A stretch of DNA of 55,316 bases from a virus. The notes under the pieces are model-generated. The model worked only from the letters and a program-made list of their open reading frames with translations. It made no database searches and was not told the origin of the DNA. This document shows positions 1-55,316 of the stretch, piece after piece. A program made the position numbers and the translations under genes. The stretch lies in IMG/VR virus record IMGVR_UViG_3300037485_000169, positions 1-55,316 of that record; one strand, given 5' to 3'. Numbering within the stretch: the stretch's first letter is position 1; each line of letters begins with the position of its first letter.

Positions 1-146
1 ATCATAAGCACAGAGAACTCAGCAGGCATACGTTCGGCGTAGGTAACGGCACGGTCCATGTTACCGTCAGTGATCCGTGCAGCAAGCGACCCAGACAGAG
101 CGTATAGAGTAGCCGGATCAGTCGGCGCGTCAGCAGATGACGGGTT
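1..146. repeat. Terminal repeat, left copy
   Basis: Bases 1-146 are identical to 55171-55316 except for G at 127 against A at 55297. The repeat lies inside the AAA+ ATPase gene, which is intact when the ends are joined. This fits an assembly overlap of a circularly permuted or circular molecule better than a discrete physical end. Confidence 0.95.
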
Positions 147-908
147 CATAAGCACAGCATCAGGGTTAGGCAGCTTGCGCCATATCCGCATAAAGCCAAC
201 AAACTCAGCCGCTGCCCCCTCACCAACAGCACCCTTGAAGCACTCATACTCAGCCTCGAACGGCACAGCACCAAGCACTGCGGAGACACCTTCGACCCAG
301 CTACGTGGTGTTGGGTTCTGGTCACGTTGAGCATCGAAGTCATGCAACAGACCGGGACGGAAGCGTATGAAGCTAACCACCTCTGGCTTGACGTTGTTGT
401 CCAGCATCCACTTGGTCGAGTCGTTGAGGTCGGTCTCAAAATCCAACGTGGTCTCACGGTTAGCCAGATGGCTGAGGATACGCACTGCACCAGCACGGTC
501 AGACTGCCTGTTACCAGTGGAGACAACCTGCCAGCCATCAGCAAGACGGATGCCATGCAACTCACGGGCCTGACAGATATTGGCCAGCACCTTCTGAAGT
601 TCAGGTCCAGCCTGATTGCGATCATCGAACAACAAGATACCACCACGTTCTGTGCCCGGCTTGCCTTGGTAGGGGAACCAGTCAGGCAGCTTGTAGCTGA
701 AAGACGCATTGGTAGTGGCCATGTCAGGCACACCGAAATCCTCAACCAGAGCGGTCGGCATATGGCGGACAATGACAGGGACATCCAACTCATTACCCAC
801 TTCATGGACGATGGTTGTCTTACCACCGCCGGGAGGGCCGACGATGCAGACAGTGCGTTGAATGTTGAACAGTGCCTTGAGCGTTCCCTTTAGAAGTTCT
901 GCACGCAT
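1..908 (-). CDS. MoxR-like AAA+ ATPase (5' part; continues across the circular junction)
   Basis: This gene starts at ATG 908 with an upstream GGAGAA and stays open to base 1. It continues at 55170 and stops at 55083, giving about 331 residues. Visible motifs are Walker A GPPGGGKTT (residues 24-32), a Walker B-like GGILLFDD followed by RNQAGPELQ, a sensor-1 region VVSTGN and the segment LANRETTLDFE. This arrangement is that of MoxR-family AAA+ ATPases, which remodel partner proteins together with VWA-domain proteins. Walker B reads DD where MoxR proteins usually have DE. The partner VWA gene lies three genes downstream at 52884-54017. The family assignment is confident; the target in the phage cycle is unknown. 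Confidence 0.85.
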   Translation of the reverse strand, partial: MRAELLKGTLKALFNIQRTVCIVGPPGGGKTTIVHEVGNELDVPVIVRHMPTALVEDFGVPDMATTNASFSYKLPDWFPYQGKPGTERGGILLFDDRNQAGPELQKVLANICQARELHGIRLADGWQVVSTGNRQSDRAGAVRILSHLANRETTLDFETDLNDSTKWMLDNNVKPEVVSFIRFRPGLLHDFDAQRDQNPTPRSWVEGVSAVLGAVPFEAEYECFKGAVGEGAAAEFVGFMRIWRKLPNPDAVLMNPSSADAPTDPATLYALSGSLAARITDGNMDRAVTYAERMPAEFSVLM

Positions 909-912
909 AAAC

Positions 913-1083
913 TTATTCTCCTGTGTATAGCTTGTGATCCGGGCCAAATGTAACAACGGCACCACGAGCCAAACGATCCCGGTGTCGCTTGGCTTCCATT
1001 TTACTATCGTGGTACACAACATCACCAAACTGGTCGGTGACCAACGGCCCCCGCTTGTGTCGTCGCAGGGCAAATAAACGCAT
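913..1083 (-). CDS. Small basic hypothetical protein (56 aa)
   Basis: I chose ATG 1083 because it overlaps the preceding stop as TAATG, and GGAG lies just upstream. The product is rich in Arg and Lys (it begins MRLFALRRHKRG), has no membrane segment and no recognised domain. It lies between a 195-residue hypothetical protein and the MoxR-like ATPase in a tightly packed operon. The basic character would suit nucleic acid or acidic protein binding, but no function can be assigned. Confidence 0.6.
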   Translation of the reverse strand: MRLFALRRHKRGPLVTDQFGDVVYHDSKMEAKRHRDRLARGAVVTFGPDHKLYTGE

Positions 1084-1670
1084 TATGCAATCTCCTCTTC
1101 TAAGACCTTGTCTAGGTCGTTTGCCACTATGGCATCCCACACAGCCTCATCGCTCGTGAGATAGTCATGCTCTTTCTCCAGCCGGAGGTAGAGGTCACAA
1201 CAATAGTCCCTGATTAGCTCAGTTACATGGTTGTCTAGTTTGTCGATTTCGGCCTGAAGCTCTTGGTCCCACTGTTCGACCACTGCCCTACGGACATCGT
1301 CATCGTCGTAAGTTACAAGCCACCGAAAGGCAGAGACCCCGTTAGCCTCAGCGTAGACAGTATTCTCATGGCAGTAACGGGCAGTGGAGCTACGGGTTAT
1401 CGATATGTCGCAGTCACCCCCCATGGCCAACAGCCTCATCACCCACGGATAGGTCTCAGCGATATCATGGGCTTCGAGGAACGCTTTGGTATCGTTGATA
1501 TAGCCAGTGAAGGACGCACCATCCCCCTGTGACCAGAAGCCAGTGAAGCGCATATCATGGGCTGTGATATGTTTAGTCTTCATGTCCTCAGCGAAGTGAT
1601 AGTAGGTATCACGCCACCACTCATAATCGATGTTGATGTCACGATATTCTTCAATCAGGTCGATATTCAT
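1083..1670 (-). CDS. Conserved phage hypothetical protein (195 aa)
   Basis: The start at 1670 overlaps the upstream stop as ATGA. The product is acidic and soluble. A Trp/Tyr/Phe-rich N-terminal third (EWWRDTYYHFAEDM, RFTGFWSQGDGASFTG) is followed by a helical C-terminal half dense in Asp and Glu. The SQGDGASF segment looks like a motif I recall from uncharacterised phage early proteins; I do not know a function. It belongs to the early minus-strand operon. Confidence 0.7.
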   Translation of the reverse strand: MNIDLIEEYRDINIDYEWWRDTYYHFAEDMKTKHITAHDMRFTGFWSQGDGASFTGYINDTKAFLEAHDIAETYPWVMRLLAMGGDCDISITRSSTARYCHENTVYAEANGVSAFRWLVTYDDDDVRRAVVEQWDQELQAEIDKLDNHVTELIRDYCCDLYLRLEKEHDYLTSDEAVWDAIVANDLDKVLEEEIA

Positions 1671-2020
1671 GCTACGAAGCCCCCTATCCGGTTAGCTGCT
1701 AGTGTTTGGAACCCACGCTCCGCCAAGACTTGTATCTGTTGCAGTGACAGAGGGTGAAGCTCAGTCAGGGGATGGGTCTGACTGGCATGTTTGGTAGTGG
1801 TCCTACTGGTCTTGTTATAGTTAGCGAACCAACGGCCAACGGTCTCATCCCATACCAACAACGGCCAATGAGCACCGTAACTATACACTACATAGCGGTC
1901 GCTATTAACCCACTTGCCGTAGAGTTGTTTGTTAGAGTTATGGAAGGGTTGTTTATTTTGGACATAGGTCCGGCATTTCCAGCCAGATACCCGGGTCGAT
2001 TTAGCGGATTTCTCAGACAT
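1667..2020 (-). CDS. Hypothetical phage protein (117 aa)
   Basis: Two in-frame ATGs exist. ATG 2020 is preferred because GGAG (2027-2030) lies 6 nt upstream, giving MSEKSAKS. The middle is aromatic (WVNSDRYVVYSYGAHWPL, RWFANYNKTS) and followed by a Ser/Thr/His stretch, which suggests a small folded domain. There is no signal peptide or membrane segment. It overlaps the next gene by 4 nt. No function is recognised. Confidence 0.65.
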   Translation of the reverse strand: MSEKSAKSTRVSGWKCRTYVQNKQPFHNSNKQLYGKWVNSDRYVVYSYGAHWPLLVWDETVGRWFANYNKTSRTTTKHASQTHPLTELHPLSLQQIQVLAERGFQTLAANRIGGFVA

Positions 2021-2055
2021 GTCTGTCTCCATCGTAAGGGGTCTGCCTCATCAGC

Positions 2056-2094
2056 AGTGAGTAACCAATCTCACTGGACGCCCTGTCAGGGCGT
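2056..2094. other. Two adjacent hairpins in an intercistronic gap
   Basis: The gap between two minus-strand genes (2021-2100) holds AGTGAG-8 nt-CTCACT (2056-2075) and ACGCCCT-GTC-AGGGCGT (2078-2094). Neither is followed by a T-run in the minus direction, so they look like mRNA-stabilising or processing hairpins rather than terminators. Confidence 0.6.
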
Positions 2095-2100
2095 TTCGGC

Positions 2101-2376
2101 TTAACTGTGGAAACCAAAGTGATCACCGTGCCACACAGCACCGATCTGGTAAGCAATGGGTTGGGGATCATCGTTATCATGCCGCCAATAGGTAGCTACC
2201 AACTCAGGGTTACCGTCATAGACACCACCGATGATCCTTACCCTTGCTAGAGGCAGGTTCCACTGGCTGAGATAACCAATGGCTTGGAATAGCTCTTGGT
2301 TACCAGTGATCTCAGCGATTGCGGTCAGGGTCTCTGGTTCGAGACCAAATTCTACAGTGCGGTTAGTGTAGCTCAC
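2101..2376 (-). CDS. Hypothetical protein (91 aa), GTG start
   Basis: The start is GTG 2376, overlapping the upstream stop as GTGA, with GGAG 8 nt before it. The product begins MSYTNRTVEFGLEPETL. It has a helical N-terminal half and a beta-rich C-terminal half ending in HGDHFGFHS. I recognise no domain. It is the second gene of the long minus-strand operon. Confidence 0.6.
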   Translation of the reverse strand: MSYTNRTVEFGLEPETLTAIAEITGNQELFQAIGYLSQWNLPLARVRIIGGVYDGNPELVATYWRHDNDDPQPIAYQIGAVWHGDHFGFHS

Positions 2377-2654
2377 AGCTTGATCTCCACAGTGCGGTCA
2401 TAGTTGTATTGGATAGTGGCATGGGTATAGCCATGTTGAATGAGGGTCCGTTTATCCAGAACCGATACCAGACAGCCATGGAATGGTGAGTCATAATCAC
2501 TGACAGAGAAGTCGTGACCAATGGTGAAATCATACACAGCATCAGAGGCCGATAGATAGTTACGGCGGACAGGACGTATAGTTACGTTCTTCAAACGAGG
2601 TGTATAGATACCCTTAAGGTCAGCGAAATTGGTATAGATATTGGTCCGGCTCAT
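2373..2654 (-). CDS. First gene of the long minus-strand operon, hypothetical (93 aa)
   Basis: An open frame extends to 2780, but AGGAG sits 8 nt before ATG 2654 (MSRTNIYT), which I take as the start. The product is Tyr- and Thr-rich, predicted beta-rich (VYDFTIGHDFSVSDYDSPFHG) and soluble. The family is unknown. As the first gene after the AT-rich control region, it is the likely leader of the early transcript. Confidence 0.6.
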   Translation of the reverse strand: MSRTNIYTNFADLKGIYTPRLKNVTIRPVRRNYLSASDAVYDFTIGHDFSVSDYDSPFHGCLVSVLDKRTLIQHGYTHATIQYNYDRTVEIKL

Positions 2655-2739
2655 TGCCATCACTCCTGTAAAGTTAGGTAACTGAACAGCCAAATCAAAA
2701 TTCAGATAAGTTTTTATTTTGTTTGGCGGCTCGGCTCCG

Positions 2740-2768
2740 ATTGTGCCGGTTTTCGGGGTCGGTGTCAA
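2740..2768 (-). promoter_or_regulatory. Candidate sigma70-like promoter for the long minus-strand operon
   Basis: On the minus strand, TTGACA (2768-2763) is followed after exactly 17 nt by CACAAT (2745-2740), which matches TATAAT at 4 of 6 positions. Transcription would begin near 2733, about 80 nt before ATG 2654. The -35 box and spacing are ideal and the -10 is weak. Confidence 0.4.
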
Positions 2769-2851
2769 GTTACGGCGCAAGTCGTTGATTTTTCGAGGTT
2801 TTTTCGCCGAACGCGGCAGAGTGTATAGTAGAGCTAAAAAGTGTAAAAATT

Positions 2852-2905
2852 AAAATAAAAACGCGTTTGAAATTTAAAATCAAAATAAAAACGTGTTTGA
2901 AATTT
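2852..2905. repeat. Direct repeat with 30-bp period and iteron-like core
   Basis: A 24-bp unit (A/T-rich, core CGYGTTTGAAATTT) occurs at 2852-2875 and 2882-2905 with one mismatch (C against T). The core GTGTTTGAAAT recurs at 3012-3022 and a looser copy (GTGCTTGAGAA) begins at about 2933. Phased repeats of this kind are typical of replication initiator binding sites. Confidence 0.7.
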
Positions 2906-3121
2906 GTTTTGATTGTGTAAAGTTAGGGGTAAGTGCTTGAGAAACCACGATAAAGCTGTAAGTATACAAGTTACAACAATATAGTATAGTTAGCCAAATA
3001 ATCTACTGTAAGTGTTTGAAATATAACGGATGATATAGATAATATAGTTTTTTGGAGATAATAAGCTGCGCGAGGGTGTGTTTGTTAGAGAGCGAGGAAA
3101 CTATACACGTTTAAAGAAAAG

Positions 3122-3130
3122 TTATCCACA
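3122..3130 (+). promoter_or_regulatory. Perfect DnaA box TTATCCACA
   Basis: This is an exact match to the high-affinity bacterial DnaA box, lying in the AT-rich non-coding region within 120-250 bp of the iteron-like repeats. It suggests that host DnaA may take part in phage replication initiation. A 9-mer can occur by chance in 55 kb, so the context carries most of the weight. Confidence 0.6.
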
Positions 3131-3376
3131 GGGGGTCAAAACATTTTGCTCTGCTTTAAAATTTTCTTGATTTTTTATATTATTTATATTGTTTAAAACA
3201 CAACTATCTCCTGAGACCCTTGGATTTCCGTGGTTTTTTACAGCGCAAAGTGTATAGTATGTATAGTTAACCAATAATATAAAAACGGGTCTGATCAGGA
3301 AAAAGTAGATTATTTAAAAGTTAAGTCATTGATTTTGTTACAAGTATTTATATAACTATACACATTTCTGATATAA

Positions 3377-3399
3377 CTATACAGCCCCCCTGTATAGTG
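3377..3399. promoter_or_regulatory. Perfect inverted repeat ACTATACAG-CCCCC-CTGTATAGT
   Basis: Two 9-bp arms of the GTGTATAGT motif family face each other across a five-C spacer. The symmetry suits a dimeric DNA-binding protein, or a cruciform or stem-loop. A further copy (ACTATACAC, 3356-3364) sits 12 bp to its left. Confidence 0.65.
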
Positions 3400-3473
3400 C
3401 CTGATAGCGGCGTTAGCACAGCTATAAACCCCCGACGTATGGGAGGCGAAGCCGACCCAAACGCGCAGCGCAG

Positions 3474-3509
3474 ACAAAAAGAAACCCCACCAGCCGGAGC
3501 CAGTGGGGT
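3474..3509 (-). terminator. Rho-independent terminator of the two-gene operon
   Basis: Read on the minus strand, a 10-bp stem (ACCCCACTGG against its partner, two G-T wobbles, loop CTCCGG) is followed directly by TTCTTTTTGT. It begins 6 bases after the stop codon at 3515. It separates the 3515-4038 transcript from the origin-like region. Confidence 0.85.
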
Positions 3510-3514
3510 GAGGG

Positions 3515-3703
3515 TTAGACGAATTCTTCTTTGGTTGTGCGTTCGATCCAGTCGATGGCTTCACGCCTGCTGTCTGCGACAGCGAAGACGTTGCCGTGGA
3601 TGACACACCACTTGCCGGAACGAGGGTAGACGAGGAAGTCGCCTGCCGTGGTGATGTAGAGCGTGGACATGTCCGCGCCTAGGCTATGTGCAATTACACG
3701 CAT
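3515..3703 (-). CDS. Small hypothetical protein (62 aa)
   Basis: ATG 3703 follows GGAG (3713-3710) at 6 nt spacing; an upstream in-frame codon is ignored because it lacks a binding site. The product (MRVIAHSLG..., ending RTTKEEFV) is compact and predicted alpha/beta. It has no Cys pair, membrane helix or known domain. It is the second gene of a short operon ending in a strong terminator, a position typical of immediate-early phage genes. Confidence 0.65.
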   Translation of the reverse strand: MRVIAHSLGADMSTLYITTAGDFLVYPRSGKWCVIHGNVFAVADSRREAIDWIERTTKEEFV

Positions 3704-3721
3704 GTTAATCTCCAAGAAGGT

Positions 3722-3743
3722 GGGAGGGACTTGCGTCCCTCCC
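3722..3743. other. Perfect 9-bp hairpin between two genes
   Basis: GGGAGGGAC-TTGC-GTCCCTCCC lies in the 47-nt gap between the 95- and 62-residue genes. No T-run follows on either strand. It is probably an RNA-stability or attenuation element. Confidence 0.7.
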
Positions 3744-3750
3744 GTTTAGG

Positions 3751-4038
3751 TCAGTCGAAGTAGGCGCTCTTGCGCTTGGCGACCACGCCGTCCCGCTTGG
3801 GGAGTAGGGCGAGATACGGGTTGCCCCACTTGTCGGCGAGGATAACCGGTTCGGTTCCCTTTGCGTCGGGCTTGAAAACCCGGGCAACCAACTTGTGTTC
3901 CTTGGCCAGAGCCTGAACCCGCTTGTGAACCGCTGCTGCGTCTTCCGCAGTGTATTTGCCGTCCACGAGCTTGCCGAGAACCACTTCACCCTTGCCGTTG
4001 GCCTTGATGCCAAAACGACCTTCATAAACCTTAGCCAT
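3751..4038 (-). CDS. Small basic hypothetical protein (95 aa), first gene of a short early operon
   Basis: ATG 4038 follows GGAG at 7 nt spacing. The product is Lys-rich and Gly-rich (MAKVYEGRFGIKANGKGEVV), with a predicted N-terminal beta hairpin, a central helix (EDAAAVHKRVQALAKEHK) and a basic tail ending KRKSAYFD. This is compatible with a small nucleic-acid-binding protein, but no family is recognised. It is the first minus-strand gene next to the divergent promoter region. Confidence 0.65.
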   Translation of the reverse strand: MAKVYEGRFGIKANGKGEVVLGKLVDGKYTAEDAAAVHKRVQALAKEHKLVARVFKPDAKGTEPVILADKWGNPYLALLPKRDGVVAKRKSAYFD

Positions 4039-4133
4039 GCTAAGTCTCCAGTTTGCCCATCCCGAGGCTTTCAAAGATCAGACAGGGTGGGATAGTCCCT
4101 GCCGCCGCAGCGGTGTTCCGCTTTGGCCTATTC

Positions 4134-4162
4134 TTTATCGCCTAATTCGCCATGAATGTAAA
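4134..4162 (-). promoter_or_regulatory. Candidate sigma70-like promoter for the short early operon
   Basis: On the minus strand, TTTACA (4162-4157) and GATAAA (4139-4134) are separated by 17 nt. They match consensus at 5 of 6 and 4 of 6 positions. Initiation near 4127 would give a leader of about 90 nt, containing a small hairpin, before ATG 4038. Confidence 0.4.
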
Positions 4163-4174
4163 GTTTCGGGGCCA

Positions 4175-4212
4175 ACGCGTGCGCGAGCGCGTGCGTGTGT
4201 GCGTGCGCGCAC
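4175..4212. other. Alternating purine-pyrimidine (Z-DNA-prone) tract
   Basis: About 38 bases of almost uninterrupted CG/CA/TG alternation with one phase break lie in the middle of the divergent intergenic region. Such tracts adopt the left-handed form under negative supercoiling, which is expected between divergent promoters. A regulatory role is inference. Confidence 0.6.
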
Positions 4213-4275
4213 CCCGCCCACATGGACTGCGGGATGCTAGGCCCCCCGTAGTGTAGTAAAGTTCACAATCCAACA

Positions 4276-4347
4276 CCCCAAAAATCGAACGTGTATAGTT
4301 AGCCCTACCAAAAATTTTGCCGCCCCAAAAACAAACGTGTATAGTTA
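4276..4347 (+). promoter_or_regulatory. Tandem 25-26 bp repeat before the small terminase, candidate late promoters
   Basis: Two units, each CCCCAAAAA, then 3-4 variable bases, then AACGTGTATAGTTA, lie at 4276-4301 and 4323-4347, 47 bp apart. They end 90 and 44 bp before the first late gene. Their position and orientation suit paired promoters or activator sites. No -35 hexamer is evident at sigma70 spacing. Confidence 0.55.
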
Positions 4348-4390
4348 CGCGCTATCTTGACGGACCCCACCAAAATGCTACCATCCCCCG

Positions 4391-4888
4391 ATGGACAGCC
4401 TGCCTCTACACCTGACCAAGTGGACCGACCGCCTAGCGTTCGACGTGGCTCTATGTCTGGAAGGGTCCGGCGAAAGTTTGGACGAGATCAAGGACCGCCA
4501 CAGGATAGATGCCAATGATCTCTTGGTGTTTAACCGCGACTCGGTGTTCCTCAAGCGTGTGGAGAGCTATCGCGAGGAAGTGAAAGAGAAGGGACTGACG
4601 TTCCGACTCAAAGCGCGGGCACAAGCGGAAGAACTCCTGACGACAAGTTATATGTTGATCCACGACCCCGCTGTGTCACCTGCCGTGAAGGCAGACCTGA
4701 TCAAGAGCACAGTCAAGTGGGCTGGTCTGGAGCCGAAGAACAACGAGAATGATGCCAACGCTGGCGGTGGCGGGGTTAAGATTATGATCAACCTTGGCTC
4801 ATCCCCACAGGACACACGGGTCATCGACGTTACACCACGGGTAATTGAGGATAGCTCCGATGATGTTGACCCCGATGAGTACATATGA
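4391..4888 (+). CDS. Terminase small subunit (putative)
   Basis: The 165-residue product starts at ATG 4391 without a clear ribosome-binding site. It is helical, with an N-terminal helix-turn-helix-like portion, a long central Lys/Glu/Arg-rich helical segment, a Gly-rich linker and a very acidic tail ending DPDEYI. Size, domain order and position immediately before the large terminase fit a DNA-recognising small terminase subunit. The assignment rests mostly on context. Confidence 0.65.
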   Translation: MDSLPLHLTKWTDRLAFDVALCLEGSGESLDEIKDRHRIDANDLLVFNRDSVFLKRVESYREEVKEKGLTFRLKARAQAEELLTTSYMLIHDPAVSPAVKADLIKSTVKWAGLEPKNNENDANAGGGGVKIMINLGSSPQDTRVIDVTPRVIEDSSDDVDPDEYI

Positions 4889-5033
4889 CGGCGTCCCCTG
4901 TTTTAGGTTAAAGACCGCTGGTGGTGCCTCGGCAGCCGAGGCCATGCTACGCGACGAGGGTAGATCGTTCCGGACCAAGATAACGAAATCCAGAAAACAT
5001 GGGATCGAGTATATCGTCATGGTGTTGGACTGA
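4875..5033 (+). CDS. Small hypothetical protein (52 aa)
   Basis: ATG 4875 overlaps the end of the small terminase by 14 nt (MSTYDGVPCF). The product has an Ala/Glu-rich helix and a basic C-terminal half (RTKITKSRKHGIEYIVMVLD). An upstream ATG at 4857 is possible in the same frame. No function is recognised. It is retained because it fills the gap between terminase genes with tight spacing on both sides. Confidence 0.45.
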   Translation: MSTYDGVPCFRLKTAGGASAAEAMLRDEGRSFRTKITKSRKHGIEYIVMVLD

Positions 5034-5036
5034 GCC

Positions 5037-5243
5037 ATGAGATTTGGGTGGGCAGCAGCGATGGTCTATGAGGACGATGGAGGGTATCATGCCCACATCA
5101 TACCGATTGATGACCTGCGGGAGCATGAGCTTCATGCCGATTGTTGGTGCAACCCTGACGAAGACGACGATGAGTATGGCATATGGGTCCACCGTGCGCT
5201 GGACCGGCGCGAAGAATATGAGACTGATGGGATGAAACACTGA
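5037..5243 (+). CDS. Small acidic hypothetical protein (68 aa)
   Basis: The gene starts at ATG 5037, three bases after the previous stop, and ends overlapping the large terminase start as TGATG. The product is strongly acidic in the middle (CNPDEDDDEYGIW) with several His residues. No domain is recognised. Translational coupling to terminase suggests a packaging or DNA-mimic role, which is speculative. Confidence 0.5.
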   Translation: MRFGWAAAMVYEDDGGYHAHIIPIDDLREHELHADCWCNPDEDDDEYGIWVHRALDRREEYETDGMKH

Positions 5244-6631
5244 TGGCTCTGGAAATTAACTATACGCCGCCGCCTACTGGCAAACGGTTCATGGAGAGCA
5301 ACGCCAAGATGCGAGCACTCATGGGTCCGGTCGGGTCTGGCAAGTCGGTAACCTGCTGCTTCGAGATCATACGCCGAGCGTCCATGCAGGAGCCTGATGA
5401 GTCGGGGAAGCGGCGCACGCGTGCTGCTGTGGTCCGTGAGACTGCCCGGCAGTTGGAAGATACGACGATCAAGACGTTCCTTGACTGGTTCCCACCGGGG
5501 CAGTGTGGGGTGTGGCTGCGGACCAAGAAGACCTATTTCTTCAAGGTGGGTGATGTCGAGTGCGAGATTATGTTCCGTGCGCTTGATGACGCGGACGATG
5601 TGGCCAACCTGAACTCGCTGGAGCTTACCTTCGCATGGTTCAACGAGTGCCGGGATATCCACCCTGATATTGTCGACGCCATGTCAAAGCGTGTTGGACG
5701 CTTCCCGTCTGCGAAGGATGGTGGGCCGACATGGCATGGGATGTGGGGGGATACCAACCCGCCGACGATGGACACATGGTGGTACTACCAGTTTGAGAAG
5801 CTCGACCCCAAGGACGGTGTGTCGGCTAACGACAATGGCTGGGACGTGTTCAAACAGCCGTCAGGTCGCAGTCCCTACGCCGAGAATATCGAGAACTTGC
5901 CGGAAGGGTATTACGACACGCAGGGTCGCTCGGAAGAGTATGTGCGTGTGTTCATCGACGGGGACTACGGCCTGTCGAGCGCAGGGCAGCCGGTGTACAA
6001 ATACTTCAGGCCGGACTACCACATGGCCAAGCAGATGCTCAGGCCGATTGTTAACGGTGTGCGGCCCATCATAATCGGGATGGACTTGGGGCTAACGCCT
6101 GCGGCTGTCATCGGGCAACAGGACCCGAGGGGGCGTGCGCTCATCCTCGCCGAGGCAGTCAGCTTCGACATGGGCATCCAGAGGTTTGTCCGCACCGTAC
6201 TTAAGCCGCTGCTCTACGAGCGCTTCTCGGGTGTGCCTGTGATGGTGGTGACCGACCCGGCAGGTATTCAGCGAGCGCAGACTGACGAGCGCAGTGCCGT
6301 GGACATTATCAAAGCGGAGGGGCTGCGTGTCATGGCGGCCAAGACGAACAATGTCTCGGCGCGGATTAACGCGGTTGATGAGTATCTCATGCGGCAGGTT
6401 GACGGCGACCCGGGGTTCCTGCTCGATCCGCGATGCACCGCGCTTAAGGCTGCCATGATGGGCGGCTACAGATACAAGCCCAAGACTGACGGGATGATCG
6501 ACAAGAACAAGCACAGCCATATCGCCGAGGCGTTGCAGTATCTGTGCCTCCACCTCCATAGTGCGGGTGAGGGAGCCATGGTTACGCAGCGGCGCGAGAT
6601 CAAACGGGTTGCATCCGCAGGCTGGACCTGA
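5243..6631 (+). CDS. terL: Terminase large subunit
   Basis: The 462-residue DNA-packaging motor has an N-terminal ATPase domain with Walker A GPVGSGKS (residues 28-35) and a Walker B/catalytic segment LTFAWFNECR near residue 130. The C-terminal RNase H-like nuclease has acidic motifs GMDLG, VTDPAG and a closing HSHIAEAL. It cuts concatemers and translocates DNA into the prohead through the portal encoded two genes downstream. The length is on the short side of the family but both domains are complete. A Rho-independent terminator follows. Confidence 0.93.
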   Translation: MALEINYTPPPTGKRFMESNAKMRALMGPVGSGKSVTCCFEIIRRASMQEPDESGKRRTRAAVVRETARQLEDTTIKTFLDWFPPGQCGVWLRTKKTYFFKVGDVECEIMFRALDDADDVANLNSLELTFAWFNECRDIHPDIVDAMSKRVGRFPSAKDGGPTWHGMWGDTNPPTMDTWWYYQFEKLDPKDGVSANDNGWDVFKQPSGRSPYAENIENLPEGYYDTQGRSEEYVRVFIDGDYGLSSAGQPVYKYFRPDYHMAKQMLRPIVNGVRPIIIGMDLGLTPAAVIGQQDPRGRALILAEAVSFDMGIQRFVRTVLKPLLYERFSGVPVMVVTDPAGIQRAQTDERSAVDIIKAEGLRVMAAKTNNVSARINAVDEYLMRQVDGDPGFLLDPRCTALKAAMMGGYRYKPKTDGMIDKNKHSHIAEALQYLCLHLHSAGEGAMVTQRREIKRVASAGWT

Positions 6632-6668
6632 TACATATTTCGCGCTTGCTTACCGAGCACAACCTAAT

Positions 6669-6715
6669 CCCCGTTGAGCGCACCATCTCCACCAGTGCTG
6701 CTCCGGGGTTTTTTG
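6669..6715 (+). terminator. Rho-independent terminator after the large terminase
   Basis: A compound stem pairs CCCCG, GAGC and GCAC with GTGC, GCTC and CGGGG around an 11-nt loop, followed at once by TTTTTTGTTTGTTT. It separates the terminase genes from the head genes, so the head genes should have their own promoter in the 60 bases before 6777 or rely on readthrough. Confidence 0.85.
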
Positions 6716-6776
6716 TTTGTTGCCACCCCGAACACACCGTGCTAAGTTTAGCCAAATATCTTAGATAGGTGTGGAC

Positions 6777-7127
6777 ATGACGATCTATTCGACGAACCCC
6801 AAAATGGACACGTCCGGTGTTAAGGGCGAACAGCCTGTCTACGGCTATATGGGCAATAAGATCGGTACCAAGACCAAGACCGGCGGCGACTTGTATATGG
6901 AAGCCATCAAGGAACAGGCCGACGAGTACGGCATGGGCAAGGCCAAGGCGCTGACTTCCAGCGCCAATATGCGTGCTGCTGCTGGCTATGTGAACCAAGG
7001 CATGTCGTGTGACCATGCGTTCGATATCGTCAGCAAAGACAGCATGTGGATGCCTGACAAGGTCGACGAAGTTAAGGCACGAGCCAAAGTCATCAAGAAG
7101 ATGTCCAAGGGCGGCAAGGGTTACTGA
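6777..7127 (+). CDS. Hypothetical structural-region protein (116 aa)
   Basis: GTG 6771 is also in frame, but ATG 6777 has the better placed AGG upstream. The product is Lys/Gly/Met-rich and basic (ending KKMSKGGKGY), with one helical central region. It sits between terminase and portal directly after a terminator. No family is recognised; it may be a minor head protein. Confidence 0.6.
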   Translation: MTIYSTNPKMDTSGVKGEQPVYGYMGNKIGTKTKTGGDLYMEAIKEQADEYGMGKAKALTSSANMRAAAGYVNQGMSCDHAFDIVSKDSMWMPDKVDEVKARAKVIKKMSKGGKGY

Positions 7128-7130
7128 TAG

Positions 7131-9185
7131 ATGGCAGGTCTTACATTCCTGAGAGTTGTCGGAAACGACGAACTTGCTCGACAAGAGCAGGAGGCGGCAG
7201 ACCGCGCTCTTCAGGATCGACAGAACCAGCCTGTTATCCTCGGCCTGACGGGCTACCTGCGTCAGTGCTGGGATGTGGCCGAGATGGCCAAGCGACCCAT
7301 CGAGCAGATCATGCTCCGGGCCATGCGTCAGCGCAACGGCGAGTATGACGCTGACAAACTTCAGCAGATCAGGAGCCAAGGCGGTTCCGAAATCTATATG
7401 ATGATCACCGAGGTGAAGTGCCGTGCGGCTGAGAGTTGGCTGCGTGACATTCTCCTCGAAGGCGGCGGTCCCCCGTGGGACCTTGACGCTACACCCATTC
7501 CTGATCTGTCACCCGCTCAGTCCGCTGAGGTGCAGAGTGCCTTCGCTGAGAAGGTGCTCGAAATTGTCCAGAACACCGGACAAGCGCCGACCAAGATGCA
7601 GATGCTTGAGCTTCGCGAGATGGTTAGTCAGGACTATCGCTTTGCGATCTTGCGCCAGACCCAGATCAGGGCTGACCGGATGAAGACGAAGATCGAGGAT
7701 CAGTTCGCCCAAGGCGGCTGGGACACGGCGTTCAACGACTTCATCACCGACCTCGTTACATTCCCGGCTGCGTTCATCAAGGGACCGATTGTCCGGCGGC
7801 AGCGTGCACTGGGTTGGAAGACGACCGGCGGTCGCACACGGGTTGAGGCCATTGAGCGCCTTGGTCCTGAGTATGAGCGGGTCGATCCGTTCCGTATCTA
7901 TCCCGAGCCGGGGATCAGTACCCTCAACGAGGGATATGTCTTTGAGCATCATCGTCTGTCACGCACAGAGTTGTCTGATCTTATCGGTGTACCGGGTTAT
8001 GACGACGACGCCATCCGCAAGGTCCTCGATATCGGCAACGGTCAGTCGTGGATCAACGAGGATGTGGAGCTTCAGAAGGACGAGGAAGAACGCAAATACT
8101 ATAGCTATATGCGCCCGACGACCGAGTTCGATGCTCTTGAGTTCTGGGGTAAGGTGAGCGGTAAGATGCTCATCGAGTGGGGAATGAGTGAAGATGAGGT
8201 CCCCGACTCCGCTCGTGAATATGACGCCAATGTCTGGGTTGTGGGTAACTACGTCATCAAGGCGGTTCTGAACTATGACCCGCTGGGTGAGAAGCCTTAC
8301 TCGAAGTCCAGCTTCATCAAGTGCCCCGGTGCATTGTGGGGTAAGGGTATCCCCGAGATTATCGAGGACCTTCAGGGTGTCTGCAACGCAGCCGCTCGTG
8401 CGCTGGTCAACAACATGGGTATCGCCTCTGGGCCGCAGGTCGAGGTTAATCTCGAACGCATCCCGCCCAACGAGGACATCACCCAGCTATCGCCTTGGAA
8501 AATCTGGCAGACGGTCAACGATCCCGTTGGGTCGTCCGCGCCAGCGATCCGTTTCACGCAGCCGGACTCACGCGCTAGTGAGCTTATGGCGGTCTATGAG
8601 AAGTTCTCCAGACTTGCTGATGATCACTCGGGTATTCCGGCCTATGTGTATGGCGACCTGAATGTGCAGGGGGCTGGCCGTACTTCGTCAGGTCTTTCAA
8701 TGCTGATGGGTGCTGCCGGAAAAGGCATACGTCAGGTCGTCATGCACATCGACAGTGACATTGTGAAACCCATCGTCGAGCGCCAGTTCGTGTATAATAT
8801 GCGCTATGACGATGATGAGTCCATTAAGGGCGACGTTGAGGTAGTGGCCAAGGGTGCCATCAACCTCGCGGTCAAGGAGACCGTCAACGTGCGCCGCATC
8901 GAGTTCCTTAACGCAACCGCCAATCCTTTCGACATCGAAATCATTGGTAAGGACGGTCGTGCCGCGATCCTTCGCGAAGTGGCCAAAGGGTTGCAAATGT
9001 CCGTGGATGACGTTGTCCCATCCCGGGAGAAGTCCGTGTATGATCAGCAACAGACGGCGCTCGCAATGGCTGCTATGCCACAGCAGACCCAGCAAGCCCT
9101 ACCTGCCCCGACTGATGCAAGCGGCGCTCCCAAGGGTGGGATGGAAGGAAACACGGTCACTAACCGCGTGAGTGGGGCAGCATGA
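7131..9185 (+). CDS. Portal protein (head-tail connector)
   Basis: The 684-residue protein follows the large terminase module and precedes scaffold and coat. It has the mixed alpha/beta profile of podovirus portals, with a long central helix-rich stem and a Gln/Ala/Pro-rich C-terminus. A characteristic region (GIPAYVYGDLNVQGAGRTSS, then LSMLMGAAGKG) lies around residues 500-530 and resembles conserved segments of T7-like and related portals. It forms the dodecameric ring through which DNA is packaged and ejected. The stop overlaps the next start as ATGA. Confidence 0.85.
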   Translation: MAGLTFLRVVGNDELARQEQEAADRALQDRQNQPVILGLTGYLRQCWDVAEMAKRPIEQIMLRAMRQRNGEYDADKLQQIRSQGGSEIYMMITEVKCRAAESWLRDILLEGGGPPWDLDATPIPDLSPAQSAEVQSAFAEKVLEIVQNTGQAPTKMQMLELREMVSQDYRFAILRQTQIRADRMKTKIEDQFAQGGWDTAFNDFITDLVTFPAAFIKGPIVRRQRALGWKTTGGRTRVEAIERLGPEYERVDPFRIYPEPGISTLNEGYVFEHHRLSRTELSDLIGVPGYDDDAIRKVLDIGNGQSWINEDVELQKDEEERKYYSYMRPTTEFDALEFWGKVSGKMLIEWGMSEDEVPDSAREYDANVWVVGNYVIKAVLNYDPLGEKPYSKSSFIKCPGALWGKGIPEIIEDLQGVCNAAARALVNNMGIASGPQVEVNLERIPPNEDITQLSPWKIWQTVNDPVGSSAPAIRFTQPDSRASELMAVYEKFSRLADDHSGIPAYVYGDLNVQGAGRTSSGLSMLMGAAGKGIRQVVMHIDSDIVKPIVERQFVYNMRYDDDESIKGDVEVVAKGAINLAVKETVNVRRIEFLNATANPFDIEIIGKDGRAAILREVAKGLQMSVDDVVPSREKSVYDQQQTALAMAAMPQQTQQALPAPTDASGAPKGGMEGNTVTNRVSGAA

Positions 9186-9397
9186 TCCGCCCCGATCCTC
9201 AAGTAGTCAAAGCGCTTGCCGCTACTGTCAGGCAGTTTCCTGTCCTTCTGGACTGGCTGCGTGAATGGGAGATGCAAGAACTCCGCAGGCTGCCGCAAGC
9301 GGTAGACAACACTGGTGTTTTTCAGGGCAGATGCCAAGTGTTGGGTGAACTCACCAAGTTCGCCAATGATGCCCCCAACCTAGCGGCTGATTTATGA
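9182..9397 (+). CDS. Small hypothetical protein between portal and scaffold (71 aa)
   Basis: The start overlaps the portal stop. The product is helical with a conserved-looking Trp/Glu/Arg core (LLDWLREWEMQELRRLP) and a C-terminal segment rich in Asn and Ala. Small coiled proteins in this position occur in related podoviruses as assembly factors; I do not recognise a named family. Confidence 0.65.
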   Translation: MIRPDPQVVKALAATVRQFPVLLDWLREWEMQELRRLPQAVDNTGVFQGRCQVLGELTKFANDAPNLAADL

Positions 9398-9433
9398 GCC
9401 GACTAATCAAGCTCACAGATTGGAGCAATTAAC

Positions 9434-10462
9434 ATGGCAATTCCAGCGCAAGTTCGTAAGCAGTCCGAAGCCGTACAGGAACTGTACAAGCAGCTTAATG
9501 GCGATCCAACCCCGGCAGGTGAAGACCAGACCGAGGACGAGGCCGTAGGTAGCGAAGACATGGACCAATCGGCTGACGAGAGTGTCAGCGAGGATGCCGC
9601 TCAAGCACCGGGAGGCGAGCACACTACCGGTGCGTCAGATACGGAAGATGAAAACTCTGACACCTATGCTCAGAGATGGCGTTCCCTACAGGGTTCGTAC
9701 AATGCGACGGTTCGGCAGAAGTCCGAGCTTGAGCAACGTGTACAGCAGATGGAGCAGTTACTAGCTACGCTCTCGCAGTCGCAGTCATCCACGCCGGAGC
9801 AAACTGAGAAGGAGGCAGAGCCTGTGCGCTATGTCACCGATCAGGAAGCCAGCGAGTATGGCGAGTCGATTGATGTGATGCGCAAGGTAAGTCGCGAGGA
9901 ACTTGTCCCCGTGGCCCAACGCCTTGCTCAGATCGAGGGTCTCCTCCAGCAGATGCAGGCAACGGTGGTACCGCAAGTTCAAGCGGTGTCGCAGCGTCAG
10001 CAAGTGTCGGCGGAACAGCAGTTCTGGGCTGATCTGACTAACTACGTACCCAATTGGCGAGATGTTAACGACGACGATGGTTTTCAGGCATGGCTTCTGG
10101 AAACCGACCCGCTTACCGGCGGAAATCGTCAGAACTATCTCGAAGACGCGCAACGCTCTCTCGATGCCCATCGGGTGAGCGCATTCTTCCGGACTTGGCT
10201 TGAGACCACTGGACAAGCCCCTGTTGCTCAATCCTCTCCTAACCCTGCTATCGAGCTTGAAAAGCAGGTTGTTCCCGGTCGCTCACGCGGCACTGGTTCA
10301 GCCTCTGCCAAGCAGCCCAAGACCTACTCGCCTGACGACATCAAGAAGTTCTTCGATGACGTTCGGACTGGTAAGTACAAGGGTCGTGAACAGGATCGGA
10401 GCCGTATCGAACGCGACATCTTTACCGCGCAGCGGGAAGGTCGTATTACTGTCAATGCTTGA
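9434..10462 (+). CDS. Scaffolding protein
   Basis: The 342-residue product has an acidic, Gln-rich N-terminal third, a clear coiled coil (RQKSELEQRVQQMEQLLATL, about residues 93-112) and a basic helical C-terminus (KKFFDDVRTGKYKGREQDRS). This layout and its place directly before the coat gene match podovirus internal scaffolds, whose basic C-terminal helices bind the coat during prohead assembly. Start ATG 9434 follows GGAG. Confidence 0.82.
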   Translation: MAIPAQVRKQSEAVQELYKQLNGDPTPAGEDQTEDEAVGSEDMDQSADESVSEDAAQAPGGEHTTGASDTEDENSDTYAQRWRSLQGSYNATVRQKSELEQRVQQMEQLLATLSQSQSSTPEQTEKEAEPVRYVTDQEASEYGESIDVMRKVSREELVPVAQRLAQIEGLLQQMQATVVPQVQAVSQRQQVSAEQQFWADLTNYVPNWRDVNDDDGFQAWLLETDPLTGGNRQNYLEDAQRSLDAHRVSAFFRTWLETTGQAPVAQSSPNPAIELEKQVVPGRSRGTGSASAKQPKTYSPDDIKKFFDDVRTGKYKGREQDRSRIERDIFTAQREGRITVNA

Positions 10463-10478
10463 TTAGAAAGTTTTTATC

Positions 10479-11402
10479 ATGTCGTATCCTGTTTCTCCCG
10501 GTCGTCCGAATTACTCGGGCAACTTCATCCCCGAAATCTGGTCGGGCAAACTGATCGAAAATTTCTACGACGCCACCGTGCTCGCAGCAATTTCGAACAC
10601 CGACTATGAAGGTGAAATCCGCCAGTATGGCGACACCGTCAACATCCGCACCACGCCGGAAATCACGATCCGTGACTATGTCAAGGGTCAGAGCCTGACG
10701 GTTGAAAACCCGGACAAGCCGAAGCTCCAGCTTGTCATCGACAAGGGCGAATACTTTGCCTGCGTCGAAGACGACGTAGATAAGGTTCAGTCGGACATCA
10801 ACCTGATGGACACTTGGTCGAAGGACGCTTCCGAGCGCATGAAGATCAAGATCGACCAGCGCGTCCTGACCGACCTGCTGCCGGACATCGCTGCAACCAA
10901 CAAGGGCGCAACTGCTGGTGAGCAGTCGGCTTCGTTCAACCTCGGTACGACCGGCGCTCCGCTGACCGTCACCAAGGACGGCGCTGGCGGCACCACTTCG
11001 GTGATCGACCTGATCGTCGACATGGGCACCGTCCTCGACGAAGCAAATGCTCCTGAAGCTGACCGCTTCCTCGTCATTCCCGCCAAGATGGCTGGTCTGA
11101 TCAAGAAGTCGGAACTGAAGGACGCTTCGCTGACCGGCGACAGCCAGTCGATTGTCCGCAATGGCCGTCTCGGCATGGTTGACCGGTTCACTCTCTATGT
11201 GAGCCACAACCTGTACGTGTCTTCGGGCAAGTACAACATCATCTCGGGCCACAAGATGGGCTTCACCTTTGCCTCGCAGATGACCAACATGGAAACCATC
11301 CGCTCTGAAACGACCTTCGGTAACATCATCCGTGGTCTTCAGGTGTATGGCTACAAGGTCGTCAAGGGCGAAGCGCTCTCGACCGCTGTGGTTCAGTTCT
11401 GA
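10479..11402 (+). CDS. Major capsid protein (P22-coat/N4-gp56-like)
   Basis: The 307-residue coat protein begins MSYPVSPGRPNYSGNFIPEI. It shows features I associate with P22-type coat proteins in podoviruses: an IWSGKLIENFYDATVLAAI helix, the YGDTVNIRTTP strand and the KGEYFACVEDDVDKVQSD segment. Codon usage is strongly biased to GC-ending codons compared with the tailspikes, as expected for an abundant product. The ribosome-binding site is weak. A GC-rich hairpin follows the stop. Confidence 0.88.
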   Translation: MSYPVSPGRPNYSGNFIPEIWSGKLIENFYDATVLAAISNTDYEGEIRQYGDTVNIRTTPEITIRDYVKGQSLTVENPDKPKLQLVIDKGEYFACVEDDVDKVQSDINLMDTWSKDASERMKIKIDQRVLTDLLPDIAATNKGATAGEQSASFNLGTTGAPLTVTKDGAGGTTSVIDLIVDMGTVLDEANAPEADRFLVIPAKMAGLIKKSELKDASLTGDSQSIVRNGRLGMVDRFTLYVSHNLYVSSGKYNIISGHKMGFTFASQMTNMETIRSETTFGNIIRGLQVYGYKVVKGEALSTAVVQF

Positions 11403-11410
11403 TTTTGATG

Positions 11411-11426
11411 GGGGGCTACGGCCCCC
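11411..11426. other. GC hairpin after the coat gene
   Basis: GGGGGC-TACG-GCCCCC lies 8 bases past the coat stop codon. It is followed by TGTCTTGCTC rather than a clean T-run. It may protect the coat mRNA 3' end or act as a partial terminator. Confidence 0.6.
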
Positions 11427-11450
11427 TGTCTTGCTCGAAAGGTTTTTAAA

Positions 11451-11903
11451 ATGGCTGCTTATACTGACTCTCTCGGCTTCAATAAGGGTACTGCTGCGTA
11501 TCCGGACACTGCATGTGTCTACAAGTTTGAAGTCGAACTCGACTTTGCTGCGATTGTCGCGGCGCGTGCTGCTGCTGGTGCCACGGCTCTGGCTGCTACC
11601 GACACCCTTCAGGTGATTAGCCTCCCGGCTTATTCGGTGGTTCTCGCTGCTGGTCTGAACGTCGTCTCGGCGGAAACGACCAACACGACTGCGACGTTTG
11701 ACTTCGGTTATACCGGCGGTTCGCCTGCTGCTGCCAACGTGTACTGCGACGACCTTGCGTCGAACGCTGTAGCGATGGACTCGGACAACCTTGCTAACCC
11801 CACGGTTATCAAGACGGCTGACACCATTGACCTTCTCCTCAACACTGCGGTTCCGGCCAACGCTGTTGTGAAGGCATGGGCTATCGTCGCTAACTGCGCT
11901 TAA
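11451..11903 (+). CDS. Putative head decoration or minor structural protein (150 aa)
   Basis: The product is Ala/Thr/Val-rich and predicted mostly beta-stranded. It has low charge, no Met after residue 1 until late in the chain, and three Cys (one at the C-terminus). GC-biased codons like those of the coat suggest high expression. The position directly after the coat gene fits a capsid decoration protein; no family is recognised from sequence. Confidence 0.6.
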   Translation: MAAYTDSLGFNKGTAAYPDTACVYKFEVELDFAAIVAARAAAGATALAATDTLQVISLPAYSVVLAAGLNVVSAETTNTTATFDFGYTGGSPAAANVYCDDLASNAVAMDSDNLANPTVIKTADTIDLLLNTAVPANAVVKAWAIVANCA

Positions 11904-11909
11904 TAGTTT

Positions 11910-11954
11910 GGGGCTGCTGGCTGGATTGGGGGTTCCCGGTCGGAAGGCAGCCCC
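11910..11954. other. Long-loop hairpin after the decoration-like gene
   Basis: GGGGCTGC (11910-11917) pairs with GCAGCCCC (11947-11954) around a 29-nt loop. TCCTTCTT follows and the next gene's AGGAGG overlaps this end. It is a possible weak terminator or attenuator. Confidence 0.5.
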
Positions 11955-11973
11955 TCCTTCTTAGGAGGTTATC

Positions 11974-12288
11974 ATGGGTGTTTATCGCGGTATTACTCAG
12001 GACAATGTGACTATTCAGGGCGGCACGCTCTACAACGTCACGCTGTCCGGCGCTACGCTTGGCGGCACGCTCACTGGCAATGTCGATGCGACCACTGGTT
12101 ATATCCAGCTTCGCACCAACACGGCTGCTGAGATCGGTGCCATTGGCAACGCAGTCAACACGGTCGGCAAGGCTGCCGGGACTATCGTCTTCGATACGAC
12201 CAACAGTCGTCTGATGATTGCTACTGGTGCCAACGCGAACTCGACTTGGGTTCGTGCTGATGGTTCAAACGCCGTCACCCCGGCGTAA
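11974..12288 (+). CDS. Small tail-fibre-like protein (104 aa)
   Basis: The N-terminal half consists of short Thr/Gly/Leu repeats (TIQGGTLYNVTLSGATLGGT) typical of trimeric fibre triple-beta structures. The C-terminal half resembles the short closing domain of fibre proteins (TIVFDTTNSRLMIATG). It precedes a tailspike gene and may be a fibre subunit or chaperone-like cap. A good AGGAGG precedes ATG 11974. Confidence 0.6.
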   Translation: MGVYRGITQDNVTIQGGTLYNVTLSGATLGGTLTGNVDATTGYIQLRTNTAAEIGAIGNAVNTVGKAAGTIVFDTTNSRLMIATGANANSTWVRADGSNAVTPA

Positions 12289-12290
12289 CG

Positions 12291-12313
12291 GATGGGGGCC
12301 TTGTGCCCCCATC
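12291..12313. other. Perfect 9-bp GC hairpin before tailspike 1
   Basis: GATGGGGGC-CTTGT-GCCCCCATC begins 2 bases after the stop of the small fibre gene. No T-run follows. It belongs to a set of similar hairpins at gene boundaries in this genome. Confidence 0.7.
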
Positions 12314-12329
12314 AACATAGGATAGAGAT

Positions 12330-14108
12330 ATGGCTGGCAAACGCATTCCCGACCTTGATCCGCTTTCTGGCGCAGCATCTGCGAACGACGATAAGCTCGT
12401 CATCTACGATAGCTCGACGACATCGACGAAGCGCATCGACCGGTCACAACTTGCCGCTGGCCTTGTAGGCGATCTCCCCTACACCCCTTCAGGTGGCATC
12501 TCTGCCACGACCATCCCGACTGCCATCGCAGAACTGGATAGCGAAGCTGCCAAGTCGGCTACGCTTGCTGCATCTGGCGGTGCTGCGCTGATTGGTAATA
12601 CTCCAGCAGGCACAATTGCAGCTACGACAGTTCAGGGTGCGATCAACGAGATCGTCAGCGACTTAGCGGCGTCCTCTGGTTCATCACTCGTCGGTCACAT
12701 TGCAACAGGCACTGGCGCAACCGCACGCACGGTGCAGAGCAAGTTGCGTGATATCGTTTCGGTTAAGGACTTCGGCGCTGACCCGACGGGTGTTGCAGAT
12801 AGCGCAGCAGCTATTCAAGCCGCTTTTGACGCGTGCCCAAGCGGCGGATCGGTTGTTTTTTCTGCCGGAACTTACACTGTTGGTTCTACGCTGACTATCG
12901 GGCAAGATAACATCGTAATTGACGGCCAAAACGCTACAATCTTAGCCAAAAACGCGACTAATTTTGAGTTTGTGCTTGTCGGCACAGGGCGCAGTAATGT
13001 TCAGGTGCGAAACATCCGCATTAACGCCAACAAGGCTGGGCGCTCGTCCGGGCAAAATATACGGTTTATGGGTGCTGCATTTATCGACAGCACGGACTGC
13101 ACGTTTAACAATGTATATGTCGAAAACGCTAGGGGCTATAGCTCCATCCCCGGTGTGGGGCTTGCGATTGGCGGCGTTTCAGTTCGGTGCAAAATTGAGA
13201 ACTGCACCGCTGCAAACTGCGGAGATGCTGGCGGCACCGCTGCTGACGGATATTTTACGTCCGGCGAGTCCAACCTCATAATCGGAAGCCTTGCTGTTAA
13301 TTGCACGGATACCGGCTTTGTTATCGAAAGTTCTAACGCTTCGGGTATTAGCGGTTGCATTGCAAGAAGCTGCAATGCTGGCGCAGCAATCACTAACGCT
13401 GTTAACGACGACAAATACGGAAATTTTATCTCTGGCCTAACGGTTCTTGACTGGAATAGTTCAGTGACGGGCGGCATCCAAATTGGCTGCCCTGTTAGCA
13501 CTACCACCGGCGCGCTATATGATACAGTGGTATCTGATGTCACTGTGGTTGCCGTGGCTGTCGGCAAAGGGACTGGGCCTGCAATTAACATCCGCAAGAC
13601 CGGCACGCCAAAAACCGTCAGGCTAACACTAAACAACATCCGCATCCGGGGCGCTTCAACGCAGGGGATTTTGGTCGATGGTGACCAAGTATCCATTCGC
13701 GGTTGCGATATTTCGGGTACAACCGCTGCTTGTATCCAGTTTGCAACTGGTAGCGTCACCAATTTTGTCAGCGGCTGCACGATGATCGGCGGCAGCTTTG
13801 GCATTGCTACACAAGGTACTTCGATAGTCACAGCAGAAGCCAATTTAATGAACAGCCAAACGCAGTGGGGGATTTTCGCGTTTGATACGTCGACCGTAAA
13901 TTCTATGTTTAATATCGTGCAGTCACCCGGCGTTAACTTTTTTGGTAAAGACGTGGGCGCTGCGTTGAATTTAGTTGGCGCGATTGCAAACGATTTATCG
14001 GTCAACAACGCCGCAGGCTCGGCAACGTCTGGGTCAATCGTGAATAAATTTGTTGTAACTGACCGGAACGGAACACCATTAGGGTTTGTTCCAGTTTACA
14101 ACACCTAA
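12330..14108 (+). CDS. Tailspike 1, pectate-lyase-like beta-helix
   Basis: The 592-residue protein has three visible parts. An N-terminal virion anchor (MAGKRIPDLDPLSG..., about 1-50) is followed by an Ala/Thr/Gly-rich linker, then the junction VSVKDFGA (143-150) that opens a right-handed beta-helix of the pectate-lyase superfamily. Repeating Asn/Gly/Cys rungs run to the end. Such spikes bind and often cleave surface polysaccharide; the catalytic residues cannot be fixed from sequence alone. The helix part uses more A/T-rich codons than the anchor, a sign of module exchange. Confidence 0.8.
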   Translation: MAGKRIPDLDPLSGAASANDDKLVIYDSSTTSTKRIDRSQLAAGLVGDLPYTPSGGISATTIPTAIAELDSEAAKSATLAASGGAALIGNTPAGTIAATTVQGAINEIVSDLAASSGSSLVGHIATGTGATARTVQSKLRDIVSVKDFGADPTGVADSAAAIQAAFDACPSGGSVVFSAGTYTVGSTLTIGQDNIVIDGQNATILAKNATNFEFVLVGTGRSNVQVRNIRINANKAGRSSGQNIRFMGAAFIDSTDCTFNNVYVENARGYSSIPGVGLAIGGVSVRCKIENCTAANCGDAGGTAADGYFTSGESNLIIGSLAVNCTDTGFVIESSNASGISGCIARSCNAGAAITNAVNDDKYGNFISGLTVLDWNSSVTGGIQIGCPVSTTTGALYDTVVSDVTVVAVAVGKGTGPAINIRKTGTPKTVRLTLNNIRIRGASTQGILVDGDQVSIRGCDISGTTAACIQFATGSVTNFVSGCTMIGGSFGIATQGTSIVTAEANLMNSQTQWGIFAFDTSTVNSMFNIVQSPGVNFFGKDVGAALNLVGAIANDLSVNNAAGSATSGSIVNKFVVTDRNGTPLGFVPVYNT

Positions 14109-14118
14109 CGATATTGCC
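14106..14118 (+). repeat. 13-bp tag at the tailspike 1 stop
   Basis: TAACGATATTGCC, starting with the stop codon of tailspike 1, is repeated exactly at 23219-23231 at the stop of tailspike 3. The two genes otherwise look unrelated at DNA level near their ends. Confidence 0.75.
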
Positions 14119-14138
14119 GTGATTTAAGGACCTAACCA

Positions 14139-15242
14139 ATGCCAACTAACCTCACAGGCTCGCAGATCAACAGCACGTATGATCAGTTGCTGCATATCGA
14201 TGGCGGTCCGATTGCGTCTGAGCAGATAGTCTACAGCGGCACGGGTGTGGCGACAGCCCTGAAGCTCGGCACTGTGTCTGCCTCGGTGGACAACATCCAG
14301 TTCAACGGCAACACCATCTCGACGCTGGATAGCGGCAACCTAATCCTAACTCCCGGTGGGACGGCTACGGTCAACATCTCACGCGCTGCCATCACTGGCG
14401 GTTCGATCACGGGGATCACTGACATCGCCATCGCTGACGGCGGCACGGGTGCTTCAGACGCCACGACTGCCCGGTCCAACCTCGGCCTTGGTTCTATCGC
14501 CACGCAGAACTCGAACAACGTCACCATCACGGGTGGCGCGATCTCAGGCGTGACCTTCACCGGATCGTTCTCGGGGGTCACGTCTATTGAGTCCGGCACA
14601 TTCGCTACCAGCGCCGCAGCCGCAGGATGTAACCTGAACGGCAACACGCTTGCTGCTGATGGGACCGACACGAACATCGACATCAACATTACCCCGAAAG
14701 GGACCGGTGAAGTCAACGTCACCAACATCGATGTTCTAAGCGGAAAGGTTCCGTTCAGCACAATCACCAACCGGGCATATGCTTCATTCTCGGACATTAC
14801 CGACCAGACGGGTAGCACAACTGTCCCAGCCGCTGTGAAGTTTGGCACGGTTGAAATCGCTGGCTTGGGCATCACGGTAGTTACGGACGGCACTAACCTC
14901 ACTCGCCTGACGTTTGCTGCGGCGGGTACATATGCCCTGACGCCAAACCTACAATTGACCAACACGGACACCAACGACCACGACGTAACAATTTGGTTTG
15001 CGTTGAACGGCACGAATATCACCCGGTCAGCGACGAAGATTACTGTGCCGAAATCCACTGATGGCGGTAACATGTTCTTCCAAATCTCGTTCTATGTAAC
15101 CGTGACAGCAGGGCAATATGTCCAGCTATATTGGCTTCCGGAGAACACCGCAGTTTCGCTTGACCACACTGCTGCGGTCGTTGGACCCCCGGCAATCCCT
15201 GCTATTCCATCAGCAATCATGTCGGTCGAAAGGATCGCGTAA
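14139..15242 (+). CDS. Tail fibre protein with jelly-roll-like C-terminus
   Basis: The 367-residue protein begins MPTNLTGSQINSTYDQLLHI. It contains the fibre signature ADGGTGASDATTARSNLGLG followed by Thr/Ile/Gly repeat strands (ITGGAISGVTFTGSFSG). The last 120 residues form a beta-rich, probably TNF/C1q-like receptor-binding head. The stop overlaps the next start as TAATG. The role in host attachment is inferred from the family. Confidence 0.72.
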   Translation: MPTNLTGSQINSTYDQLLHIDGGPIASEQIVYSGTGVATALKLGTVSASVDNIQFNGNTISTLDSGNLILTPGGTATVNISRAAITGGSITGITDIAIADGGTGASDATTARSNLGLGSIATQNSNNVTITGGAISGVTFTGSFSGVTSIESGTFATSAAAAGCNLNGNTLAADGTDTNIDINITPKGTGEVNVTNIDVLSGKVPFSTITNRAYASFSDITDQTGSTTVPAAVKFGTVEIAGLGITVVTDGTNLTRLTFAAAGTYALTPNLQLTNTDTNDHDVTIWFALNGTNITRSATKITVPKSTDGGNMFFQISFYVTVTAGQYVQLYWLPENTAVSLDHTAAVVGPPAIPAIPSAIMSVERIA

Positions 15243-15496
15243 TGGCTAAAACTCCTGCGTGGCAACGGAAAGAAGGTAAGTCCGAAAAAGGCGGCCTGAA
15301 CGCCAAGGGACGCGCTTCCTATAACAAGGCTAACCCGGGCAAGCCCGGCCTCAAACCTCCGCAGCCTGAAGGTGGTCCGCGCAAGAAGTCATTCTGCTCG
15401 AGAATGGAAGGCATGAAGAAGAAACTCACCTCGGCGAAGACGGCCAACGATCCGAACAGCCGCATCAATAAATCACTCCGTGCGTGGAAGTGCTGA
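15242..15496 (+). CDS. Small Lys/Gly-rich protein (84 aa), DUF6321-like
   Basis: The sequence (GGLNAKGRASYNKANPGKPG, then GGPRKKSFCSRMEGMKKKL) matches a small conserved phage and environmental family that I recall as DUF6321. It is very basic, contains two Cys and ends in WKC. It is the first of five consecutive small basic genes between the fibre and the connector genes. Function is unknown; DNA or virion packing roles are conceivable. Confidence 0.65.
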   Translation: MAKTPAWQRKEGKSEKGGLNAKGRASYNKANPGKPGLKPPQPEGGPRKKSFCSRMEGMKKKLTSAKTANDPNSRINKSLRAWKC

Positions 15497-15497
15497 G

Positions 15498-15665
15498 ATG
15501 GCCAGTCCCAAACCAACCAATCCGTCGCTATGGTCGAGGGTCAAGGCGCAAGCCAAGACCAAGTTCGACGTATATCCTAGTGCCTACGCAAACGCTTGGG
15601 CTGCCAAGGAATACAAGAAGCGCGGCGGCGGTTGGAAGGGTCCAGACAACCGGGTGAAGAAATGA
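15498..15665 (+). CDS. Small basic protein (55 aa)
   Basis: ATG 15498 follows the previous stop by one base. The product (MASPKPTNPSLWSRVKAQAK..., then YPSAYANAWAAKEYKKRGGG) matches a recurrent phage motif in which an aromatic Tyr/Ala/Trp stretch precedes a GGGW basic tail. I recall this as DUF5872-like. It overlaps the next gene as ATGA. Role unknown. Confidence 0.65.
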   Translation: MASPKPTNPSLWSRVKAQAKTKFDVYPSAYANAWAAKEYKKRGGGWKGPDNRVKK

Positions 15666-15895
15666 GCAAGGGCGGCCTCGGCAAATGGTTCGGCGAGAAG
15701 TGGGTCGATGTAAAGACCGGCAAGCCTTGCGGTCGATCAGGTGCTGAGAAGTCCAGCCGTGGATATCCTGCGTGCCGCCCGGAAGCGGCTGCGAAAAAAC
15801 TAACTACTTCGGAACGCAAAACTATGGCAGCAAAGAAGTCCGGCCCGGCGCGTCAGTCGTGGCCGGTGTCGCCATCTGGCAAAAGGAAGAAGTGA
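15662..15895 (+). CDS. Small basic protein (77 aa), DUF5872-like
   Basis: ATG 15662 overlaps the upstream stop. The product begins MSKGGLGKWFGEKWVDVKTG and contains CGRSGAEKSSRGYPACRP, a two-Cys motif typical of a conserved phage and environmental family. The C-terminus is a Lys/Ser/Arg tail. It is strongly basic and soluble, with no known activity. Confidence 0.65.
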   Translation: MSKGGLGKWFGEKWVDVKTGKPCGRSGAEKSSRGYPACRPEAAAKKLTTSERKTMAAKKSGPARQSWPVSPSGKRKK

Positions 15896-15896
15896 T

Positions 15897-16064
15897 ATGG
15901 CTAAGAAACCCAACAAGGTGGCTGTCGTCATGGGAGAATTTAAGCGTGGTACGCTCCACGCTGGACGTGATCCCAAGGGTCCGAAGAAGGCACCCGTCGT
16001 TAAATCCCGCAAGCAGGCCATAGCTATCGCACTCAGCGAAGCTGGCAAATCGAAGAAGAAATAG
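15897..16064 (+). CDS. Small basic protein (55 aa), DUF6496-like
   Basis: The frame runs from ATG 15897 to TAG 16062-16064. The product contains VMGEFKRGTLHAGR and KSRKQAIAIALSEAG, a recurring phage motif that I recall as DUF6496. It ends in KSKKK. The start is two bases after the previous stop, as expected in this packed cluster. Function unknown. Confidence 0.7.
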   Translation: MAKKPNKVAVVMGEFKRGTLHAGRDPKGPKKAPVVKSRKQAIAIALSEAGKSKKK

Positions 16065-16076
16065 GAGGATATTCAA

Positions 16077-16238
16077 ATGCCCGCATACAAAGGAACCAAG
16101 AAGCTGTACACCGCTGGCACCGTCAAGGCGGAGAAAGCAGCTAAAGCTAATCGTGATCCGGCTCGCGCAGCGCGTGCTGAGGAAATCCTGAAGAAGGAAG
16201 GCACCACGTATATAGGCGGTGGCCGACCCAAGCGGTAA
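16077..16238 (+). CDS. Small basic protein (53 aa)
   Basis: ATG 16077 follows AGGAGG at a normal distance and the frame stops at 16238. The product begins MPAYKGTKKLYTAGTVKAEK, has an Ala/Arg/Glu helix and ends GGGRPKR. It is highly basic, like its four upstream neighbours. No domain is recognised. Confidence 0.65.
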   Translation: MPAYKGTKKLYTAGTVKAEKAAKANRDPARAARAEEILKKEGTTYIGGGRPKR

Positions 16239-16249
16239 AGGAAGAAACA

Positions 16250-16531
16250 ATGGAAGAGAAACTCTATATCCGCGTCAAGGCTGACGGGTTCATCTATGAG
16301 TATAACGAGCGTATGGCGGTTCATCCTGCCTGCGAAGTGATCTCCGAAGAGGAAGCATATCCTGAGCGGTTCATCACTCCCATGGTAGCTGAGAAGATCG
16401 AAGCTATCGCCAAACCCAAGCGTGCAAGAAAGGCACGTAAGGGCCTCGATCTTACTACTGACATTCCCGCAGAACCTGTGTATACTGATCCCGAACTAGC
16501 TGCTGAGGCTGTACGGGGTTGGCCTGAATGA
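16250..16531 (+). CDS. Hypothetical protein (93 aa) before the connector genes
   Basis: The product begins MEEKLYIRVKADGFIYEYNE and has a Lys/Arg patch (KPKRARKARKG) and an acidic C-terminus. It resembles short phage proteins of the type that place a parameter-like beta hairpin before a basic linker, but no family is certain. The stop overlaps the start of the connector gene. Confidence 0.6.
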   Translation: MEEKLYIRVKADGFIYEYNERMAVHPACEVISEEEAYPERFITPMVAEKIEAIAKPKRARKARKGLDLTTDIPAEPVYTDPELAAEAVRGWPE

Positions 16532-17172
16532 CACCTGCGGATATCATCGCTGAAGCACGAGTACTTATTCAGGACTCGCGGACCCCGTATCGCTATAGCG
16601 ACACGGTACTGTTGGGCTTCGTCAATCAGACGCTGCGCCGCATGTCGATCCTGCGACCTGATCTGTTCTTGGTCATCGGTGATATCCCCACAACCGCAAA
16701 CACGGTTATCCAGAGTTGTCCTAGCGACTCGCTGCGTTTGGTCGAGATTTTCCAGATCAAGAACGGTGACGCTGTCACTGAGGTCAATCGGGAAGTTCTC
16801 GACCAGATGAGTCCCGGGTGGGTCAACGAAGCGGCAGGTACGCCGCTGAACTTCATGCGGCACGTCCGCAACCCCAATAAGTTCTTTCTGTACCCTCGTC
16901 CTGCGACGGGGGTTATCCTCGTTGGGGAATATGCTCAGGTGCCTCCGGCCTACACGCTGAACCAGACAGTTGCGGCGCTCCCTGATGCCTACCTCCCTGT
17001 GGCTGCGGACGGCGTCGTGTTCCTCGCCGAGTCGGTCGATAACGAGCATGTCAACTCAGGCCGGGCCAAACTGTTCCAAGACTCATTCAACCAGACGCTG
17101 GCGGCAGGTCTCCAGACCCGGACCATTACCGACACAGAGGACGCTGGGCTTAACCCGAGGCAGGTGATCTGA
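16528..17172 (+). CDS. Head-tail adaptor (DUF6682-like)
   Basis: The 214-residue protein begins MTPADIIAEARVLIQDSRTP, followed by RYSDTVLLGFVNQTLRRM. This two-helix opening matches phage adaptor proteins (I recall DUF6682), functionally similar to T7 gp11-type connectors that seat the tail on the portal. The beta-rich middle contains PNKFFLYPRP, another conserved feature of such proteins. It overlaps both neighbours. Confidence 0.72.
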   Translation: MTPADIIAEARVLIQDSRTPYRYSDTVLLGFVNQTLRRMSILRPDLFLVIGDIPTTANTVIQSCPSDSLRLVEIFQIKNGDAVTEVNREVLDQMSPGWVNEAAGTPLNFMRHVRNPNKFFLYPRPATGVILVGEYAQVPPAYTLNQTVAALPDAYLPVAADGVVFLAESVDNEHVNSGRAKLFQDSFNQTLAAGLQTRTITDTEDAGLNPRQVI

Positions 17173-17945
17173 TGGTTGATCGTGCGTTCTCCACTCTGGC
17201 TGCCAAGATCAACCCGAGCGTTCCGGGCTGTCCGACTGCGACGATGGTCCAGTACATCCGTGACTCGGCGATCCGGACCTGTGAGCGCACACTGGCATGG
17301 CGCTATGAAGTGCCACTGTTCGATCTCCTTCCGGGCGTCCATGAGTACGCTTACGACAAGCCGGTCAACACGGATGCACACGCAGTCTTCGCTGCTATCG
17401 TCAACGGTAGCCATCTGGAAAAGCTAACGCTCGACGACGCGCTGCGGCTCTATCCGCAATGGGCTGATCTCTATTCGGGTGAAGACCCCAGTGTCCTGTG
17501 GAGCCTGACGCCTCCGGGAAGCTACAACAACTATGAGTATAACGAGGCGCTGTTCAACGATGGCGAACCGTTTGTCCTGCCTGACTCCGTGGTTGCTGAC
17601 GCGAGCACGCCGCGTTCGATCTGTCAGATAACTCCTGACAAGTTTGTCGTGCTGCCGTTGCCGGATAACAACGAGCCGTATACGATGCGGATGTTCTTGG
17701 CGCTCAAGCCCAAGCGTGATGCCTCGGGTATGAACTCGGTTATCTTCGACGACCTCGAAGAAGTTATCATGCACGGGGCGCTTCAGCATTTGCTGGTCCT
17801 ACCAAACCAGTACTGGTCTGACCGGGAACTCGCGGCCTATCACGCCAAGCAGTATACCTACCAGATCGCCGAGCGTCGTGCCCGTGCCAACCTCGGTAAT
17901 GTGCGCGGCACGTACCGCGCCAAAATGCAACCGTTCGGAGCCTGA
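17172..17945 (+). CDS. Tail connector / neck protein (257 aa)
   Basis: The N-terminal helix region (ATMVQYIRDSAIRTCERTLA) and conserved-looking closing segment (DDLEEVIMHGALQHLLVLP, then YWSDRELAAYHAKQYTYQIA) match a connector family that usually follows the adaptor in podovirus genomes. It probably forms part of the tail stem. Immediate overlap with the adaptor gene supports joint assembly. Confidence 0.68.
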   Translation: MVDRAFSTLAAKINPSVPGCPTATMVQYIRDSAIRTCERTLAWRYEVPLFDLLPGVHEYAYDKPVNTDAHAVFAAIVNGSHLEKLTLDDALRLYPQWADLYSGEDPSVLWSLTPPGSYNNYEYNEALFNDGEPFVLPDSVVADASTPRSICQITPDKFVVLPLPDNNEPYTMRMFLALKPKRDASGMNSVIFDDLEEVIMHGALQHLLVLPNQYWSDRELAAYHAKQYTYQIAERRARANLGNVRGTYRAKMQPFGA

Positions 17946-17947
17946 CC

Positions 17948-18277
17948 ATGGGTGTGAAAGTAACCAACAATGCTACGACAACCACGGTAGGGGCAGTCTC
18001 CAGTACTGCGCTGTCTCTCACGGTGGCCAGCGGCACGGGTGTGATCTTCCCGGTCCTCTCGACTGGTGACTATTTCTACGGCACCTTGAGCGACACCAAC
18101 AACAATTATGAGGTGGTCAAGGTCACGGCTCGCACTGATGACGTGATGACCATCGTGCGTGCTCAGGAGGGAACCCTTGCTTTACCTTTTCCTACTAACA
18201 GCCGCTTTGAGCTTCGGGTTACTGCTGCTAGTGTTCTGGAGTCGTTCGTCTCGAACTACGACTTCCTGCTTTTGTGA
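17948..18277 (+). CDS. Free-standing adaptor domain (109 aa), paralogous to the tailspike 2 N-terminus
   Basis: The product (VASGTGVIFPVLSTGDYFYG, then VKVTARTDDVMTIVRAQEG) is clearly similar along its whole length to residues 1-105 of tailspike 2 at 18782. Motifs such as GDYFY, VKVTAR, MTIVRAQE and RVTAAS are shared. It is predicted to be a small beta domain that binds the tail. It may be an adaptor subunit or a relic of a spike whose receptor-binding part was lost. Confidence 0.7.
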   Translation: MGVKVTNNATTTTVGAVSSTALSLTVASGTGVIFPVLSTGDYFYGTLSDTNNNYEVVKVTARTDDVMTIVRAQEGTLALPFPTNSRFELRVTAASVLESFVSNYDFLLL

Positions 18278-18288
18278 AAGGTTAGACT

Positions 18289-18642
18289 ATGCCTACTGTT
18301 TCTCCAACCTTCGACTTCGTTACTACGCAGTCCTCTAAGACGCCGCGTATTACATGGGCCGACGTAGCTACCGGGGATACGATTACGCCGTTCTCAGTCG
18401 ATGCACAGGCAGCTATCGCTGGCGCAGTTCAATTTGCCGGTACCTTTGGCGGCGCTACGGTAAAGCTACAGGTATCAAATGATGGAACGACTTACTTTGA
18501 TATGAAGGACCTCGGCGGCACTGTCATGAGTGCTACGGCTGCGGCTTTGTTCGAGTTCACTACGGCTGCGGCTTATATCCGTCCGGCGATTAGCGGCGGT
18601 ACGGGCGATGCCGTAGATGTAATTATGGTTTTGCGGGGCTGA
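18289..18642 (+). CDS. Small beta-rich structural protein (117 aa)
   Basis: The product begins MPTVSPTFDFVTTQSSKTPR and is rich in Ala, Thr and Gly with alternating strands. The segment VKLQVSNDGTTYFDMKDLGG resembles beta-sandwich accessory proteins found among phage tail fibre genes. It sits between two adaptor-like genes. Likely virion-associated, but no family is certain. Confidence 0.6.
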   Translation: MPTVSPTFDFVTTQSSKTPRITWADVATGDTITPFSVDAQAAIAGAVQFAGTFGGATVKLQVSNDGTTYFDMKDLGGTVMSATAAALFEFTTAAAYIRPAISGGTGDAVDVIMVLRG

Positions 18643-18643
18643 T

Positions 18644-18769
18644 ATGCTGGCGATTACGTTGATCATGCGCCGGGTACGACGCCAGACCTCTGAGCTACTC
18701 AACAATTTGCTGTTAGAGACCGGCGATGATATACTACAGGAAGACGGGTCGTACCTTCTTCTCGATTAA
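18644..18769 (+). CDS. Very small protein (41 aa) with a LLLETGDD-LQEDGSYLLLD motif
   Basis: The frame opens at ATG 18644, one base after the previous stop, and ends at 18769. The C-terminal half consists of two copies of a short leucine/acidic repeat (NLLLETGDDIL, LQEDGSYLLLD), a pattern I recall from phage tail-region proteins. The N-terminus is basic and hydrophobic. Function unknown. Confidence 0.6.
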   Translation: MLAITLIMRRVRRQTSELLNNLLLETGDDILQEDGSYLLLD

Positions 18770-18781
18770 TGCGGGGACAAT

Positions 18782-20824
18782 ATGGGTGTCATTCTAAAGA
18801 ACAACGCGAATAGCACGATCACCACTGCGATCAGTGCGTCTGACGTTGGTCTGGCTGTCGCTACCGGCACCGGTTCGATCTTCCCCGTCCTTGGGGCGGG
18901 TGATTACTTCTATGCCACGCTGGTAAGCTCCGGCGGCACTTACGAGATCGTCAAGGTCACGGCGCGGGTCGGCGACACCATGACCATCGTCCGTGCGCAG
19001 GAAGACACCACGGCCCAGAGCTTTGCTGCTGGGTCCAGCTTCGAGGCTCGCGTTACTGCTGCGTCCATTCGTGATACTGCGACCGACATTGTCCTAACTC
19101 GGCTGGGTAGCACCGCAGCAGGTGACGGTGCCTCGCTCGTTGGCGTGCAGGATGTTGGAAACTATTACGCCGCGACAACGGTCGAAGGTGTCCTCCAAGA
19201 ACTCGGCGCATCCGGCGGCACGGTCGGCATCAACGCCATCGTGGACAACTTCACCGGTAATGGCAGCACGGTTAACTTCACGCTGTCCAAAGCCCCAGTG
19301 TCGCAGAACACCATCGACGTGTTTATCAACGGTGTCTACCAGAACAAGACCGACTTCTCGTTTGCTGGCACGACGCTGACGTTCACGCAGGCTCCCCCGC
19401 TTGGGTCTGAGATCGAGGTCTGCATTAACACCAACGCTCTGGCGGGAACCGTCATGGCGAGTAACGTCTCCTACAACCAAGGCGGCACAGGAGCGGTCAA
19501 TAGAACTGTTCAGTCCCGCTTGCGGGACTATGTTTCGGTCAAGGACTTCGGCGCTGTTGGCAATGGCGTAGCAAATGACACAGTTGCTATTCAAGCGGCG
19601 CTTAATAGCGGCGCAAAGTTTGTCACACTAGACGAAGGCACTTTTCTGTTTTCGGCGCTCACCATCCCATCTGGTGTTATCCTTCAAGGCGCAGGAAAAG
19701 GGGCAACAATCCTTAGCTCCACAAGCAGCGGCAGCGCTATTACCGTGCAAAACGTCATCGACGCAGGGCTGCGCGATTTACGCATTTCTGCACCTTCTGC
19801 AACACGCGCAGTGCATGTTATTTCTACATCTACTTTCGTCATGCGTCCGCTGTTTGAGAACATATTTATTTCGGCATTTGCAAGCAACGGCATAGGCATC
19901 TTTTTTGATGTGCAGGGCGCTAACCCAATCTATTTCCCGCGCATGTATAATTTGGACATAGACGGTGGAAGTTTTGCGCCTGCTGTCGGAACGCGCATAG
20001 GTATTGCATATGGCGGCGCTGGATCGACCATAACTGTTGGGCCGTCAATTTTTGGCGGACGTGTCACGAATACCTTGCAAGGTATTACCCATAGCAAGGT
20101 TGATACTGCGCTTGGCTTCGGTGTTCAGCTTGACGGCCAGACGGACGGTTCATCTGCGGGCGTTGGTCTTTTGTTTGGCTCCGGCGGCGGCGGGTACAAT
20201 AAATATTGGGGTACTCGCTTTGAGTCCACGGCAGTCGACACATTCATAGCGTTTAACGCTGGGTCGGCAGACAATTTTGTTGAAGGCACTTTTGGTGGCG
20301 CTGCACCTAGTAAAATAACAGACGCCGGCGTTAGAAACTCATGGTCAGGGACCGACGGGTCTGGCGGTCTTGTCGATAACACCGCTTCAATCGTTAATTT
20401 TCAAAGCGGTATTAAATTTGGGGGTGGAACCACTCTTCAAAACTATGCCGTTAACACGTTTACACCGACTGTTTTTGGTGGGACCACCGCAGGGACCGCA
20501 ACCTATGCGTATCAGGTCGGGGAATACACCCGCATCGGGAACAAAGTGTTTTTTAGCCTAGCTATTAGTTTTTCAGGCCATACTGGAACTGGATCGCTTA
20601 ATGTCGGCGCGCTACCTTTCACGGCTGCAACGCGCACTGACATGAGGTGGAACCAAACGCTGAATATGCAGAACATAGCGTACACCGGCCCAGTTCTGAT
20701 CGGCGTAGTCCCTTCTGCGTCTAACTTTGTTCAGTGCAGCCAGATAGCTACTACAGGAACGACATCCGCAGTCCCGATAGCTGCGTCTGGGTTTATCTCA
20801 GTTTCCGGATTTTACGAGGTCTAA
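18782..20824 (+). CDS. Tailspike 2, adaptor plus beta-helix plus C-terminal domain
   Basis: The 680-residue protein is modular. Residues 1-105 are an adaptor domain shared with the gene at 17948. Residues about 150-220 form a beta-rich module (VNFTLSKAPVSQNTIDVFIN). VSVKDFGA (251-258) opens a pectate-lyase-like beta-helix. The last 120 residues (from NTFTPTVFGG) form a C-terminal domain like that of the next fibre gene. The helix section is A/T-richer than the adaptor. It probably recognises and cuts surface glycan. Confidence 0.8.
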   Translation: MGVILKNNANSTITTAISASDVGLAVATGTGSIFPVLGAGDYFYATLVSSGGTYEIVKVTARVGDTMTIVRAQEDTTAQSFAAGSSFEARVTAASIRDTATDIVLTRLGSTAAGDGASLVGVQDVGNYYAATTVEGVLQELGASGGTVGINAIVDNFTGNGSTVNFTLSKAPVSQNTIDVFINGVYQNKTDFSFAGTTLTFTQAPPLGSEIEVCINTNALAGTVMASNVSYNQGGTGAVNRTVQSRLRDYVSVKDFGAVGNGVANDTVAIQAALNSGAKFVTLDEGTFLFSALTIPSGVILQGAGKGATILSSTSSGSAITVQNVIDAGLRDLRISAPSATRAVHVISTSTFVMRPLFENIFISAFASNGIGIFFDVQGANPIYFPRMYNLDIDGGSFAPAVGTRIGIAYGGAGSTITVGPSIFGGRVTNTLQGITHSKVDTALGFGVQLDGQTDGSSAGVGLLFGSGGGGYNKYWGTRFESTAVDTFIAFNAGSADNFVEGTFGGAAPSKITDAGVRNSWSGTDGSGGLVDNTASIVNFQSGIKFGGGTTLQNYAVNTFTPTVFGGTTAGTATYAYQVGEYTRIGNKVFFSLAISFSGHTGTGSLNVGALPFTAATRTDMRWNQTLNMQNIAYTGPVLIGVVPSASNFVQCSQIATTGTTSAVPIAASGFISVSGFYEV

Positions 20825-20826
20825 GC

Positions 20827-21675
20827 ATGGCGGATAAAAAAATATCAGCGCTACCCGCTGCAACAACGCCGTTAGCCGGTACGGAAGTGCTGCCAATTGT
20901 ACAAGGTGGAACCACAGATCAGGTGTCAGTGGCTAACCTTACGGCAGGCCGCGCTGTCAGCGCCTTGTCGTTAGCAACGCCTGACACCGACGCGGCCACA
21001 TCTATCACTGCGTCTGGCTTGAGCATAGGACGCGGCGCAGCATTTGCTGGCGGTCAGACAGAATTGTTCACTGTAGGCACACGCCGTATGGGCCTTGGTA
21101 CTACCGGATCAGCAGCCTTCTATTTGTACACTGCATCTACAGAAGCGGTAGCTATTGACACATCCCAAAATGTAAAAGCCACAACTGGCAACCTCGTAAT
21201 CGGCACCGCTGGCAAAGGCATCGACTTCAGCGCGAACACGCACGCGGCAGGCATGACCAGCGAATTGCTGAATGACTATGAAGAAGGTACTTGGACGCCT
21301 GTGGTTGCAGGGTCGGGAACCGCAGGGACATATGAAATAGGGACGAACGGCAGTACCTATACAAAAGTCGGGCGGATGGTAACTATCCAAGGCTTTATCC
21401 AGTTTGCAGCCGTAGTTACCGGCGGCGGAACGGGCGATCTGCGGATTACTGGATTGCCTTATACCAAGACCGCAAACTCCTACCCCGTCGGTTCAGTTTA
21501 TCTGGCCCTTGGCACATGGTCAGGAAATCATCCGACAGTTGTTTTTGGGTCTTTTAGCGCAAGTTCCACGCTATTGCTTCAGCAAGATGCCAGCGGCGGT
21601 TACGGCACGGCTATACCGATTTCGTTCGCAAGCGCGAACGCTTACCTTACGTTCACTATTTCCTACGAGGTGTGA
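20827..21675 (+). CDS. Tail fibre protein with capsule-binding-like C-terminus (282 aa)
   Basis: ATG 20827 follows the tailspike 2 stop by two bases. The N-terminus (MADKKISALPAATTPLAGTE, then VLPIVQGGTTDQVSVANLTA) is the common fibre anchor. The C-terminus, opening LNDYEEGTWTPVVAG, is the same domain type that ends tailspike 2 and is widespread in phage fibres. The middle is a short linker. It is probably a receptor-binding or spike-stabilising fibre. Confidence 0.75.
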   Translation: MADKKISALPAATTPLAGTEVLPIVQGGTTDQVSVANLTAGRAVSALSLATPDTDAATSITASGLSIGRGAAFAGGQTELFTVGTRRMGLGTTGSAAFYLYTASTEAVAIDTSQNVKATTGNLVIGTAGKGIDFSANTHAAGMTSELLNDYEEGTWTPVVAGSGTAGTYEIGTNGSTYTKVGRMVTIQGFIQFAAVVTGGGTGDLRITGLPYTKTANSYPVGSVYLALGTWSGNHPTVVFGSFSASSTLLLQQDASGGYGTAIPISFASANAYLTFTISYEV

Positions 21676-21676
21676 T

Positions 21677-23221
21677 ATGGCGCTTACAAAAGCCACCTAC
21701 GCTATGATTGAAGGCGCAACGGTCAATGTATTCGATTACATGACTGACGCTGAAATCGCAGATGTGACCGCAAATACTGCGTTATTGGACGTAACGGCTA
21801 AAATTCAAGCTGCTATTGATTCCGCGAACACTGGCCTCACCGTGTTTCTACCCAGCGGTACATATCGAGTAACTAGCACGATTTTCCTGCGCCGCAGTGG
21901 TGTGCATATTGTTGGTGCTGGCGTTGGATCTACAAACGTCAAATATGTAAACGCGGCAGGCGGAATTGTTTTTTCTGGCGATACCAATAAAACAAATTCG
22001 TTGGCGCAATATGAAAGCTGTTCACTAGAAAATTTTGAGGTCGCTTCGTCGGGCAGTGCTTCGACAGACCCGTCAATTGTGGTCGACCTAACTTCATTCT
22101 CCTACAGTCATTTTAATATTGAAATTCAATCGCGTCGGGTCGGGGCGACCTTGTACTATGGCCAAGGGAACGCAGGCACAGCACCATATTTTAATCATAT
22201 TGAAAGCACCGGCTTGTTTGGCGGCGCTGATAAAACGCAGCGCGCATTTGGTTTTGAAGGTGGTGCGTGGGCTGGCGGTAGCAATGGCCCCAACGCTAAT
22301 ATGATTGGCCCGATCACTCGCGCAGCATCACTTGCTACTGTGATTGATTTGAAAACCGGCCAAGGTAATATGTTCAGCAACATCGGCGCTGAAAGCATAG
22401 CTGGAACCTTTATTTTGCTTGGCGGCAACGCGGCGGCTGATACAGGTACGTCAAGCGGATCAAACACCGCGACAACCTTAAAAGACACCACGCAAACATG
22501 GGCTACTAACGCCTATATCGGCGGCGGCGTGCAAATTACGGGTGGCGTTGGCGCAGGACAAATCCGGCGAATTGCCACCAACACAGCCACAGAACTTTCG
22601 CTGCAATTTCCTTGGGCGACCATTCCCGACGCAACCAGCCAATATTCCGTGTTTGAAGCAAAATCGAATGACAATAAATTTGTCAACATTCGCCAAGAAG
22701 GCGACGGGACCGCTGATTTTATTTTTGCGTGGCCTGACTCCGCAAACACTGAGGTCACGCAGACTTCAGTGCAGTCGGTGGGGGGTTATCTGAATGACCG
22801 TAGCTGCTCGCCGTACAATAAATTTTTCGGCCAATCTCGCACACTTTTGCAGCACACCTTTGTAACCCCCGGCGCGGCGGCTAACATTAACGCATACCCA
22901 AAAAGCAGTGTGTTCGGCGGCGTAAAACTGGCCGGACAATATGTTGTGGATTTTGTCTACGTGGAATGCACGGCTGCGTCTCATGGAGATACCGCGACAG
23001 TAACAGTTGATTGCGGCGGGGTGGCTGTAGGCGGCGGATCGCCAACTTTTGCGATAGGTATCCCCAATAACGAAACTGCTGGCGCCGCTTTCCCTTCACT
23101 GCAACGGGTCCAGAAATCCGGCGTCAACGAAGGTATTTTCTTAAACTTGCAGACCGGCGCTGCGTTTTCAGCAGGCGTCAGTGTTTTGGTCACGATAGGT
23201 GTGACACTAACATCTGCGTAA
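21677..23221 (+). CDS. Tailspike 3, beta-helix without long anchor
   Basis: ATG 21677 follows the previous stop by one base. The 514-residue protein begins MALTKATYAMIEGATVNVFD, a short adaptor of the type that replaces VSVKDFGA in many spikes. It moves straight into a pectate-lyase-like beta-helix (LPSGTYRVTSTIFLRRSGVH). Lacking an anchor, it may attach through one of the preceding adaptor-bearing proteins, giving a branched receptor complex. Codon use is A/T-richer than in structural genes. Confidence 0.78.
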   Translation: MALTKATYAMIEGATVNVFDYMTDAEIADVTANTALLDVTAKIQAAIDSANTGLTVFLPSGTYRVTSTIFLRRSGVHIVGAGVGSTNVKYVNAAGGIVFSGDTNKTNSLAQYESCSLENFEVASSGSASTDPSIVVDLTSFSYSHFNIEIQSRRVGATLYYGQGNAGTAPYFNHIESTGLFGGADKTQRAFGFEGGAWAGGSNGPNANMIGPITRAASLATVIDLKTGQGNMFSNIGAESIAGTFILLGGNAAADTGTSSGSNTATTLKDTTQTWATNAYIGGGVQITGGVGAGQIRRIATNTATELSLQFPWATIPDATSQYSVFEAKSNDNKFVNIRQEGDGTADFIFAWPDSANTEVTQTSVQSVGGYLNDRSCSPYNKFFGQSRTLLQHTFVTPGAAANINAYPKSSVFGGVKLAGQYVVDFVYVECTAASHGDTATVTVDCGGVAVGGGSPTFAIGIPNNETAGAAFPSLQRVQKSGVNEGIFLNLQTGAAFSAGVSVLVTIGVTLTSA

Positions 23222-23231
23222 CGATATTGCC
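23219..23231 (+). repeat. 13-bp tag at the tailspike 3 stop
   Basis: TAACGATATTGCC is identical to 14106-14118 at the end of tailspike 1 and again begins at the stop codon. It marks a shared 3' boundary of two spike genes about 9 kb apart. Confidence 0.75.
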
Positions 23232-23260
23232 AGTCTACAACATTAACTAGGGTATAAGCT

Positions 23261-23569
23261 GTGAGCGAAGAGAACGTACTAACCGTCAAAATAGATATGC
23301 TTCACAGCGATGTTGTCGACATGAAGACCGCGCTGAACGAACTGTCGAAGGCAATTACGAAGCTGGCACTTGTCGAAGAGCGTCAGGCTCAGACGGCTAA
23401 TGCAATGGAACGTGCGTTCAAAGCTATCGGTAAGATTGAGGATCGGCTTTCTTCATTGGAGCTTACAGCGCCCAAGACGAAGGAAACCAACGCTTGGATG
23501 GATAGGTTCATCCTAGCTATCGTTGTAACCGCTGCGGGTTTCGCAGGGACAAAACTGGGTATGTTGTAA
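23261..23569 (+). CDS. Coiled-coil protein with C-terminal membrane anchor (102 aa)
   Basis: The start is GTG 23261 (MSEENVLTVKIDML). An amphipathic coiled coil occupies residues 5-70 and one hydrophobic helix (FILAIVVTAAGFAGTKLGML) ends the protein. The layout is like XhlA-type membrane-associated lysis or holin-accessory proteins. It lies near the endolysin and holin genes. The lysis role is inferred from topology and position. Confidence 0.6.
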   Translation: MSEENVLTVKIDMLHSDVVDMKTALNELSKAITKLALVEERQAQTANAMERAFKAIGKIEDRLSSLELTAPKTKETNAWMDRFILAIVVTAAGFAGTKLGML

Positions 23570-23580
23570 GGAGGTTTATT

Positions 23581-23706
23581 ATGCCGGGTAAAAAGATGAT
23601 GTCCTATCAGAAGGGCGGTATGGTTTTCAAACCGTGTGCCAAGTGTCCGTCGCCTGCCAAGTGCCGCGCTATGGGTAAGTGCATGGCTAAAGCGAAGGGT
23701 AAGTAA
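23581..23706 (+). CDS. Small Cys-rich protein (41 aa)
   Basis: The frame runs from ATG 23581 (AAGGAGG upstream) to TAA 23706. The product is basic and contains four Cys as C-x2-C-x5-C-x4-C at residues 20-34 (from CAKCPSPAKC), a likely metal-binding knuckle. It begins MPGKKMMSYQKGGMV. No family is named; it could be a small nucleic-acid-binding or virion protein. Confidence 0.6.
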   Translation: MPGKKMMSYQKGGMVFKPCAKCPSPAKCRAMGKCMAKAKGK

Positions 23707-23707
23707 C

Positions 23708-23998
23708 ATGGCTAAGAGCTACTGGAACACTAAGGCGGGTAAGCAGGCAACAACCAGCGCTGCTGCGGCTGACTATGCTGGAGCAATGAAGGTGAGTCCC
23801 GGCTTCCGTGCGGGTAAAAGTCCAGTAGTCTCTGGCTCTCCTGCCATGGGTACGCTCAATATGGGCAAGCAGGTCTCGCAGGGTCCGACCACTGGCTTCG
23901 GTTCTTTCCGTGGTCCCAGTTCGGAGTACGACACGACTATGCTTGGGCAGTTCGAACCTGCGCGGAAGGTTGATGGTTTCGATCCATCGATGGGGTAG
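23708..23998 (+). CDS. Hypothetical protein (96 aa), probably virion-associated
   Basis: ATG 23708 follows the previous stop by one base. The product is rich in Gly, Ser, Pro and Met, has low complexity and probably little fixed structure (for example FGSFRGPSSEYDTTMLGQFE). Similar flexible proteins occur next to lysis genes in related phages. No function is recognised. Confidence 0.55.
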   Translation: MAKSYWNTKAGKQATTSAAAADYAGAMKVSPGFRAGKSPVVSGSPAMGTLNMGKQVSQGPTTGFGSFRGPSSEYDTTMLGQFEPARKVDGFDPSMG

Positions 23999-24000
23999 TT

Positions 24001-24393
24001 ATGAGCATCACGTTAGGTTCTCGTTCGCTCTCTCGCCTTGAAGGTGTCCACCCTGATCTTGTGCGCGTGGTCAAGCGTGCTGCGGCTATGTCCGACCTCG
24101 ACTTCACCGTCTTGGAAGGGCTACGCACCGAAGCACGCCAGCGCCAACTGTTCAAGCAGGGTGCGACCAAGACACTCAACTCGCGTCACATAACCGGACA
24201 CGCTGTTGACCTAGCTCCTATGCTCGACGGTAAGGTATCTTGGGATTGGCCGCTCTATCACCGGTTGGCCAAGACCGTGAAATCTGCTGCCGATCTGGAG
24301 AAAGTGCCCCTGCAATGGGGCGGAGACTGGAGAACTTTCAAGGATGGCCCACACTGGGAACTGCCTTGGAAGCAATATCCGAAAGGAAAGTGA
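24001..24393 (+). CDS. Endolysin, M15-type L-Ala-D-Glu / D-Ala-D-Ala peptidase
   Basis: The 130-residue enzyme shows the zinc peptidase pattern of the VanY/M15 family: LEGLRTEARQ, then SRHITGHAVDLAP holding the His and Asp ligands, and the closing HWEL with the last His. It cleaves peptide stems of peptidoglycan at lysis. There is no signal peptide, so release depends on the adjacent holin. Length and motif spacing are typical of phage M15C endolysins. Confidence 0.9.
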   Translation: MSITLGSRSLSRLEGVHPDLVRVVKRAAAMSDLDFTVLEGLRTEARQRQLFKQGATKTLNSRHITGHAVDLAPMLDGKVSWDWPLYHRLAKTVKSAADLEKVPLQWGGDWRTFKDGPHWELPWKQYPKGK

Positions 24394-24394
24394 T

Positions 24395-24577
24395 ATGAAT
24401 TTTGTCCATTGGCTTCTGGCCCGAATGAAAGAACCGAGCACCTATGCTGGCCTGTCCGGCCTTGCGCTCGCCTTCGGTGTGTCCACTGAGTTGTACACTG
24501 CGGCGTCCACTGCACTCGCTGGTGTCGCTGGCCTTGTTGCTGTTGTACTCGCTGACCGTACCGAGCACTCCGAATGA
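24395..24577 (+). CDS. Holin (putative, 60 aa)
   Basis: ATG 24395 follows GAAAGGAAAG two bases after the endolysin stop. The product (MNFVHWLLARMKEPSTYAG...) has two hydrophobic segments (LSGLALAFGV and ALAGVAGLVAVVLA) separated by a short polar turn, and a charged C-terminus. Size, topology and place between endolysin and spanins fit a small class II-type holin that permeabilises the inner membrane. Confidence 0.75.
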   Translation: MNFVHWLLARMKEPSTYAGLSGLALAFGVSTELYTAASTALAGVAGLVAVVLADRTEHSE

Positions 24578-24792
24578 TCCGGTTCTTGACGGCCCTACTG
24601 GCTGCTATCGATAAGATATTCACGTTCTTTGACCAGCAGCATTGGAAGCAGCAGGGCCGTCAAGAAACCATCAAGGAGATGAATGATGCGATTAACCACC
24701 AGATCGAACTCGGCGAAGCTGCTGTTGCTGTCCCTGATCCTGAGCGCGACGAGCGGCTGCGTAACCGATTTGACAGAGCACGTTCCGACTAA
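24574..24792 (+). CDS. Inner-membrane spanin subunit, Rz-like (putative)
   Basis: The start overlaps the holin stop. A hydrophobic N-terminal helix (MIRFLTALLAAIDKIFTFF) is followed by a charged helical periplasmic-type stalk. The last 107 nt overlap, in another frame, a lipoprotein gene, which is the classical Rz/Rz1 arrangement. Together they would fuse inner and outer membranes at lysis. At 72 residues it is short for an i-spanin. Confidence 0.6.
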   Translation: MIRFLTALLAAIDKIFTFFDQQHWKQQGRQETIKEMNDAINHQIELGEAAVAVPDPERDERLRNRFDRARSD

Positions 24793-24928
24793 TGGCTATT
24801 GCTCGATGACTAAACCCATCAGCTACGATAGCAAGAAAGACACGCCTGAAACCGTAAAGCAGATCGAGGCCCATAACTCCCGCTGGGCTTGCGTCTGCGA
24901 CAATGATTGCCCGACCAATGCTAATTAA
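24686..24928 (+). CDS. Outer-membrane spanin lipoprotein, Rz1-like (putative)
   Basis: It lies in the +1 frame relative to the Rz-like gene and overlaps it by 107 nt. AAGGAG (24673-24678) precedes ATG 24686; ATG 24683 is also possible. A lipoprotein signal (MRLTTRSNSAKLLLLSLILS, then ATSGC) puts the lipidated Cys at residue 25. The mature part is 55 residues with three more Cys. The overlap and lipobox give good support, implying a Gram-negative host. Confidence 0.72.
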   Translation: MRLTTRSNSAKLLLLSLILSATSGCVTDLTEHVPTNGYCSMTKPISYDSKKDTPETVKQIEAHNSRWACVCDNDCPTNAN

Positions 24929-25535
24929 GATCATCAAGAACGACCGGCACTTTGCCCAGAACGGGCCGACCGGTATTCGCATCCACACTGGTACTCGGTA
25001 TTTCGCCGCCGTTCTGCTTCAGGAGTGGTACGAGTTTACCCGCTATGTGTTCTGGTTCTGGGGTATCCCTGTGGCGCTTTGGGCTGCTGCGTGGGGCGGA
25101 TACGCCCTTGGTCTTGATGATGCGCTGTGCGGTGCTCTGGCAGTATCCGGTGTGGCGTTTATGCTGTTGGTCACGATGCGTCTCGTTCCGTTCAATCTGG
25201 CGGACCGGGAGTTGACTGGGCAGGCTATTGAGATTGCTGCGATCAAATTGCTCTATAAGCGTCCCGACATGGAGAGCGAATACCGGATACAGGCCCGGTC
25301 AATGATCCGGTCGGACAGCCCCTATGTTAGCAAGGGGTACTGGAGCGATCTCGATCCAGTCGACCCGAGTATTTACACCAACGAGGACGCACGCATGGGA
25401 ACTTATCACCCTAGCATCGCTCGCATGGTGTCACGGCTAAAGGCTCGGCAACCTTTTGCGGAGCGTTATGTGCGAGCCAATATGGATAAGCTGGAAAAGT
25501 GGAAGCCGCTGGGCGCTGACGGGCTAGGATATTGA
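24918..25535 (+). CDS. Membrane protein of unknown function (205 aa)
   Basis: The frame opens at ATG 24918 (overlapping the spanin stop) or 24903; neither has a clear ribosome-binding site. Two hydrophobic segments follow each other (VFWFWGIPVALWAAAWGGYA and ALCGALAVSGVAFMLLVTM) after a basic N-terminus. The C-terminal 110 residues are soluble, helical and Arg-rich. It lies between lysis genes and the tail tube gene. The family is not recognised. Confidence 0.6.
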   Translation: MLIKIIKNDRHFAQNGPTGIRIHTGTRYFAAVLLQEWYEFTRYVFWFWGIPVALWAAAWGGYALGLDDALCGALAVSGVAFMLLVTMRLVPFNLADRELTGQAIEIAAIKLLYKRPDMESEYRIQARSMIRSDSPYVSKGYWSDLDPVDPSIYTNEDARMGTYHPSIARMVSRLKARQPFAERYVRANMDKLEKWKPLGADGLGY

Positions 25536-25574
25536 GAGTGACTGCCCCTCCAAAATGGAGTAAATGAGTATATC

Positions 25575-27995
25575 ATGGCTGGCGTGAAAATCACAAACTT
25601 CTTTGGTATCGCACCAAAGATTTCACCGGAACTCCTACCGGAGACCGCCGGGCAGATTGCGCGTAATACGAAGCTATACTCTGGCGACCTCATCCCCTAC
25701 CCGCAGCCTGTCGTGGTCGGCAACACGGGACGCACCGGCACGATCAAAACGCTCTACGCTCTCAAGGACCCACTTGGCGTCAACCAGTGGCTGTCATGGA
25801 CCACCGACGTAGACACCGCTGTCGTTACCTCATCTGACATATCGGACCAGCGCTTCTACTATACCGGCGACGGTGTGCCCAAGGTCAGCAATTACTCACT
25901 GGCGTTCGAAGGGATAGGCCCCTACCCCACCAACTATTACGAACTCGGGCTGCCGCTTCCGACAACCAAACCGACCGTGACGGTTACGCCGTTCACCACG
26001 GCGATGACTGCGACCTACGAGCGCGATAACAATAACACGGCAACCCTGACGACCGGTTCACCTCATGGCCTCAAGGAAGGGGCCTATATCACGGTAACCG
26101 GGTTCAGCTATCTGGCAGGGTCCTACACCTATGTCGGCACCACGGTGACGTGCACTATCGCGAGCCATGGTCTGACAGGTACACCTCAAGTTATTCTCGA
26201 CTTCACTTCGGGTGATGCCATCGACGGCGTCTACACGGCCACGGTCACGGGGCTTAACACCTTCACAGTCAACGTCCCTGTGGCACCGACTGCTGTCGGC
26301 ACTGTCCGCCTCAGCATGACCTCGTTCAACGTGACGGGTATCCAAGCTACGGTCATCGACCCTTCGACCATCGAGTATTTTAGCCCGGGTCCGCAGATCG
26401 CAACGACTGCCTTTGCTGGTGGTAACATCGACCTCGGCGGTCCGACACAGTCACGCTCATATGTCTACACATGGTATACGCCGTGGGAAGAAGAGAGCAT
26501 CGCGTCCGACCCGACCGATGATGTGTTCGTCAAGGAAGGGGTGACCATCACGGTCAGCAATCTTCCGAGTGCGAAGCCATCGGGCGACAACTTTGTGCGT
26601 GGTATCCGGCTCTATCGCACGCTCGCCACTGCTGCGGGTACAGAATATTTCCGCCTCAAGACCCTGTGGTTTCCTACCGATCTGGCTACTGTCAGCCGGG
26701 CCAGTAGCGTATCGACCGTCAAGCTGGAGTTCCCGCACAACCTCGGCATCGGGGACCGGTTCAAAATCAGCGGCTGCTCTGACGCTTCGTTCGATATCAC
26801 TGGCGGTATCGTCGTCGATATCCCTGACGAGTATACATTTACCTATGCGCAGGCTGCTGCCGATGTGGCTACCACCACTGTCGCTGCGGGAACGCTCTAC
26901 CATGACGTATCTGAGGACCCACCTACGACAGCCGCTCGGTACTGGGGTGACGCGGGTAACTATGATTTCGTCGATGACTTCAACCCACTGAACCTGATCG
27001 ATATCCTCGCGTCTGATGAATATGACGCGCCGCCTGACGGTCTCCAAGGTCTGATCGCTGCGCAGAACAACATCCTCGCTGGCTTCGTCGGGAACAAACT
27101 TTACCTGACAGAGCCTGCGATCCCGCACGCATGGCCCATCGCTTACGCGATTACCTTTGAGTATGACATCGTCGGTCTGGCACCGGTCAACGGTTCGATC
27201 TTGGTCCTGACCAAGGGATATCCCTACCTCGTAGCTGGCAGTGACCCGGCTGCTGGCATGGGTGTTCAGCGGATCGACGCGCTCTATCCTTGCCTCAACC
27301 GCAAGGGCATTGTCGCTATGAACTATGGCGTGGTCTATCCCACCCACGACGGTATGGCTGTGTTCTCTCCGGCCAGCGGCCCGACGATCATCACCCGCTC
27401 GAACTTCAACAACGATACGTGGGCAGTGGAACTGGACCCCACCACCATTGTCGGCGAGTTCTATGGTGACGCCTATCTGGCGTCTCACTCCACGGGCGGC
27501 TTTGCCTTTGAGCCGGACAGGAACATCGGCGGTCAGTATGTTGATCTCGACTTCACATACACCGCTTCATGGTACGACTCCATCGGCGGTCAACTCTTCT
27601 GCGTCACCGGCACCAACGGCGATGTGTATGAGTGGGATAATCTTGATCAGCCTGCGCTCACGCAGGAGTGGAAGTCCAAGGTCATCAAGACGCCGGATAT
27701 GATCAACCTTGGGGCGGCCCGGGTTATCGCTGACTTTGCCGAGGTGACGACGACTTGGGACTCTGCCTCACAGCAGTGGCAGAACGACACATCTCCTTGG
27801 GCCACGGCGGACAACATCACGTTCAAGTTCTGGGTGGACAAGCAACTTCTCATGACCACGACGGTCACTGATATAGGCACCTTCCGCCTCCCGACCGGCT
27901 ATCGCTCTGATACGTTTGAGGTTGGCGTTACCGGCGACATCCGGGTCCGGGCTATCCACCTTGGTGAAACCCCGCTCAGTCTGAAGGAAGCATAA
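25575..27995 (+). CDS. Tail tube (nozzle) protein, T7 gp12-like
   Basis: The 806-residue protein begins MAGVKITNFFGIAPKISPEL and moves into a beta-propeller-like body with repeated strands and a late segment (GLAPVNGSILVLTKGYPYLV) typical of podovirus nozzle proteins. An inserted Thr/Val-rich module (about residues 140-260) looks like an Ig-type domain. It should form the distal tail tube to which spikes attach. The stop overlaps the next start as TAATG. Confidence 0.7.
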   Translation: MAGVKITNFFGIAPKISPELLPETAGQIARNTKLYSGDLIPYPQPVVVGNTGRTGTIKTLYALKDPLGVNQWLSWTTDVDTAVVTSSDISDQRFYYTGDGVPKVSNYSLAFEGIGPYPTNYYELGLPLPTTKPTVTVTPFTTAMTATYERDNNNTATLTTGSPHGLKEGAYITVTGFSYLAGSYTYVGTTVTCTIASHGLTGTPQVILDFTSGDAIDGVYTATVTGLNTFTVNVPVAPTAVGTVRLSMTSFNVTGIQATVIDPSTIEYFSPGPQIATTAFAGGNIDLGGPTQSRSYVYTWYTPWEEESIASDPTDDVFVKEGVTITVSNLPSAKPSGDNFVRGIRLYRTLATAAGTEYFRLKTLWFPTDLATVSRASSVSTVKLEFPHNLGIGDRFKISGCSDASFDITGGIVVDIPDEYTFTYAQAAADVATTTVAAGTLYHDVSEDPPTTAARYWGDAGNYDFVDDFNPLNLIDILASDEYDAPPDGLQGLIAAQNNILAGFVGNKLYLTEPAIPHAWPIAYAITFEYDIVGLAPVNGSILVLTKGYPYLVAGSDPAAGMGVQRIDALYPCLNRKGIVAMNYGVVYPTHDGMAVFSPASGPTIITRSNFNNDTWAVELDPTTIVGEFYGDAYLASHSTGGFAFEPDRNIGGQYVDLDFTYTASWYDSIGGQLFCVTGTNGDVYEWDNLDQPALTQEWKSKVIKTPDMINLGAARVIADFAEVTTTWDSASQQWQNDTSPWATADNITFKFWVDKQLLMTTTVTDIGTFRLPTGYRSDTFEVGVTGDIRVRAIHLGETPLSLKEA

Positions 27996-28342
27996 TGACT
28001 AGGTTTTCGGCGATCCCTAATCCACCGCAGTCCGATATGACGGGCTGGCAATATTATATGCTCAACGCACTCAAGGAGAATGTGGACCTCCTGACCGGTG
28101 CGCGGGGCGAGAAGGACGGCGCAAGCCGGGCGATCACCAAGGCTTCGGTGACCATCACTTCAGTGCCAGCGCAGTCAATGCGGCAGGTCACAGCCCAAGG
28201 GGCTGGGGTTAATATCGAAGGCGCAGTGGTTCCTGCATTGGAAGACTATGTGGAACTACTCAAGAATGTACAATCACTCGCTAACGATGTAGCATCGCTA
28301 CGAGACACACTAAACACGCTTATTGGACAGTTACGAGGGTAA
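27995..28342 (+). CDS. Small tail or ejection accessory protein (115 aa)
   Basis: The product has an N-terminal polar part (MTRFSAIPNPPQSDMTGWQY), a helix-turn region and a C-terminal coiled coil (VELLKNVQSLANDVASLRDT). Similar short coiled proteins accompany podovirus tail genes. It is translationally coupled to the nozzle gene. Function uncertain. Confidence 0.6.
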   Translation: MTRFSAIPNPPQSDMTGWQYYMLNALKENVDLLTGARGEKDGASRAITKASVTITSVPAQSMRQVTAQGAGVNIEGAVVPALEDYVELLKNVQSLANDVASLRDTLNTLIGQLRG

Positions 28343-28343
28343 T

Positions 28344-29165
28344 ATGGAAAATCCTGTGATGACAGCACTGAACCCGCAGGTGGCTTCGACCACTTCGTTG
28401 GACCTCCCTCCGGCACTGGCCAGCATATTGGCTATGCCTGCGGCTAACGCGGCTCCTGTCGCTGCGCCTATGGCCCCTATGCCTGCTGCTGGTCCATCAC
28501 CCACACTCGGCGGTGCACTGGGCGGTCAGTCCACGGTTGCGCAGCAGCCGCTTCCCAGCTTCCAAGAAGGTGGCATGGTCGGCCCCGGCGGTATGCCGAT
28601 GGGTGGTATGCCTGCGGGTGCGCCCGCTCAACCTTCTGCGCCGATGGACCCGATGCAGCGCGACCAGCTTCTCAATCAGTCGTTACAGCAGAACCCGCAG
28701 GTCGTGCAGGAAATCCAAGCGACCCTGATGGCCGGTCTTCAGTCCGGTGAGATCACAGCGCAGGAACTGAACATGATCATCCAGCTTACTCAGTTGGCTG
28801 CACAGAACCCTGACATGTATCCTTATGTCCGTCAGTTCGCAATCCAGCAGGGTATCGCTACCGAAGAGGACCTGCCTGCGCAGTATGACGAAGGTCTGCT
28901 GGTGGCTATGCTCACGGTGGCCAAGTCTGCACAGCAGTTGATCCAAGGCGGTCAGCCCATGGCGACTGGCGAAGCACCGATGACTGGACAACTCGAAGCT
29001 ACGATGCCATCGATGAAAGAAGGCGGCACGGTTAAGGGCAAGAACGACGCTCCGGTCCCGATCATGGCCCACGAAGGGGAGTATGTGATCCCCAAGAATG
29101 TGGTGCAGATGAAGGGTCGTGAGTTCTTCGACCGGCTAGTGGAGCAGTACAAGGATAAAGCGTGA
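28344..29165 (+). CDS. Putative internal virion / structural protein (273 aa)
   Basis: ATG 28344 follows GAGGG. The N-terminal third is Pro/Ala/Met/Gly-rich and probably flexible. The middle is helical (QNPQVVQEIQATLMAGLQSG). Near the C-terminus comes PIMAHEGEYVIPKNVVQMKG, a tail-protein motif seen in many phages (HEGEYVIP). It begins the ejection-protein cluster. Role inferred from context. Confidence 0.65.
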   Translation: MENPVMTALNPQVASTTSLDLPPALASILAMPAANAAPVAAPMAPMPAAGPSPTLGGALGGQSTVAQQPLPSFQEGGMVGPGGMPMGGMPAGAPAQPSAPMDPMQRDQLLNQSLQQNPQVVQEIQATLMAGLQSGEITAQELNMIIQLTQLAAQNPDMYPYVRQFAIQQGIATEEDLPAQYDEGLLVAMLTVAKSAQQLIQGGQPMATGEAPMTGQLEATMPSMKEGGTVKGKNDAPVPIMAHEGEYVIPKNVVQMKGREFFDRLVEQYKDKA

Positions 29166-29599
29166 GTGAAGTAAGCATAGAACTTTTATCGACGAATAGG
29201 GCCATTGCGCTGTGGCCTGAGATCGCCCCCTTGGCGGAACAGTCCGTCCGTGGTAACGATATGTCCGCTTCCGACATGGATGCACAGTATATTTTTAACG
29301 CAGTATGCGCTGATGAGGCTGTGATCTTTGCGGGATTTATAGACGGTAAGTTGGAGATGGTACTAGGGTTTCAGTTCTCCGACGCCAACGGACACAAGTG
29401 TGCCGATATTATTGCCATGGCAGGTAAGCATCTGACCATGTTCAAGCGACGGTACTGGGAGGCCATCATGGCGTGGTTACGAGCCAATGATGTAGAGTTT
29501 GTTGATAGCTATGTTCCGATTAATCGCGCTGTGTTATACATGAATAAATTCGGATTTGATAAATCCTGCGCACATATCCGGATGTCTCTGGGGAATTGA
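29162..29599 (+). CDS. GNAT-fold-like phage protein (145 aa), GTG start
   Basis: GTG 29162 overlaps the upstream stop as GTGA. The product has the strand-helix order of GNAT acetyltransferases and an end segment (VPINRAVLYMNKFGFDKSCA) that resembles the acyl-CoA-binding end of that fold. The usual Q/R-x-x-G-x-G/A loop is not evident. Similar proteins occur beside podovirus ejection genes and may be structural rather than enzymatic. Confidence 0.6.
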   Translation: MSEVSIELLSTNRAIALWPEIAPLAEQSVRGNDMSASDMDAQYIFNAVCADEAVIFAGFIDGKLEMVLGFQFSDANGHKCADIIAMAGKHLTMFKRRYWEAIMAWLRANDVEFVDSYVPINRAVLYMNKFGFDKSCAHIRMSLGN

Positions 29600-29600
29600 T

Positions 29601-30692
29601 ATGGGTAAAGTTGTAAAGACGGTTCTGAAGGTCGCTGCGGTAGCAGCTATCGCGTACTTCGCTCCTCCATTGGCGGGTGCTGCGCTGGGTTCTGTCGGGG
29701 TCTCCTCTGCCCTTGCGACTACGGCTCTGTCTTCCGCCATTGGCGCAGGTATGGGCGAACTCTCTGGTGTCGGGTGGAAGGCTGGGGCCTTAGCTGCGGG
29801 ACTAGGAGGCGCGAATAGTTCCGGTCTATTTGGCGGTGCTCCCGCCGCTGGTGCTGGTGCGGCTCCCACAACTGCTGGCGCAGCCGGTGCTCCTGCCGCC
29901 GCTGGTACTGCTGGCGCTGCTCTTCCGGGTGTCGAAGCCTATATGGCATCGCCCGGCTTTACTGCCGCCGCTGGTACTGAGGCTGCTGCCGCTGGTGTTG
30001 GCGGCGCTGCCGCCGCTCCACAGACTATTGGCCAAGCATTATCCGGTGCTGCTGCGAAGCCAACGAGTGTACTCACCGGAGGCATTTCGAATATAACGAA
30101 GGGTCTCGGCGGGGCGGTTAATGCTGTCGGCCTTGGTGGCGTGGCAGGTGGTCTCAATCTTGGCGCTGTTGCTCCGGGGCTGGTTGCCGCTGGTCTTACC
30201 TCGACGCCGGGGGCTGCGATCACTCGGGCACAACAGGCTGAACTTGCACGGGCACAGGGCGTAAATGCTGCTGTTACCCAGCAACGCATCGACGAGGCCA
30301 ACAAGCTGATCGGCGAAGCCGCCTATTATGATCCTGAGTATATGGCCCGGCAGGCAGCGGAAGCAGCCCAAATCCGTGGTGGTATCCAAGAGACTGAGGG
30401 AACCCGGGGACTTACCGGTGAGCGCTTGGCTGCTGAACGCCGTCGCTATCGCCTCGGCACTGCCCGCAGTGCGGGTTCTGCATATCAGCAAGGTTATGGC
30501 ACGGGCGTCAGCGCCCGCACGCAGACACGTCAGGCTGGCATCCAGTCACTTCCGACCAGCTTCCCGACCACTTCGGCAGAGAGTAGTGCGGCGCTCCGGG
30601 ATCGTTACATGGCCGATGAGGCACGCCGTAGTCAGGAAGCCGGTCTTGCTGCATTGTTTGGTCAGGCTCTCAACCGCCCGACTACCACTTAA
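29601..30692 (+). CDS. Internal virion protein, Ala/Gly-rich (363 aa)
   Basis: An N-terminal hydrophobic segment (VVKTVLKVAAVAAIAYFAPP) leads into a 150-residue Ala/Gly/Pro region with low complexity, then an Arg/Gln/Glu-rich helical C-terminus (TRAQQAELARAQGVNAAVTQ). The layout matches small ejection proteins such as T7 gp14-like partners that form a channel in the host envelope. It sits directly before the two large ejection proteins. Confidence 0.7.
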   Translation: MGKVVKTVLKVAAVAAIAYFAPPLAGAALGSVGVSSALATTALSSAIGAGMGELSGVGWKAGALAAGLGGANSSGLFGGAPAAGAGAAPTTAGAAGAPAAAGTAGAALPGVEAYMASPGFTAAAGTEAAAAGVGGAAAAPQTIGQALSGAAAKPTSVLTGGISNITKGLGGAVNAVGLGGVAGGLNLGAVAPGLVAAGLTSTPGAAITRAQQAELARAQGVNAAVTQQRIDEANKLIGEAAYYDPEYMARQAAEAAQIRGGIQETEGTRGLTGERLAAERRRYRLGTARSAGSAYQQGYGTGVSARTQTRQAGIQSLPTSFPTTSAESSAALRDRYMADEARRSQEAGLAALFGQALNRPTTT

Positions 30693-30706
30693 GATAGGAA
30701 CACTTC

Positions 30707-32800
30707 ATGGCGATTGGTTCGTTTCTCTCTAGCGCTGGCCGGATTGGTGAAGGTATCGAGCGATACCAGACCGAGAGCGAACTGCGGCGTTTGCAGCGTG
30801 AGCAGGCAGCCCTTACCCGTGGAGAACTGGCGCGTCAGGAACAGTTTCGTCAGCTACAACTCGAAGCTCCTGTCACCGAACTTCCAGACCAAGGTCTCCT
30901 TCTTGGCGCACCCATGCAGGTTGCCGAGCCTGAGTTCCCCCGCGCTGGCCGTATCGCTGCCGCTGGCCTTATGGCCCCGGCTGGTGTTGAGGCTGCTGCT
31001 CCTGCCGCTGCCCCCGCTGCTGCTCCTGCCGCTGCTGCACCCAAGCCGGTAAAGCTCGGCGGGGTTACCATCCCCGGTTTCGACTCACGCAAACCTGTGC
31101 GCCTTGGCGCTGGCGTGGCTGGCTTCCTAAAGATCGAGCCTAATGCGTCGGACTTCGACAAAAAATATCGCCGTGGCGTTAATGACCTTCGTCTCGACAA
31201 AGCCCTCGACAAGCTATCCAACGTCGCCGCTGCTCCGTTCAGCACCATCCGGAAGCCGTTCGTCGGACAGGATGAGAAGCGTAACTTGGAGATGCGCGAT
31301 GCCGCTGCTTCGTACTACAGCAGCAATGTCGCCCGTGAGTATTTCAGCCGTAACCCTGAGATGCTGGCCGTTGCCCAGAAGAACCCGGTCGAGTTCTTCC
31401 AAAAGGTAGGCGCTGCGAATTTACAGGCGGCAGAGGTTGAACGTGCCAAACGTGCTGGTGTCGCCACTCCGACTGCTGCGGCTGCTGCGCCTGCGCAAGG
31501 CGGTCTAGCATCCACTATTGCTAGGATCGGTGGTGCTGAGAGCGGCGGTGTCGCTAACCCATATCAGACGCCCAACCTCGCTGGTGCATCGTCAGCGTTC
31601 GGCAAGTACCAGTTTACCCGTGATACGTGGATCAGCACATATCGCAAACTGAACCCGAGAACTGGGTTGAGCGACGACCGTATCTGGGCACAGCGCACCA
31701 ATCCGGAACTGCAAGAGCGCCTCATGGTCAAACTCACGCAGGATAACTCTGCGAAATTGGAGAAGGCAGGTCTTCCAGTCAACGACGGTACGCTATATCT
31801 GGCGCATTTCCTTGGTTCCGGCGGTGCGACTAAACTCCTGCGTGCTGACGCCAACACACCCGCTGACCGCGTTCTCACACAAGATCAGATCAACGCCAAC
31901 CCCACAATCCTCAAGGGTAAGACTGTTGGTCAAGTAGCTCAGTGGGCTGCTGGTAAGATGGGCGGTGCTGCTCCCGCAGGTGGTGGTGCTCCCGCTGGAG
32001 GCGTTCAGATAGCTAGTGTGCAGGACACTCCTGTTCCGGTGCGTATCGATCCGTCGAACTTCTATCTCGCCAACCCGAACGCTACATCTCGCGATACCCG
32101 CATGGCCCTCCAGAACAGGCAGGAACTTGCGCGTATGGCGGATATGTACCGCCGCGCCGGTATGGGTAATGAGTTCACGGCCACACGTCTGAAGCTCATC
32201 GAACTGGATAACAGCCTGATCTACCTTCAGGGTATGCAGGGGCTACAGGAACTGGCTCTGGCCAATGACCCTCGTCGTCTTGCCGCAGTGTGGTCTGACT
32301 ATGCTGGCGTTCCTGTCCAGCTTCAGCCACAGACTGATGGCTCGTTTAATATTCTGGTCAATGGCCGGGTGACCCAGCGTGGTGTTGCCCGTAATTCTGT
32401 GATCGATGCTGCCCGTTCGTCGTTCGACAAGCAGTATGTGCAGACGCAGTCCGCAGCAGCAGCCGAGCAGGCCACAGAATATTTCAAGAGCCAGCTTCGT
32501 ATGACCGAAGAGGCAGCCAAGGCGTCAGCCAAATTTGCTGCTGATATCCAGCTTAAGCTCCTCGAAGGCGACAACGCCAAGGCCACTGAGCTTATCAAGC
32601 AGATGGACCCCAACGGTAAGATCACGATGCTGCCCGATGGCAGTGGTCAGGCGATCCTTCAGGTGCAAGGTCAGACATTGCTTATTGATAAGGGTGGTGT
32701 ACAAATAGAAGGCGCACCCGAGGGTATGGTTTCAGGTCCGTCTGCCCGACCCATTACTGGTTTGCCGCAGCGCGTTGCAGGTGTTGGTACTGGAGGATAA
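30707..32800 (+). CDS. Internal virion protein with lytic transglycosylase domain
   Basis: The 697-residue protein has an Ala/Pro-rich linker near residue 100 and a lysozyme-like domain from about 270. The domain shows ARIGGAESGG with the probable catalytic Glu 278, followed by SAFGKYQFTRDTW, a typical SLT/phage transglycosylase motif. The C-terminal 300 residues are helical. It probably opens a gap in peptidoglycan during genome entry, as T7 gp16 does. Here the enzyme is on a separate protein from the giant one. Confidence 0.85.
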   Translation: MAIGSFLSSAGRIGEGIERYQTESELRRLQREQAALTRGELARQEQFRQLQLEAPVTELPDQGLLLGAPMQVAEPEFPRAGRIAAAGLMAPAGVEAAAPAAAPAAAPAAAAPKPVKLGGVTIPGFDSRKPVRLGAGVAGFLKIEPNASDFDKKYRRGVNDLRLDKALDKLSNVAAAPFSTIRKPFVGQDEKRNLEMRDAAASYYSSNVAREYFSRNPEMLAVAQKNPVEFFQKVGAANLQAAEVERAKRAGVATPTAAAAAPAQGGLASTIARIGGAESGGVANPYQTPNLAGASSAFGKYQFTRDTWISTYRKLNPRTGLSDDRIWAQRTNPELQERLMVKLTQDNSAKLEKAGLPVNDGTLYLAHFLGSGGATKLLRADANTPADRVLTQDQINANPTILKGKTVGQVAQWAAGKMGGAAPAGGGAPAGGVQIASVQDTPVPVRIDPSNFYLANPNATSRDTRMALQNRQELARMADMYRRAGMGNEFTATRLKLIELDNSLIYLQGMQGLQELALANDPRRLAAVWSDYAGVPVQLQPQTDGSFNILVNGRVTQRGVARNSVIDAARSSFDKQYVQTQSAAAAEQATEYFKSQLRMTEEAAKASAKFAADIQLKLLEGDNAKATELIKQMDPNGKITMLPDGSGQAILQVQGQTLLIDKGGVQIEGAPEGMVSGPSARPITGLPQRVAGVGTGG

Positions 32801-32802
32801 TA

Positions 32803-35800
32803 ATGGCTCAGGCCGGTCTGTCGAATTTGAACCCGCTAGTATCTCCGGCGGGTTCTGACCTTAATCCTTTGGTCAATCGTACACCTCCGGCTATGTCGGG
32901 TCTCGATGCGCTCCAGCAGAGCTTGGCTGGTATCACAGCCATGGGTGAAGCGGCTCGTGCGCAGGTGCGCGCTCCAGAGATCGCGGCTCCTCCGGCGCAG
33001 CAAGCGCCGACGCCGACCATTGCGTTCAGCCCATCTCGTGGCGAGTTCTTTGTGCAAGGTCGCACGTTCTCCAAGGACGATGCGCAGAGCGCGATTGAGA
33101 GCGAGGCTCTCTTGGGTCAGCCGGGCGCTCCGCTCCCCACTGGTGACTGGGTCCCCGTCGATCCGCAAGCCTATGCGGGTTACCTCCAAGGGATTAAGGA
33201 ACCGAGCCTCGGCACGTTGTTCTCTAAAGGTATCGGTCGTGGTATCGATACCAGCCAACTTCTGATTGGCCGTGGTCTCCAACTTGCTGGCGCTGAAGAA
33301 TTTGGCGGTGGCATTGTTACGCAGCAGATGGAAGACCTGCGCCGTGGGATGCCCTTCAGCCGTCAGTTCACCGACATCCAAGACCCGGGCGATGCGCTTG
33401 AGTGGTTCGTTGCAGGCTTCGGTGAGCAGGTTCCTAACCTCCTTGAGTCCGTTGCTGTCGCAGGCGCTGGTGCCATTGGCGGCACATTCACTGGTGGTCC
33501 CGGTGTCGGTACGGCTGCGGGTGCTCTCGCTAGCCTCGCTGGTAAGTCTGCGTTTAAACAGCAGGTTCTTGCGGCTGCTCGTAAGAAGGCAGCCGGTGAG
33601 GTTCTCGACCAAGCCGAGAAGAAAATTCTCCGCAGCGCAGGCGCTCTCGTTGGGGCCACGGCGGCAACATTCGCTAACAGCTACCGCACTGGTGCGGCTG
33701 ACATCTATGGGGAACTCCGCGAGCAGGGTGCCGACCCGGATGACATTTCATCCAAGATGCTCGCACTTGCAGGAGCATTTCCCTATGCGTTGGCAGAAAG
33801 CGCTACTGAGTATCTGTTGGCCGGTCGTGTCCTTGGCGGGATTGCTGCTCCTCGTGCCATTCCTGCTGGTACTTCTCTCCCTCGTCGTGGTGCTGAACTT
33901 CTGCGCCGTGGTGCTGTGGGCGGTGCAGTGGGTGGTATCGCCGAAGGCGGTACGGAGCTTGCGCAAGAGTCACTCCTCCTAGGTCTGTCTGATCAGGACT
34001 TCAGCAAGCCTGAGAACATCGAACGCCTCATCAACTCATTTGCCGCTGGCGCTGCTATCGGCGCACCCATCGGTGGTATCGCCAACCTCAGAGGGACCAA
34101 GCCTACCAGCTTGCTGGGTGGGGAAGCCGATATGCTGGCTCTACCCCCGCCGCCTCTGCGTCTACCTCCACCTGCTGGACCTGAAGCTGGACCGCCGTTG
34201 CTTCCTGCTCCCATGGGTAACCAAGGCACGCTACCACTGACAGGTGGTGGTATGAATGTCCTTACGCCGCCCGCGCCGCCCGCGCCCGGTCAGGTGGAAA
34301 TGTTCCCCGGTGCCGACCTTGGCGCTGCTCCTGACGCTGACCAACTGGAACTGCCTTTCGCCACTGGCATCACGCCTGCCGCAGCACCGGCACCTACTGG
34401 TCTGCCTCCAATTCAAGATGTCCTGCCGTTCGAGTCTGGTCTGGCACCACGATATCTTGCGCCGATTGAGCCTGTAGCAGCGCCCGGTGCGCTGGCTGAT
34501 AACCCTGTTCTGCGTGCAATCCAGCAGCAACAGCAGCAAGCACAGATGGCCGCGCAGCGGCAGGCCGAGTTCGAACAGGCACAGGCTGCCCGTACTGCCG
34601 TCCCCGAAATTAGTGCACTTGATCAGCGTCTGGCTGAGTCGCAGCCCTTCTTGGATGTTGTCGGCACTGAGGGCACGCTGCTTCCTGAACCTACCTATGG
34701 CGCTACTCCCGCAGAAGCAGCCGAAGAATGGCGTGCACTGGCTGGCCGTGGCCGCCCCAAGCCGTTTGCCAACTTCCTACCCGAAATCCAGAACCAGTGG
34801 ATCGATGCGCTCAATATGGCGCAGGCAGGTGAACTTACTGTCGATGATCTCAGGACCATTCGTAACGAACTGGTGGCCGCAGAGAACGCTGCGCGTCTTA
34901 CAAAGTCCGCACCTCGCACAGTTGTCACTGGCGACATAACCCCGACACCTACCCCGCCGAAGGGAGGCAAAGCCCGTGCCCTTAAAAAGCCAAAAGCAAC
35001 TGCGGTGGCTCCAAGCAAACCGACCGGAACTCGCGGAGAAACTCTCAAGCGACCTGCTGCCCGAGCAGTTGCAGAACCTACCGGAAAGCCAGCCGCCAAG
35101 CCAGAAGCCAAAGCCAAGGTCGAAGCCGCACCTGTTCAGAAGGGACAGGGACAAGCTGTTCAAGATGTAGCGAAAGCTCCTGCGAAGCCGAAGGCCGTAG
35201 TTCCGCCGGGCCAAGCCCGTGGGGAAATGACTGACGCTGCGCGTATCGACGACGCCATTACGTTCGTTGAGGAAGCCACGACCAAGACCAACCGCGACGA
35301 TGTGCGCGATGCCTATTACGATATCTTGGAGCTTGCCTTCTTCGAGCGCCTGTCCAGTGGCACAGTCGAGGGTCGCAAAGCGATCCAGACCAAGGCGCGT
35401 GACTTCCTCAAGGGTCCGATCTCCAAGTGGCATCAGCCCTCGCTGGCCAAGGCGTTCCGCGATATCATGCTGCGTGAGGACACTCTCCCCGCTGATGGTC
35501 CGTGGTTCCAGTTCATGATGGACAACGACCTTACTGATGCGTTCCCGGCCAAGGCGAAAGCCAAGGTTACCAACGTCAGCAAGATCAAGGACGATGCGCT
35601 TCGAGCACAGGCCGAAGAGATGTTCATGGTAGAAGAGCAGCCTGCGGTCACCGCACAGGCAACATACCAGAGCAGGTTTGTGAATGTTGAAGCACCCCTT
35701 CAGAAGCTCGCATCTCTACTGACATCCATGCCCAAGGTCATGAGCTTGGACCGCCCGTTCGTGTTCCGTCAGGAGCAGTATGAGAACTTGCCGTTCGCAC

Positions 35801-38800
35801 TCGAAGACCTGTTTGCTGAGGTCAACGAGGCTGACCGCAATGCGCTGGTCAATGGCTATCCGCTGAAGGATTACTTCACCAAGGACGGCGAAGCCAAGTT
35901 CGAAACCACACCCAGTGGCCTCAACACTCCGACTGCCAAGAAGGATGATGGTCGTTTTGCTTTGGCCGCGTTCAACCAGCCTGATCGCGCTGATCCTGCT
36001 ATGGGTAAGTTGCGTATGGCGGTCACACGGTTCGTGTCGAAGCTGGCGACCAAACCCAAGGTCGCGGTGTTCAAGAACCAAGCCGACATGAAGGCGAATA
36101 ACCCCGCGCTCTATCGCGAGGCTGTGGCTGCGCGTCCTGAAGGCGACTTCGATACCGCACTGGCTGCGGGTTACTCGTTCGGCGATGGCAAGGTTATCAT
36201 CTTCTCAGACCGTATCGCCAACGAACAGCATCTCAACTTTGTGCTGGCGCATGAGACCCTTGGCCACTTCGGTTTGCGTGGGATCATCCCGGCCAAGCAG
36301 TTCGACGCAGTCATGGAAGCGATCTACAAGGCCAGCCCGGCCATCCGCTCGGATGTGGATATCGCAATGGCAGACCGCGACCAGTCTCGTTCGGAAGCTG
36401 TCGAGGAGTATCTCTCTGACTTTGCCGGTGTGCTCGACACCAGCGTGGTGGCCCGGATATGGAACGCCATCAAGAACGCACTCAACAAACTGGGCATCAA
36501 GTTCGGCGACGAGATGGTGCGCTACATCCTGAAGCAGTCACGATCCTACGTGCGCAGTGGCAAGTCGAGTATGTTCGATGCGGCCAAGGTCTTCACCGAT
36601 CTCCAAGATGTGGAATATGGTAAGGGCTATGCGTCCACCGGGCGGTTCAGCACAGTGGGAGATATCTACGCAGATAACCGCACGGCTGAACTGGTGCGCG
36701 ACAACATCGCTAACGCACCGCTGAACTGGGAGAAGGCGTGGGCCACAGTCAAGGGCATCACTGGCAATAGCGGCGACCGGTTCGACCGGTTCAAAGCTGA
36801 GTTCCTCAGCCTCGCCAACTTCCGTTCGCGCAACAACCCCGGCCTCAACCGCTTGGAGGAAATCCTCGAAGCGGCGCGTGACCTTACATCCAGCATCCGG
36901 GTGTCCAGCAACGAGCGCAACGCAGAGGTGTTCGACGCTGCCGTCTTTGGCAAATACTTCGGTGTTACCGACGAACAGACCGACTCGATCAACAAGCTGA
37001 TGTACGCTGCACAGCGCTTCGCTGTTGGTAAGATCAAGGACATCCGCCAACTCAGGGGTGCACCCCTCTATGAGTTCAAGAACGGTGTGCTGACGCCGAA
37101 CCAGACCGAGATCGACAAGCTCATCAAGCAGGGTATGGTCACCTTCGAAGAAGCGCGGGACGGGTTTACCTATGAAGTCCAGCTTCCTGATGGAACCACA
37201 CGCAAAGAGAAGTTTGCAGGTATCCCCGGCCTGACCAAGCAGAGTGTCGAGTGGCGTGGATATCTCAGCCTGCGTGAGACGGTCAATGATGTGGAGCTTC
37301 AGCTTCTGCGTGCCCGTTACCAGAGCCTGTTCGAAGACCAGCAGATCGCGTTCAAACAGTTCGACGAACTGGTCGAGAACAAGCGCCTGACCAACGCAGA
37401 GCGCGATCTTTTGCGCCGCATCATCAAGACGTACAACGATCTCTACACGGCAGACATCACCTTCGATGAGCGCGGCTATCCCAAACTCAACGCAGAAGCC
37501 ATGGAGAGCGGTAACGATTTCGTCGTGGCCATCAATAAGGCACTGGTCCTTGGTCAGGACCGGGACTTCCGTGCAGTCGCTGACTTCTTTGAAGGCAAGG
37601 CGGCTGACGATATGGTCGCCAAACTGCGTGAGTTCCGCAAGCGCCTGAAGATCGGGGCCGAGAACAAATTCACCATCCAGAACCGGGTCAAGCAAATCCT
37701 GATGCTGGAAGTGTCGAACGCTGACGCTGATCTCTATACCCGCCGCACAATCGCCACTGGCTACACCCCGCTGTTGCGTGAGGGTCAGTTCCAAGTCCGT
37801 GTCGAAGCAGTCAACCCGCGCACAGGTAAGGTCGTCCGTCTGGCCGATGCCTATCGTGAGCAGCTTATCTACTCGCAGGTGGAGAAGCAAAGCGAAGCGC
37901 GGCAGATCGCCGAAGGCATCAACAACGTCTTCAAGGACAAGACCTACGAAGTCGACGCCTATAATCAGGACGCTGGTGAGTTTACCAAGCAGACCGTGAT
38001 CTTCCGGGCCGTCCCAGAGACAGCGCTCGACGCCATTGCCGGACCTCCTGAGTTGAACCTCAACGAGTTTGTGTATGGTTTGCGTCAGCTTGATATTGTT
38101 CTGACGCCGAAGGAAGTCGAGCGCGTGGTCACTGCCCTGACCAAGCAGAACAGTTCGGCGCGTAACCGCCTGCTGCGTGCCTTCACTCCGGGCGCTGATC
38201 CGGACGCCATCAAGGCCATCTCACAGCATATCGACTCGCGTGCTTCGACCATCTCCAAGACCATGATGCGTCCGCAGTTGAGCGAGCTTATGAACTTGTC
38301 GATGGAGTCCACACAGCGCTTGTGGAATGGTGACGCCCGACTGCTGGCCAGCCTCAAGACTGCGGCAGAGAACACCAACTTGTCTCCTGATGAACGTGCC
38401 ATCGCCCAGCGAGAGTACGAGCGGTACAAGTATATGTACGAACAGACCAACCCGAAGGGTAAACCGAAGCGGGGCAATCAGTTCTACAACGAAGCCTCAC
38501 GCACAGTGTCGTTCCTCGATGACAACCGCAGCGTGACCGAGTCGAACTTCGAAAGCGGCGAGGTAGTCTCGCGGGTCCGTGCTGCTACCAGTATCATGCA
38601 GCTTGGTGGCTCTATCGCCACTGGTGCGCTCAACCTGATCAGTGCCTACACCAACGGTCTTCCGTTCCTTGCCAGCTACAATCCCAGCAATGGTTTCGGT
38701 GGCGGCTTCGGTATCGGTCCCTCGGTTGCTCAGTTCCACATCGCGGCCAAGCAGGTCGGTGCGCTGGGCATCGCCAACATGAAGGCCAACACGGCTGAGT

Positions 38801-40143
38801 TCTACGATGAGATAGCTGCCACTCCCGATCTACAGGCGCGGTACAACCTGAAGAAGCATGAGGCTGAGTTCATCGCACGAGAAATTCGTGAGGGTGCCAT
38901 GATCCCGGCGCAGACCAACGCGCTGATTAACACTGCCCGTGGCCAGATATCGTCAGGTTTCGCACGTAAATTTATCGATGGTTGGATGTTGCCGTTTAAC
39001 CTTACGGAGCAGGCATCTCGCCGCACATTGGGTCTGGCTGCCTATCGCCTTGAGTATGAGCGCCAGATCGCAGGTGGTAAGGGCGAAGCCAAAGCAAAGG
39101 AAGCGGCCCGTCGCTTCGCCGTCGATGCTCTGAACCTGACCATGGGTGAGTACTCGGTGCTCAACCGTCCGCCTGCATGGCGTTCGGGTATCCAGTCGTT
39201 CCTCTATATGTACAAGGTCTTCCCGACCACCTCGATCCAGTTGTTCTCGAACCTGTCGCGTGGTGGTAAGATCGCCATGCTGGCATCTCTGTGGATGCTC
39301 TCTGGTTTGCAGGGCCTGCCGTTCGCCGAAGACCTCGAAGACTTGATCGACACACTGGCTCAGGCTCTTGGGTTCAAGGTCGGCAGCATCCGCATGGAGA
39401 TCGCCCAGTTCATCGACGGTATCTTCCCCGGCATGTCACCCTACTTCCTACAGGGTGTGGTCAACTCGGCAGTACCCGCCGACATCGCTGGTCGTGTCTC
39501 CATCGGCAACCTGTTCCCCGGCACGGGTATCCTCCTGTCGGGTGCGGATGTGGGCCGTGAGCTTACTGACATCGCTGGCCCTGCGCCTTCGGCCCTGATC
39601 GGGTCGGCCCAGTTCTTCGCTGACCTGATGCGTGTGCCGTTCTCTGATCGCATCCAGCTTGTTGACGTGCTCCGCGAGGCTCCAATCACCATGTTCCGTG
39701 CAACCGGTGACGCTGTTGCCTACGCCAAGTCAGACGCCATTGTGGACCGCCGTGGCTATGTCGTGGCTGATGACGCCAACGCTGGAGTTATCGCTACCCG
39801 TCTGCTTGGGTTCTACCCGTCCGCTGCTGCTGAACAGTATAGCGCGATCCGCGTCGCAACCCGAGTGACTGACTACCAGAGAGATGTTGTGGCAGGCTTC
39901 CGTCAAGCATGGATCAAGGCCACAATGGAAGGTGACGCCAGCCGCGCCCGTGAGATCGAGCAGGCAGTGGATAGCTGGAACGAGGGTGCCAAGGGTACAG
40001 GGCTTGAGATTGCCGACTTCCGTCGCCGGTCACAGCGTGCACTCAAGGAAGCTCAACGTCCGGCCAAGGAGCGCACACTCAGGACTACTCCCAAAGCCGG
40101 TCGCGAGGATATCGAGAAGGCGTTCGACGCCCTCTCTTACTAG
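32803..40143 (+). CDS. Giant polyvalent / ejection protein with zincin-like domain (2446 aa)
   Basis: The largest gene of the phage. The N-terminal 500 residues contain Gly/Ala hydrophobic stretches (VAVAGAGAIGGTFTGGPGVG) of channel type. A Pro/Ala/Lys linker occupies about 690-800. A metallopeptidase-like motif HETLGH lies at 1150-1155, with SEAVEEY near 1197 as a possible third ligand. The rest is long helical repeats with another hydrophobic segment near 2150 (IAMLASLWMLSGLQGLPF). Large injected proteins of this kind carry several anti-host activities. Its stop shares a CTAG with the opposing primase gene. Confidence 0.75.
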   Translation: MAQAGLSNLNPLVSPAGSDLNPLVNRTPPAMSGLDALQQSLAGITAMGEAARAQVRAPEIAAPPAQQAPTPTIAFSPSRGEFFVQGRTFSKDDAQSAIESEALLGQPGAPLPTGDWVPVDPQAYAGYLQGIKEPSLGTLFSKGIGRGIDTSQLLIGRGLQLAGAEEFGGGIVTQQMEDLRRGMPFSRQFTDIQDPGDALEWFVAGFGEQVPNLLESVAVAGAGAIGGTFTGGPGVGTAAGALASLAGKSAFKQQVLAAARKKAAGEVLDQAEKKILRSAGALVGATAATFANSYRTGAADIYGELREQGADPDDISSKMLALAGAFPYALAESATEYLLAGRVLGGIAAPRAIPAGTSLPRRGAELLRRGAVGGAVGGIAEGGTELAQESLLLGLSDQDFSKPENIERLINSFAAGAAIGAPIGGIANLRGTKPTSLLGGEADMLALPPPPLRLPPPAGPEAGPPLLPAPMGNQGTLPLTGGGMNVLTPPAPPAPGQVEMFPGADLGAAPDADQLELPFATGITPAAAPAPTGLPPIQDVLPFESGLAPRYLAPIEPVAAPGALADNPVLRAIQQQQQQAQMAAQRQAEFEQAQAARTAVPEISALDQRLAESQPFLDVVGTEGTLLPEPTYGATPAEAAEEWRALAGRGRPKPFANFLPEIQNQWIDALNMAQAGELTVDDLRTIRNELVAAENAARLTKSAPRTVVTGDITPTPTPPKGGKARALKKPKATAVAPSKPTGTRGETLKRPAARAVAEPTGKPAAKPEAKAKVEAAPVQKGQGQAVQDVAKAPAKPKAVVPPGQARGEMTDAARIDDAITFVEEATTKTNRDDVRDAYYDILELAFFERLSSGTVEGRKAIQTKARDFLKGPISKWHQPSLAKAFRDIMLREDTLPADGPWFQFMMDNDLTDAFPAKAKAKVTNVSKIKDDALRAQAEEMFMVEEQPAVTAQATYQSRFVNVEAPLQKLASLLTSMPKVMSLDRPFVFRQEQYENLPFALEDLFAEVNEADRNALVNGYPLKDYFTKDGEAKFETTPSGLNTPTAKKDDGRFALAAFNQPDRADPAMGKLRMAVTRFVSKLATKPKVAVFKNQADMKANNPALYREAVAARPEGDFDTALAAGYSFGDGKVIIFSDRIANEQHLNFVLAHETLGHFGLRGIIPAKQFDAVMEAIYKASPAIRSDVDIAMADRDQSRSEAVEEYLSDFAGVLDTSVVARIWNAIKNALNKLGIKFGDEMVRYILKQSRSYVRSGKSSMFDAAKVFTDLQDVEYGKGYASTGRFSTVGDIYADNRTAELVRDNIANAPLNWEKAWATVKGITGNSGDRFDRFKAEFLSLANFRSRNNPGLNRLEEILEAARDLTSSIRVSSNERNAEVFDAAVFGKYFGVTDEQTDSINKLMYAAQRFAVGKIKDIRQLRGAPLYEFKNGVLTPNQTEIDKLIKQGMVTFEEARDGFTYEVQLPDGTTRKEKFAGIPGLTKQSVEWRGYLSLRETVNDVELQLLRARYQSLFEDQQIAFKQFDELVENKRLTNAERDLLRRIIKTYNDLYTADITFDERGYPKLNAEAMESGNDFVVAINKALVLGQDRDFRAVADFFEGKAADDMVAKLREFRKRLKIGAENKFTIQNRVKQILMLEVSNADADLYTRRTIATGYTPLLREGQFQVRVEAVNPRTGKVVRLADAYREQLIYSQVEKQSEARQIAEGINNVFKDKTYEVDAYNQDAGEFTKQTVIFRAVPETALDAIAGPPELNLNEFVYGLRQLDIVLTPKEVERVVTALTKQNSSARNRLLRAFTPGADPDAIKAISQHIDSRASTISKTMMRPQLSELMNLSMESTQRLWNGDARLLASLKTAAENTNLSPDERAIAQREYERYKYMYEQTNPKGKPKRGNQFYNEASRTVSFLDDNRSVTESNFESGEVVSRVRAATSIMQLGGSIATGALNLISAYTNGLPFLASYNPSNGFGGGFGIGPSVAQFHIAAKQVGALGIANMKANTAEFYDEIAATPDLQARYNLKKHEAEFIAREIREGAMIPAQTNALINTARGQISSGFARKFIDGWMLPFNLTEQASRRTLGLAAYRLEYERQIAGGKGEAKAKEAARRFAVDALNLTMGEYSVLNRPPAWRSGIQSFLYMYKVFPTTSIQLFSNLSRGGKIAMLASLWMLSGLQGLPFAEDLEDLIDTLAQALGFKVGSIRMEIAQFIDGIFPGMSPYFLQGVVNSAVPADIAGRVSIGNLFPGTGILLSGADVGRELTDIAGPAPSALIGSAQFFADLMRVPFSDRIQLVDVLREAPITMFRATGDAVAYAKSDAIVDRRGYVVADDANAGVIATRLLGFYPSAAAEQYSAIRVATRVTDYQRDVVAGFRQAWIKATMEGDASRAREIEQAVDSWNEGAKGTGLEIADFRRRSQRALKEAQRPAKERTLRTTPKAGREDIEKAFDALSY

Positions 40144-42989
40144 ACTACTTTCATCTGCCCGAGCACTTGCGCATCGTGAGCCTGATCGGCTTCATCGAGG
40201 ATACCGCGCAGTCTCGGGTGGCATAGGTTGATCGCCACGACATAGGACTGACCCATCTTGATGTCGGTTCCCTTACCGAGATATGCCTTGTTGTTCTTCA
40301 CAGGGACGATGATGTTCTCGGCTTCGAGGTCCCGTATGAGTTGGCGATAGTCGACATGGTGTGACGCCAGCCAGTTACGCAGGTGGGTCCGGTCAACCAT
40401 CACAGTGCCATGATCAAACACACCGTTCGGCTGGTGACGCCGGATGTCATAGCGGACCCTGACTTCACCTTGCGGCATCCGGTTGAACAGCGGTGCTGGT
40501 GGCTGCGTGGCCGTGTGCATGACCGTAAGCGCTACCCGCGTATTGTCGCTGAGATATTCTGAGAAGATATCGAAGCTGTCCATCTTGTTGGCGACGATGT
40601 TTTCCCTGATAGTTCCGGTCTGTTGGAGTACCCAGTTAATGGCCAAAGCCGGGTCGAACTTAATCCAGTCCTTCTCCTTGGCTATGCGCAGAGCCAAGTC
40701 CGTGAGGATAACGGCGATCTCCCAGTAGCGTTCTTCACCGCTGAACTCAGCAGGATATCTCTGGGGGAATGTGGTCATCGCTTCGTCAATCATCTCCTTG
40801 ATCGCAACAGGTCCCATGGCCAGCAGGTGCTTCACGAACCGGGGTCCGATCCAGCCATAGTTGCCGGTGATGAACTGGAATATCTTGCGGCCACCGGAGG
40901 TGCCGTCTGCGAACACAGGGTGCGGGTCGACTGTCACTTCCAAGAGGCGCATCATCTGCGCATCGGTGGCGCTGCCCATGGCAGCCAGCTTGGTAGCCCA
41001 CGGGATGTTGGTCGAGATCGTCACGCCGGTTGCCCAACGCTTGGTCTCCCGCTCCTCTGCCGAGCGGGTCAGGCGGGTCTTATCCCGGCCCTGTGTGACC
41101 ATGTACAGGAAGTCACCGACTTCTTTGTCCGTAACAACCGTGGCTTCATCGATGGTCATCGGCAGATTGCAGTAGAACCCAAGCCGATTATACAGGCTGT
41201 TCATCGTGAACTTGGCTGCGAAGTGTAGTTTCTGCGGATCACCCCACAGCGATTGCTGCCACAATTGGGCCAGAGACTTACCAGTACCAGTTGGACCAGA
41301 CAGCGACAGCGTCAAGCCGTTCAGCCCGGTCAGTTCGATCATGGGTGTGGCGAGGCTGAACCCTAACGCAAACATCTGCGCTGGCATATTGGCGGCTTGC
41401 AATACCGAAGTGAAGTCGATCCACCCCTGCTCACTGCCAGCGGTGTTGTAGAGTTCCCCGCCCAGCCTCTGGCTGCTCGACGATAGGGTGATGTTCTCCT
41501 CGACGACAGTGCCGTCATCCATCCTGCGTAGGAGTGTATTGCCGTGGACGAACTGCTTATAGTCGTCCTTCCATCCCATGCTGTTATAGAGGTTCGTCAT
41601 TGCACGCATTTCGCGTAGCTTGTCCATGTAGGTACGGAGCATAAACTGGAAACTCGCGGTTTGTTTTTCTGTTTTGAGGACGATCCCCTGATCAGCGACG
41701 GCGGTTGTGAACTCGCGTAAACGTGTGTCTGTGAGATATGCTTGGCGCAGTGATAGCTCTTGCCATCCCATATGCTTGCGGTCCCAGTGGTAGCGGACGG
41801 TCTCGTAGCCAAGTGCTTCGTCCCTGCCATACCCAACGGGGTAGATATCGAACGGGCAGATATCGAGGTCTGTACCATCGACAGTCTGCTTGATCCCTGA
41901 TGAAGTGCGCTTGTAGCTACGTGGCAGGGGTACTCCAGCACCGACTTTATCGGGGGCCGTTTCGGATATTTCGATTGCGCTGAACTGTGTGCCGATCTGC
42001 GTGGGTGCTGTGATCTTACCAGCGAACTTGCACCCCTTACATCCTGCGGGGCGTTCTTCTAGGAACTTCTTACATGTGGCCGGGCCAGAGACTGACTGCT
42101 TCCAATGCTCCATCTTGCGGACGGTGCGGCTGCGCTCATAGTCTGGGTGCTTGTCTGACCACGAGACAGCGGTGTTCTCAGCGTCGATGCAGAAGGCAGC
42201 GACACCCAGCATGGCATACCAGAACGGCTCGGTTACCTCTGCTTGGTTCTCGATACCCCACTTAATCTGCTGGCACTTGGACGCAACGGCATCAGGGTTA
42301 GCGTCAGGGAACTCGCTCTCAACAGCAAGAGCTTGTGACAACACACTAGTGCGTGTTGATCCTCCGAATGGAGTCATTAGTGTATTCACGACAAAACCAC
42401 TGAGCGCGGTGCGCATCACGTCGGCATCCACTGGGGCTGCGTCGACCAGCAATTTGACCTCGGCTCCACCCTTCGGATTGATGGTGCCCACAGGTCGTAG
42501 CAGCCGGGCACTGTCGCCCGGTACGCTCATGTCGATTGCAAAGCCCTTCGCCTTGGCTGCGGCCTTGAGTGCAAGACCCAGTGGTCCCCACTGCGTAGGC
42601 GCAAGCGCCTCGGCCAGTATCCAGTAGACATGCAGACCGTTGCCTGAGTGCACGATCATGGGTCTGGGTAACTTCAGGTCAGTGATGAACTGACTAAGGG
42701 CAAGCAGCCCGTCCTTCCACGTTTCGTAGGGTTTGTCCGAGCCACAGTCCACGTCGATGAACAGGGTCTGGGTAAGGTGAGTGTTGCGCTGACTACGCTC
42801 TGAGTTGTCCTGCATTGAGGAAACCGCGTAGTATATGTTGCCGCCTCGTTGGCTGGCAGATTGTGCTGCTACTGCTAGGTCTTCCACTGAGTCGTAGAAC
42901 TTGTGGATCATCCCCCTTGGGGTCAGTTGTGCACTAACGTACACACCTTCCGGCGGCAGCACCCTCTCTAAAAATGTCGTTGTATCCAT
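40140..42989 (-). CDS. Primase-polymerase / helicase fusion (949 aa)
   Basis: The N-terminal part has archaeo-eukaryotic primase motifs: FIDVDCG (Asp 79, Asp 81), HSGNGLHVYW (His 120) and a basic RLLRPVGTINPK. A linker with four Cys (about CKKFLEERPAGCKGCKF) follows. The C-terminal half has a DUF927-like helicase core with Walker A GPTGTGKS (565-572) and an acidic IDEA segment. It should prime and unwind phage DNA for the polymerase at 49475. It is the last gene of the minus-strand operon; its stop is fused with the opposing stop. Confidence 0.82.
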   Translation of the reverse strand: MDTTTFLERVLPPEGVYVSAQLTPRGMIHKFYDSVEDLAVAAQSASQRGGNIYYAVSSMQDNSERSQRNTHLTQTLFIDVDCGSDKPYETWKDGLLALSQFITDLKLPRPMIVHSGNGLHVYWILAEALAPTQWGPLGLALKAAAKAKGFAIDMSVPGDSARLLRPVGTINPKGGAEVKLLVDAAPVDADVMRTALSGFVVNTLMTPFGGSTRTSVLSQALAVESEFPDANPDAVASKCQQIKWGIENQAEVTEPFWYAMLGVAAFCIDAENTAVSWSDKHPDYERSRTVRKMEHWKQSVSGPATCKKFLEERPAGCKGCKFAGKITAPTQIGTQFSAIEISETAPDKVGAGVPLPRSYKRTSSGIKQTVDGTDLDICPFDIYPVGYGRDEALGYETVRYHWDRKHMGWQELSLRQAYLTDTRLREFTTAVADQGIVLKTEKQTASFQFMLRTYMDKLREMRAMTNLYNSMGWKDDYKQFVHGNTLLRRMDDGTVVEENITLSSSSQRLGGELYNTAGSEQGWIDFTSVLQAANMPAQMFALGFSLATPMIELTGLNGLTLSLSGPTGTGKSLAQLWQQSLWGDPQKLHFAAKFTMNSLYNRLGFYCNLPMTIDEATVVTDKEVGDFLYMVTQGRDKTRLTRSAEERETKRWATGVTISTNIPWATKLAAMGSATDAQMMRLLEVTVDPHPVFADGTSGGRKIFQFITGNYGWIGPRFVKHLLAMGPVAIKEMIDEAMTTFPQRYPAEFSGEERYWEIAVILTDLALRIAKEKDWIKFDPALAINWVLQQTGTIRENIVANKMDSFDIFSEYLSDNTRVALTVMHTATQPPAPLFNRMPQGEVRVRYDIRRHQPNGVFDHGTVMVDRTHLRNWLASHHVDYRQLIRDLEAENIIVPVKNNKAYLGKGTDIKMGQSYVVAINLCHPRLRGILDEADQAHDAQVLGQMKVV

Positions 42990-43004
42990 GTTGCCCCTGC
43001 GTCT

Positions 43005-43026
43005 GTGGGGGGATCGCTCCCCCCAC
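43005..43026. other. Perfect 8-bp GC hairpin between HTH and primase genes
   Basis: GTGGGGGG-ATCGCT-CCCCCCAC occupies most of the 41-nt gap upstream of the primase ribosome-binding site. No T-run follows on the minus strand. It may modulate primase translation or mark an mRNA processing site. Confidence 0.7.
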
Positions 43027-43030
43027 TATC

Positions 43031-43312
43031 TTAACCTTGATCGAGTATCTGTTGGAGGCGTTCCTTCCTCTGCTTCTGATCTGCGGCGATCACCTCCGGC
43101 ATGGGCCATGCGTGTTCTGTCATAACCCCAAGCAACCTCTTTAGCATAACCCTGACGGCCTCGTCATTGGATTTACGGATCGGTTTACCGCGTAACCAAC
43201 CATAGTACGTCGCACGGGTTACACCAAAGAGATCAGACATGTCCTGAATTGTTAGGAGCATGTGCTTCCGCAGTGCCTCCACCTTGATGAAGTCAATTGC
43301 GGTCTTAGTCAT
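43031..43312 (-). CDS. Helix-turn-helix DNA-binding protein (93 aa)
   Basis: The frame extends further, but ATG 43312 overlaps the preceding stop as ATGACTAA with GGAGGT 10 nt upstream (MTKTAIDFIKVEALRK). Residues about 22-45 (IQDMSDLFGVTRATYYGWLR) form an XRE-type helix-turn-helix. The C-terminal helix is Lys/Arg/Glu-rich. It is the only obvious sequence-specific regulator in the phage and a candidate binder of the GTGTATAGT sites; that link is speculation. Confidence 0.75.
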   Translation of the reverse strand: MTKTAIDFIKVEALRKHMLLTIQDMSDLFGVTRATYYGWLRGKPIRKSNDEAVRVMLKRLLGVMTEHAWPMPEVIAADQKQRKERLQQILDQG

Positions 43313-44306
43313 CGCTGTCCATACCTCCAACGAGTGCGGCGATCTCGTCAGCCAGAGACATGGCATTGCTGTCCGCAGCGACTGCTACAGGAGCAGCCTT
43401 CGCTTTTGGCGCAGCCTTGGGAGCCGGGGCGGGAGCCGGAGCTTCCTCTTCCACAGCTTTTGCTGCACCGAAACCACGCTTGGGAGCAGCCGCTTCAGGC
43501 GCAGGGGCAACTGGCTCTTCCACGACTTCAACCGGAGCGGGTTTCGGTGCAACAGGCGCAGGTCGGGCGACCTGAACCGGAACTTCAACAGGGCGGCTAT
43601 TGGTTTTCTCACCAGTGATCTCAAGGACCTGATCGCTACCGAACAGACCGTCGACAGCACCCTGAGTTTCAGCTTCAAGGAACCCACCAAAGCCAAACTT
43701 CAGCTTGGGGAATGAGGCATCAGTGTCGAACGACAGCACAGTCTTGACCACCTCGACAGGGATACCACGAACGGTCAGTTCCTTCTGGTACTGGTTGAGA
43801 CCCTTGAGTGCAGCGGGGGTAACCTGAAGCAGGTACACCGGACCCGTGGGGTCTTCTGCTGCCACGATGGCGAGGCGCTTCTGATCTGCGCAAGCCTTGA
43901 TCTGCTGGCCGTTGGGACTGATCTTGGAACCCCATGCGTTCATGGGGCATGACGCACACAGATCGTTCTCAGGGTTCTGGACAGAGGCGTCAGGGCCGAT
44001 ACCATCCAGCGAGAAGCAGTCAGGGCCAGACGGTTCATCATTCGGGTCCCACTGCTTGGCGTAGTAGGTCTTGGACAGGCGCGGGTTAGCGCCGACGATA
44101 ACAACATTCAGCTTGGTCTGATCCAGCACAGTCTCGGTCTTGCCTTCGACGATGCGGAAGCGCGAACCCTTGAGGCTGATGCGGGGGTAGCTCTCACCAG
44201 AGGCGAGGCCAGCGGCAAGTGACGCAGCCAGAGCCGACTGCTGCCCGATGCGGGTAGCAAGGTGAGCGGGGACTTGGATGTTGGTAGGGATAAGTGACGT
44301 GCTCAT
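43305..44306 (-). CDS. Candidate single-stranded DNA-binding protein (333 aa)
   Basis: ATG 44306 follows CAGGAG. A beta-rich core holds a Cys cluster (CFSLDG..., NDLCASCPMNAWG, CADQKR) that could bind zinc. A flexible Ala/Pro/Val linker (about 240-310) leads to an acidic tip ending GGMDSDD. A beta core, flexible linker and acidic tail form the classical layout of replication SSBs, and the gene lies among replication genes. I do not recognise a named family. Confidence 0.6.
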   Translation of the reverse strand: MSTSLIPTNIQVPAHLATRIGQQSALAASLAAGLASGESYPRISLKGSRFRIVEGKTETVLDQTKLNVVIVGANPRLSKTYYAKQWDPNDEPSGPDCFSLDGIGPDASVQNPENDLCASCPMNAWGSKISPNGQQIKACADQKRLAIVAAEDPTGPVYLLQVTPAALKGLNQYQKELTVRGIPVEVVKTVLSFDTDASFPKLKFGFGGFLEAETQGAVDGLFGSDQVLEITGEKTNSRPVEVPVQVARPAPVAPKPAPVEVVEEPVAPAPEAAAPKRGFGAAKAVEEEAPAPAPAPKAAPKAKAAPVAVAADSNAMSLADEIAALVGGMDSDD

Positions 44307-44330
44307 AAATTCTCCTGTGTTGAGCGTGTT

Positions 44331-44672
44331 TTAGTAGTTGAGTTTGGCGTAGGTGGTGTTGTTGTTAAAGCTACCCAAATTCATTTCATACTGGTGGCCC
44401 ACACCCAATGTGGTACGAGCCTGTTCTGCGACGATATGTTCTGCGATCTCCGTATGGTCTTTGCAATAGGTAAGAACTGGCATCTTCATCGTCTGGTTGA
44501 GGAGCGCCCGATCAAACGTCCGGATAACATAGCCGTTGCCGATGCGATAAACCATGATGCTAGGGCTTGACTCACCCAAAGCCGAGATCGCACCTCGGGT
44601 TTCCTCATATGTGTCCGGTGGGTACACCGGCCTTTCAATACCCAGCCACCTTCGTAGCAGTTTCTTAACCAT
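44331..44672 (-). CDS. Hypothetical protein (113 aa)
   Basis: ATG 44672 has GGAGG upstream and lies one base after the preceding stop. A basic N-terminus (MVKKLLRRWLGIERPVYPPD) precedes an alpha/beta body with one Cys and an Asn/Thr-rich end (SFNNNTTYAKLNY). Small proteins of this type occur next to SSB-like genes in related phages. Function unknown. Confidence 0.6.
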   Translation of the reverse strand: MVKKLLRRWLGIERPVYPPDTYEETRGAISALGESSPSIMVYRIGNGYVIRTFDRALLNQTMKMPVLTYCKDHTEIAEHIVAEQARTTLGVGHQYEMNLGSFNNNTTYAKLNY

Positions 44673-45077
44673 TTAATCCTCCACTTTTGCTGTTGGTTTG
44701 CGGACGCTGACCTCGATCTTGGTGCCGTAGTTGACACCCGGGGGGACAGCCTTGTTCTGTTCGATGTAGCCACGCACTGCGGTCTTGTTCACCGCCTTGT
44801 TCAGCATGTCGTAGGCACCGGTCTCTTTGATGAAGTTCAGTGTCGCATCCCAGTTCTCGACATTGGCATAGTCCTTGGTGGTCAGGAACGCCGTGCCATG
44901 CTTGGTCTTGAACGAGGTGACACCCAACGTGTCTGCCTGTCCTTTGATCCACGCTTCGATCTTGTCCATGCTGGCTTCGATCTGGGATACTTCGTCTTTG
45001 ATCTGGGCTTCGATCTCCGCTTTCTTCAGCCGGAGTTTCATATAGGCCGCGACGGCCTGATCTACCGTGATACTCAT
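44673..45077 (-). CDS. Coiled-coil hypothetical protein (134 aa), possible Gam-like
   Basis: The start overlaps the helicase stop as ATGA. An N-terminal coiled coil (AYMKLRLKKAEIEAQIKDEV, to about residue 45) is followed by a helical body and a basic tail. The layout is reminiscent of nuclease-inhibiting or DNA-end-binding phage proteins such as Gam, but no diagnostic motif proves it. Neighbours are helicase and SSB-like genes. Confidence 0.55.
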   Translation of the reverse strand: MSITVDQAVAAYMKLRLKKAEIEAQIKDEVSQIEASMDKIEAWIKGQADTLGVTSFKTKHGTAFLTTKDYANVENWDATLNFIKETGAYDMLNKAVNKTAVRGYIEQNKAVPPGVNYGTKIEVSVRKPTAKVED

Positions 45078-46627
45078 CGTCTTGTTTCCTCTTGGATTAG
45101 GTCGAGCAGCAGACCTTGTAGCTTTTGTTTATTCCTCAGCCGCTCATACGCTCTATGCTCAAGATCGGTCGCCTCGATATGGATCACATTCGAGGTCTTG
45201 TTCTTACCGATCCGTTCGATACGCCCGTTCGCTTGGACGTATGTCTCGTTGCTGTTGACAGGTCCGTACCAGATGATGGTCGACGCAGTCGTCAGCGTAA
45301 GCCCGTGTGCCATGGTGCCGGGGTGGGCGATCAGGACATGGGGGTCTCTACTATCTTGGAAGTCTTTGAATATGACATCGCGCTTGGATGATGAGACCTG
45401 CCCGTTCACAACGCCTACCGACCAGTGCTTGGACAGTTCCTTCTCCAGCATATGAAGTGTGCCAGTAAGGGGCACAAATACGATGACCTTCTCACCGGCT
45501 TCCTCGATAATCTCCTTGACCACCTTGACCCGTGGGCTGGCATCGATCTCGATGTTCTGGCCATCATCCCCATAGGCCACGCCACAGGCGATCTGGATCA
45601 GCTTCTGGACCTTGACCGCCTCGTTGACCGCGCTGATCGTACCGTCACTACCCACTTCGGCTATGAAGTCCTTGAGCATAGCCTTGTAATGCTTCTGCTG
45701 TTCGGCGGTCAGCGCAACCTGACGTGTCTGGATAATGGTCTCAGGTAGGTCGAAGCACTCGTCTCTGGTGAACCTGACCGCTGGTTGCAGGATGTCCTTC
45801 ACAATGTCGGTGGACTCAGGACGCGGCACATATTTCCACTGGCCGATCTTCATCATCACTGTCTCACGGAACGAGGTGAATGTGGACTTGCAGTTGGGAC
45901 TGTCTACCAGCTTGGCCAATGCCCATGCGTCGGTTGGATCATTAGGGGTAGGCGTACCGGTCATCAACCACAGACGTGCCTGTGTATTGTTCAGCATCCA
46001 CTTGCGGAAGAACTTGAACCGCTGCGTACTGGGATTGCGCAGCACCGCTGCCTCATCGACGATGATCAGGTCGAACATACCCTCCGCTTCCTCAGCGATG
46101 ATCGAGAAGCCGTCGTGATTGACGATGTAGAAGTCGACATCCATCTTGAGCAGCTTGCGCCTGCGCTCTGCCGTGCCATGCAGCACAGTGAACTTGCGGT
46201 GCGGGAAGCCCATGAATATCCCATCACCCCAGACACGTTCCAGTGTGGAGAGCGGAGACAGGATCAGGACCTTCTTGATCTGCTTGGTTTCCAGCAGGTA
46301 GTCCGCTGCCCACAGGGCAGACTGGGTCTTACCAGTGCCGATGTCATTGAGCACCAGCCCCTTGTTGTTGAGCGTAAGGAACGCAGCCGTCTCCTTCTGG
46401 TGGTCGAACGGAGTGAACCGACCCGGCCAGTCATAGTAATGGAGGATAGGTGACGGCGCTTTGATACCCATGTTGTTGAGGACACGCACTTCATCGAGCT
46501 TGTGCGGTGCGACTACGAGGTCCATACCACGCACAGAGATATGCTTGGCAGTTGGTATCGTGTCGAGGATACGGTTGGGGTTGTTCAGCTTCAGCGCAAG
46601 CGCCTTGGCTTTCTCAATTACTAACAC
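45074..46627 (-). CDS. SNF2-family helicase/translocase (517 aa)
   Basis: The start is GTG 46627, overlapping the nuclease gene by 14 nt. Motif I is DIGTGKT (95-101), motif Ia LILSPLSTLE, motif II DEAA (191-194) and motif III LWLMTGTP. The C-terminal RecA domain includes VFVPLTG and motif VI QANGRIERIGKNK. These are the features of SNF2 double-stranded DNA translocases. With the adjacent VRR-NUC nuclease it probably acts in replication fork processing or recombination. Both domains are intact. Confidence 0.88.
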   Translation of the reverse strand: MLVIEKAKALALKLNNPNRILDTIPTAKHISVRGMDLVVAPHKLDEVRVLNNMGIKAPSPILHYYDWPGRFTPFDHQKETAAFLTLNNKGLVLNDIGTGKTQSALWAADYLLETKQIKKVLILSPLSTLERVWGDGIFMGFPHRKFTVLHGTAERRRKLLKMDVDFYIVNHDGFSIIAEEAEGMFDLIIVDEAAVLRNPSTQRFKFFRKWMLNNTQARLWLMTGTPTPNDPTDAWALAKLVDSPNCKSTFTSFRETVMMKIGQWKYVPRPESTDIVKDILQPAVRFTRDECFDLPETIIQTRQVALTAEQQKHYKAMLKDFIAEVGSDGTISAVNEAVKVQKLIQIACGVAYGDDGQNIEIDASPRVKVVKEIIEEAGEKVIVFVPLTGTLHMLEKELSKHWSVGVVNGQVSSSKRDVIFKDFQDSRDPHVLIAHPGTMAHGLTLTTASTIIWYGPVNSNETYVQANGRIERIGKNKTSNVIHIEATDLEHRAYERLRNKQKLQGLLLDLIQEETRR

Positions 46628-46916
46628 AGATAAACGCCTCTACTTGGGTGATGGTGTCGTCGTCGTACACAAGGAACCACATACCACCTGCCTCTTTGAT
46701 CTCGTGCCCTGTCTTCCATTGCAGGGCTGTCGGCTTCTTCGTCTTGTCTGCCTTCACCTCGATGCCCACGAACCGACCACGCACGATGGCGATAATGTCG
46801 GGCAGCCCGGACTTCCCAAACCCGTTGTTACCCGGGAAGAAATACCAAACCTTATGCTTGCGCAGCATCTCAGTGAGACGGCGTTTCACTCGTCCTTCGG
46901 GGGTCATCGCGGCCAT
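46614..46916 (-). CDS. VRR-NUC domain nuclease (100 aa)
   Basis: ATG 46916 follows AGGAGG at 5 nt. The core SGLPDIIAIVRGRFVGIEVK carries Asp 40, Glu 53 and Lys 55 of the PD-(D/E)XK fold, with Gln 66 further on. This is the stand-alone virus-type VRR-NUC, often a structure-specific endonuclease that works with an SNF2 helicase, exactly the neighbour here. Length is typical of the viral form. Confidence 0.88.
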   Translation of the reverse strand: MAAMTPEGRVKRRLTEMLRKHKVWYFFPGNNGFGKSGLPDIIAIVRGRFVGIEVKADKTKKPTALQWKTGHEIKEAGGMWFLVYDDDTITQVEAFICVSN

Positions 46917-46958
46917 ATGAACCTCCTACTATACCATACATGTGTGTCAAGTATGAAA

Positions 46959-47642
46959 TTAACGCCGCGCCCATTTACATGTGGATTGTGCAGGACACCA
47001 ACCGCATAGCCCACTCGGTCTGGCTGGCCAGTTGTTGAAGTGCAGTGCCTGTTCGATGCGGCTGGTAGCCGACAGGATACCGCCCCAGATACCAGTGATG
47101 TCGATGCGGGTGTAGGTCTCGTCGTCCTTCTTCATATCCTTGAGCCAGACCAGTACGGTCTTGACCCGCTGGACTTCAGGGAAATGCTTGAACACCTGCC
47201 CCGCAAAGATTTCCATCTGGAAGAAGTCTGGCTTTCGCTTGCCGGTTTTCCAGTCCATTACGACAGCATCACTACCCTTTATCACAAGCACGTCGAGCTT
47301 AGACCTCAGCCATGCGTCACTGTCCCACCAACCTGTCGGTAGGTGATTGTCGTTTAGCACTAGTTCTTTCTCGACATACAACTCACCGCCTTCAGCCAGC
47401 TTCTCAACAGACTTACACAGAGCTTCATACGCGGCGGCTTCCTGCGGTAGCTCTAGGTTTTCCTTGAGCCTGCGCTCCAACATCTCATGGATACGCTCAC
47501 CATATTTGCTGGCCTCGCCACCTTCATCCCTGATATCTTTCAGGATGCGTTGCCGGTAGTAACGCTGTGGGCAGTTCTCGAATAGCTTCAGCGCCGAGTA
47601 TGAGTGCGCTAACCGGATACCCTTGTCTTCAAAATCTGACAT
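46959..47642 (-). CDS. PD-(D/E)XK exonuclease, Cas4/RecB-like with Fe-S cluster
   Basis: Two ATGs are adjacent. ATG 47642 has GGAGG at 6 nt and gives 227 residues. The segment AHSYSALKLFENCPQRYYRQ is the usual opening of this family. The catalytic strand is VVMDWKTGK. Cys 24, 213, 216 and 222 form the four-Cys pattern of Cas4/AddB iron-sulphur nucleases. It probably makes 3' single-stranded ends for phage recombination or degrades DNA. No CRISPR array is present. Confidence 0.85.
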   Translation of the reverse strand: MSDFEDKGIRLAHSYSALKLFENCPQRYYRQRILKDIRDEGGEASKYGERIHEMLERRLKENLELPQEAAAYEALCKSVEKLAEGGELYVEKELVLNDNHLPTGWWDSDAWLRSKLDVLVIKGSDAVVMDWKTGKRKPDFFQMEIFAGQVFKHFPEVQRVKTVLVWLKDMKKDDETYTRIDITGIWGGILSATSRIEQALHFNNWPARPSGLCGWCPAQSTCKWARR

Positions 47643-47706
47643 CATGTTCCTCCCATTCGTAAATATCCCAGCCAAAGTTCTCTTGCAGGAAGCGGCGTAG
47701 GGTCAT
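47629..47706 (-). CDS. Possible 25-residue leader peptide
   Basis: ATG 47706 has GGGAGA upstream at about 9 nt. The frame encodes 25 residues (it opens MTLRRFLQENFGWDIYEWEE) and stops at 47629, overlapping the nuclease start by 14 nt in another frame. Good ribosome-binding site and coupling suggest translation; function, if any, may be to regulate the nuclease. Confidence 0.4.
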   Translation of the reverse strand: MTLRRFLQENFGWDIYEWEEHDVRF

Positions 47707-47727
47707 GTCAAAAATCTCCCGTTTTCT

Positions 47728-47982
47728 TTACGTGTCGCTGGAACGTGTAAAGGTTTTGCCGGTCTCCTCAATGAGTGCGCGGACTATCTCGACCGCCCTT
47801 GCTGACGTTATTGACTTCCATTCACACCATGCCCCGCAACCGCATTCGCTTTCCTCTCGCGCAAAGCAGTCGCATAGTCTTGCATCGGCTTCTAGAGCAT
47901 CAGCGCAAGCCTTAACGCCAGCGTTATATCCTGCTTGCCATTCATTCGCCGCGTCCCGATCAGCCTGTGTGATCTCGGTCAT
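47728..47982 (-). CDS. Small Cys-rich hypothetical protein (84 aa)
   Basis: ATG 47982 overlaps the previous stop as ATGA and follows AGGAGACAG. After an acidic helix (MTEITQADRDAANEWQAGYN) comes a Cys cluster (CDCFAREESECGCGAWCEW) with six Cys in a short stretch, which may bind metal. No family is recognised. It belongs to a run of small genes of uncertain use beside the polymerase. Confidence 0.6.
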   Translation of the reverse strand: MTEITQADRDAANEWQAGYNAGVKACADALEADARLCDCFAREESECGCGAWCEWKSITSARAVEIVRALIEETGKTFTRSSDT

Positions 47983-48479
47983 CGTTCTGTCTCCTGTAGT
48001 GCTTTGCGGATAAAATCATCAAGGCAACCTTCGCAGGTATCATACATCCACTCATCATGGATGCAGCGGTCATGCTTGCTGGAGGACAAATCCATGCGCC
48101 ACGACTTCCCAAGCGGTCGCGGATACGTTGATGCCTCTATCTGTTTCAAAGCCTCACGCAGCTTCACCTTGTCGGCTTGCAGGGCTTCGATGCGACCAGT
48201 GGCGTCGGCTTCTGCTTGTTTGAAGGCGATAACCCATCTTTCATTTGCGGCTCGCAGTTCTTCAATGGTGTTTACCTGCGCCCCGCGGTCGTTTAATGCC
48301 ATCTGTTCATTAAACTCTTGGCGTTCTTCAGCCACCTTCGCAACGCGCTCGAAACTTTCACTTAATGCAAGTTTGTGGAAATTGTCGGATGTCGGGTCAA
48401 TAGCCAGCTTACCTGCACCTATGTCGCCTTCCTCTTGCTTTGCCATGTTGATGCACCATTCCTTGCTGATTTCAGTCAT
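47979..48479 (-). CDS. Coiled-coil hypothetical protein (166 aa), paralogue A
   Basis: ATG 48479 follows AAGGGAGAAG. A long central helix contains NTIEELRAANERWVIAFKQA, repeated almost exactly in the protein at 48824-49102. The C-terminal part has four Cys/His-rich positions (KHDRCIHDEWMYDTCEGC). The pair of genes shares about 128 bp of related DNA. Function unknown. Confidence 0.62.
   Translation of the reverse strand: MTEISKEWCINMAKQEEGDIGAGKLAIDPTSDNFHKLALSESFERVAKVAEERQEFNEQMALNDRGAQVNTIEELRAANERWVIAFKQAEADATGRIEALQADKVKLREALKQIEASTYPRPLGKSWRMDLSSSKHDRCIHDEWMYDTCEGCLDDFIRKALQETER
48151..48278. repeat. 128-bp diverged direct repeat, copy A
   Basis: Counted by eye this differs at about 14 positions from 48933-49060. 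It lies in the coding sequence of the two paralogous coiled-coil proteins, in the same frame. It records a local duplication within the small-gene cluster. Confidence 0.8.
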
Positions 48480-48527
48480 CGCTCTTCTCCCTTATCTCCA
48501 GCCCACGGGCTTCCAGTGCGGTGCGGG

Positions 48528-48827
48528 TCACAGCGACCTCATGACAAGCGAAAGGTTGTCCAGTCCGTCCACGCGCGCCATTGGAACCTTGCTATCAAAA
48601 TAGTGCGTAGCGTAGTTGTTCGCGCCGACTATCTCGCCGTCGCAGTCAACCGTGACTGTGCAATATCCTGAATATCGACAGGCACCTTGCACCTTGTCAT
48701 AGTGCGAAACGATAACGTGCATATGCCCGTTACGAGCACCAAAGCCGCCCCGAATAGGGTAAACGTTTCCAACCATATCTGGGCCCGTTGCGGGAATGGG
48801 GATGTTCGTATCAATTTCGATTTTCAT
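48528..48827 (-). CDS. Small beta-rich hypothetical protein (99 aa)
   Basis: ATG 48827 overlaps the previous stop as ATGA, with GGAG 7 nt upstream. The product begins MKIEIDTNIPIPATGPDMVG and contains a repeated beta pattern with three Cys/His pairs (GHMHVIVSHY, CRYSGYCTVTVDCDG). It lies between the two paralogous coiled-coil genes. Function unknown. Confidence 0.62.
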   Translation of the reverse strand: MKIEIDTNIPIPATGPDMVGNVYPIRGGFGARNGHMHVIVSHYDKVQGACRYSGYCTVTVDCDGEIVGANNYATHYFDSKVPMARVDGLDNLSLVMRSL

Positions 48828-49102
48828 TTCGTTTCTCCCAAGGCTGCGCTGATTGCGTCATCTACAACAGATGCACAGCGGTCGTAGGTGTCTACCTGCC
48901 ACCAATCCCATGCGTCCTTAATCTCCTTCACCGCCTCACGCAGCTTCGCATTGTCGGCCAGCAGGGTTTCGATGCGACCGTTGGCGCGTTCTTCTGCTTG
49001 ATTGAAGGCGATAACCCATCTTTCATTCGCGGCTCGCAGTTCTTCAATGGTGTTTGCCTGTGCCTCGCAGTTGGGGCAATATTGGCTAAGGCTGTCAGTC
49101 AT
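48824..49102 (-). CDS. Coiled-coil hypothetical protein (92 aa), paralogue B
   Basis: ATG 49102 overlaps the preceding stop as ATGACTGA, giving MTDSLSQYCPNCEAQANTIE. After a CPNC knuckle it shares NTIEELRAANERWVIAFNQA with paralogue A. It ends with a short helical part (DRCASVVDDAISAALGETK) that parallels the end of A. It looks like a shortened duplicate of A. Confidence 0.62.
   Translation of the reverse strand: MTDSLSQYCPNCEAQANTIEELRAANERWVIAFNQAEERANGRIETLLADNAKLREAVKEIKDAWDWWQVDTYDRCASVVDDAISAALGETK
48933..49060. repeat. 128-bp diverged direct repeat, copy B
   Basis: This is the partner of 48151-48278, offset by 782 bp and in the same orientation. The best conserved part is the 69 bp at the end encoding NTIEELRAANERWVIAF. 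Confidence 0.8.
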
Positions 49103-49475
49103 CGCTGCGCTCCTTTTCGAATGCGTCAAGCATGTCATAAATATCAAGGATGGCCCTTTGGTATGCCTTACCCTCTCTGCCCATAAATTCCGGCGAGGGA
49201 TTGGCAGCGGCTTCGTTGCGTATCATAAGAACTCGGCTTTTGATTTCTTTTAGCATCCCGTCGATCATATCAACCGGCTCAACACCTTCCTCAACCACCT
49301 CGCGGCGCACACCATGCACAGCTTCGTAGGGGACGTAGTAGGTCGACCATGCCAGCCACGCCCAGTCGGCGTTCACTTTCTCACCGTCCTCATCGACGCT
49401 GGCCAGCATATCCTTGGCCCAGAACGGTGGGTAATCACCGTGATTACGGGGCATCCATTTTACATATTCGGTCAT
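49095..49475 (-). CDS. Hypothetical protein after the polymerase (126 aa)
   Basis: ATG 49475 overlaps the polymerase stop as TGATG. The product begins MTEYVKWMPRNHGDYPPFWA, has a Trp/Tyr-rich middle and a helical C-terminus (YQRAILDIYDMLDAFEKERS). No domain is recognised. Coupling to the polymerase gene suggests co-expression with the replisome. Confidence 0.6.
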   Translation of the reverse strand: MTEYVKWMPRNHGDYPPFWAKDMLASVDEDGEKVNADWAWLAWSTYYVPYEAVHGVRREVVEEGVEPVDMIDGMLKEIKSRVLMIRNEAAANPSPEFMGREGKAYQRAILDIYDMLDAFEKERSDD

Positions 49476-51358
49476 CAACAATCTCCATAGTTGTCTGCAC
49501 GTCCTGCTTCGCAGGCTACTGGTAAGTCAGGTGCCCACGCTGGTGGCATGGACATGATATTAATGATCTCGGTCTCAGCTTCGGTGGCCGTCTCGATTGG
49601 CACTACGCAGACATTCTCGTCATGCACTTGGAACGCGACGAAGTGCCCGGCCTGTCCGATCAGGGTCATCTGCCAGCGCACGATGATACCAGCCAAAGCC
49701 TGCACGATATTCTCAGTGACCTTGCCACCATAAATCTTGATCCACGGTAGGTCGTCGAGGTTGCCACCTGAGACCCTGTCCCTGATCGCCTTGCGGTAGG
49801 TCCGTGCATCATTGATATACTGGAACCCATCCTTGGTTTGGCGCAGTGCAGGGTAGGTAATGCGCAGCTTGTTCGGCAGCAGGATACCGCCGCTATCATA
49901 GGTGATAACTTCTTTGAGTGTGCCGCTGCGGTTGCCTGCCATGTCCTTGAGTATCTGGTTACAGGTCTGCCATAGCTGGACGATCTTCCAATATTTCTGG
50001 CGGTACAAGCGCACGATGCGCTCGGCTTCATGTTCCTCGATGATGATCTTACTAAGAGCCAGTGTCTTGCGGAACTTGTCAGCCCCCATGCCATAGCCGA
50101 GGCCAAGGATGCAGGTCTTACCTACGAACCGTTCGATTGCGTCAGCCTTGGTTACAGTCTTACCATACACGTCACTGGCAAACTCTGAATAGACATCGCG
50201 CCCCTCACGGAACGACTGCACCAGATCATCTTGTCCTGCCAGCCATGCCACTGTCCGCGCTTCGATCTGGCTGGAGTCACAGGCGATGATCTCATATCCC
50301 TCCGGTGCTCTGAGTGCTTGGCGGATGGTGGTGTTGCCCCGACTGGGCAGGTTCTGGAGGTTCACCTTGTCGCCACCTGAGAACCTACCTGTGTGTGCCC
50401 CATAATAGTTGAGCATGATAGGCAGTGGGCCACGGCCAGCGATGCCAATGAACGCTTCTGTCCGTGTCTCCTCGATGGTGGACTTGGTCCCTAGCCGTGC
50501 CTCAACCGCTGCCCGGACACGGTCGTCAGGGTGCTCAAGCAGGGCGAGAAATCCTTGGTCAGTCTTACTGAAAGCGAACGCTTCCTTACCAGTACGGGGA
50601 CTGGTCTTCGTCGGTGCAACGACACCCAACATATCCAGCAGCTTGGCAAACTGGGGGTTGCTCATAAGCAGGGTCTTCAGAGCGTTCGGGTCGAACCGCT
50701 CACCCATACCGACAACATCAGCCAGTTCCCTGAGCACCTCCTCCTTGCGCTGACGTACCTCACCGAGATGTTTCTCCAACAGGGGTACATCCAGTTCGAT
50801 CTTGGGTTCGATGTACATCCGTAGGGTCTGGTCAATCACCAACAACTCAGAGGGTGGCAGTTCTTTCTTGAGGTTGAGCCACAGTTGATAGGTAATCTCT
50901 ACGTCATTGACGCAGTAGGCAGCGTACCGCTCCAGTTCCTCCTTAGAGAAGTCAGCATAGCGTTTACCCAGTGCGTTGATAACCTCGTCGCCCTTCTCAC
51001 CCAGCTTATAGTACTGGGCCAGTGCCTTGAGGCTGCCGCCGACAGTGACGTTATGCAAAGGCCGTGCCATCGACATGGTATCCAGCCACAGCTTGGGTCT
51101 CACACCGTAGTGCCATGACAGGATAGCCCCATCGAAGGCAGTGTTGTGACAGAGGATCGCCGCCTTGCTGAAGTCGACAGCTTTGAGGAACGGCCCGATC
51201 AGGTTCTTGGGTATCCACTTGACCGGGCCGCTGTTCTTTTTGATCCCCATCATGATCGCTTCGAACTGGGGATCGCGGACGTACCGCTCGGTGGTTATCT
51301 TCGAGAGACTATACTCTCGTGAATAGTAAGTTTCAAAATCAATTGTATAGATATCCAC
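49475..51358 (-). CDS. DNA polymerase, family A, with Leu at the 762-equivalent position
   Basis: The start is GTG 51358 with AGGAG upstream. The N-terminal 3'-5' exonuclease has DFET (Asp 7, Glu 9), HNTAFD and NDVEITYQLW. The polymerase has motif A CDSSQIEAR (Asp 361), motif B RFVGKTCILGLGYG with Lys 414 and Leu 418 at the position of E. coli Pol I Phe 762, and motif C HDE (579-581). At 627 residues there is no 5' nuclease domain. Published virioplankton work links Leu at this site with slower, more accurate enzymes; effects here are inference. Confidence 0.93.
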   Translation of the reverse strand: MDIYTIDFETYYSREYSLSKITTERYVRDPQFEAIMMGIKKNSGPVKWIPKNLIGPFLKAVDFSKAAILCHNTAFDGAILSWHYGVRPKLWLDTMSMARPLHNVTVGGSLKALAQYYKLGEKGDEVINALGKRYADFSKEELERYAAYCVNDVEITYQLWLNLKKELPPSELLVIDQTLRMYIEPKIELDVPLLEKHLGEVRQRKEEVLRELADVVGMGERFDPNALKTLLMSNPQFAKLLDMLGVVAPTKTSPRTGKEAFAFSKTDQGFLALLEHPDDRVRAAVEARLGTKSTIEETRTEAFIGIAGRGPLPIMLNYYGAHTGRFSGGDKVNLQNLPSRGNTTIRQALRAPEGYEIIACDSSQIEARTVAWLAGQDDLVQSFREGRDVYSEFASDVYGKTVTKADAIERFVGKTCILGLGYGMGADKFRKTLALSKIIIEEHEAERIVRLYRQKYWKIVQLWQTCNQILKDMAGNRSGTLKEVITYDSGGILLPNKLRITYPALRQTKDGFQYINDARTYRKAIRDRVSGGNLDDLPWIKIYGGKVTENIVQALAGIIVRWQMTLIGQAGHFVAFQVHDENVCVVPIETATEAETEIINIMSMPPAWAPDLPVACEAGRADNYGDC

Positions 51359-51397
51359 CGGGGTACTCCTATGGTTTACGTCTGCGAGACTAGCTTA

Positions 51398-51604
51398 TTA
51401 TACAGCTCTGTCAAGCAGCCCATGATTTTCAGCGACGATCCGCAGGTGGTGGGGCGCACTGCCCCACAGACCGAAAGCCTTGTCATACTCACGGCATAGC
51501 ATCCTGAGTTCCTGCTCGTTGGTCCGTACCAATGCACGTATCCGGTCCTGTTCTGCGAGGGCTATGGTTGCACGATCCATGATCTCTCTCTGCTCACTGG
51601 TCAC
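51398..51604 (-). CDS. Small helical hypothetical protein (68 aa), GTG start
   Basis: GTG 51604 overlaps the previous stop as GTGA with GGAG upstream. The product begins MTSEQREIMDRATIALAEQD and is almost wholly helical and charged, with one Cys. It is encoded just before the polymerase. Its last codons contain TTGACA and TATAAT by chance with unsuitable spacing. Role unknown. Confidence 0.6.
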   Translation of the reverse strand: MTSEQREIMDRATIALAEQDRIRALVRTNEQELRMLCREYDKAFGLWGSAPHHLRIVAENHGLLDRAV

Positions 51605-52041
51605 TTCGCGTCTCCTCTCAGCCGGTCAGCCACCAGCTTGGCATAGCCAGCGATGTCATCCCATGAGTCGATGTAATTGGGATCGCCGTTCAAGATGCGC
51701 CCGATCTTGTGGAAGATCATATCGAGGGCTTCGACCTGATCGGAGTCAAATGCCTTACCTTTACTGACAGCAAACTCATACGCTGCCTTCTTCAACCCCT
51801 GCGTCACATGGGCATGGTCCTTGAATATACCGTAGCGAGAGCCACGCTCTTCGAGGATGCGGTCTATCGTGTTTACATCCTGCACTTCGACAGGCTCAAC
51901 ATCCTCAGACTTATCCTTGAGCCATTTATTCTCGACCTGAGTGACGTAGACCGGATGACACCCTACGCGATCTGCGATCTGCCACTTGTTGAGGTGGGGG
52001 AAGTCGCACATTGTGCGGATGATCATTTCTTTCTTAGTCAT
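51601..52041 (-). CDS. DUF6378-like protein with N-terminal HTH (146 aa)
   Basis: ATG 52041 has AGGAGG upstream. The N-terminal 45 residues (LNKWQIADRVGCHPVYVTQV) look like a helix-turn-helix. The rest matches a conserved phage domain marked by ILEERGSRYGIFKDHAHVTQ and the close IDSWDDIAGYAKLVADRL, which I recall as DUF6378. The known family is uncharacterised but regularly found near replication genes. Confidence 0.75.
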   Translation of the reverse strand: MTKKEMIIRTMCDFPHLNKWQIADRVGCHPVYVTQVENKWLKDKSEDVEPVEVQDVNTIDRILEERGSRYGIFKDHAHVTQGLKKAAYEFAVSKGKAFDSDQVEALDMIFHKIGRILNGDPNYIDSWDDIAGYAKLVADRLRGDAK

Positions 52042-52676
52042 TATAGTCCTCCTAACTTGCTTGCTGCCAGTACTGCGGTCAGCTTGGTTGTATCGATCTC
52101 GGGTGCTGCCCGATCTGATTTGGTACGCTCGACGATCTGCTTGTGTCTCTCCTTGGCATACTCAGGGACCAGTTCCCACAGCGGGGGCCATGCCTTCAGG
52201 GCCGGAGCCAGTGTCGAGTAGGACGCAAGCACTTTGGATACGCCTTCGACAAACGTCTGTGACTGACCACGCATGGCTGCGCACCGCTGCTTCCACTCGT
52301 CTACCTCGGCCTTTAACTCTGCCCACACAGGGTCATCGTTGAGCCAGACGTTATCGCCATACATACCCCTCTCGGCAGGTGCATCGCTGGGTAGGTTCAT
52401 AGGCCACCGCTTGGCCGAGGATAAATTGAAGTTTAAACTTACTGGCGATCCGGATATCCGGTTCACTGTGAGTTTGTCCTTCGTATAGAACATCTCGCTG
52501 GGCAGTTGCTCCATGATGGGGATATGCTTACCCAAAATCTTCTCATAGATATACTCACCCCACTGTTCGCCAGTGGGAGCACTCGCCTCTGCCGCTTTAA
52601 TCCGGTCAAAGAACTTACTCTTGGCGACGTCAAGGATATCCTCGGCGAGTTGTTTAGTTATGCGTACTACGGCCAT
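52041..52676 (-). CDS. Hypothetical protein (211 aa), possibly Nmad5-like
   Basis: The frame is open to 52718, but ATG 52676 lies 7 nt after GGAG. The product (MAVVRITKQLAEDILDVAKS...) has helical ends and a beta middle. The segment FVEGVSKVLASYSTLAPALK followed by AWPPLWELVPE resembles the end of Nmad5-type putative nucleotide-modification proteins. The likeness is by eye and uncertain. Confidence 0.55.
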   Translation of the reverse strand: MAVVRITKQLAEDILDVAKSKFFDRIKAAEASAPTGEQWGEYIYEKILGKHIPIMEQLPSEMFYTKDKLTVNRISGSPVSLNFNLSSAKRWPMNLPSDAPAERGMYGDNVWLNDDPVWAELKAEVDEWKQRCAAMRGQSQTFVEGVSKVLASYSTLAPALKAWPPLWELVPEYAKERHKQIVERTKSDRAAPEIDTTKLTAVLAASKLGGL

Positions 52677-52890
52677 CTTCATTCTCCATATCATCATACA
52701 AATTGGACAAGCTCTCATATGTCTGAGCTAGGAACTCATGCTTGGGGACACCGCTCTGTTCGGCACAGTCAGCCATAAGATACAGCAACGCGGTCACCAC
52801 CGTGCCCATCTCATAGCCAGAACAGATCGTACCAAGCTCGATAACGAGGGCACTAAGGCCCTCGGGTTCGTCAAAATCTTCGATCACCAT
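52654..52890 (-). CDS. Small acidic hypothetical protein (78 aa)
   Basis: ATG 52890 overlaps the previous stop (ATGGTGA) and its end overlaps the next start. The product is acidic, with a hydrophobic central helix (YEMGTVVTALLYLMADCAEQ) and an Asp/Glu-rich end (DDMENEDGR). No family is recognised. It directly follows the VWA gene in the same transcript. Confidence 0.58.
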   Translation of the reverse strand: MVIEDFDEPEGLSALVIELGTICSGYEMGTVVTALLYLMADCAEQSGVPKHEFLAQTYESLSNLYDDMENEDGRSTHN

Positions 52891-54017
52891 TTTATTACTT
52901 CTCCAAAGGGGGCTTTCTCAGCACCATCGCTGACCCAAAGCACAGGGTAGTCAGGCTCCGGACCAAAGTCAGAGCAATACAGATCGGTCAGAAACACACA
53001 GGCAACAGGCTCGATGCCATGCTCCTCAGCGTAGCGAAACACAGGGCTGAACGCAGTGCCACCGCCACCATGCGGCTTGATATCCAGCATGTCACCGGGT
53101 TCATACACCTCTGCATGGGACACCTCGCTGTCGAAGTACACGACATGCAGTTTGCGGGGACGGAAGTGCTCGAAGACCTTGGTAATCTCAGCCGCTGCCT
53201 GATTGATCTGTTGTGCTGTGATCGAACCGGAACAGTCGACAGCCCATAGCATCTCACCCATGGTCTCACCGGTCACGCTGGGCAGATAGATACCCTGCGA
53301 TATGAACCGCCGGTTGGGCCGTGCGAAGGTCCGGCTATCGTTCTTGCACTTCTGGAGGAACCGCCACATGACATCGACCCAGTTGACCTTGGGCTGAAGC
53401 ACCTCGTCGACAAGTCTCTGCATGTTGGCCGATAGTTTGCCCATCATCTTGGCAGCCTGTGCTGCCTGAGCAACCTGCACTTTCATCTCGGCAGCGGCCT
53501 GTGCTTGCTCGGCAGGACTACCACCGCCATCGAGGCAGTCATCATAGGCATCGCCGCCATTGTCATTGTCCTCATCAGGCAGCAGGTTGAAGATGCCATC
53601 GCTTGTGCCATTACCTGCATTATACAGGCTGGGATCGAGGCAACCGCCGGGTATAAACTTGCCGATACCCTCCTGTGTCAGGTGGTGGTTGATCACATAG
53701 TCACACGCCTTGTTCCACTTGGCAGGGTCACGCTCGGCACGGCGATAGTTATGCTCCAGCATGGGGTGGAAACACTCATGCGCCACAAGAAACTTAAGCT
53801 GCTCGTCACACAGCGTGTCGATAAAGTGTGGGTTGAACTTGACGTACTTACCGTTGGTTGCCGCAGTGGGGACAGACTCGTCCAGCGTGAACGGCATGTT
53901 GAGAGCGATGGTCCCGACGAAGGGATGCTCTAAGATGAGGGATGTCTTGGCCTTGGCCAGACGGCGGGTGAGGGCGTTGAGATCGCCCGTAAACTCACGC
54001 TTGATTGCTACCTGCAT
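52884..54017 (-). CDS. VWA-domain protein with metallopeptidase-like N-terminus (DUF2201-type)
   Basis: The 377-residue protein begins MQVAIKREFTGDLNALTRRL. Residues 80-84 are HECFH, followed by PMLEH and WNKACDYVINHHL, the pattern of putative zinc peptidase DUF2201_N domains. The C-terminal VWA domain has a MIDAS DCSGS, a Thr-bearing GGGGTAFSPVF and an FLTDLYC segment. Such proteins act with MoxR ATPases, here encoded at 908-1/55316-55083. A Gly/Asp-rich linker with coiled coil separates the domains. Confidence 0.85.
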   Translation of the reverse strand: MQVAIKREFTGDLNALTRRLAKAKTSLILEHPFVGTIALNMPFTLDESVPTAATNGKYVKFNPHFIDTLCDEQLKFLVAHECFHPMLEHNYRRAERDPAKWNKACDYVINHHLTQEGIGKFIPGGCLDPSLYNAGNGTSDGIFNLLPDEDNDNGGDAYDDCLDGGGSPAEQAQAAAEMKVQVAQAAQAAKMMGKLSANMQRLVDEVLQPKVNWVDVMWRFLQKCKNDSRTFARPNRRFISQGIYLPSVTGETMGEMLWAVDCSGSITAQQINQAAAEITKVFEHFRPRKLHVVYFDSEVSHAEVYEPGDMLDIKPHGGGGTAFSPVFRYAEEHGIEPVACVFLTDLYCSDFGPEPDYPVLWVSDGAEKAPFGEVIKW

Positions 54018-54868
54018 TAGTTTGCTCCCATGAATACGGACATTGCGTCCATGATTTTGCGTGCTTCTGCGGCTGTATCCTGCCGGACATCGAGGTCATT
54101 ACGCAGGGTATCAGGGTGGAAATCCAACAGCTTGCGCTCGACCTGTTGCCGCATGTTCTCAAGGTTCGGGTCTTCAGCTATGTTCAGACGTGTCAGTAGG
54201 TCACATGTCTCCCTTGCGTTGTCGATCATACTGTCACGGAAGATATTCTTGGGGTCGGATAGCTTCTCGGTGATATGTTCCACATGCTTGTACAGCCGAT
54301 GCCAACAGTCATTCATCGCCTCTTGCTGGATCGAAGTCATCCGGCTTTCGAGGTCCTCTTGGATACGGGTAAGCTCATCGCTGGACAGTGCCACACGGAA
54401 GTCATTGCTAGGCACAGGGAAAATACCCATGTCCATGTTGAACTTACCCATGATGCTGTCCTTGGATGGATAGTCCTTCTCGTCGTACAGATCACCCAGC
54501 CACCGCTTGGCCTCGGCTACCAGATACTCATAGTTGTCGAGGAATGTGGTAACTAGCGTCTGCCACTCGGACTTTTCCTTGCGGAAATCCTGCATGAACT
54601 GGAGGTAGTTGGCACTAGGTAACATGCGTGTACCATCGATGCCCCATGGCAGGGTGTTCTTAGCAAATTTCTCACGGATAACACCAGTCTTCTGATGCAC
54701 GTTGGCAAGCAGATCGTTGAGCGGCAGGAGAGACTTGTTGTACCGGCCAGCACTGGTGCTGGCACGGTTGATATCGGCGACATCCTTGGTCGCTTTCTTG
54801 TCGAGTTTACGTGCCGTCCACTGTGATATGGACAGGCTAACGAGAAGGGCACGGTCATTGAGTTTCAT
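54017..54868 (-). CDS. Helical protein of the MoxR-VWA trio (283 aa)
   Basis: A GTG at 54883 is in frame, but GGAG lies 9 nt before ATG 54868 (MKLNDRALLVSLSISQWTAR), which I prefer. The protein is mostly helical and charged, with a Trp-containing N-terminus and a C-terminal helical pair. Placement between MoxR and VWA genes is like families such as DUF3150, which I cannot confirm. It may be the adaptor linking ATPase and VWA. Confidence 0.62.
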   Translation of the reverse strand: MKLNDRALLVSLSISQWTARKLDKKATKDVADINRASTSAGRYNKSLLPLNDLLANVHQKTGVIREKFAKNTLPWGIDGTRMLPSANYLQFMQDFRKEKSEWQTLVTTFLDNYEYLVAEAKRWLGDLYDEKDYPSKDSIMGKFNMDMGIFPVPSNDFRVALSSDELTRIQEDLESRMTSIQQEAMNDCWHRLYKHVEHITEKLSDPKNIFRDSMIDNARETCDLLTRLNIAEDPNLENMRQQVERKLLDFHPDTLRNDLDVRQDTAAEARKIMDAMSVFMGAN

Positions 54869-54882
54869 AGTAATATACTCCA

Positions 54883-55083
54883 CTATTTGCCAAGCAGACG
54901 CTGCTTGGTTTTGAAAACGAGGTAATCTTCAGGGTAATCCGCCGTCAGTTCTACGAGTCGCTTGACTGCTACCTGCCTAACCTTGGTACTGGCATCCAGC
55001 ATGTTAGAGAGATGTCCCAACCTGATGTGAAGATGTGGCTGACGCTCCCTAAGAAACACCAGCCACTGCCTGACCCCATCCAT
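54883..55083 (-). CDS. Small hypothetical protein (66 aa)
   Basis: ATG 55083 overlaps the stop of the MoxR-like ATPase as TGATG, so the earlier in-frame codons are discounted. The product begins MDGVRQWLVFLRERQPHLHI and is helical and basic, ending KTKQRLLGK. It is the second gene of the MoxR module in transcription order. No family is recognised. Confidence 0.55.
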   Translation of the reverse strand: MDGVRQWLVFLRERQPHLHIRLGHLSNMLDASTKVRQVAVKRLVELTADYPEDYLVFKTKQRLLGK

Positions 55084-55316
55084 CAGAACAGCACGTCCTG
55101 ATGAGCAAGGCTCCACTTGATGAACGCTTGTGTCGCAGACAGGTCAGGGTCACGACGAACCGCTTGACTGATCATAAGCACAGAGAACTCAGCAGGCATA
55201 CGTTCGGCGTAGGTAACGGCACGGTCCATGTTACCGTCAGTGATCCGTGCAGCAAGCGACCCAGACAGAGCGTATAGAGTAGCCGGATCAGTCGGCACGT
55301 CAGCAGATGACGGGTT
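55083..55316 (-). CDS. MoxR-like AAA+ ATPase (3' part)
   Basis: This is the C-terminal end of the ATPase that starts at 908. It encodes a helical lid segment (RITDGNMDRAVTYAERMPAE) and ends HQDVLF at 55083. Bases 55171-55316 duplicate 1-146; the A at 55297 changes one Ala codon (GCG) to Val (GTG) relative to the left copy. The complete gene is 996 nt when joined. Confidence 0.85.
   Translation of the reverse strand, partial: NPSSADVPTDPATLYALSGSLAARITDGNMDRAVTYAERMPAEFSVLMISQAVRRDPDLSATQAFIKWSLAHQDVLF
55171..55316. repeat. Terminal repeat, right copy
   Basis: This is the partner of bases 1-146. The single difference (A at 55297 for G at 127) suggests two variants in the sampled population or an uncorrected assembly end. 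Confidence 0.95.

Follow-up and report, generated by a model that had tools for sequence, protein, structure and literature searches.

A MoxR-like ATPase, a DUF3150-like protein and a zincin-VWA protein encoded as a fixed-order gene set in a marine-type phage and its relatives

The two ends of the viral record IMGVR_UViG_3300037485_000169 (55,316 bp, analysed over its full length and hereafter called the window) carry a group of minus-strand genes, which the initial annotation read as one coupled set of four: a MoxR-like ATPase gene running across the junction of the ends, a 66-residue gene, a 283-residue helical gene and a gene for a VWA protein with a zincin-like HECFH motif. The locus raises the question of which of these genes belong together, and of what use such a set would be to a phage.

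Locus layout and conservation among viral relatives

A 146-bp stretch is common to both window ends, with one mismatch, and the MoxR-like gene was a single unbroken ORF in three relatives (L003, L004, L011), with 94% amino-acid identity over 331 codons to the first of these; the junction-crossing gene is therefore real, and its product matched PHROG_1297 (E = 1.5e-57). The one base differing between the two 146-bp copies (1-146 and 55171-55316) results in Ala or Val in the MoxR-like protein, and reflects either strain variation or an assembly error. The end of the 283-aa gene overlapped the start of the zincin-VWA gene (TAATG), and the 283-aa ORF would reach 288 aa with an upstream GTG as start codon.

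Table 1. Features of the locus in window coordinates.
Feature	Position	Strand	Remark
MoxR-like AAA+ ATPase gene, 331 aa	908→1, 55316→55083	minus	crosses junction
MoxR-like AAA+ ATPase, N-terminal part	1..908	minus	
Walker A GPPGGGKT	839-816	minus	
Walker B D95-D96	626-621	minus	
MoxR-like AAA+ ATPase, C-terminal part	55083..55316	minus	146 bp repeat the other window end
66-aa ORF	54883..55083	minus	own ATG overlaps MoxR stop (TGATGG)
DUF3150-like protein, 283 aa	54017..54868	minus	candidate adaptor, third component
Metallopeptidase (DUF2201_N)-VWA-like (DUF2201) protein, 377 aa	52884..54017	minus	
HECFH zincin motif, residues 80-84	53766..53780	minus	
D106 in ACDYVIN	53700..53702	minus	candidate third zinc ligand
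MIDAS motif DCSGS, residues 261-265	53223..53237	minus	
T321, MIDAS residue	53055-53057	minus	
D345, MIDAS residue	52983-52985	minus	
Nmad5 (nucleotide modification associated) protein	52041-52718	minus	just downstream of the trio
Type II hammerhead ribozyme (RF02276)	2037-2101	minus	intergenic
2446-aa ORF	32803-40143	plus	

The window belongs to a marine-type phage, whose nearest cultured phages, based on the portal protein, were Rhizobium phage RHph_TM3_14A (35%) and the HMO-2011 group (25-27%). The plus strand carries its structural genes (terminase, portal, head, tail, internal virion protein) between about 5 and 40 kb. The replication genes (primase/helicase, helicase, exonuclease, DNA polymerase) occupy 40-51 kb of the minus strand, in the same orientation as the three large genes at the junction, which are most likely expressed together with the replication genes. 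Wherever a DNA polymerase ORF was identified (119 ORFs), it shared its strand with the VWA gene. Scans of positions 40000-55316 revealed no clear excess over shuffled sequences for promoters (10 vs 9.5) or terminators (17 vs 12.4). The 2446-aa ORF matched only uncharacterised giant phage proteins (PHROG_11358, PHROG_21376), with the matches falling on its C-terminal part.

An Rfam search identified no RNA parts of the trio, its single match being an unrelated hammerhead ribozyme (50 bits) about 1.1 kb upstream of the MoxR-like gene on the same strand. Such a ribozyme was found upstream of MoxR in 5 of the 11 related loci searched (L029, L030, L035, L043, L044), with identical matches in L029 and L030 and a distance of just ~160 bp in L043.

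Co-conservation was counted over IMG/VR loci that extend upstream of the VWA gene by more than 4 kb, all metagenomic and mostly from one clade. The MoxR-like gene was present in 89/89 of these loci and the DUF3150-like gene, as the 283-aa gene is called below, in 87/89, so that all three large genes co-occurred in 87/89; the order MoxR-DUF3150-VWA was kept in 116/116. The three large genes are thus confirmed as a real, fixed-order unit. The 66-aa ORF, proposed as a further member, had a homologue in only 7/89 loci; it is lineage-specific and falls outside the conserved set. Other neighbours were retained to varying degrees, including a 75-aa upstream gene (71/89), the Nmad5-like gene (73/83), a DUF6378-like gene (62/83), the DNA polymerase gene (77/83) and a 78-aa downstream gene (12/83).

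All three large genes were under purifying selection (dN/dS about 0.04-0.14; dN 0.03-0.11 and dS 0.48-0.92 among close relatives). Pairwise distances, compared as r without significance values, were more strongly correlated between MoxR and VWA (0.845) than between either of them and the DNA polymerase (0.645 and 0.738, respectively), whereas those of the DUF3150-like protein followed the polymerase (0.846) more than MoxR (0.734) or VWA (0.773). On this basis MoxR and VWA appear tightly paired, whereas the DUF3150-like gene follows the genome, and its product may not bind the pair tightly.

Domains and conserved residues of the three proteins

The 377-aa protein was assigned to a putative metallopeptidase family (PF13203; E = 5e-44, 151.3 bits for a cut-off of 23.2) and to a VWA-like family (PF09967; E = 3e-25, 89.1 bits for a cut-off of 26.4), as expected from the initial annotation, and matched PHROG_1314 (E = 5e-101); Foldseek matches were VWA folds and selecase. 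It possessed the HExxH motif and all residues of a full MIDAS (DxSxS, T, D). Across 137 zincin-VWA proteins, D261, S263, S265 and T321 were present in all, and D345 in 136, the remaining one having a gap at that site. PHROG_1314 and many RefSeq/GenBank phage records label this family as HNH endonuclease; given the PF13203 and PF09967 matches this label was rejected, and it looks like a propagated misannotation.

H80, E81, H84, D106 and N110 were kept in 113/120 proteins from trios; in proteins from loci with only the MoxR/zincin-VWA pair, the H, E and H residues were kept in 16/17 (E81 being replaced in 1/17) and D106 in 17/17. The seven exceptions among trios comprised every copy in two gammaproteobacterial MAGs, in which H80, E81, H84, N102, D106 and N110 were lost together and the MIDAS was retained. 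As D106 disappeared jointly with HExxH, it is proposed as the third zinc ligand. The loss of the zinc site as a unit, with the MIDAS kept, shows that the machine can persist without a protease, which would thus be an add-on to it. The intact forms are putative proteases.

The ATPase, placed in the AAA_5 / helix-2-insert group, passed the Pfam cut-offs only marginally (AAA_5, 22.1 bits for a cut-off of 22; AAA, 23.2 for 21.2), and its best PDB sequence matches were the AAA modules and rings of midasin, which is likewise an AAA machine operating with a MIDAS domain. The Walker A lysine and the sensor-1 asparagine were present in all aligned relatives with letters at those sites, so ATPase as well as MIDAS residues are retained. 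The Walker B motif lacked the catalytic glutamate of DE, reading DD as had been noted before, and the protein is therefore named MoxR-like rather than a typical MoxR; its partnership with a VWA gene held at every viral locus with sufficient upstream sequence (89/89). Among trios, 148 sequences had DD and 3 had DE, and the 7 MAG copies had EE, while pair-only systems had DE in 11/11. DD as a strict marker of trios was rejected, as trios with DE and EE exist, and since most DD sequences come from one clade it is regarded as a lineage trait and not a rule.

The 283-aa protein scored 15.6 bits against Pfam DUF3150 (PF11348), below the gathering cut-off of 24.9, and is for this reason named DUF3150-like. 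A single profile nevertheless joined it with two proteins above the DUF3150 cut-off (L195, 38.4 bits; L216, 35.3 bits). Its single-chain AF2 model (pLDDT 89, pTM 0.80) contained the helices foreseen for this gene, but also several strands, so that a purely helical protein was not borne out. The model had no fold match in the PDB (best E = 0.11) and matched phage proteins, one of them annotated as DUF3150 (TM 0.86, E = 1.5e-19).

Pairs and trios in phages, plasmids and chromosomes

The core pair is already known as N4 gp24/gp25, which are core genes of N4-like phages (PMC4193335, PMC7650795). At locus L021, profile matches (E = 2e-112 and 5e-103) identified ATPase and zincin-VWA genes that are orthologous to N4 gp24/gp25 and lie close together. 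Like the genes of the window, these Schitoviridae core genes encode an adjacent MoxR-like ATPase and zincin-VWA protein near replication genes, with the same HExxH, ACDxxIN and MIDAS residues; unlike them, they are accompanied by no DUF3150-like gene and have a DE Walker B. The earliest phage description found is that of a MoxR plus metallopeptidase-vWA pair of the same domain architecture in group 2.2 jumbo phages (Iyer et al. 2021; PMC7824862), in whose Callisto and Sharanji loci no third gene was detected.

By tblastn, the zincin-VWA protein was found in 689 phage records. A MoxR gene was located near its gene in all phages examined (N4, SBP1, EcP1, RHEph16, phiFa, phage G, Callisto, Sharanji and CarlMeissner), and a DUF3150-like gene near the pair in none of these nine or in RHph_TM3_14A. 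Neither HMM nor hhalign comparisons recovered hidden DUF3150 homologues at the N4-like, jumbo, phiFa, phage G and RHph_TM3_14A loci, or at Vequintavirus loci, including the neighbour annotated there as an anti-sigma factor. The pair was absent from the 50 kb of HMO-2011 examined. Near-full-length DUF2201 genes checked in chromosomes (L218-L224, L226) each had a MoxR gene directly beside them and no DUF3150-like gene within 1.5 kb. The MoxR/zincin-VWA pair is thus ancient and widespread without the third gene, and the coupling first proposed holds for the three large genes of the viral relatives but not as an obligatory trio.

Full trios were present in Planktothrix/Synechococcus phages of 65,014 bp. 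Three such genomes (OL906435.1, OQ594354.1, PP438419.1), with equal match scores to the DUF3150-like protein and different cyanobacterial hosts in their names, are probably one phage under three names. Full trios were also found on Burkholderiales plasmids of Simplicispira, Cupriavidus and Burkholderia cenocepacia; no terminase was detected in the three complete plasmid records with a single family profile (PHROG_2), and two of the three possessed VirB4. Two gammaproteobacterial MAG chromosomes (OY282353.1 and OY282433.1) carried two and five trio copies, all with the dead zinc site and a Walker B reading EE; a HerA/TrwB-like ATPase gene was observed near one of these copies (L183). Among 299 sampled genomes of the phylum of these MAGs, the DUF3150-like gene was confined to the query genome, and the metallopeptidase family was above the cut-off in 11. 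A quick tree, in which forks were left open and some branches were long, placed the three plasmid VWA proteins with the MAG copies, outside the phage clade; trees made by this quick method, with several open forks, did not support the trio as ancestral to all phage pairs. New points are the DUF3150-like gene as a regular third partner of the pair, the occurrence of the trio on plasmids without a detected terminase, and the distribution of zinc-site loss and of Walker B types described above.

DUF3150-family genes also occurred in another setting. In the Planctomycetes loci checked (L188, L193, L199), a DUF3150-like gene adjoined a classic AAA gene (PF00004), and on a Candidatus Manganitrophus plasmid (L216) it was found with AAA, DUF1257 and DUF2997 genes, with no VWA gene in either case. 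These loci resemble the window in placing a DUF3150-family protein beside an AAA ATPase, but differ in the AAA family and in lacking a VWA or zincin gene, and are possibly a separate AAA-partner gene set. No DUF3150 genes were annotated within the 49 kb examined of the IncC plasmid pAR060302.

Possible functions of the gene set

The MoxR/VWA activases NorQ-NorD and CbbQ-CbbO likewise combine a MoxR-class AAA+ ring with a VWA partner, and serve here as a model of how the window proteins may work; NorD and CbbO are not known to have a zincin domain. In NorQD structures, rotation of the VWA partner, which is inserted into the AAA ring, stretches a linker that leads to the partner's N-terminal domain (PMC13036017). 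For the window, we lean towards a three-part, ATP-driven protein-remodelling machine with a zinc protease, which would act inside the infected cell during the replication phase and not as a virion assembly factor. As NorQ does with NorD, a putative MoxR hexamer would dock on the zincin-VWA protein at its C-terminal VWA-like domain. ATP-driven rotation or pulling would displace the VWA/MIDAS side against the N-terminal zincin, and a captured target could thereby be remodelled and, in most members, cut. The DUF3150-like protein may be a lineage-specific adaptor, whose task would be either to present the target or to provide a helical arm of the kind that NorD-type partners have in cis. Such a target would be one that phages and plasmids can share, either a host complex or a complex of the element's own replication or nucleotide metabolism, although the plasmid trio may be doing a different job from that of the phage trio. 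No biochemistry of any family member and no tested function of the pair were found in the open-access literature.

Iyer et al. (2021) suggested that the jumbo phage pair serves virion assembly, with processing, by analogy with the archaeal virus ATV (PMC7824862), and in such a role the pair would fold or assemble portal, tail or fibre proteins while the zincin trims structural proteins. ATV does encode a MoxR ATPase, p618, which interacts with the VWA protein p892 and is one of the major virion components (PMC4124505), and the presence of the pair among the core genes of all N4-like phages (PMC4193335, PMC7650795) would suit such a role. The comparison with ATV, also drawn in the initial annotation, is no more than an analogy: the ATV system has no peptidase domain (PMC7824862). 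Moreover, N4 gp24/gp25 are middle and not late genes (PMC4193335), and their homologues do not appear in the portion covered of the table of RPP1/RLP1 virion proteins in that study. A role in virion assembly alone is doubtful, because the trio also sits on plasmids without a detected terminase and, in the window, lies with the DNA polymerase gene while the structural genes occupy the other strand; with the pair residing in bacterial chromosomes as well, we consider this explanation unlikely.

Still less likely is that the trio matures or reactivates a nucleotide- or DNA-metabolism enzyme of the phage or host, with the zincin as a metal-handling or quality-control domain. The best understood MoxR/VWA pairs work in this manner, NorQD loading iron into nitric oxide reductase and CbbQO reactivating rubisco (PMC13036017, PMC4660213), and suitable neighbours exist: a dCTP deaminase gene beside the pair in N4 and RHEph16, a thymidylate synthase gene near it in RHEph16, Sharanji and EcP1, and the Nmad5-like and DUF6378-like genes in the window clade. 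No single client gene, however, was common to phages, plasmids and chromosomes, and the conservation of HExxH fits catalysis better than mere metal transfer. The pair could also be the whole machine, with the DUF3150-like gene as an independent neighbour kept through shared ancestry and synteny. The many loci that, by profile comparison, have the pair and no such gene, its polymerase-like distances, and its relatives beside a different AAA gene all point in that direction. We nevertheless regard this as improbable, to about the same degree as virion assembly, since the three-gene order recurs in the window clade, the Planktothrix/Synechococcus phages, the Burkholderiales plasmids and the gammaproteobacterial MAGs, and since the Planctomycete and Manganitrophus DUF3150-like genes again lie beside an AAA gene, as expected of a partner. 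The MoxR-vWA ternary conflict systems (VMAP, iSTAND, FtsH; PMC7159879) also combine MoxR, vWA and a third protein, but the third protein of the window is not VMAP, STAND or FtsH based on Pfam and PADLOC, and no effector domains were found on its vWA protein. Membership in a defence system was rejected, as PADLOC gave just short P-loop matches.

The favoured remodelling machine can be extended, more tentatively, to a tool shared by lytic phages and conjugative plasmids, in which a protease-armed MoxR machine with a dedicated DUF3150-like adaptor would dismantle a host complex, possibly one of defence or DNA maintenance, and the cellular pseudoprotease copies would be derived and non-proteolytic; we hold this extension to be unlikely as it stands. 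The pair belongs to the core gene set of N4-like phages and occurs in hundreds of sequenced phages, often under the misnomer HNH endonuclease. The trio on plasmids without a detected terminase weakens virion assembly, the sole published proposal found, and points to a non-virion target. Natural variants, with pair or trio, live or dead protease, and DE, DD or EE in Walker B, mean that the roles of the parts are separable by experiment.
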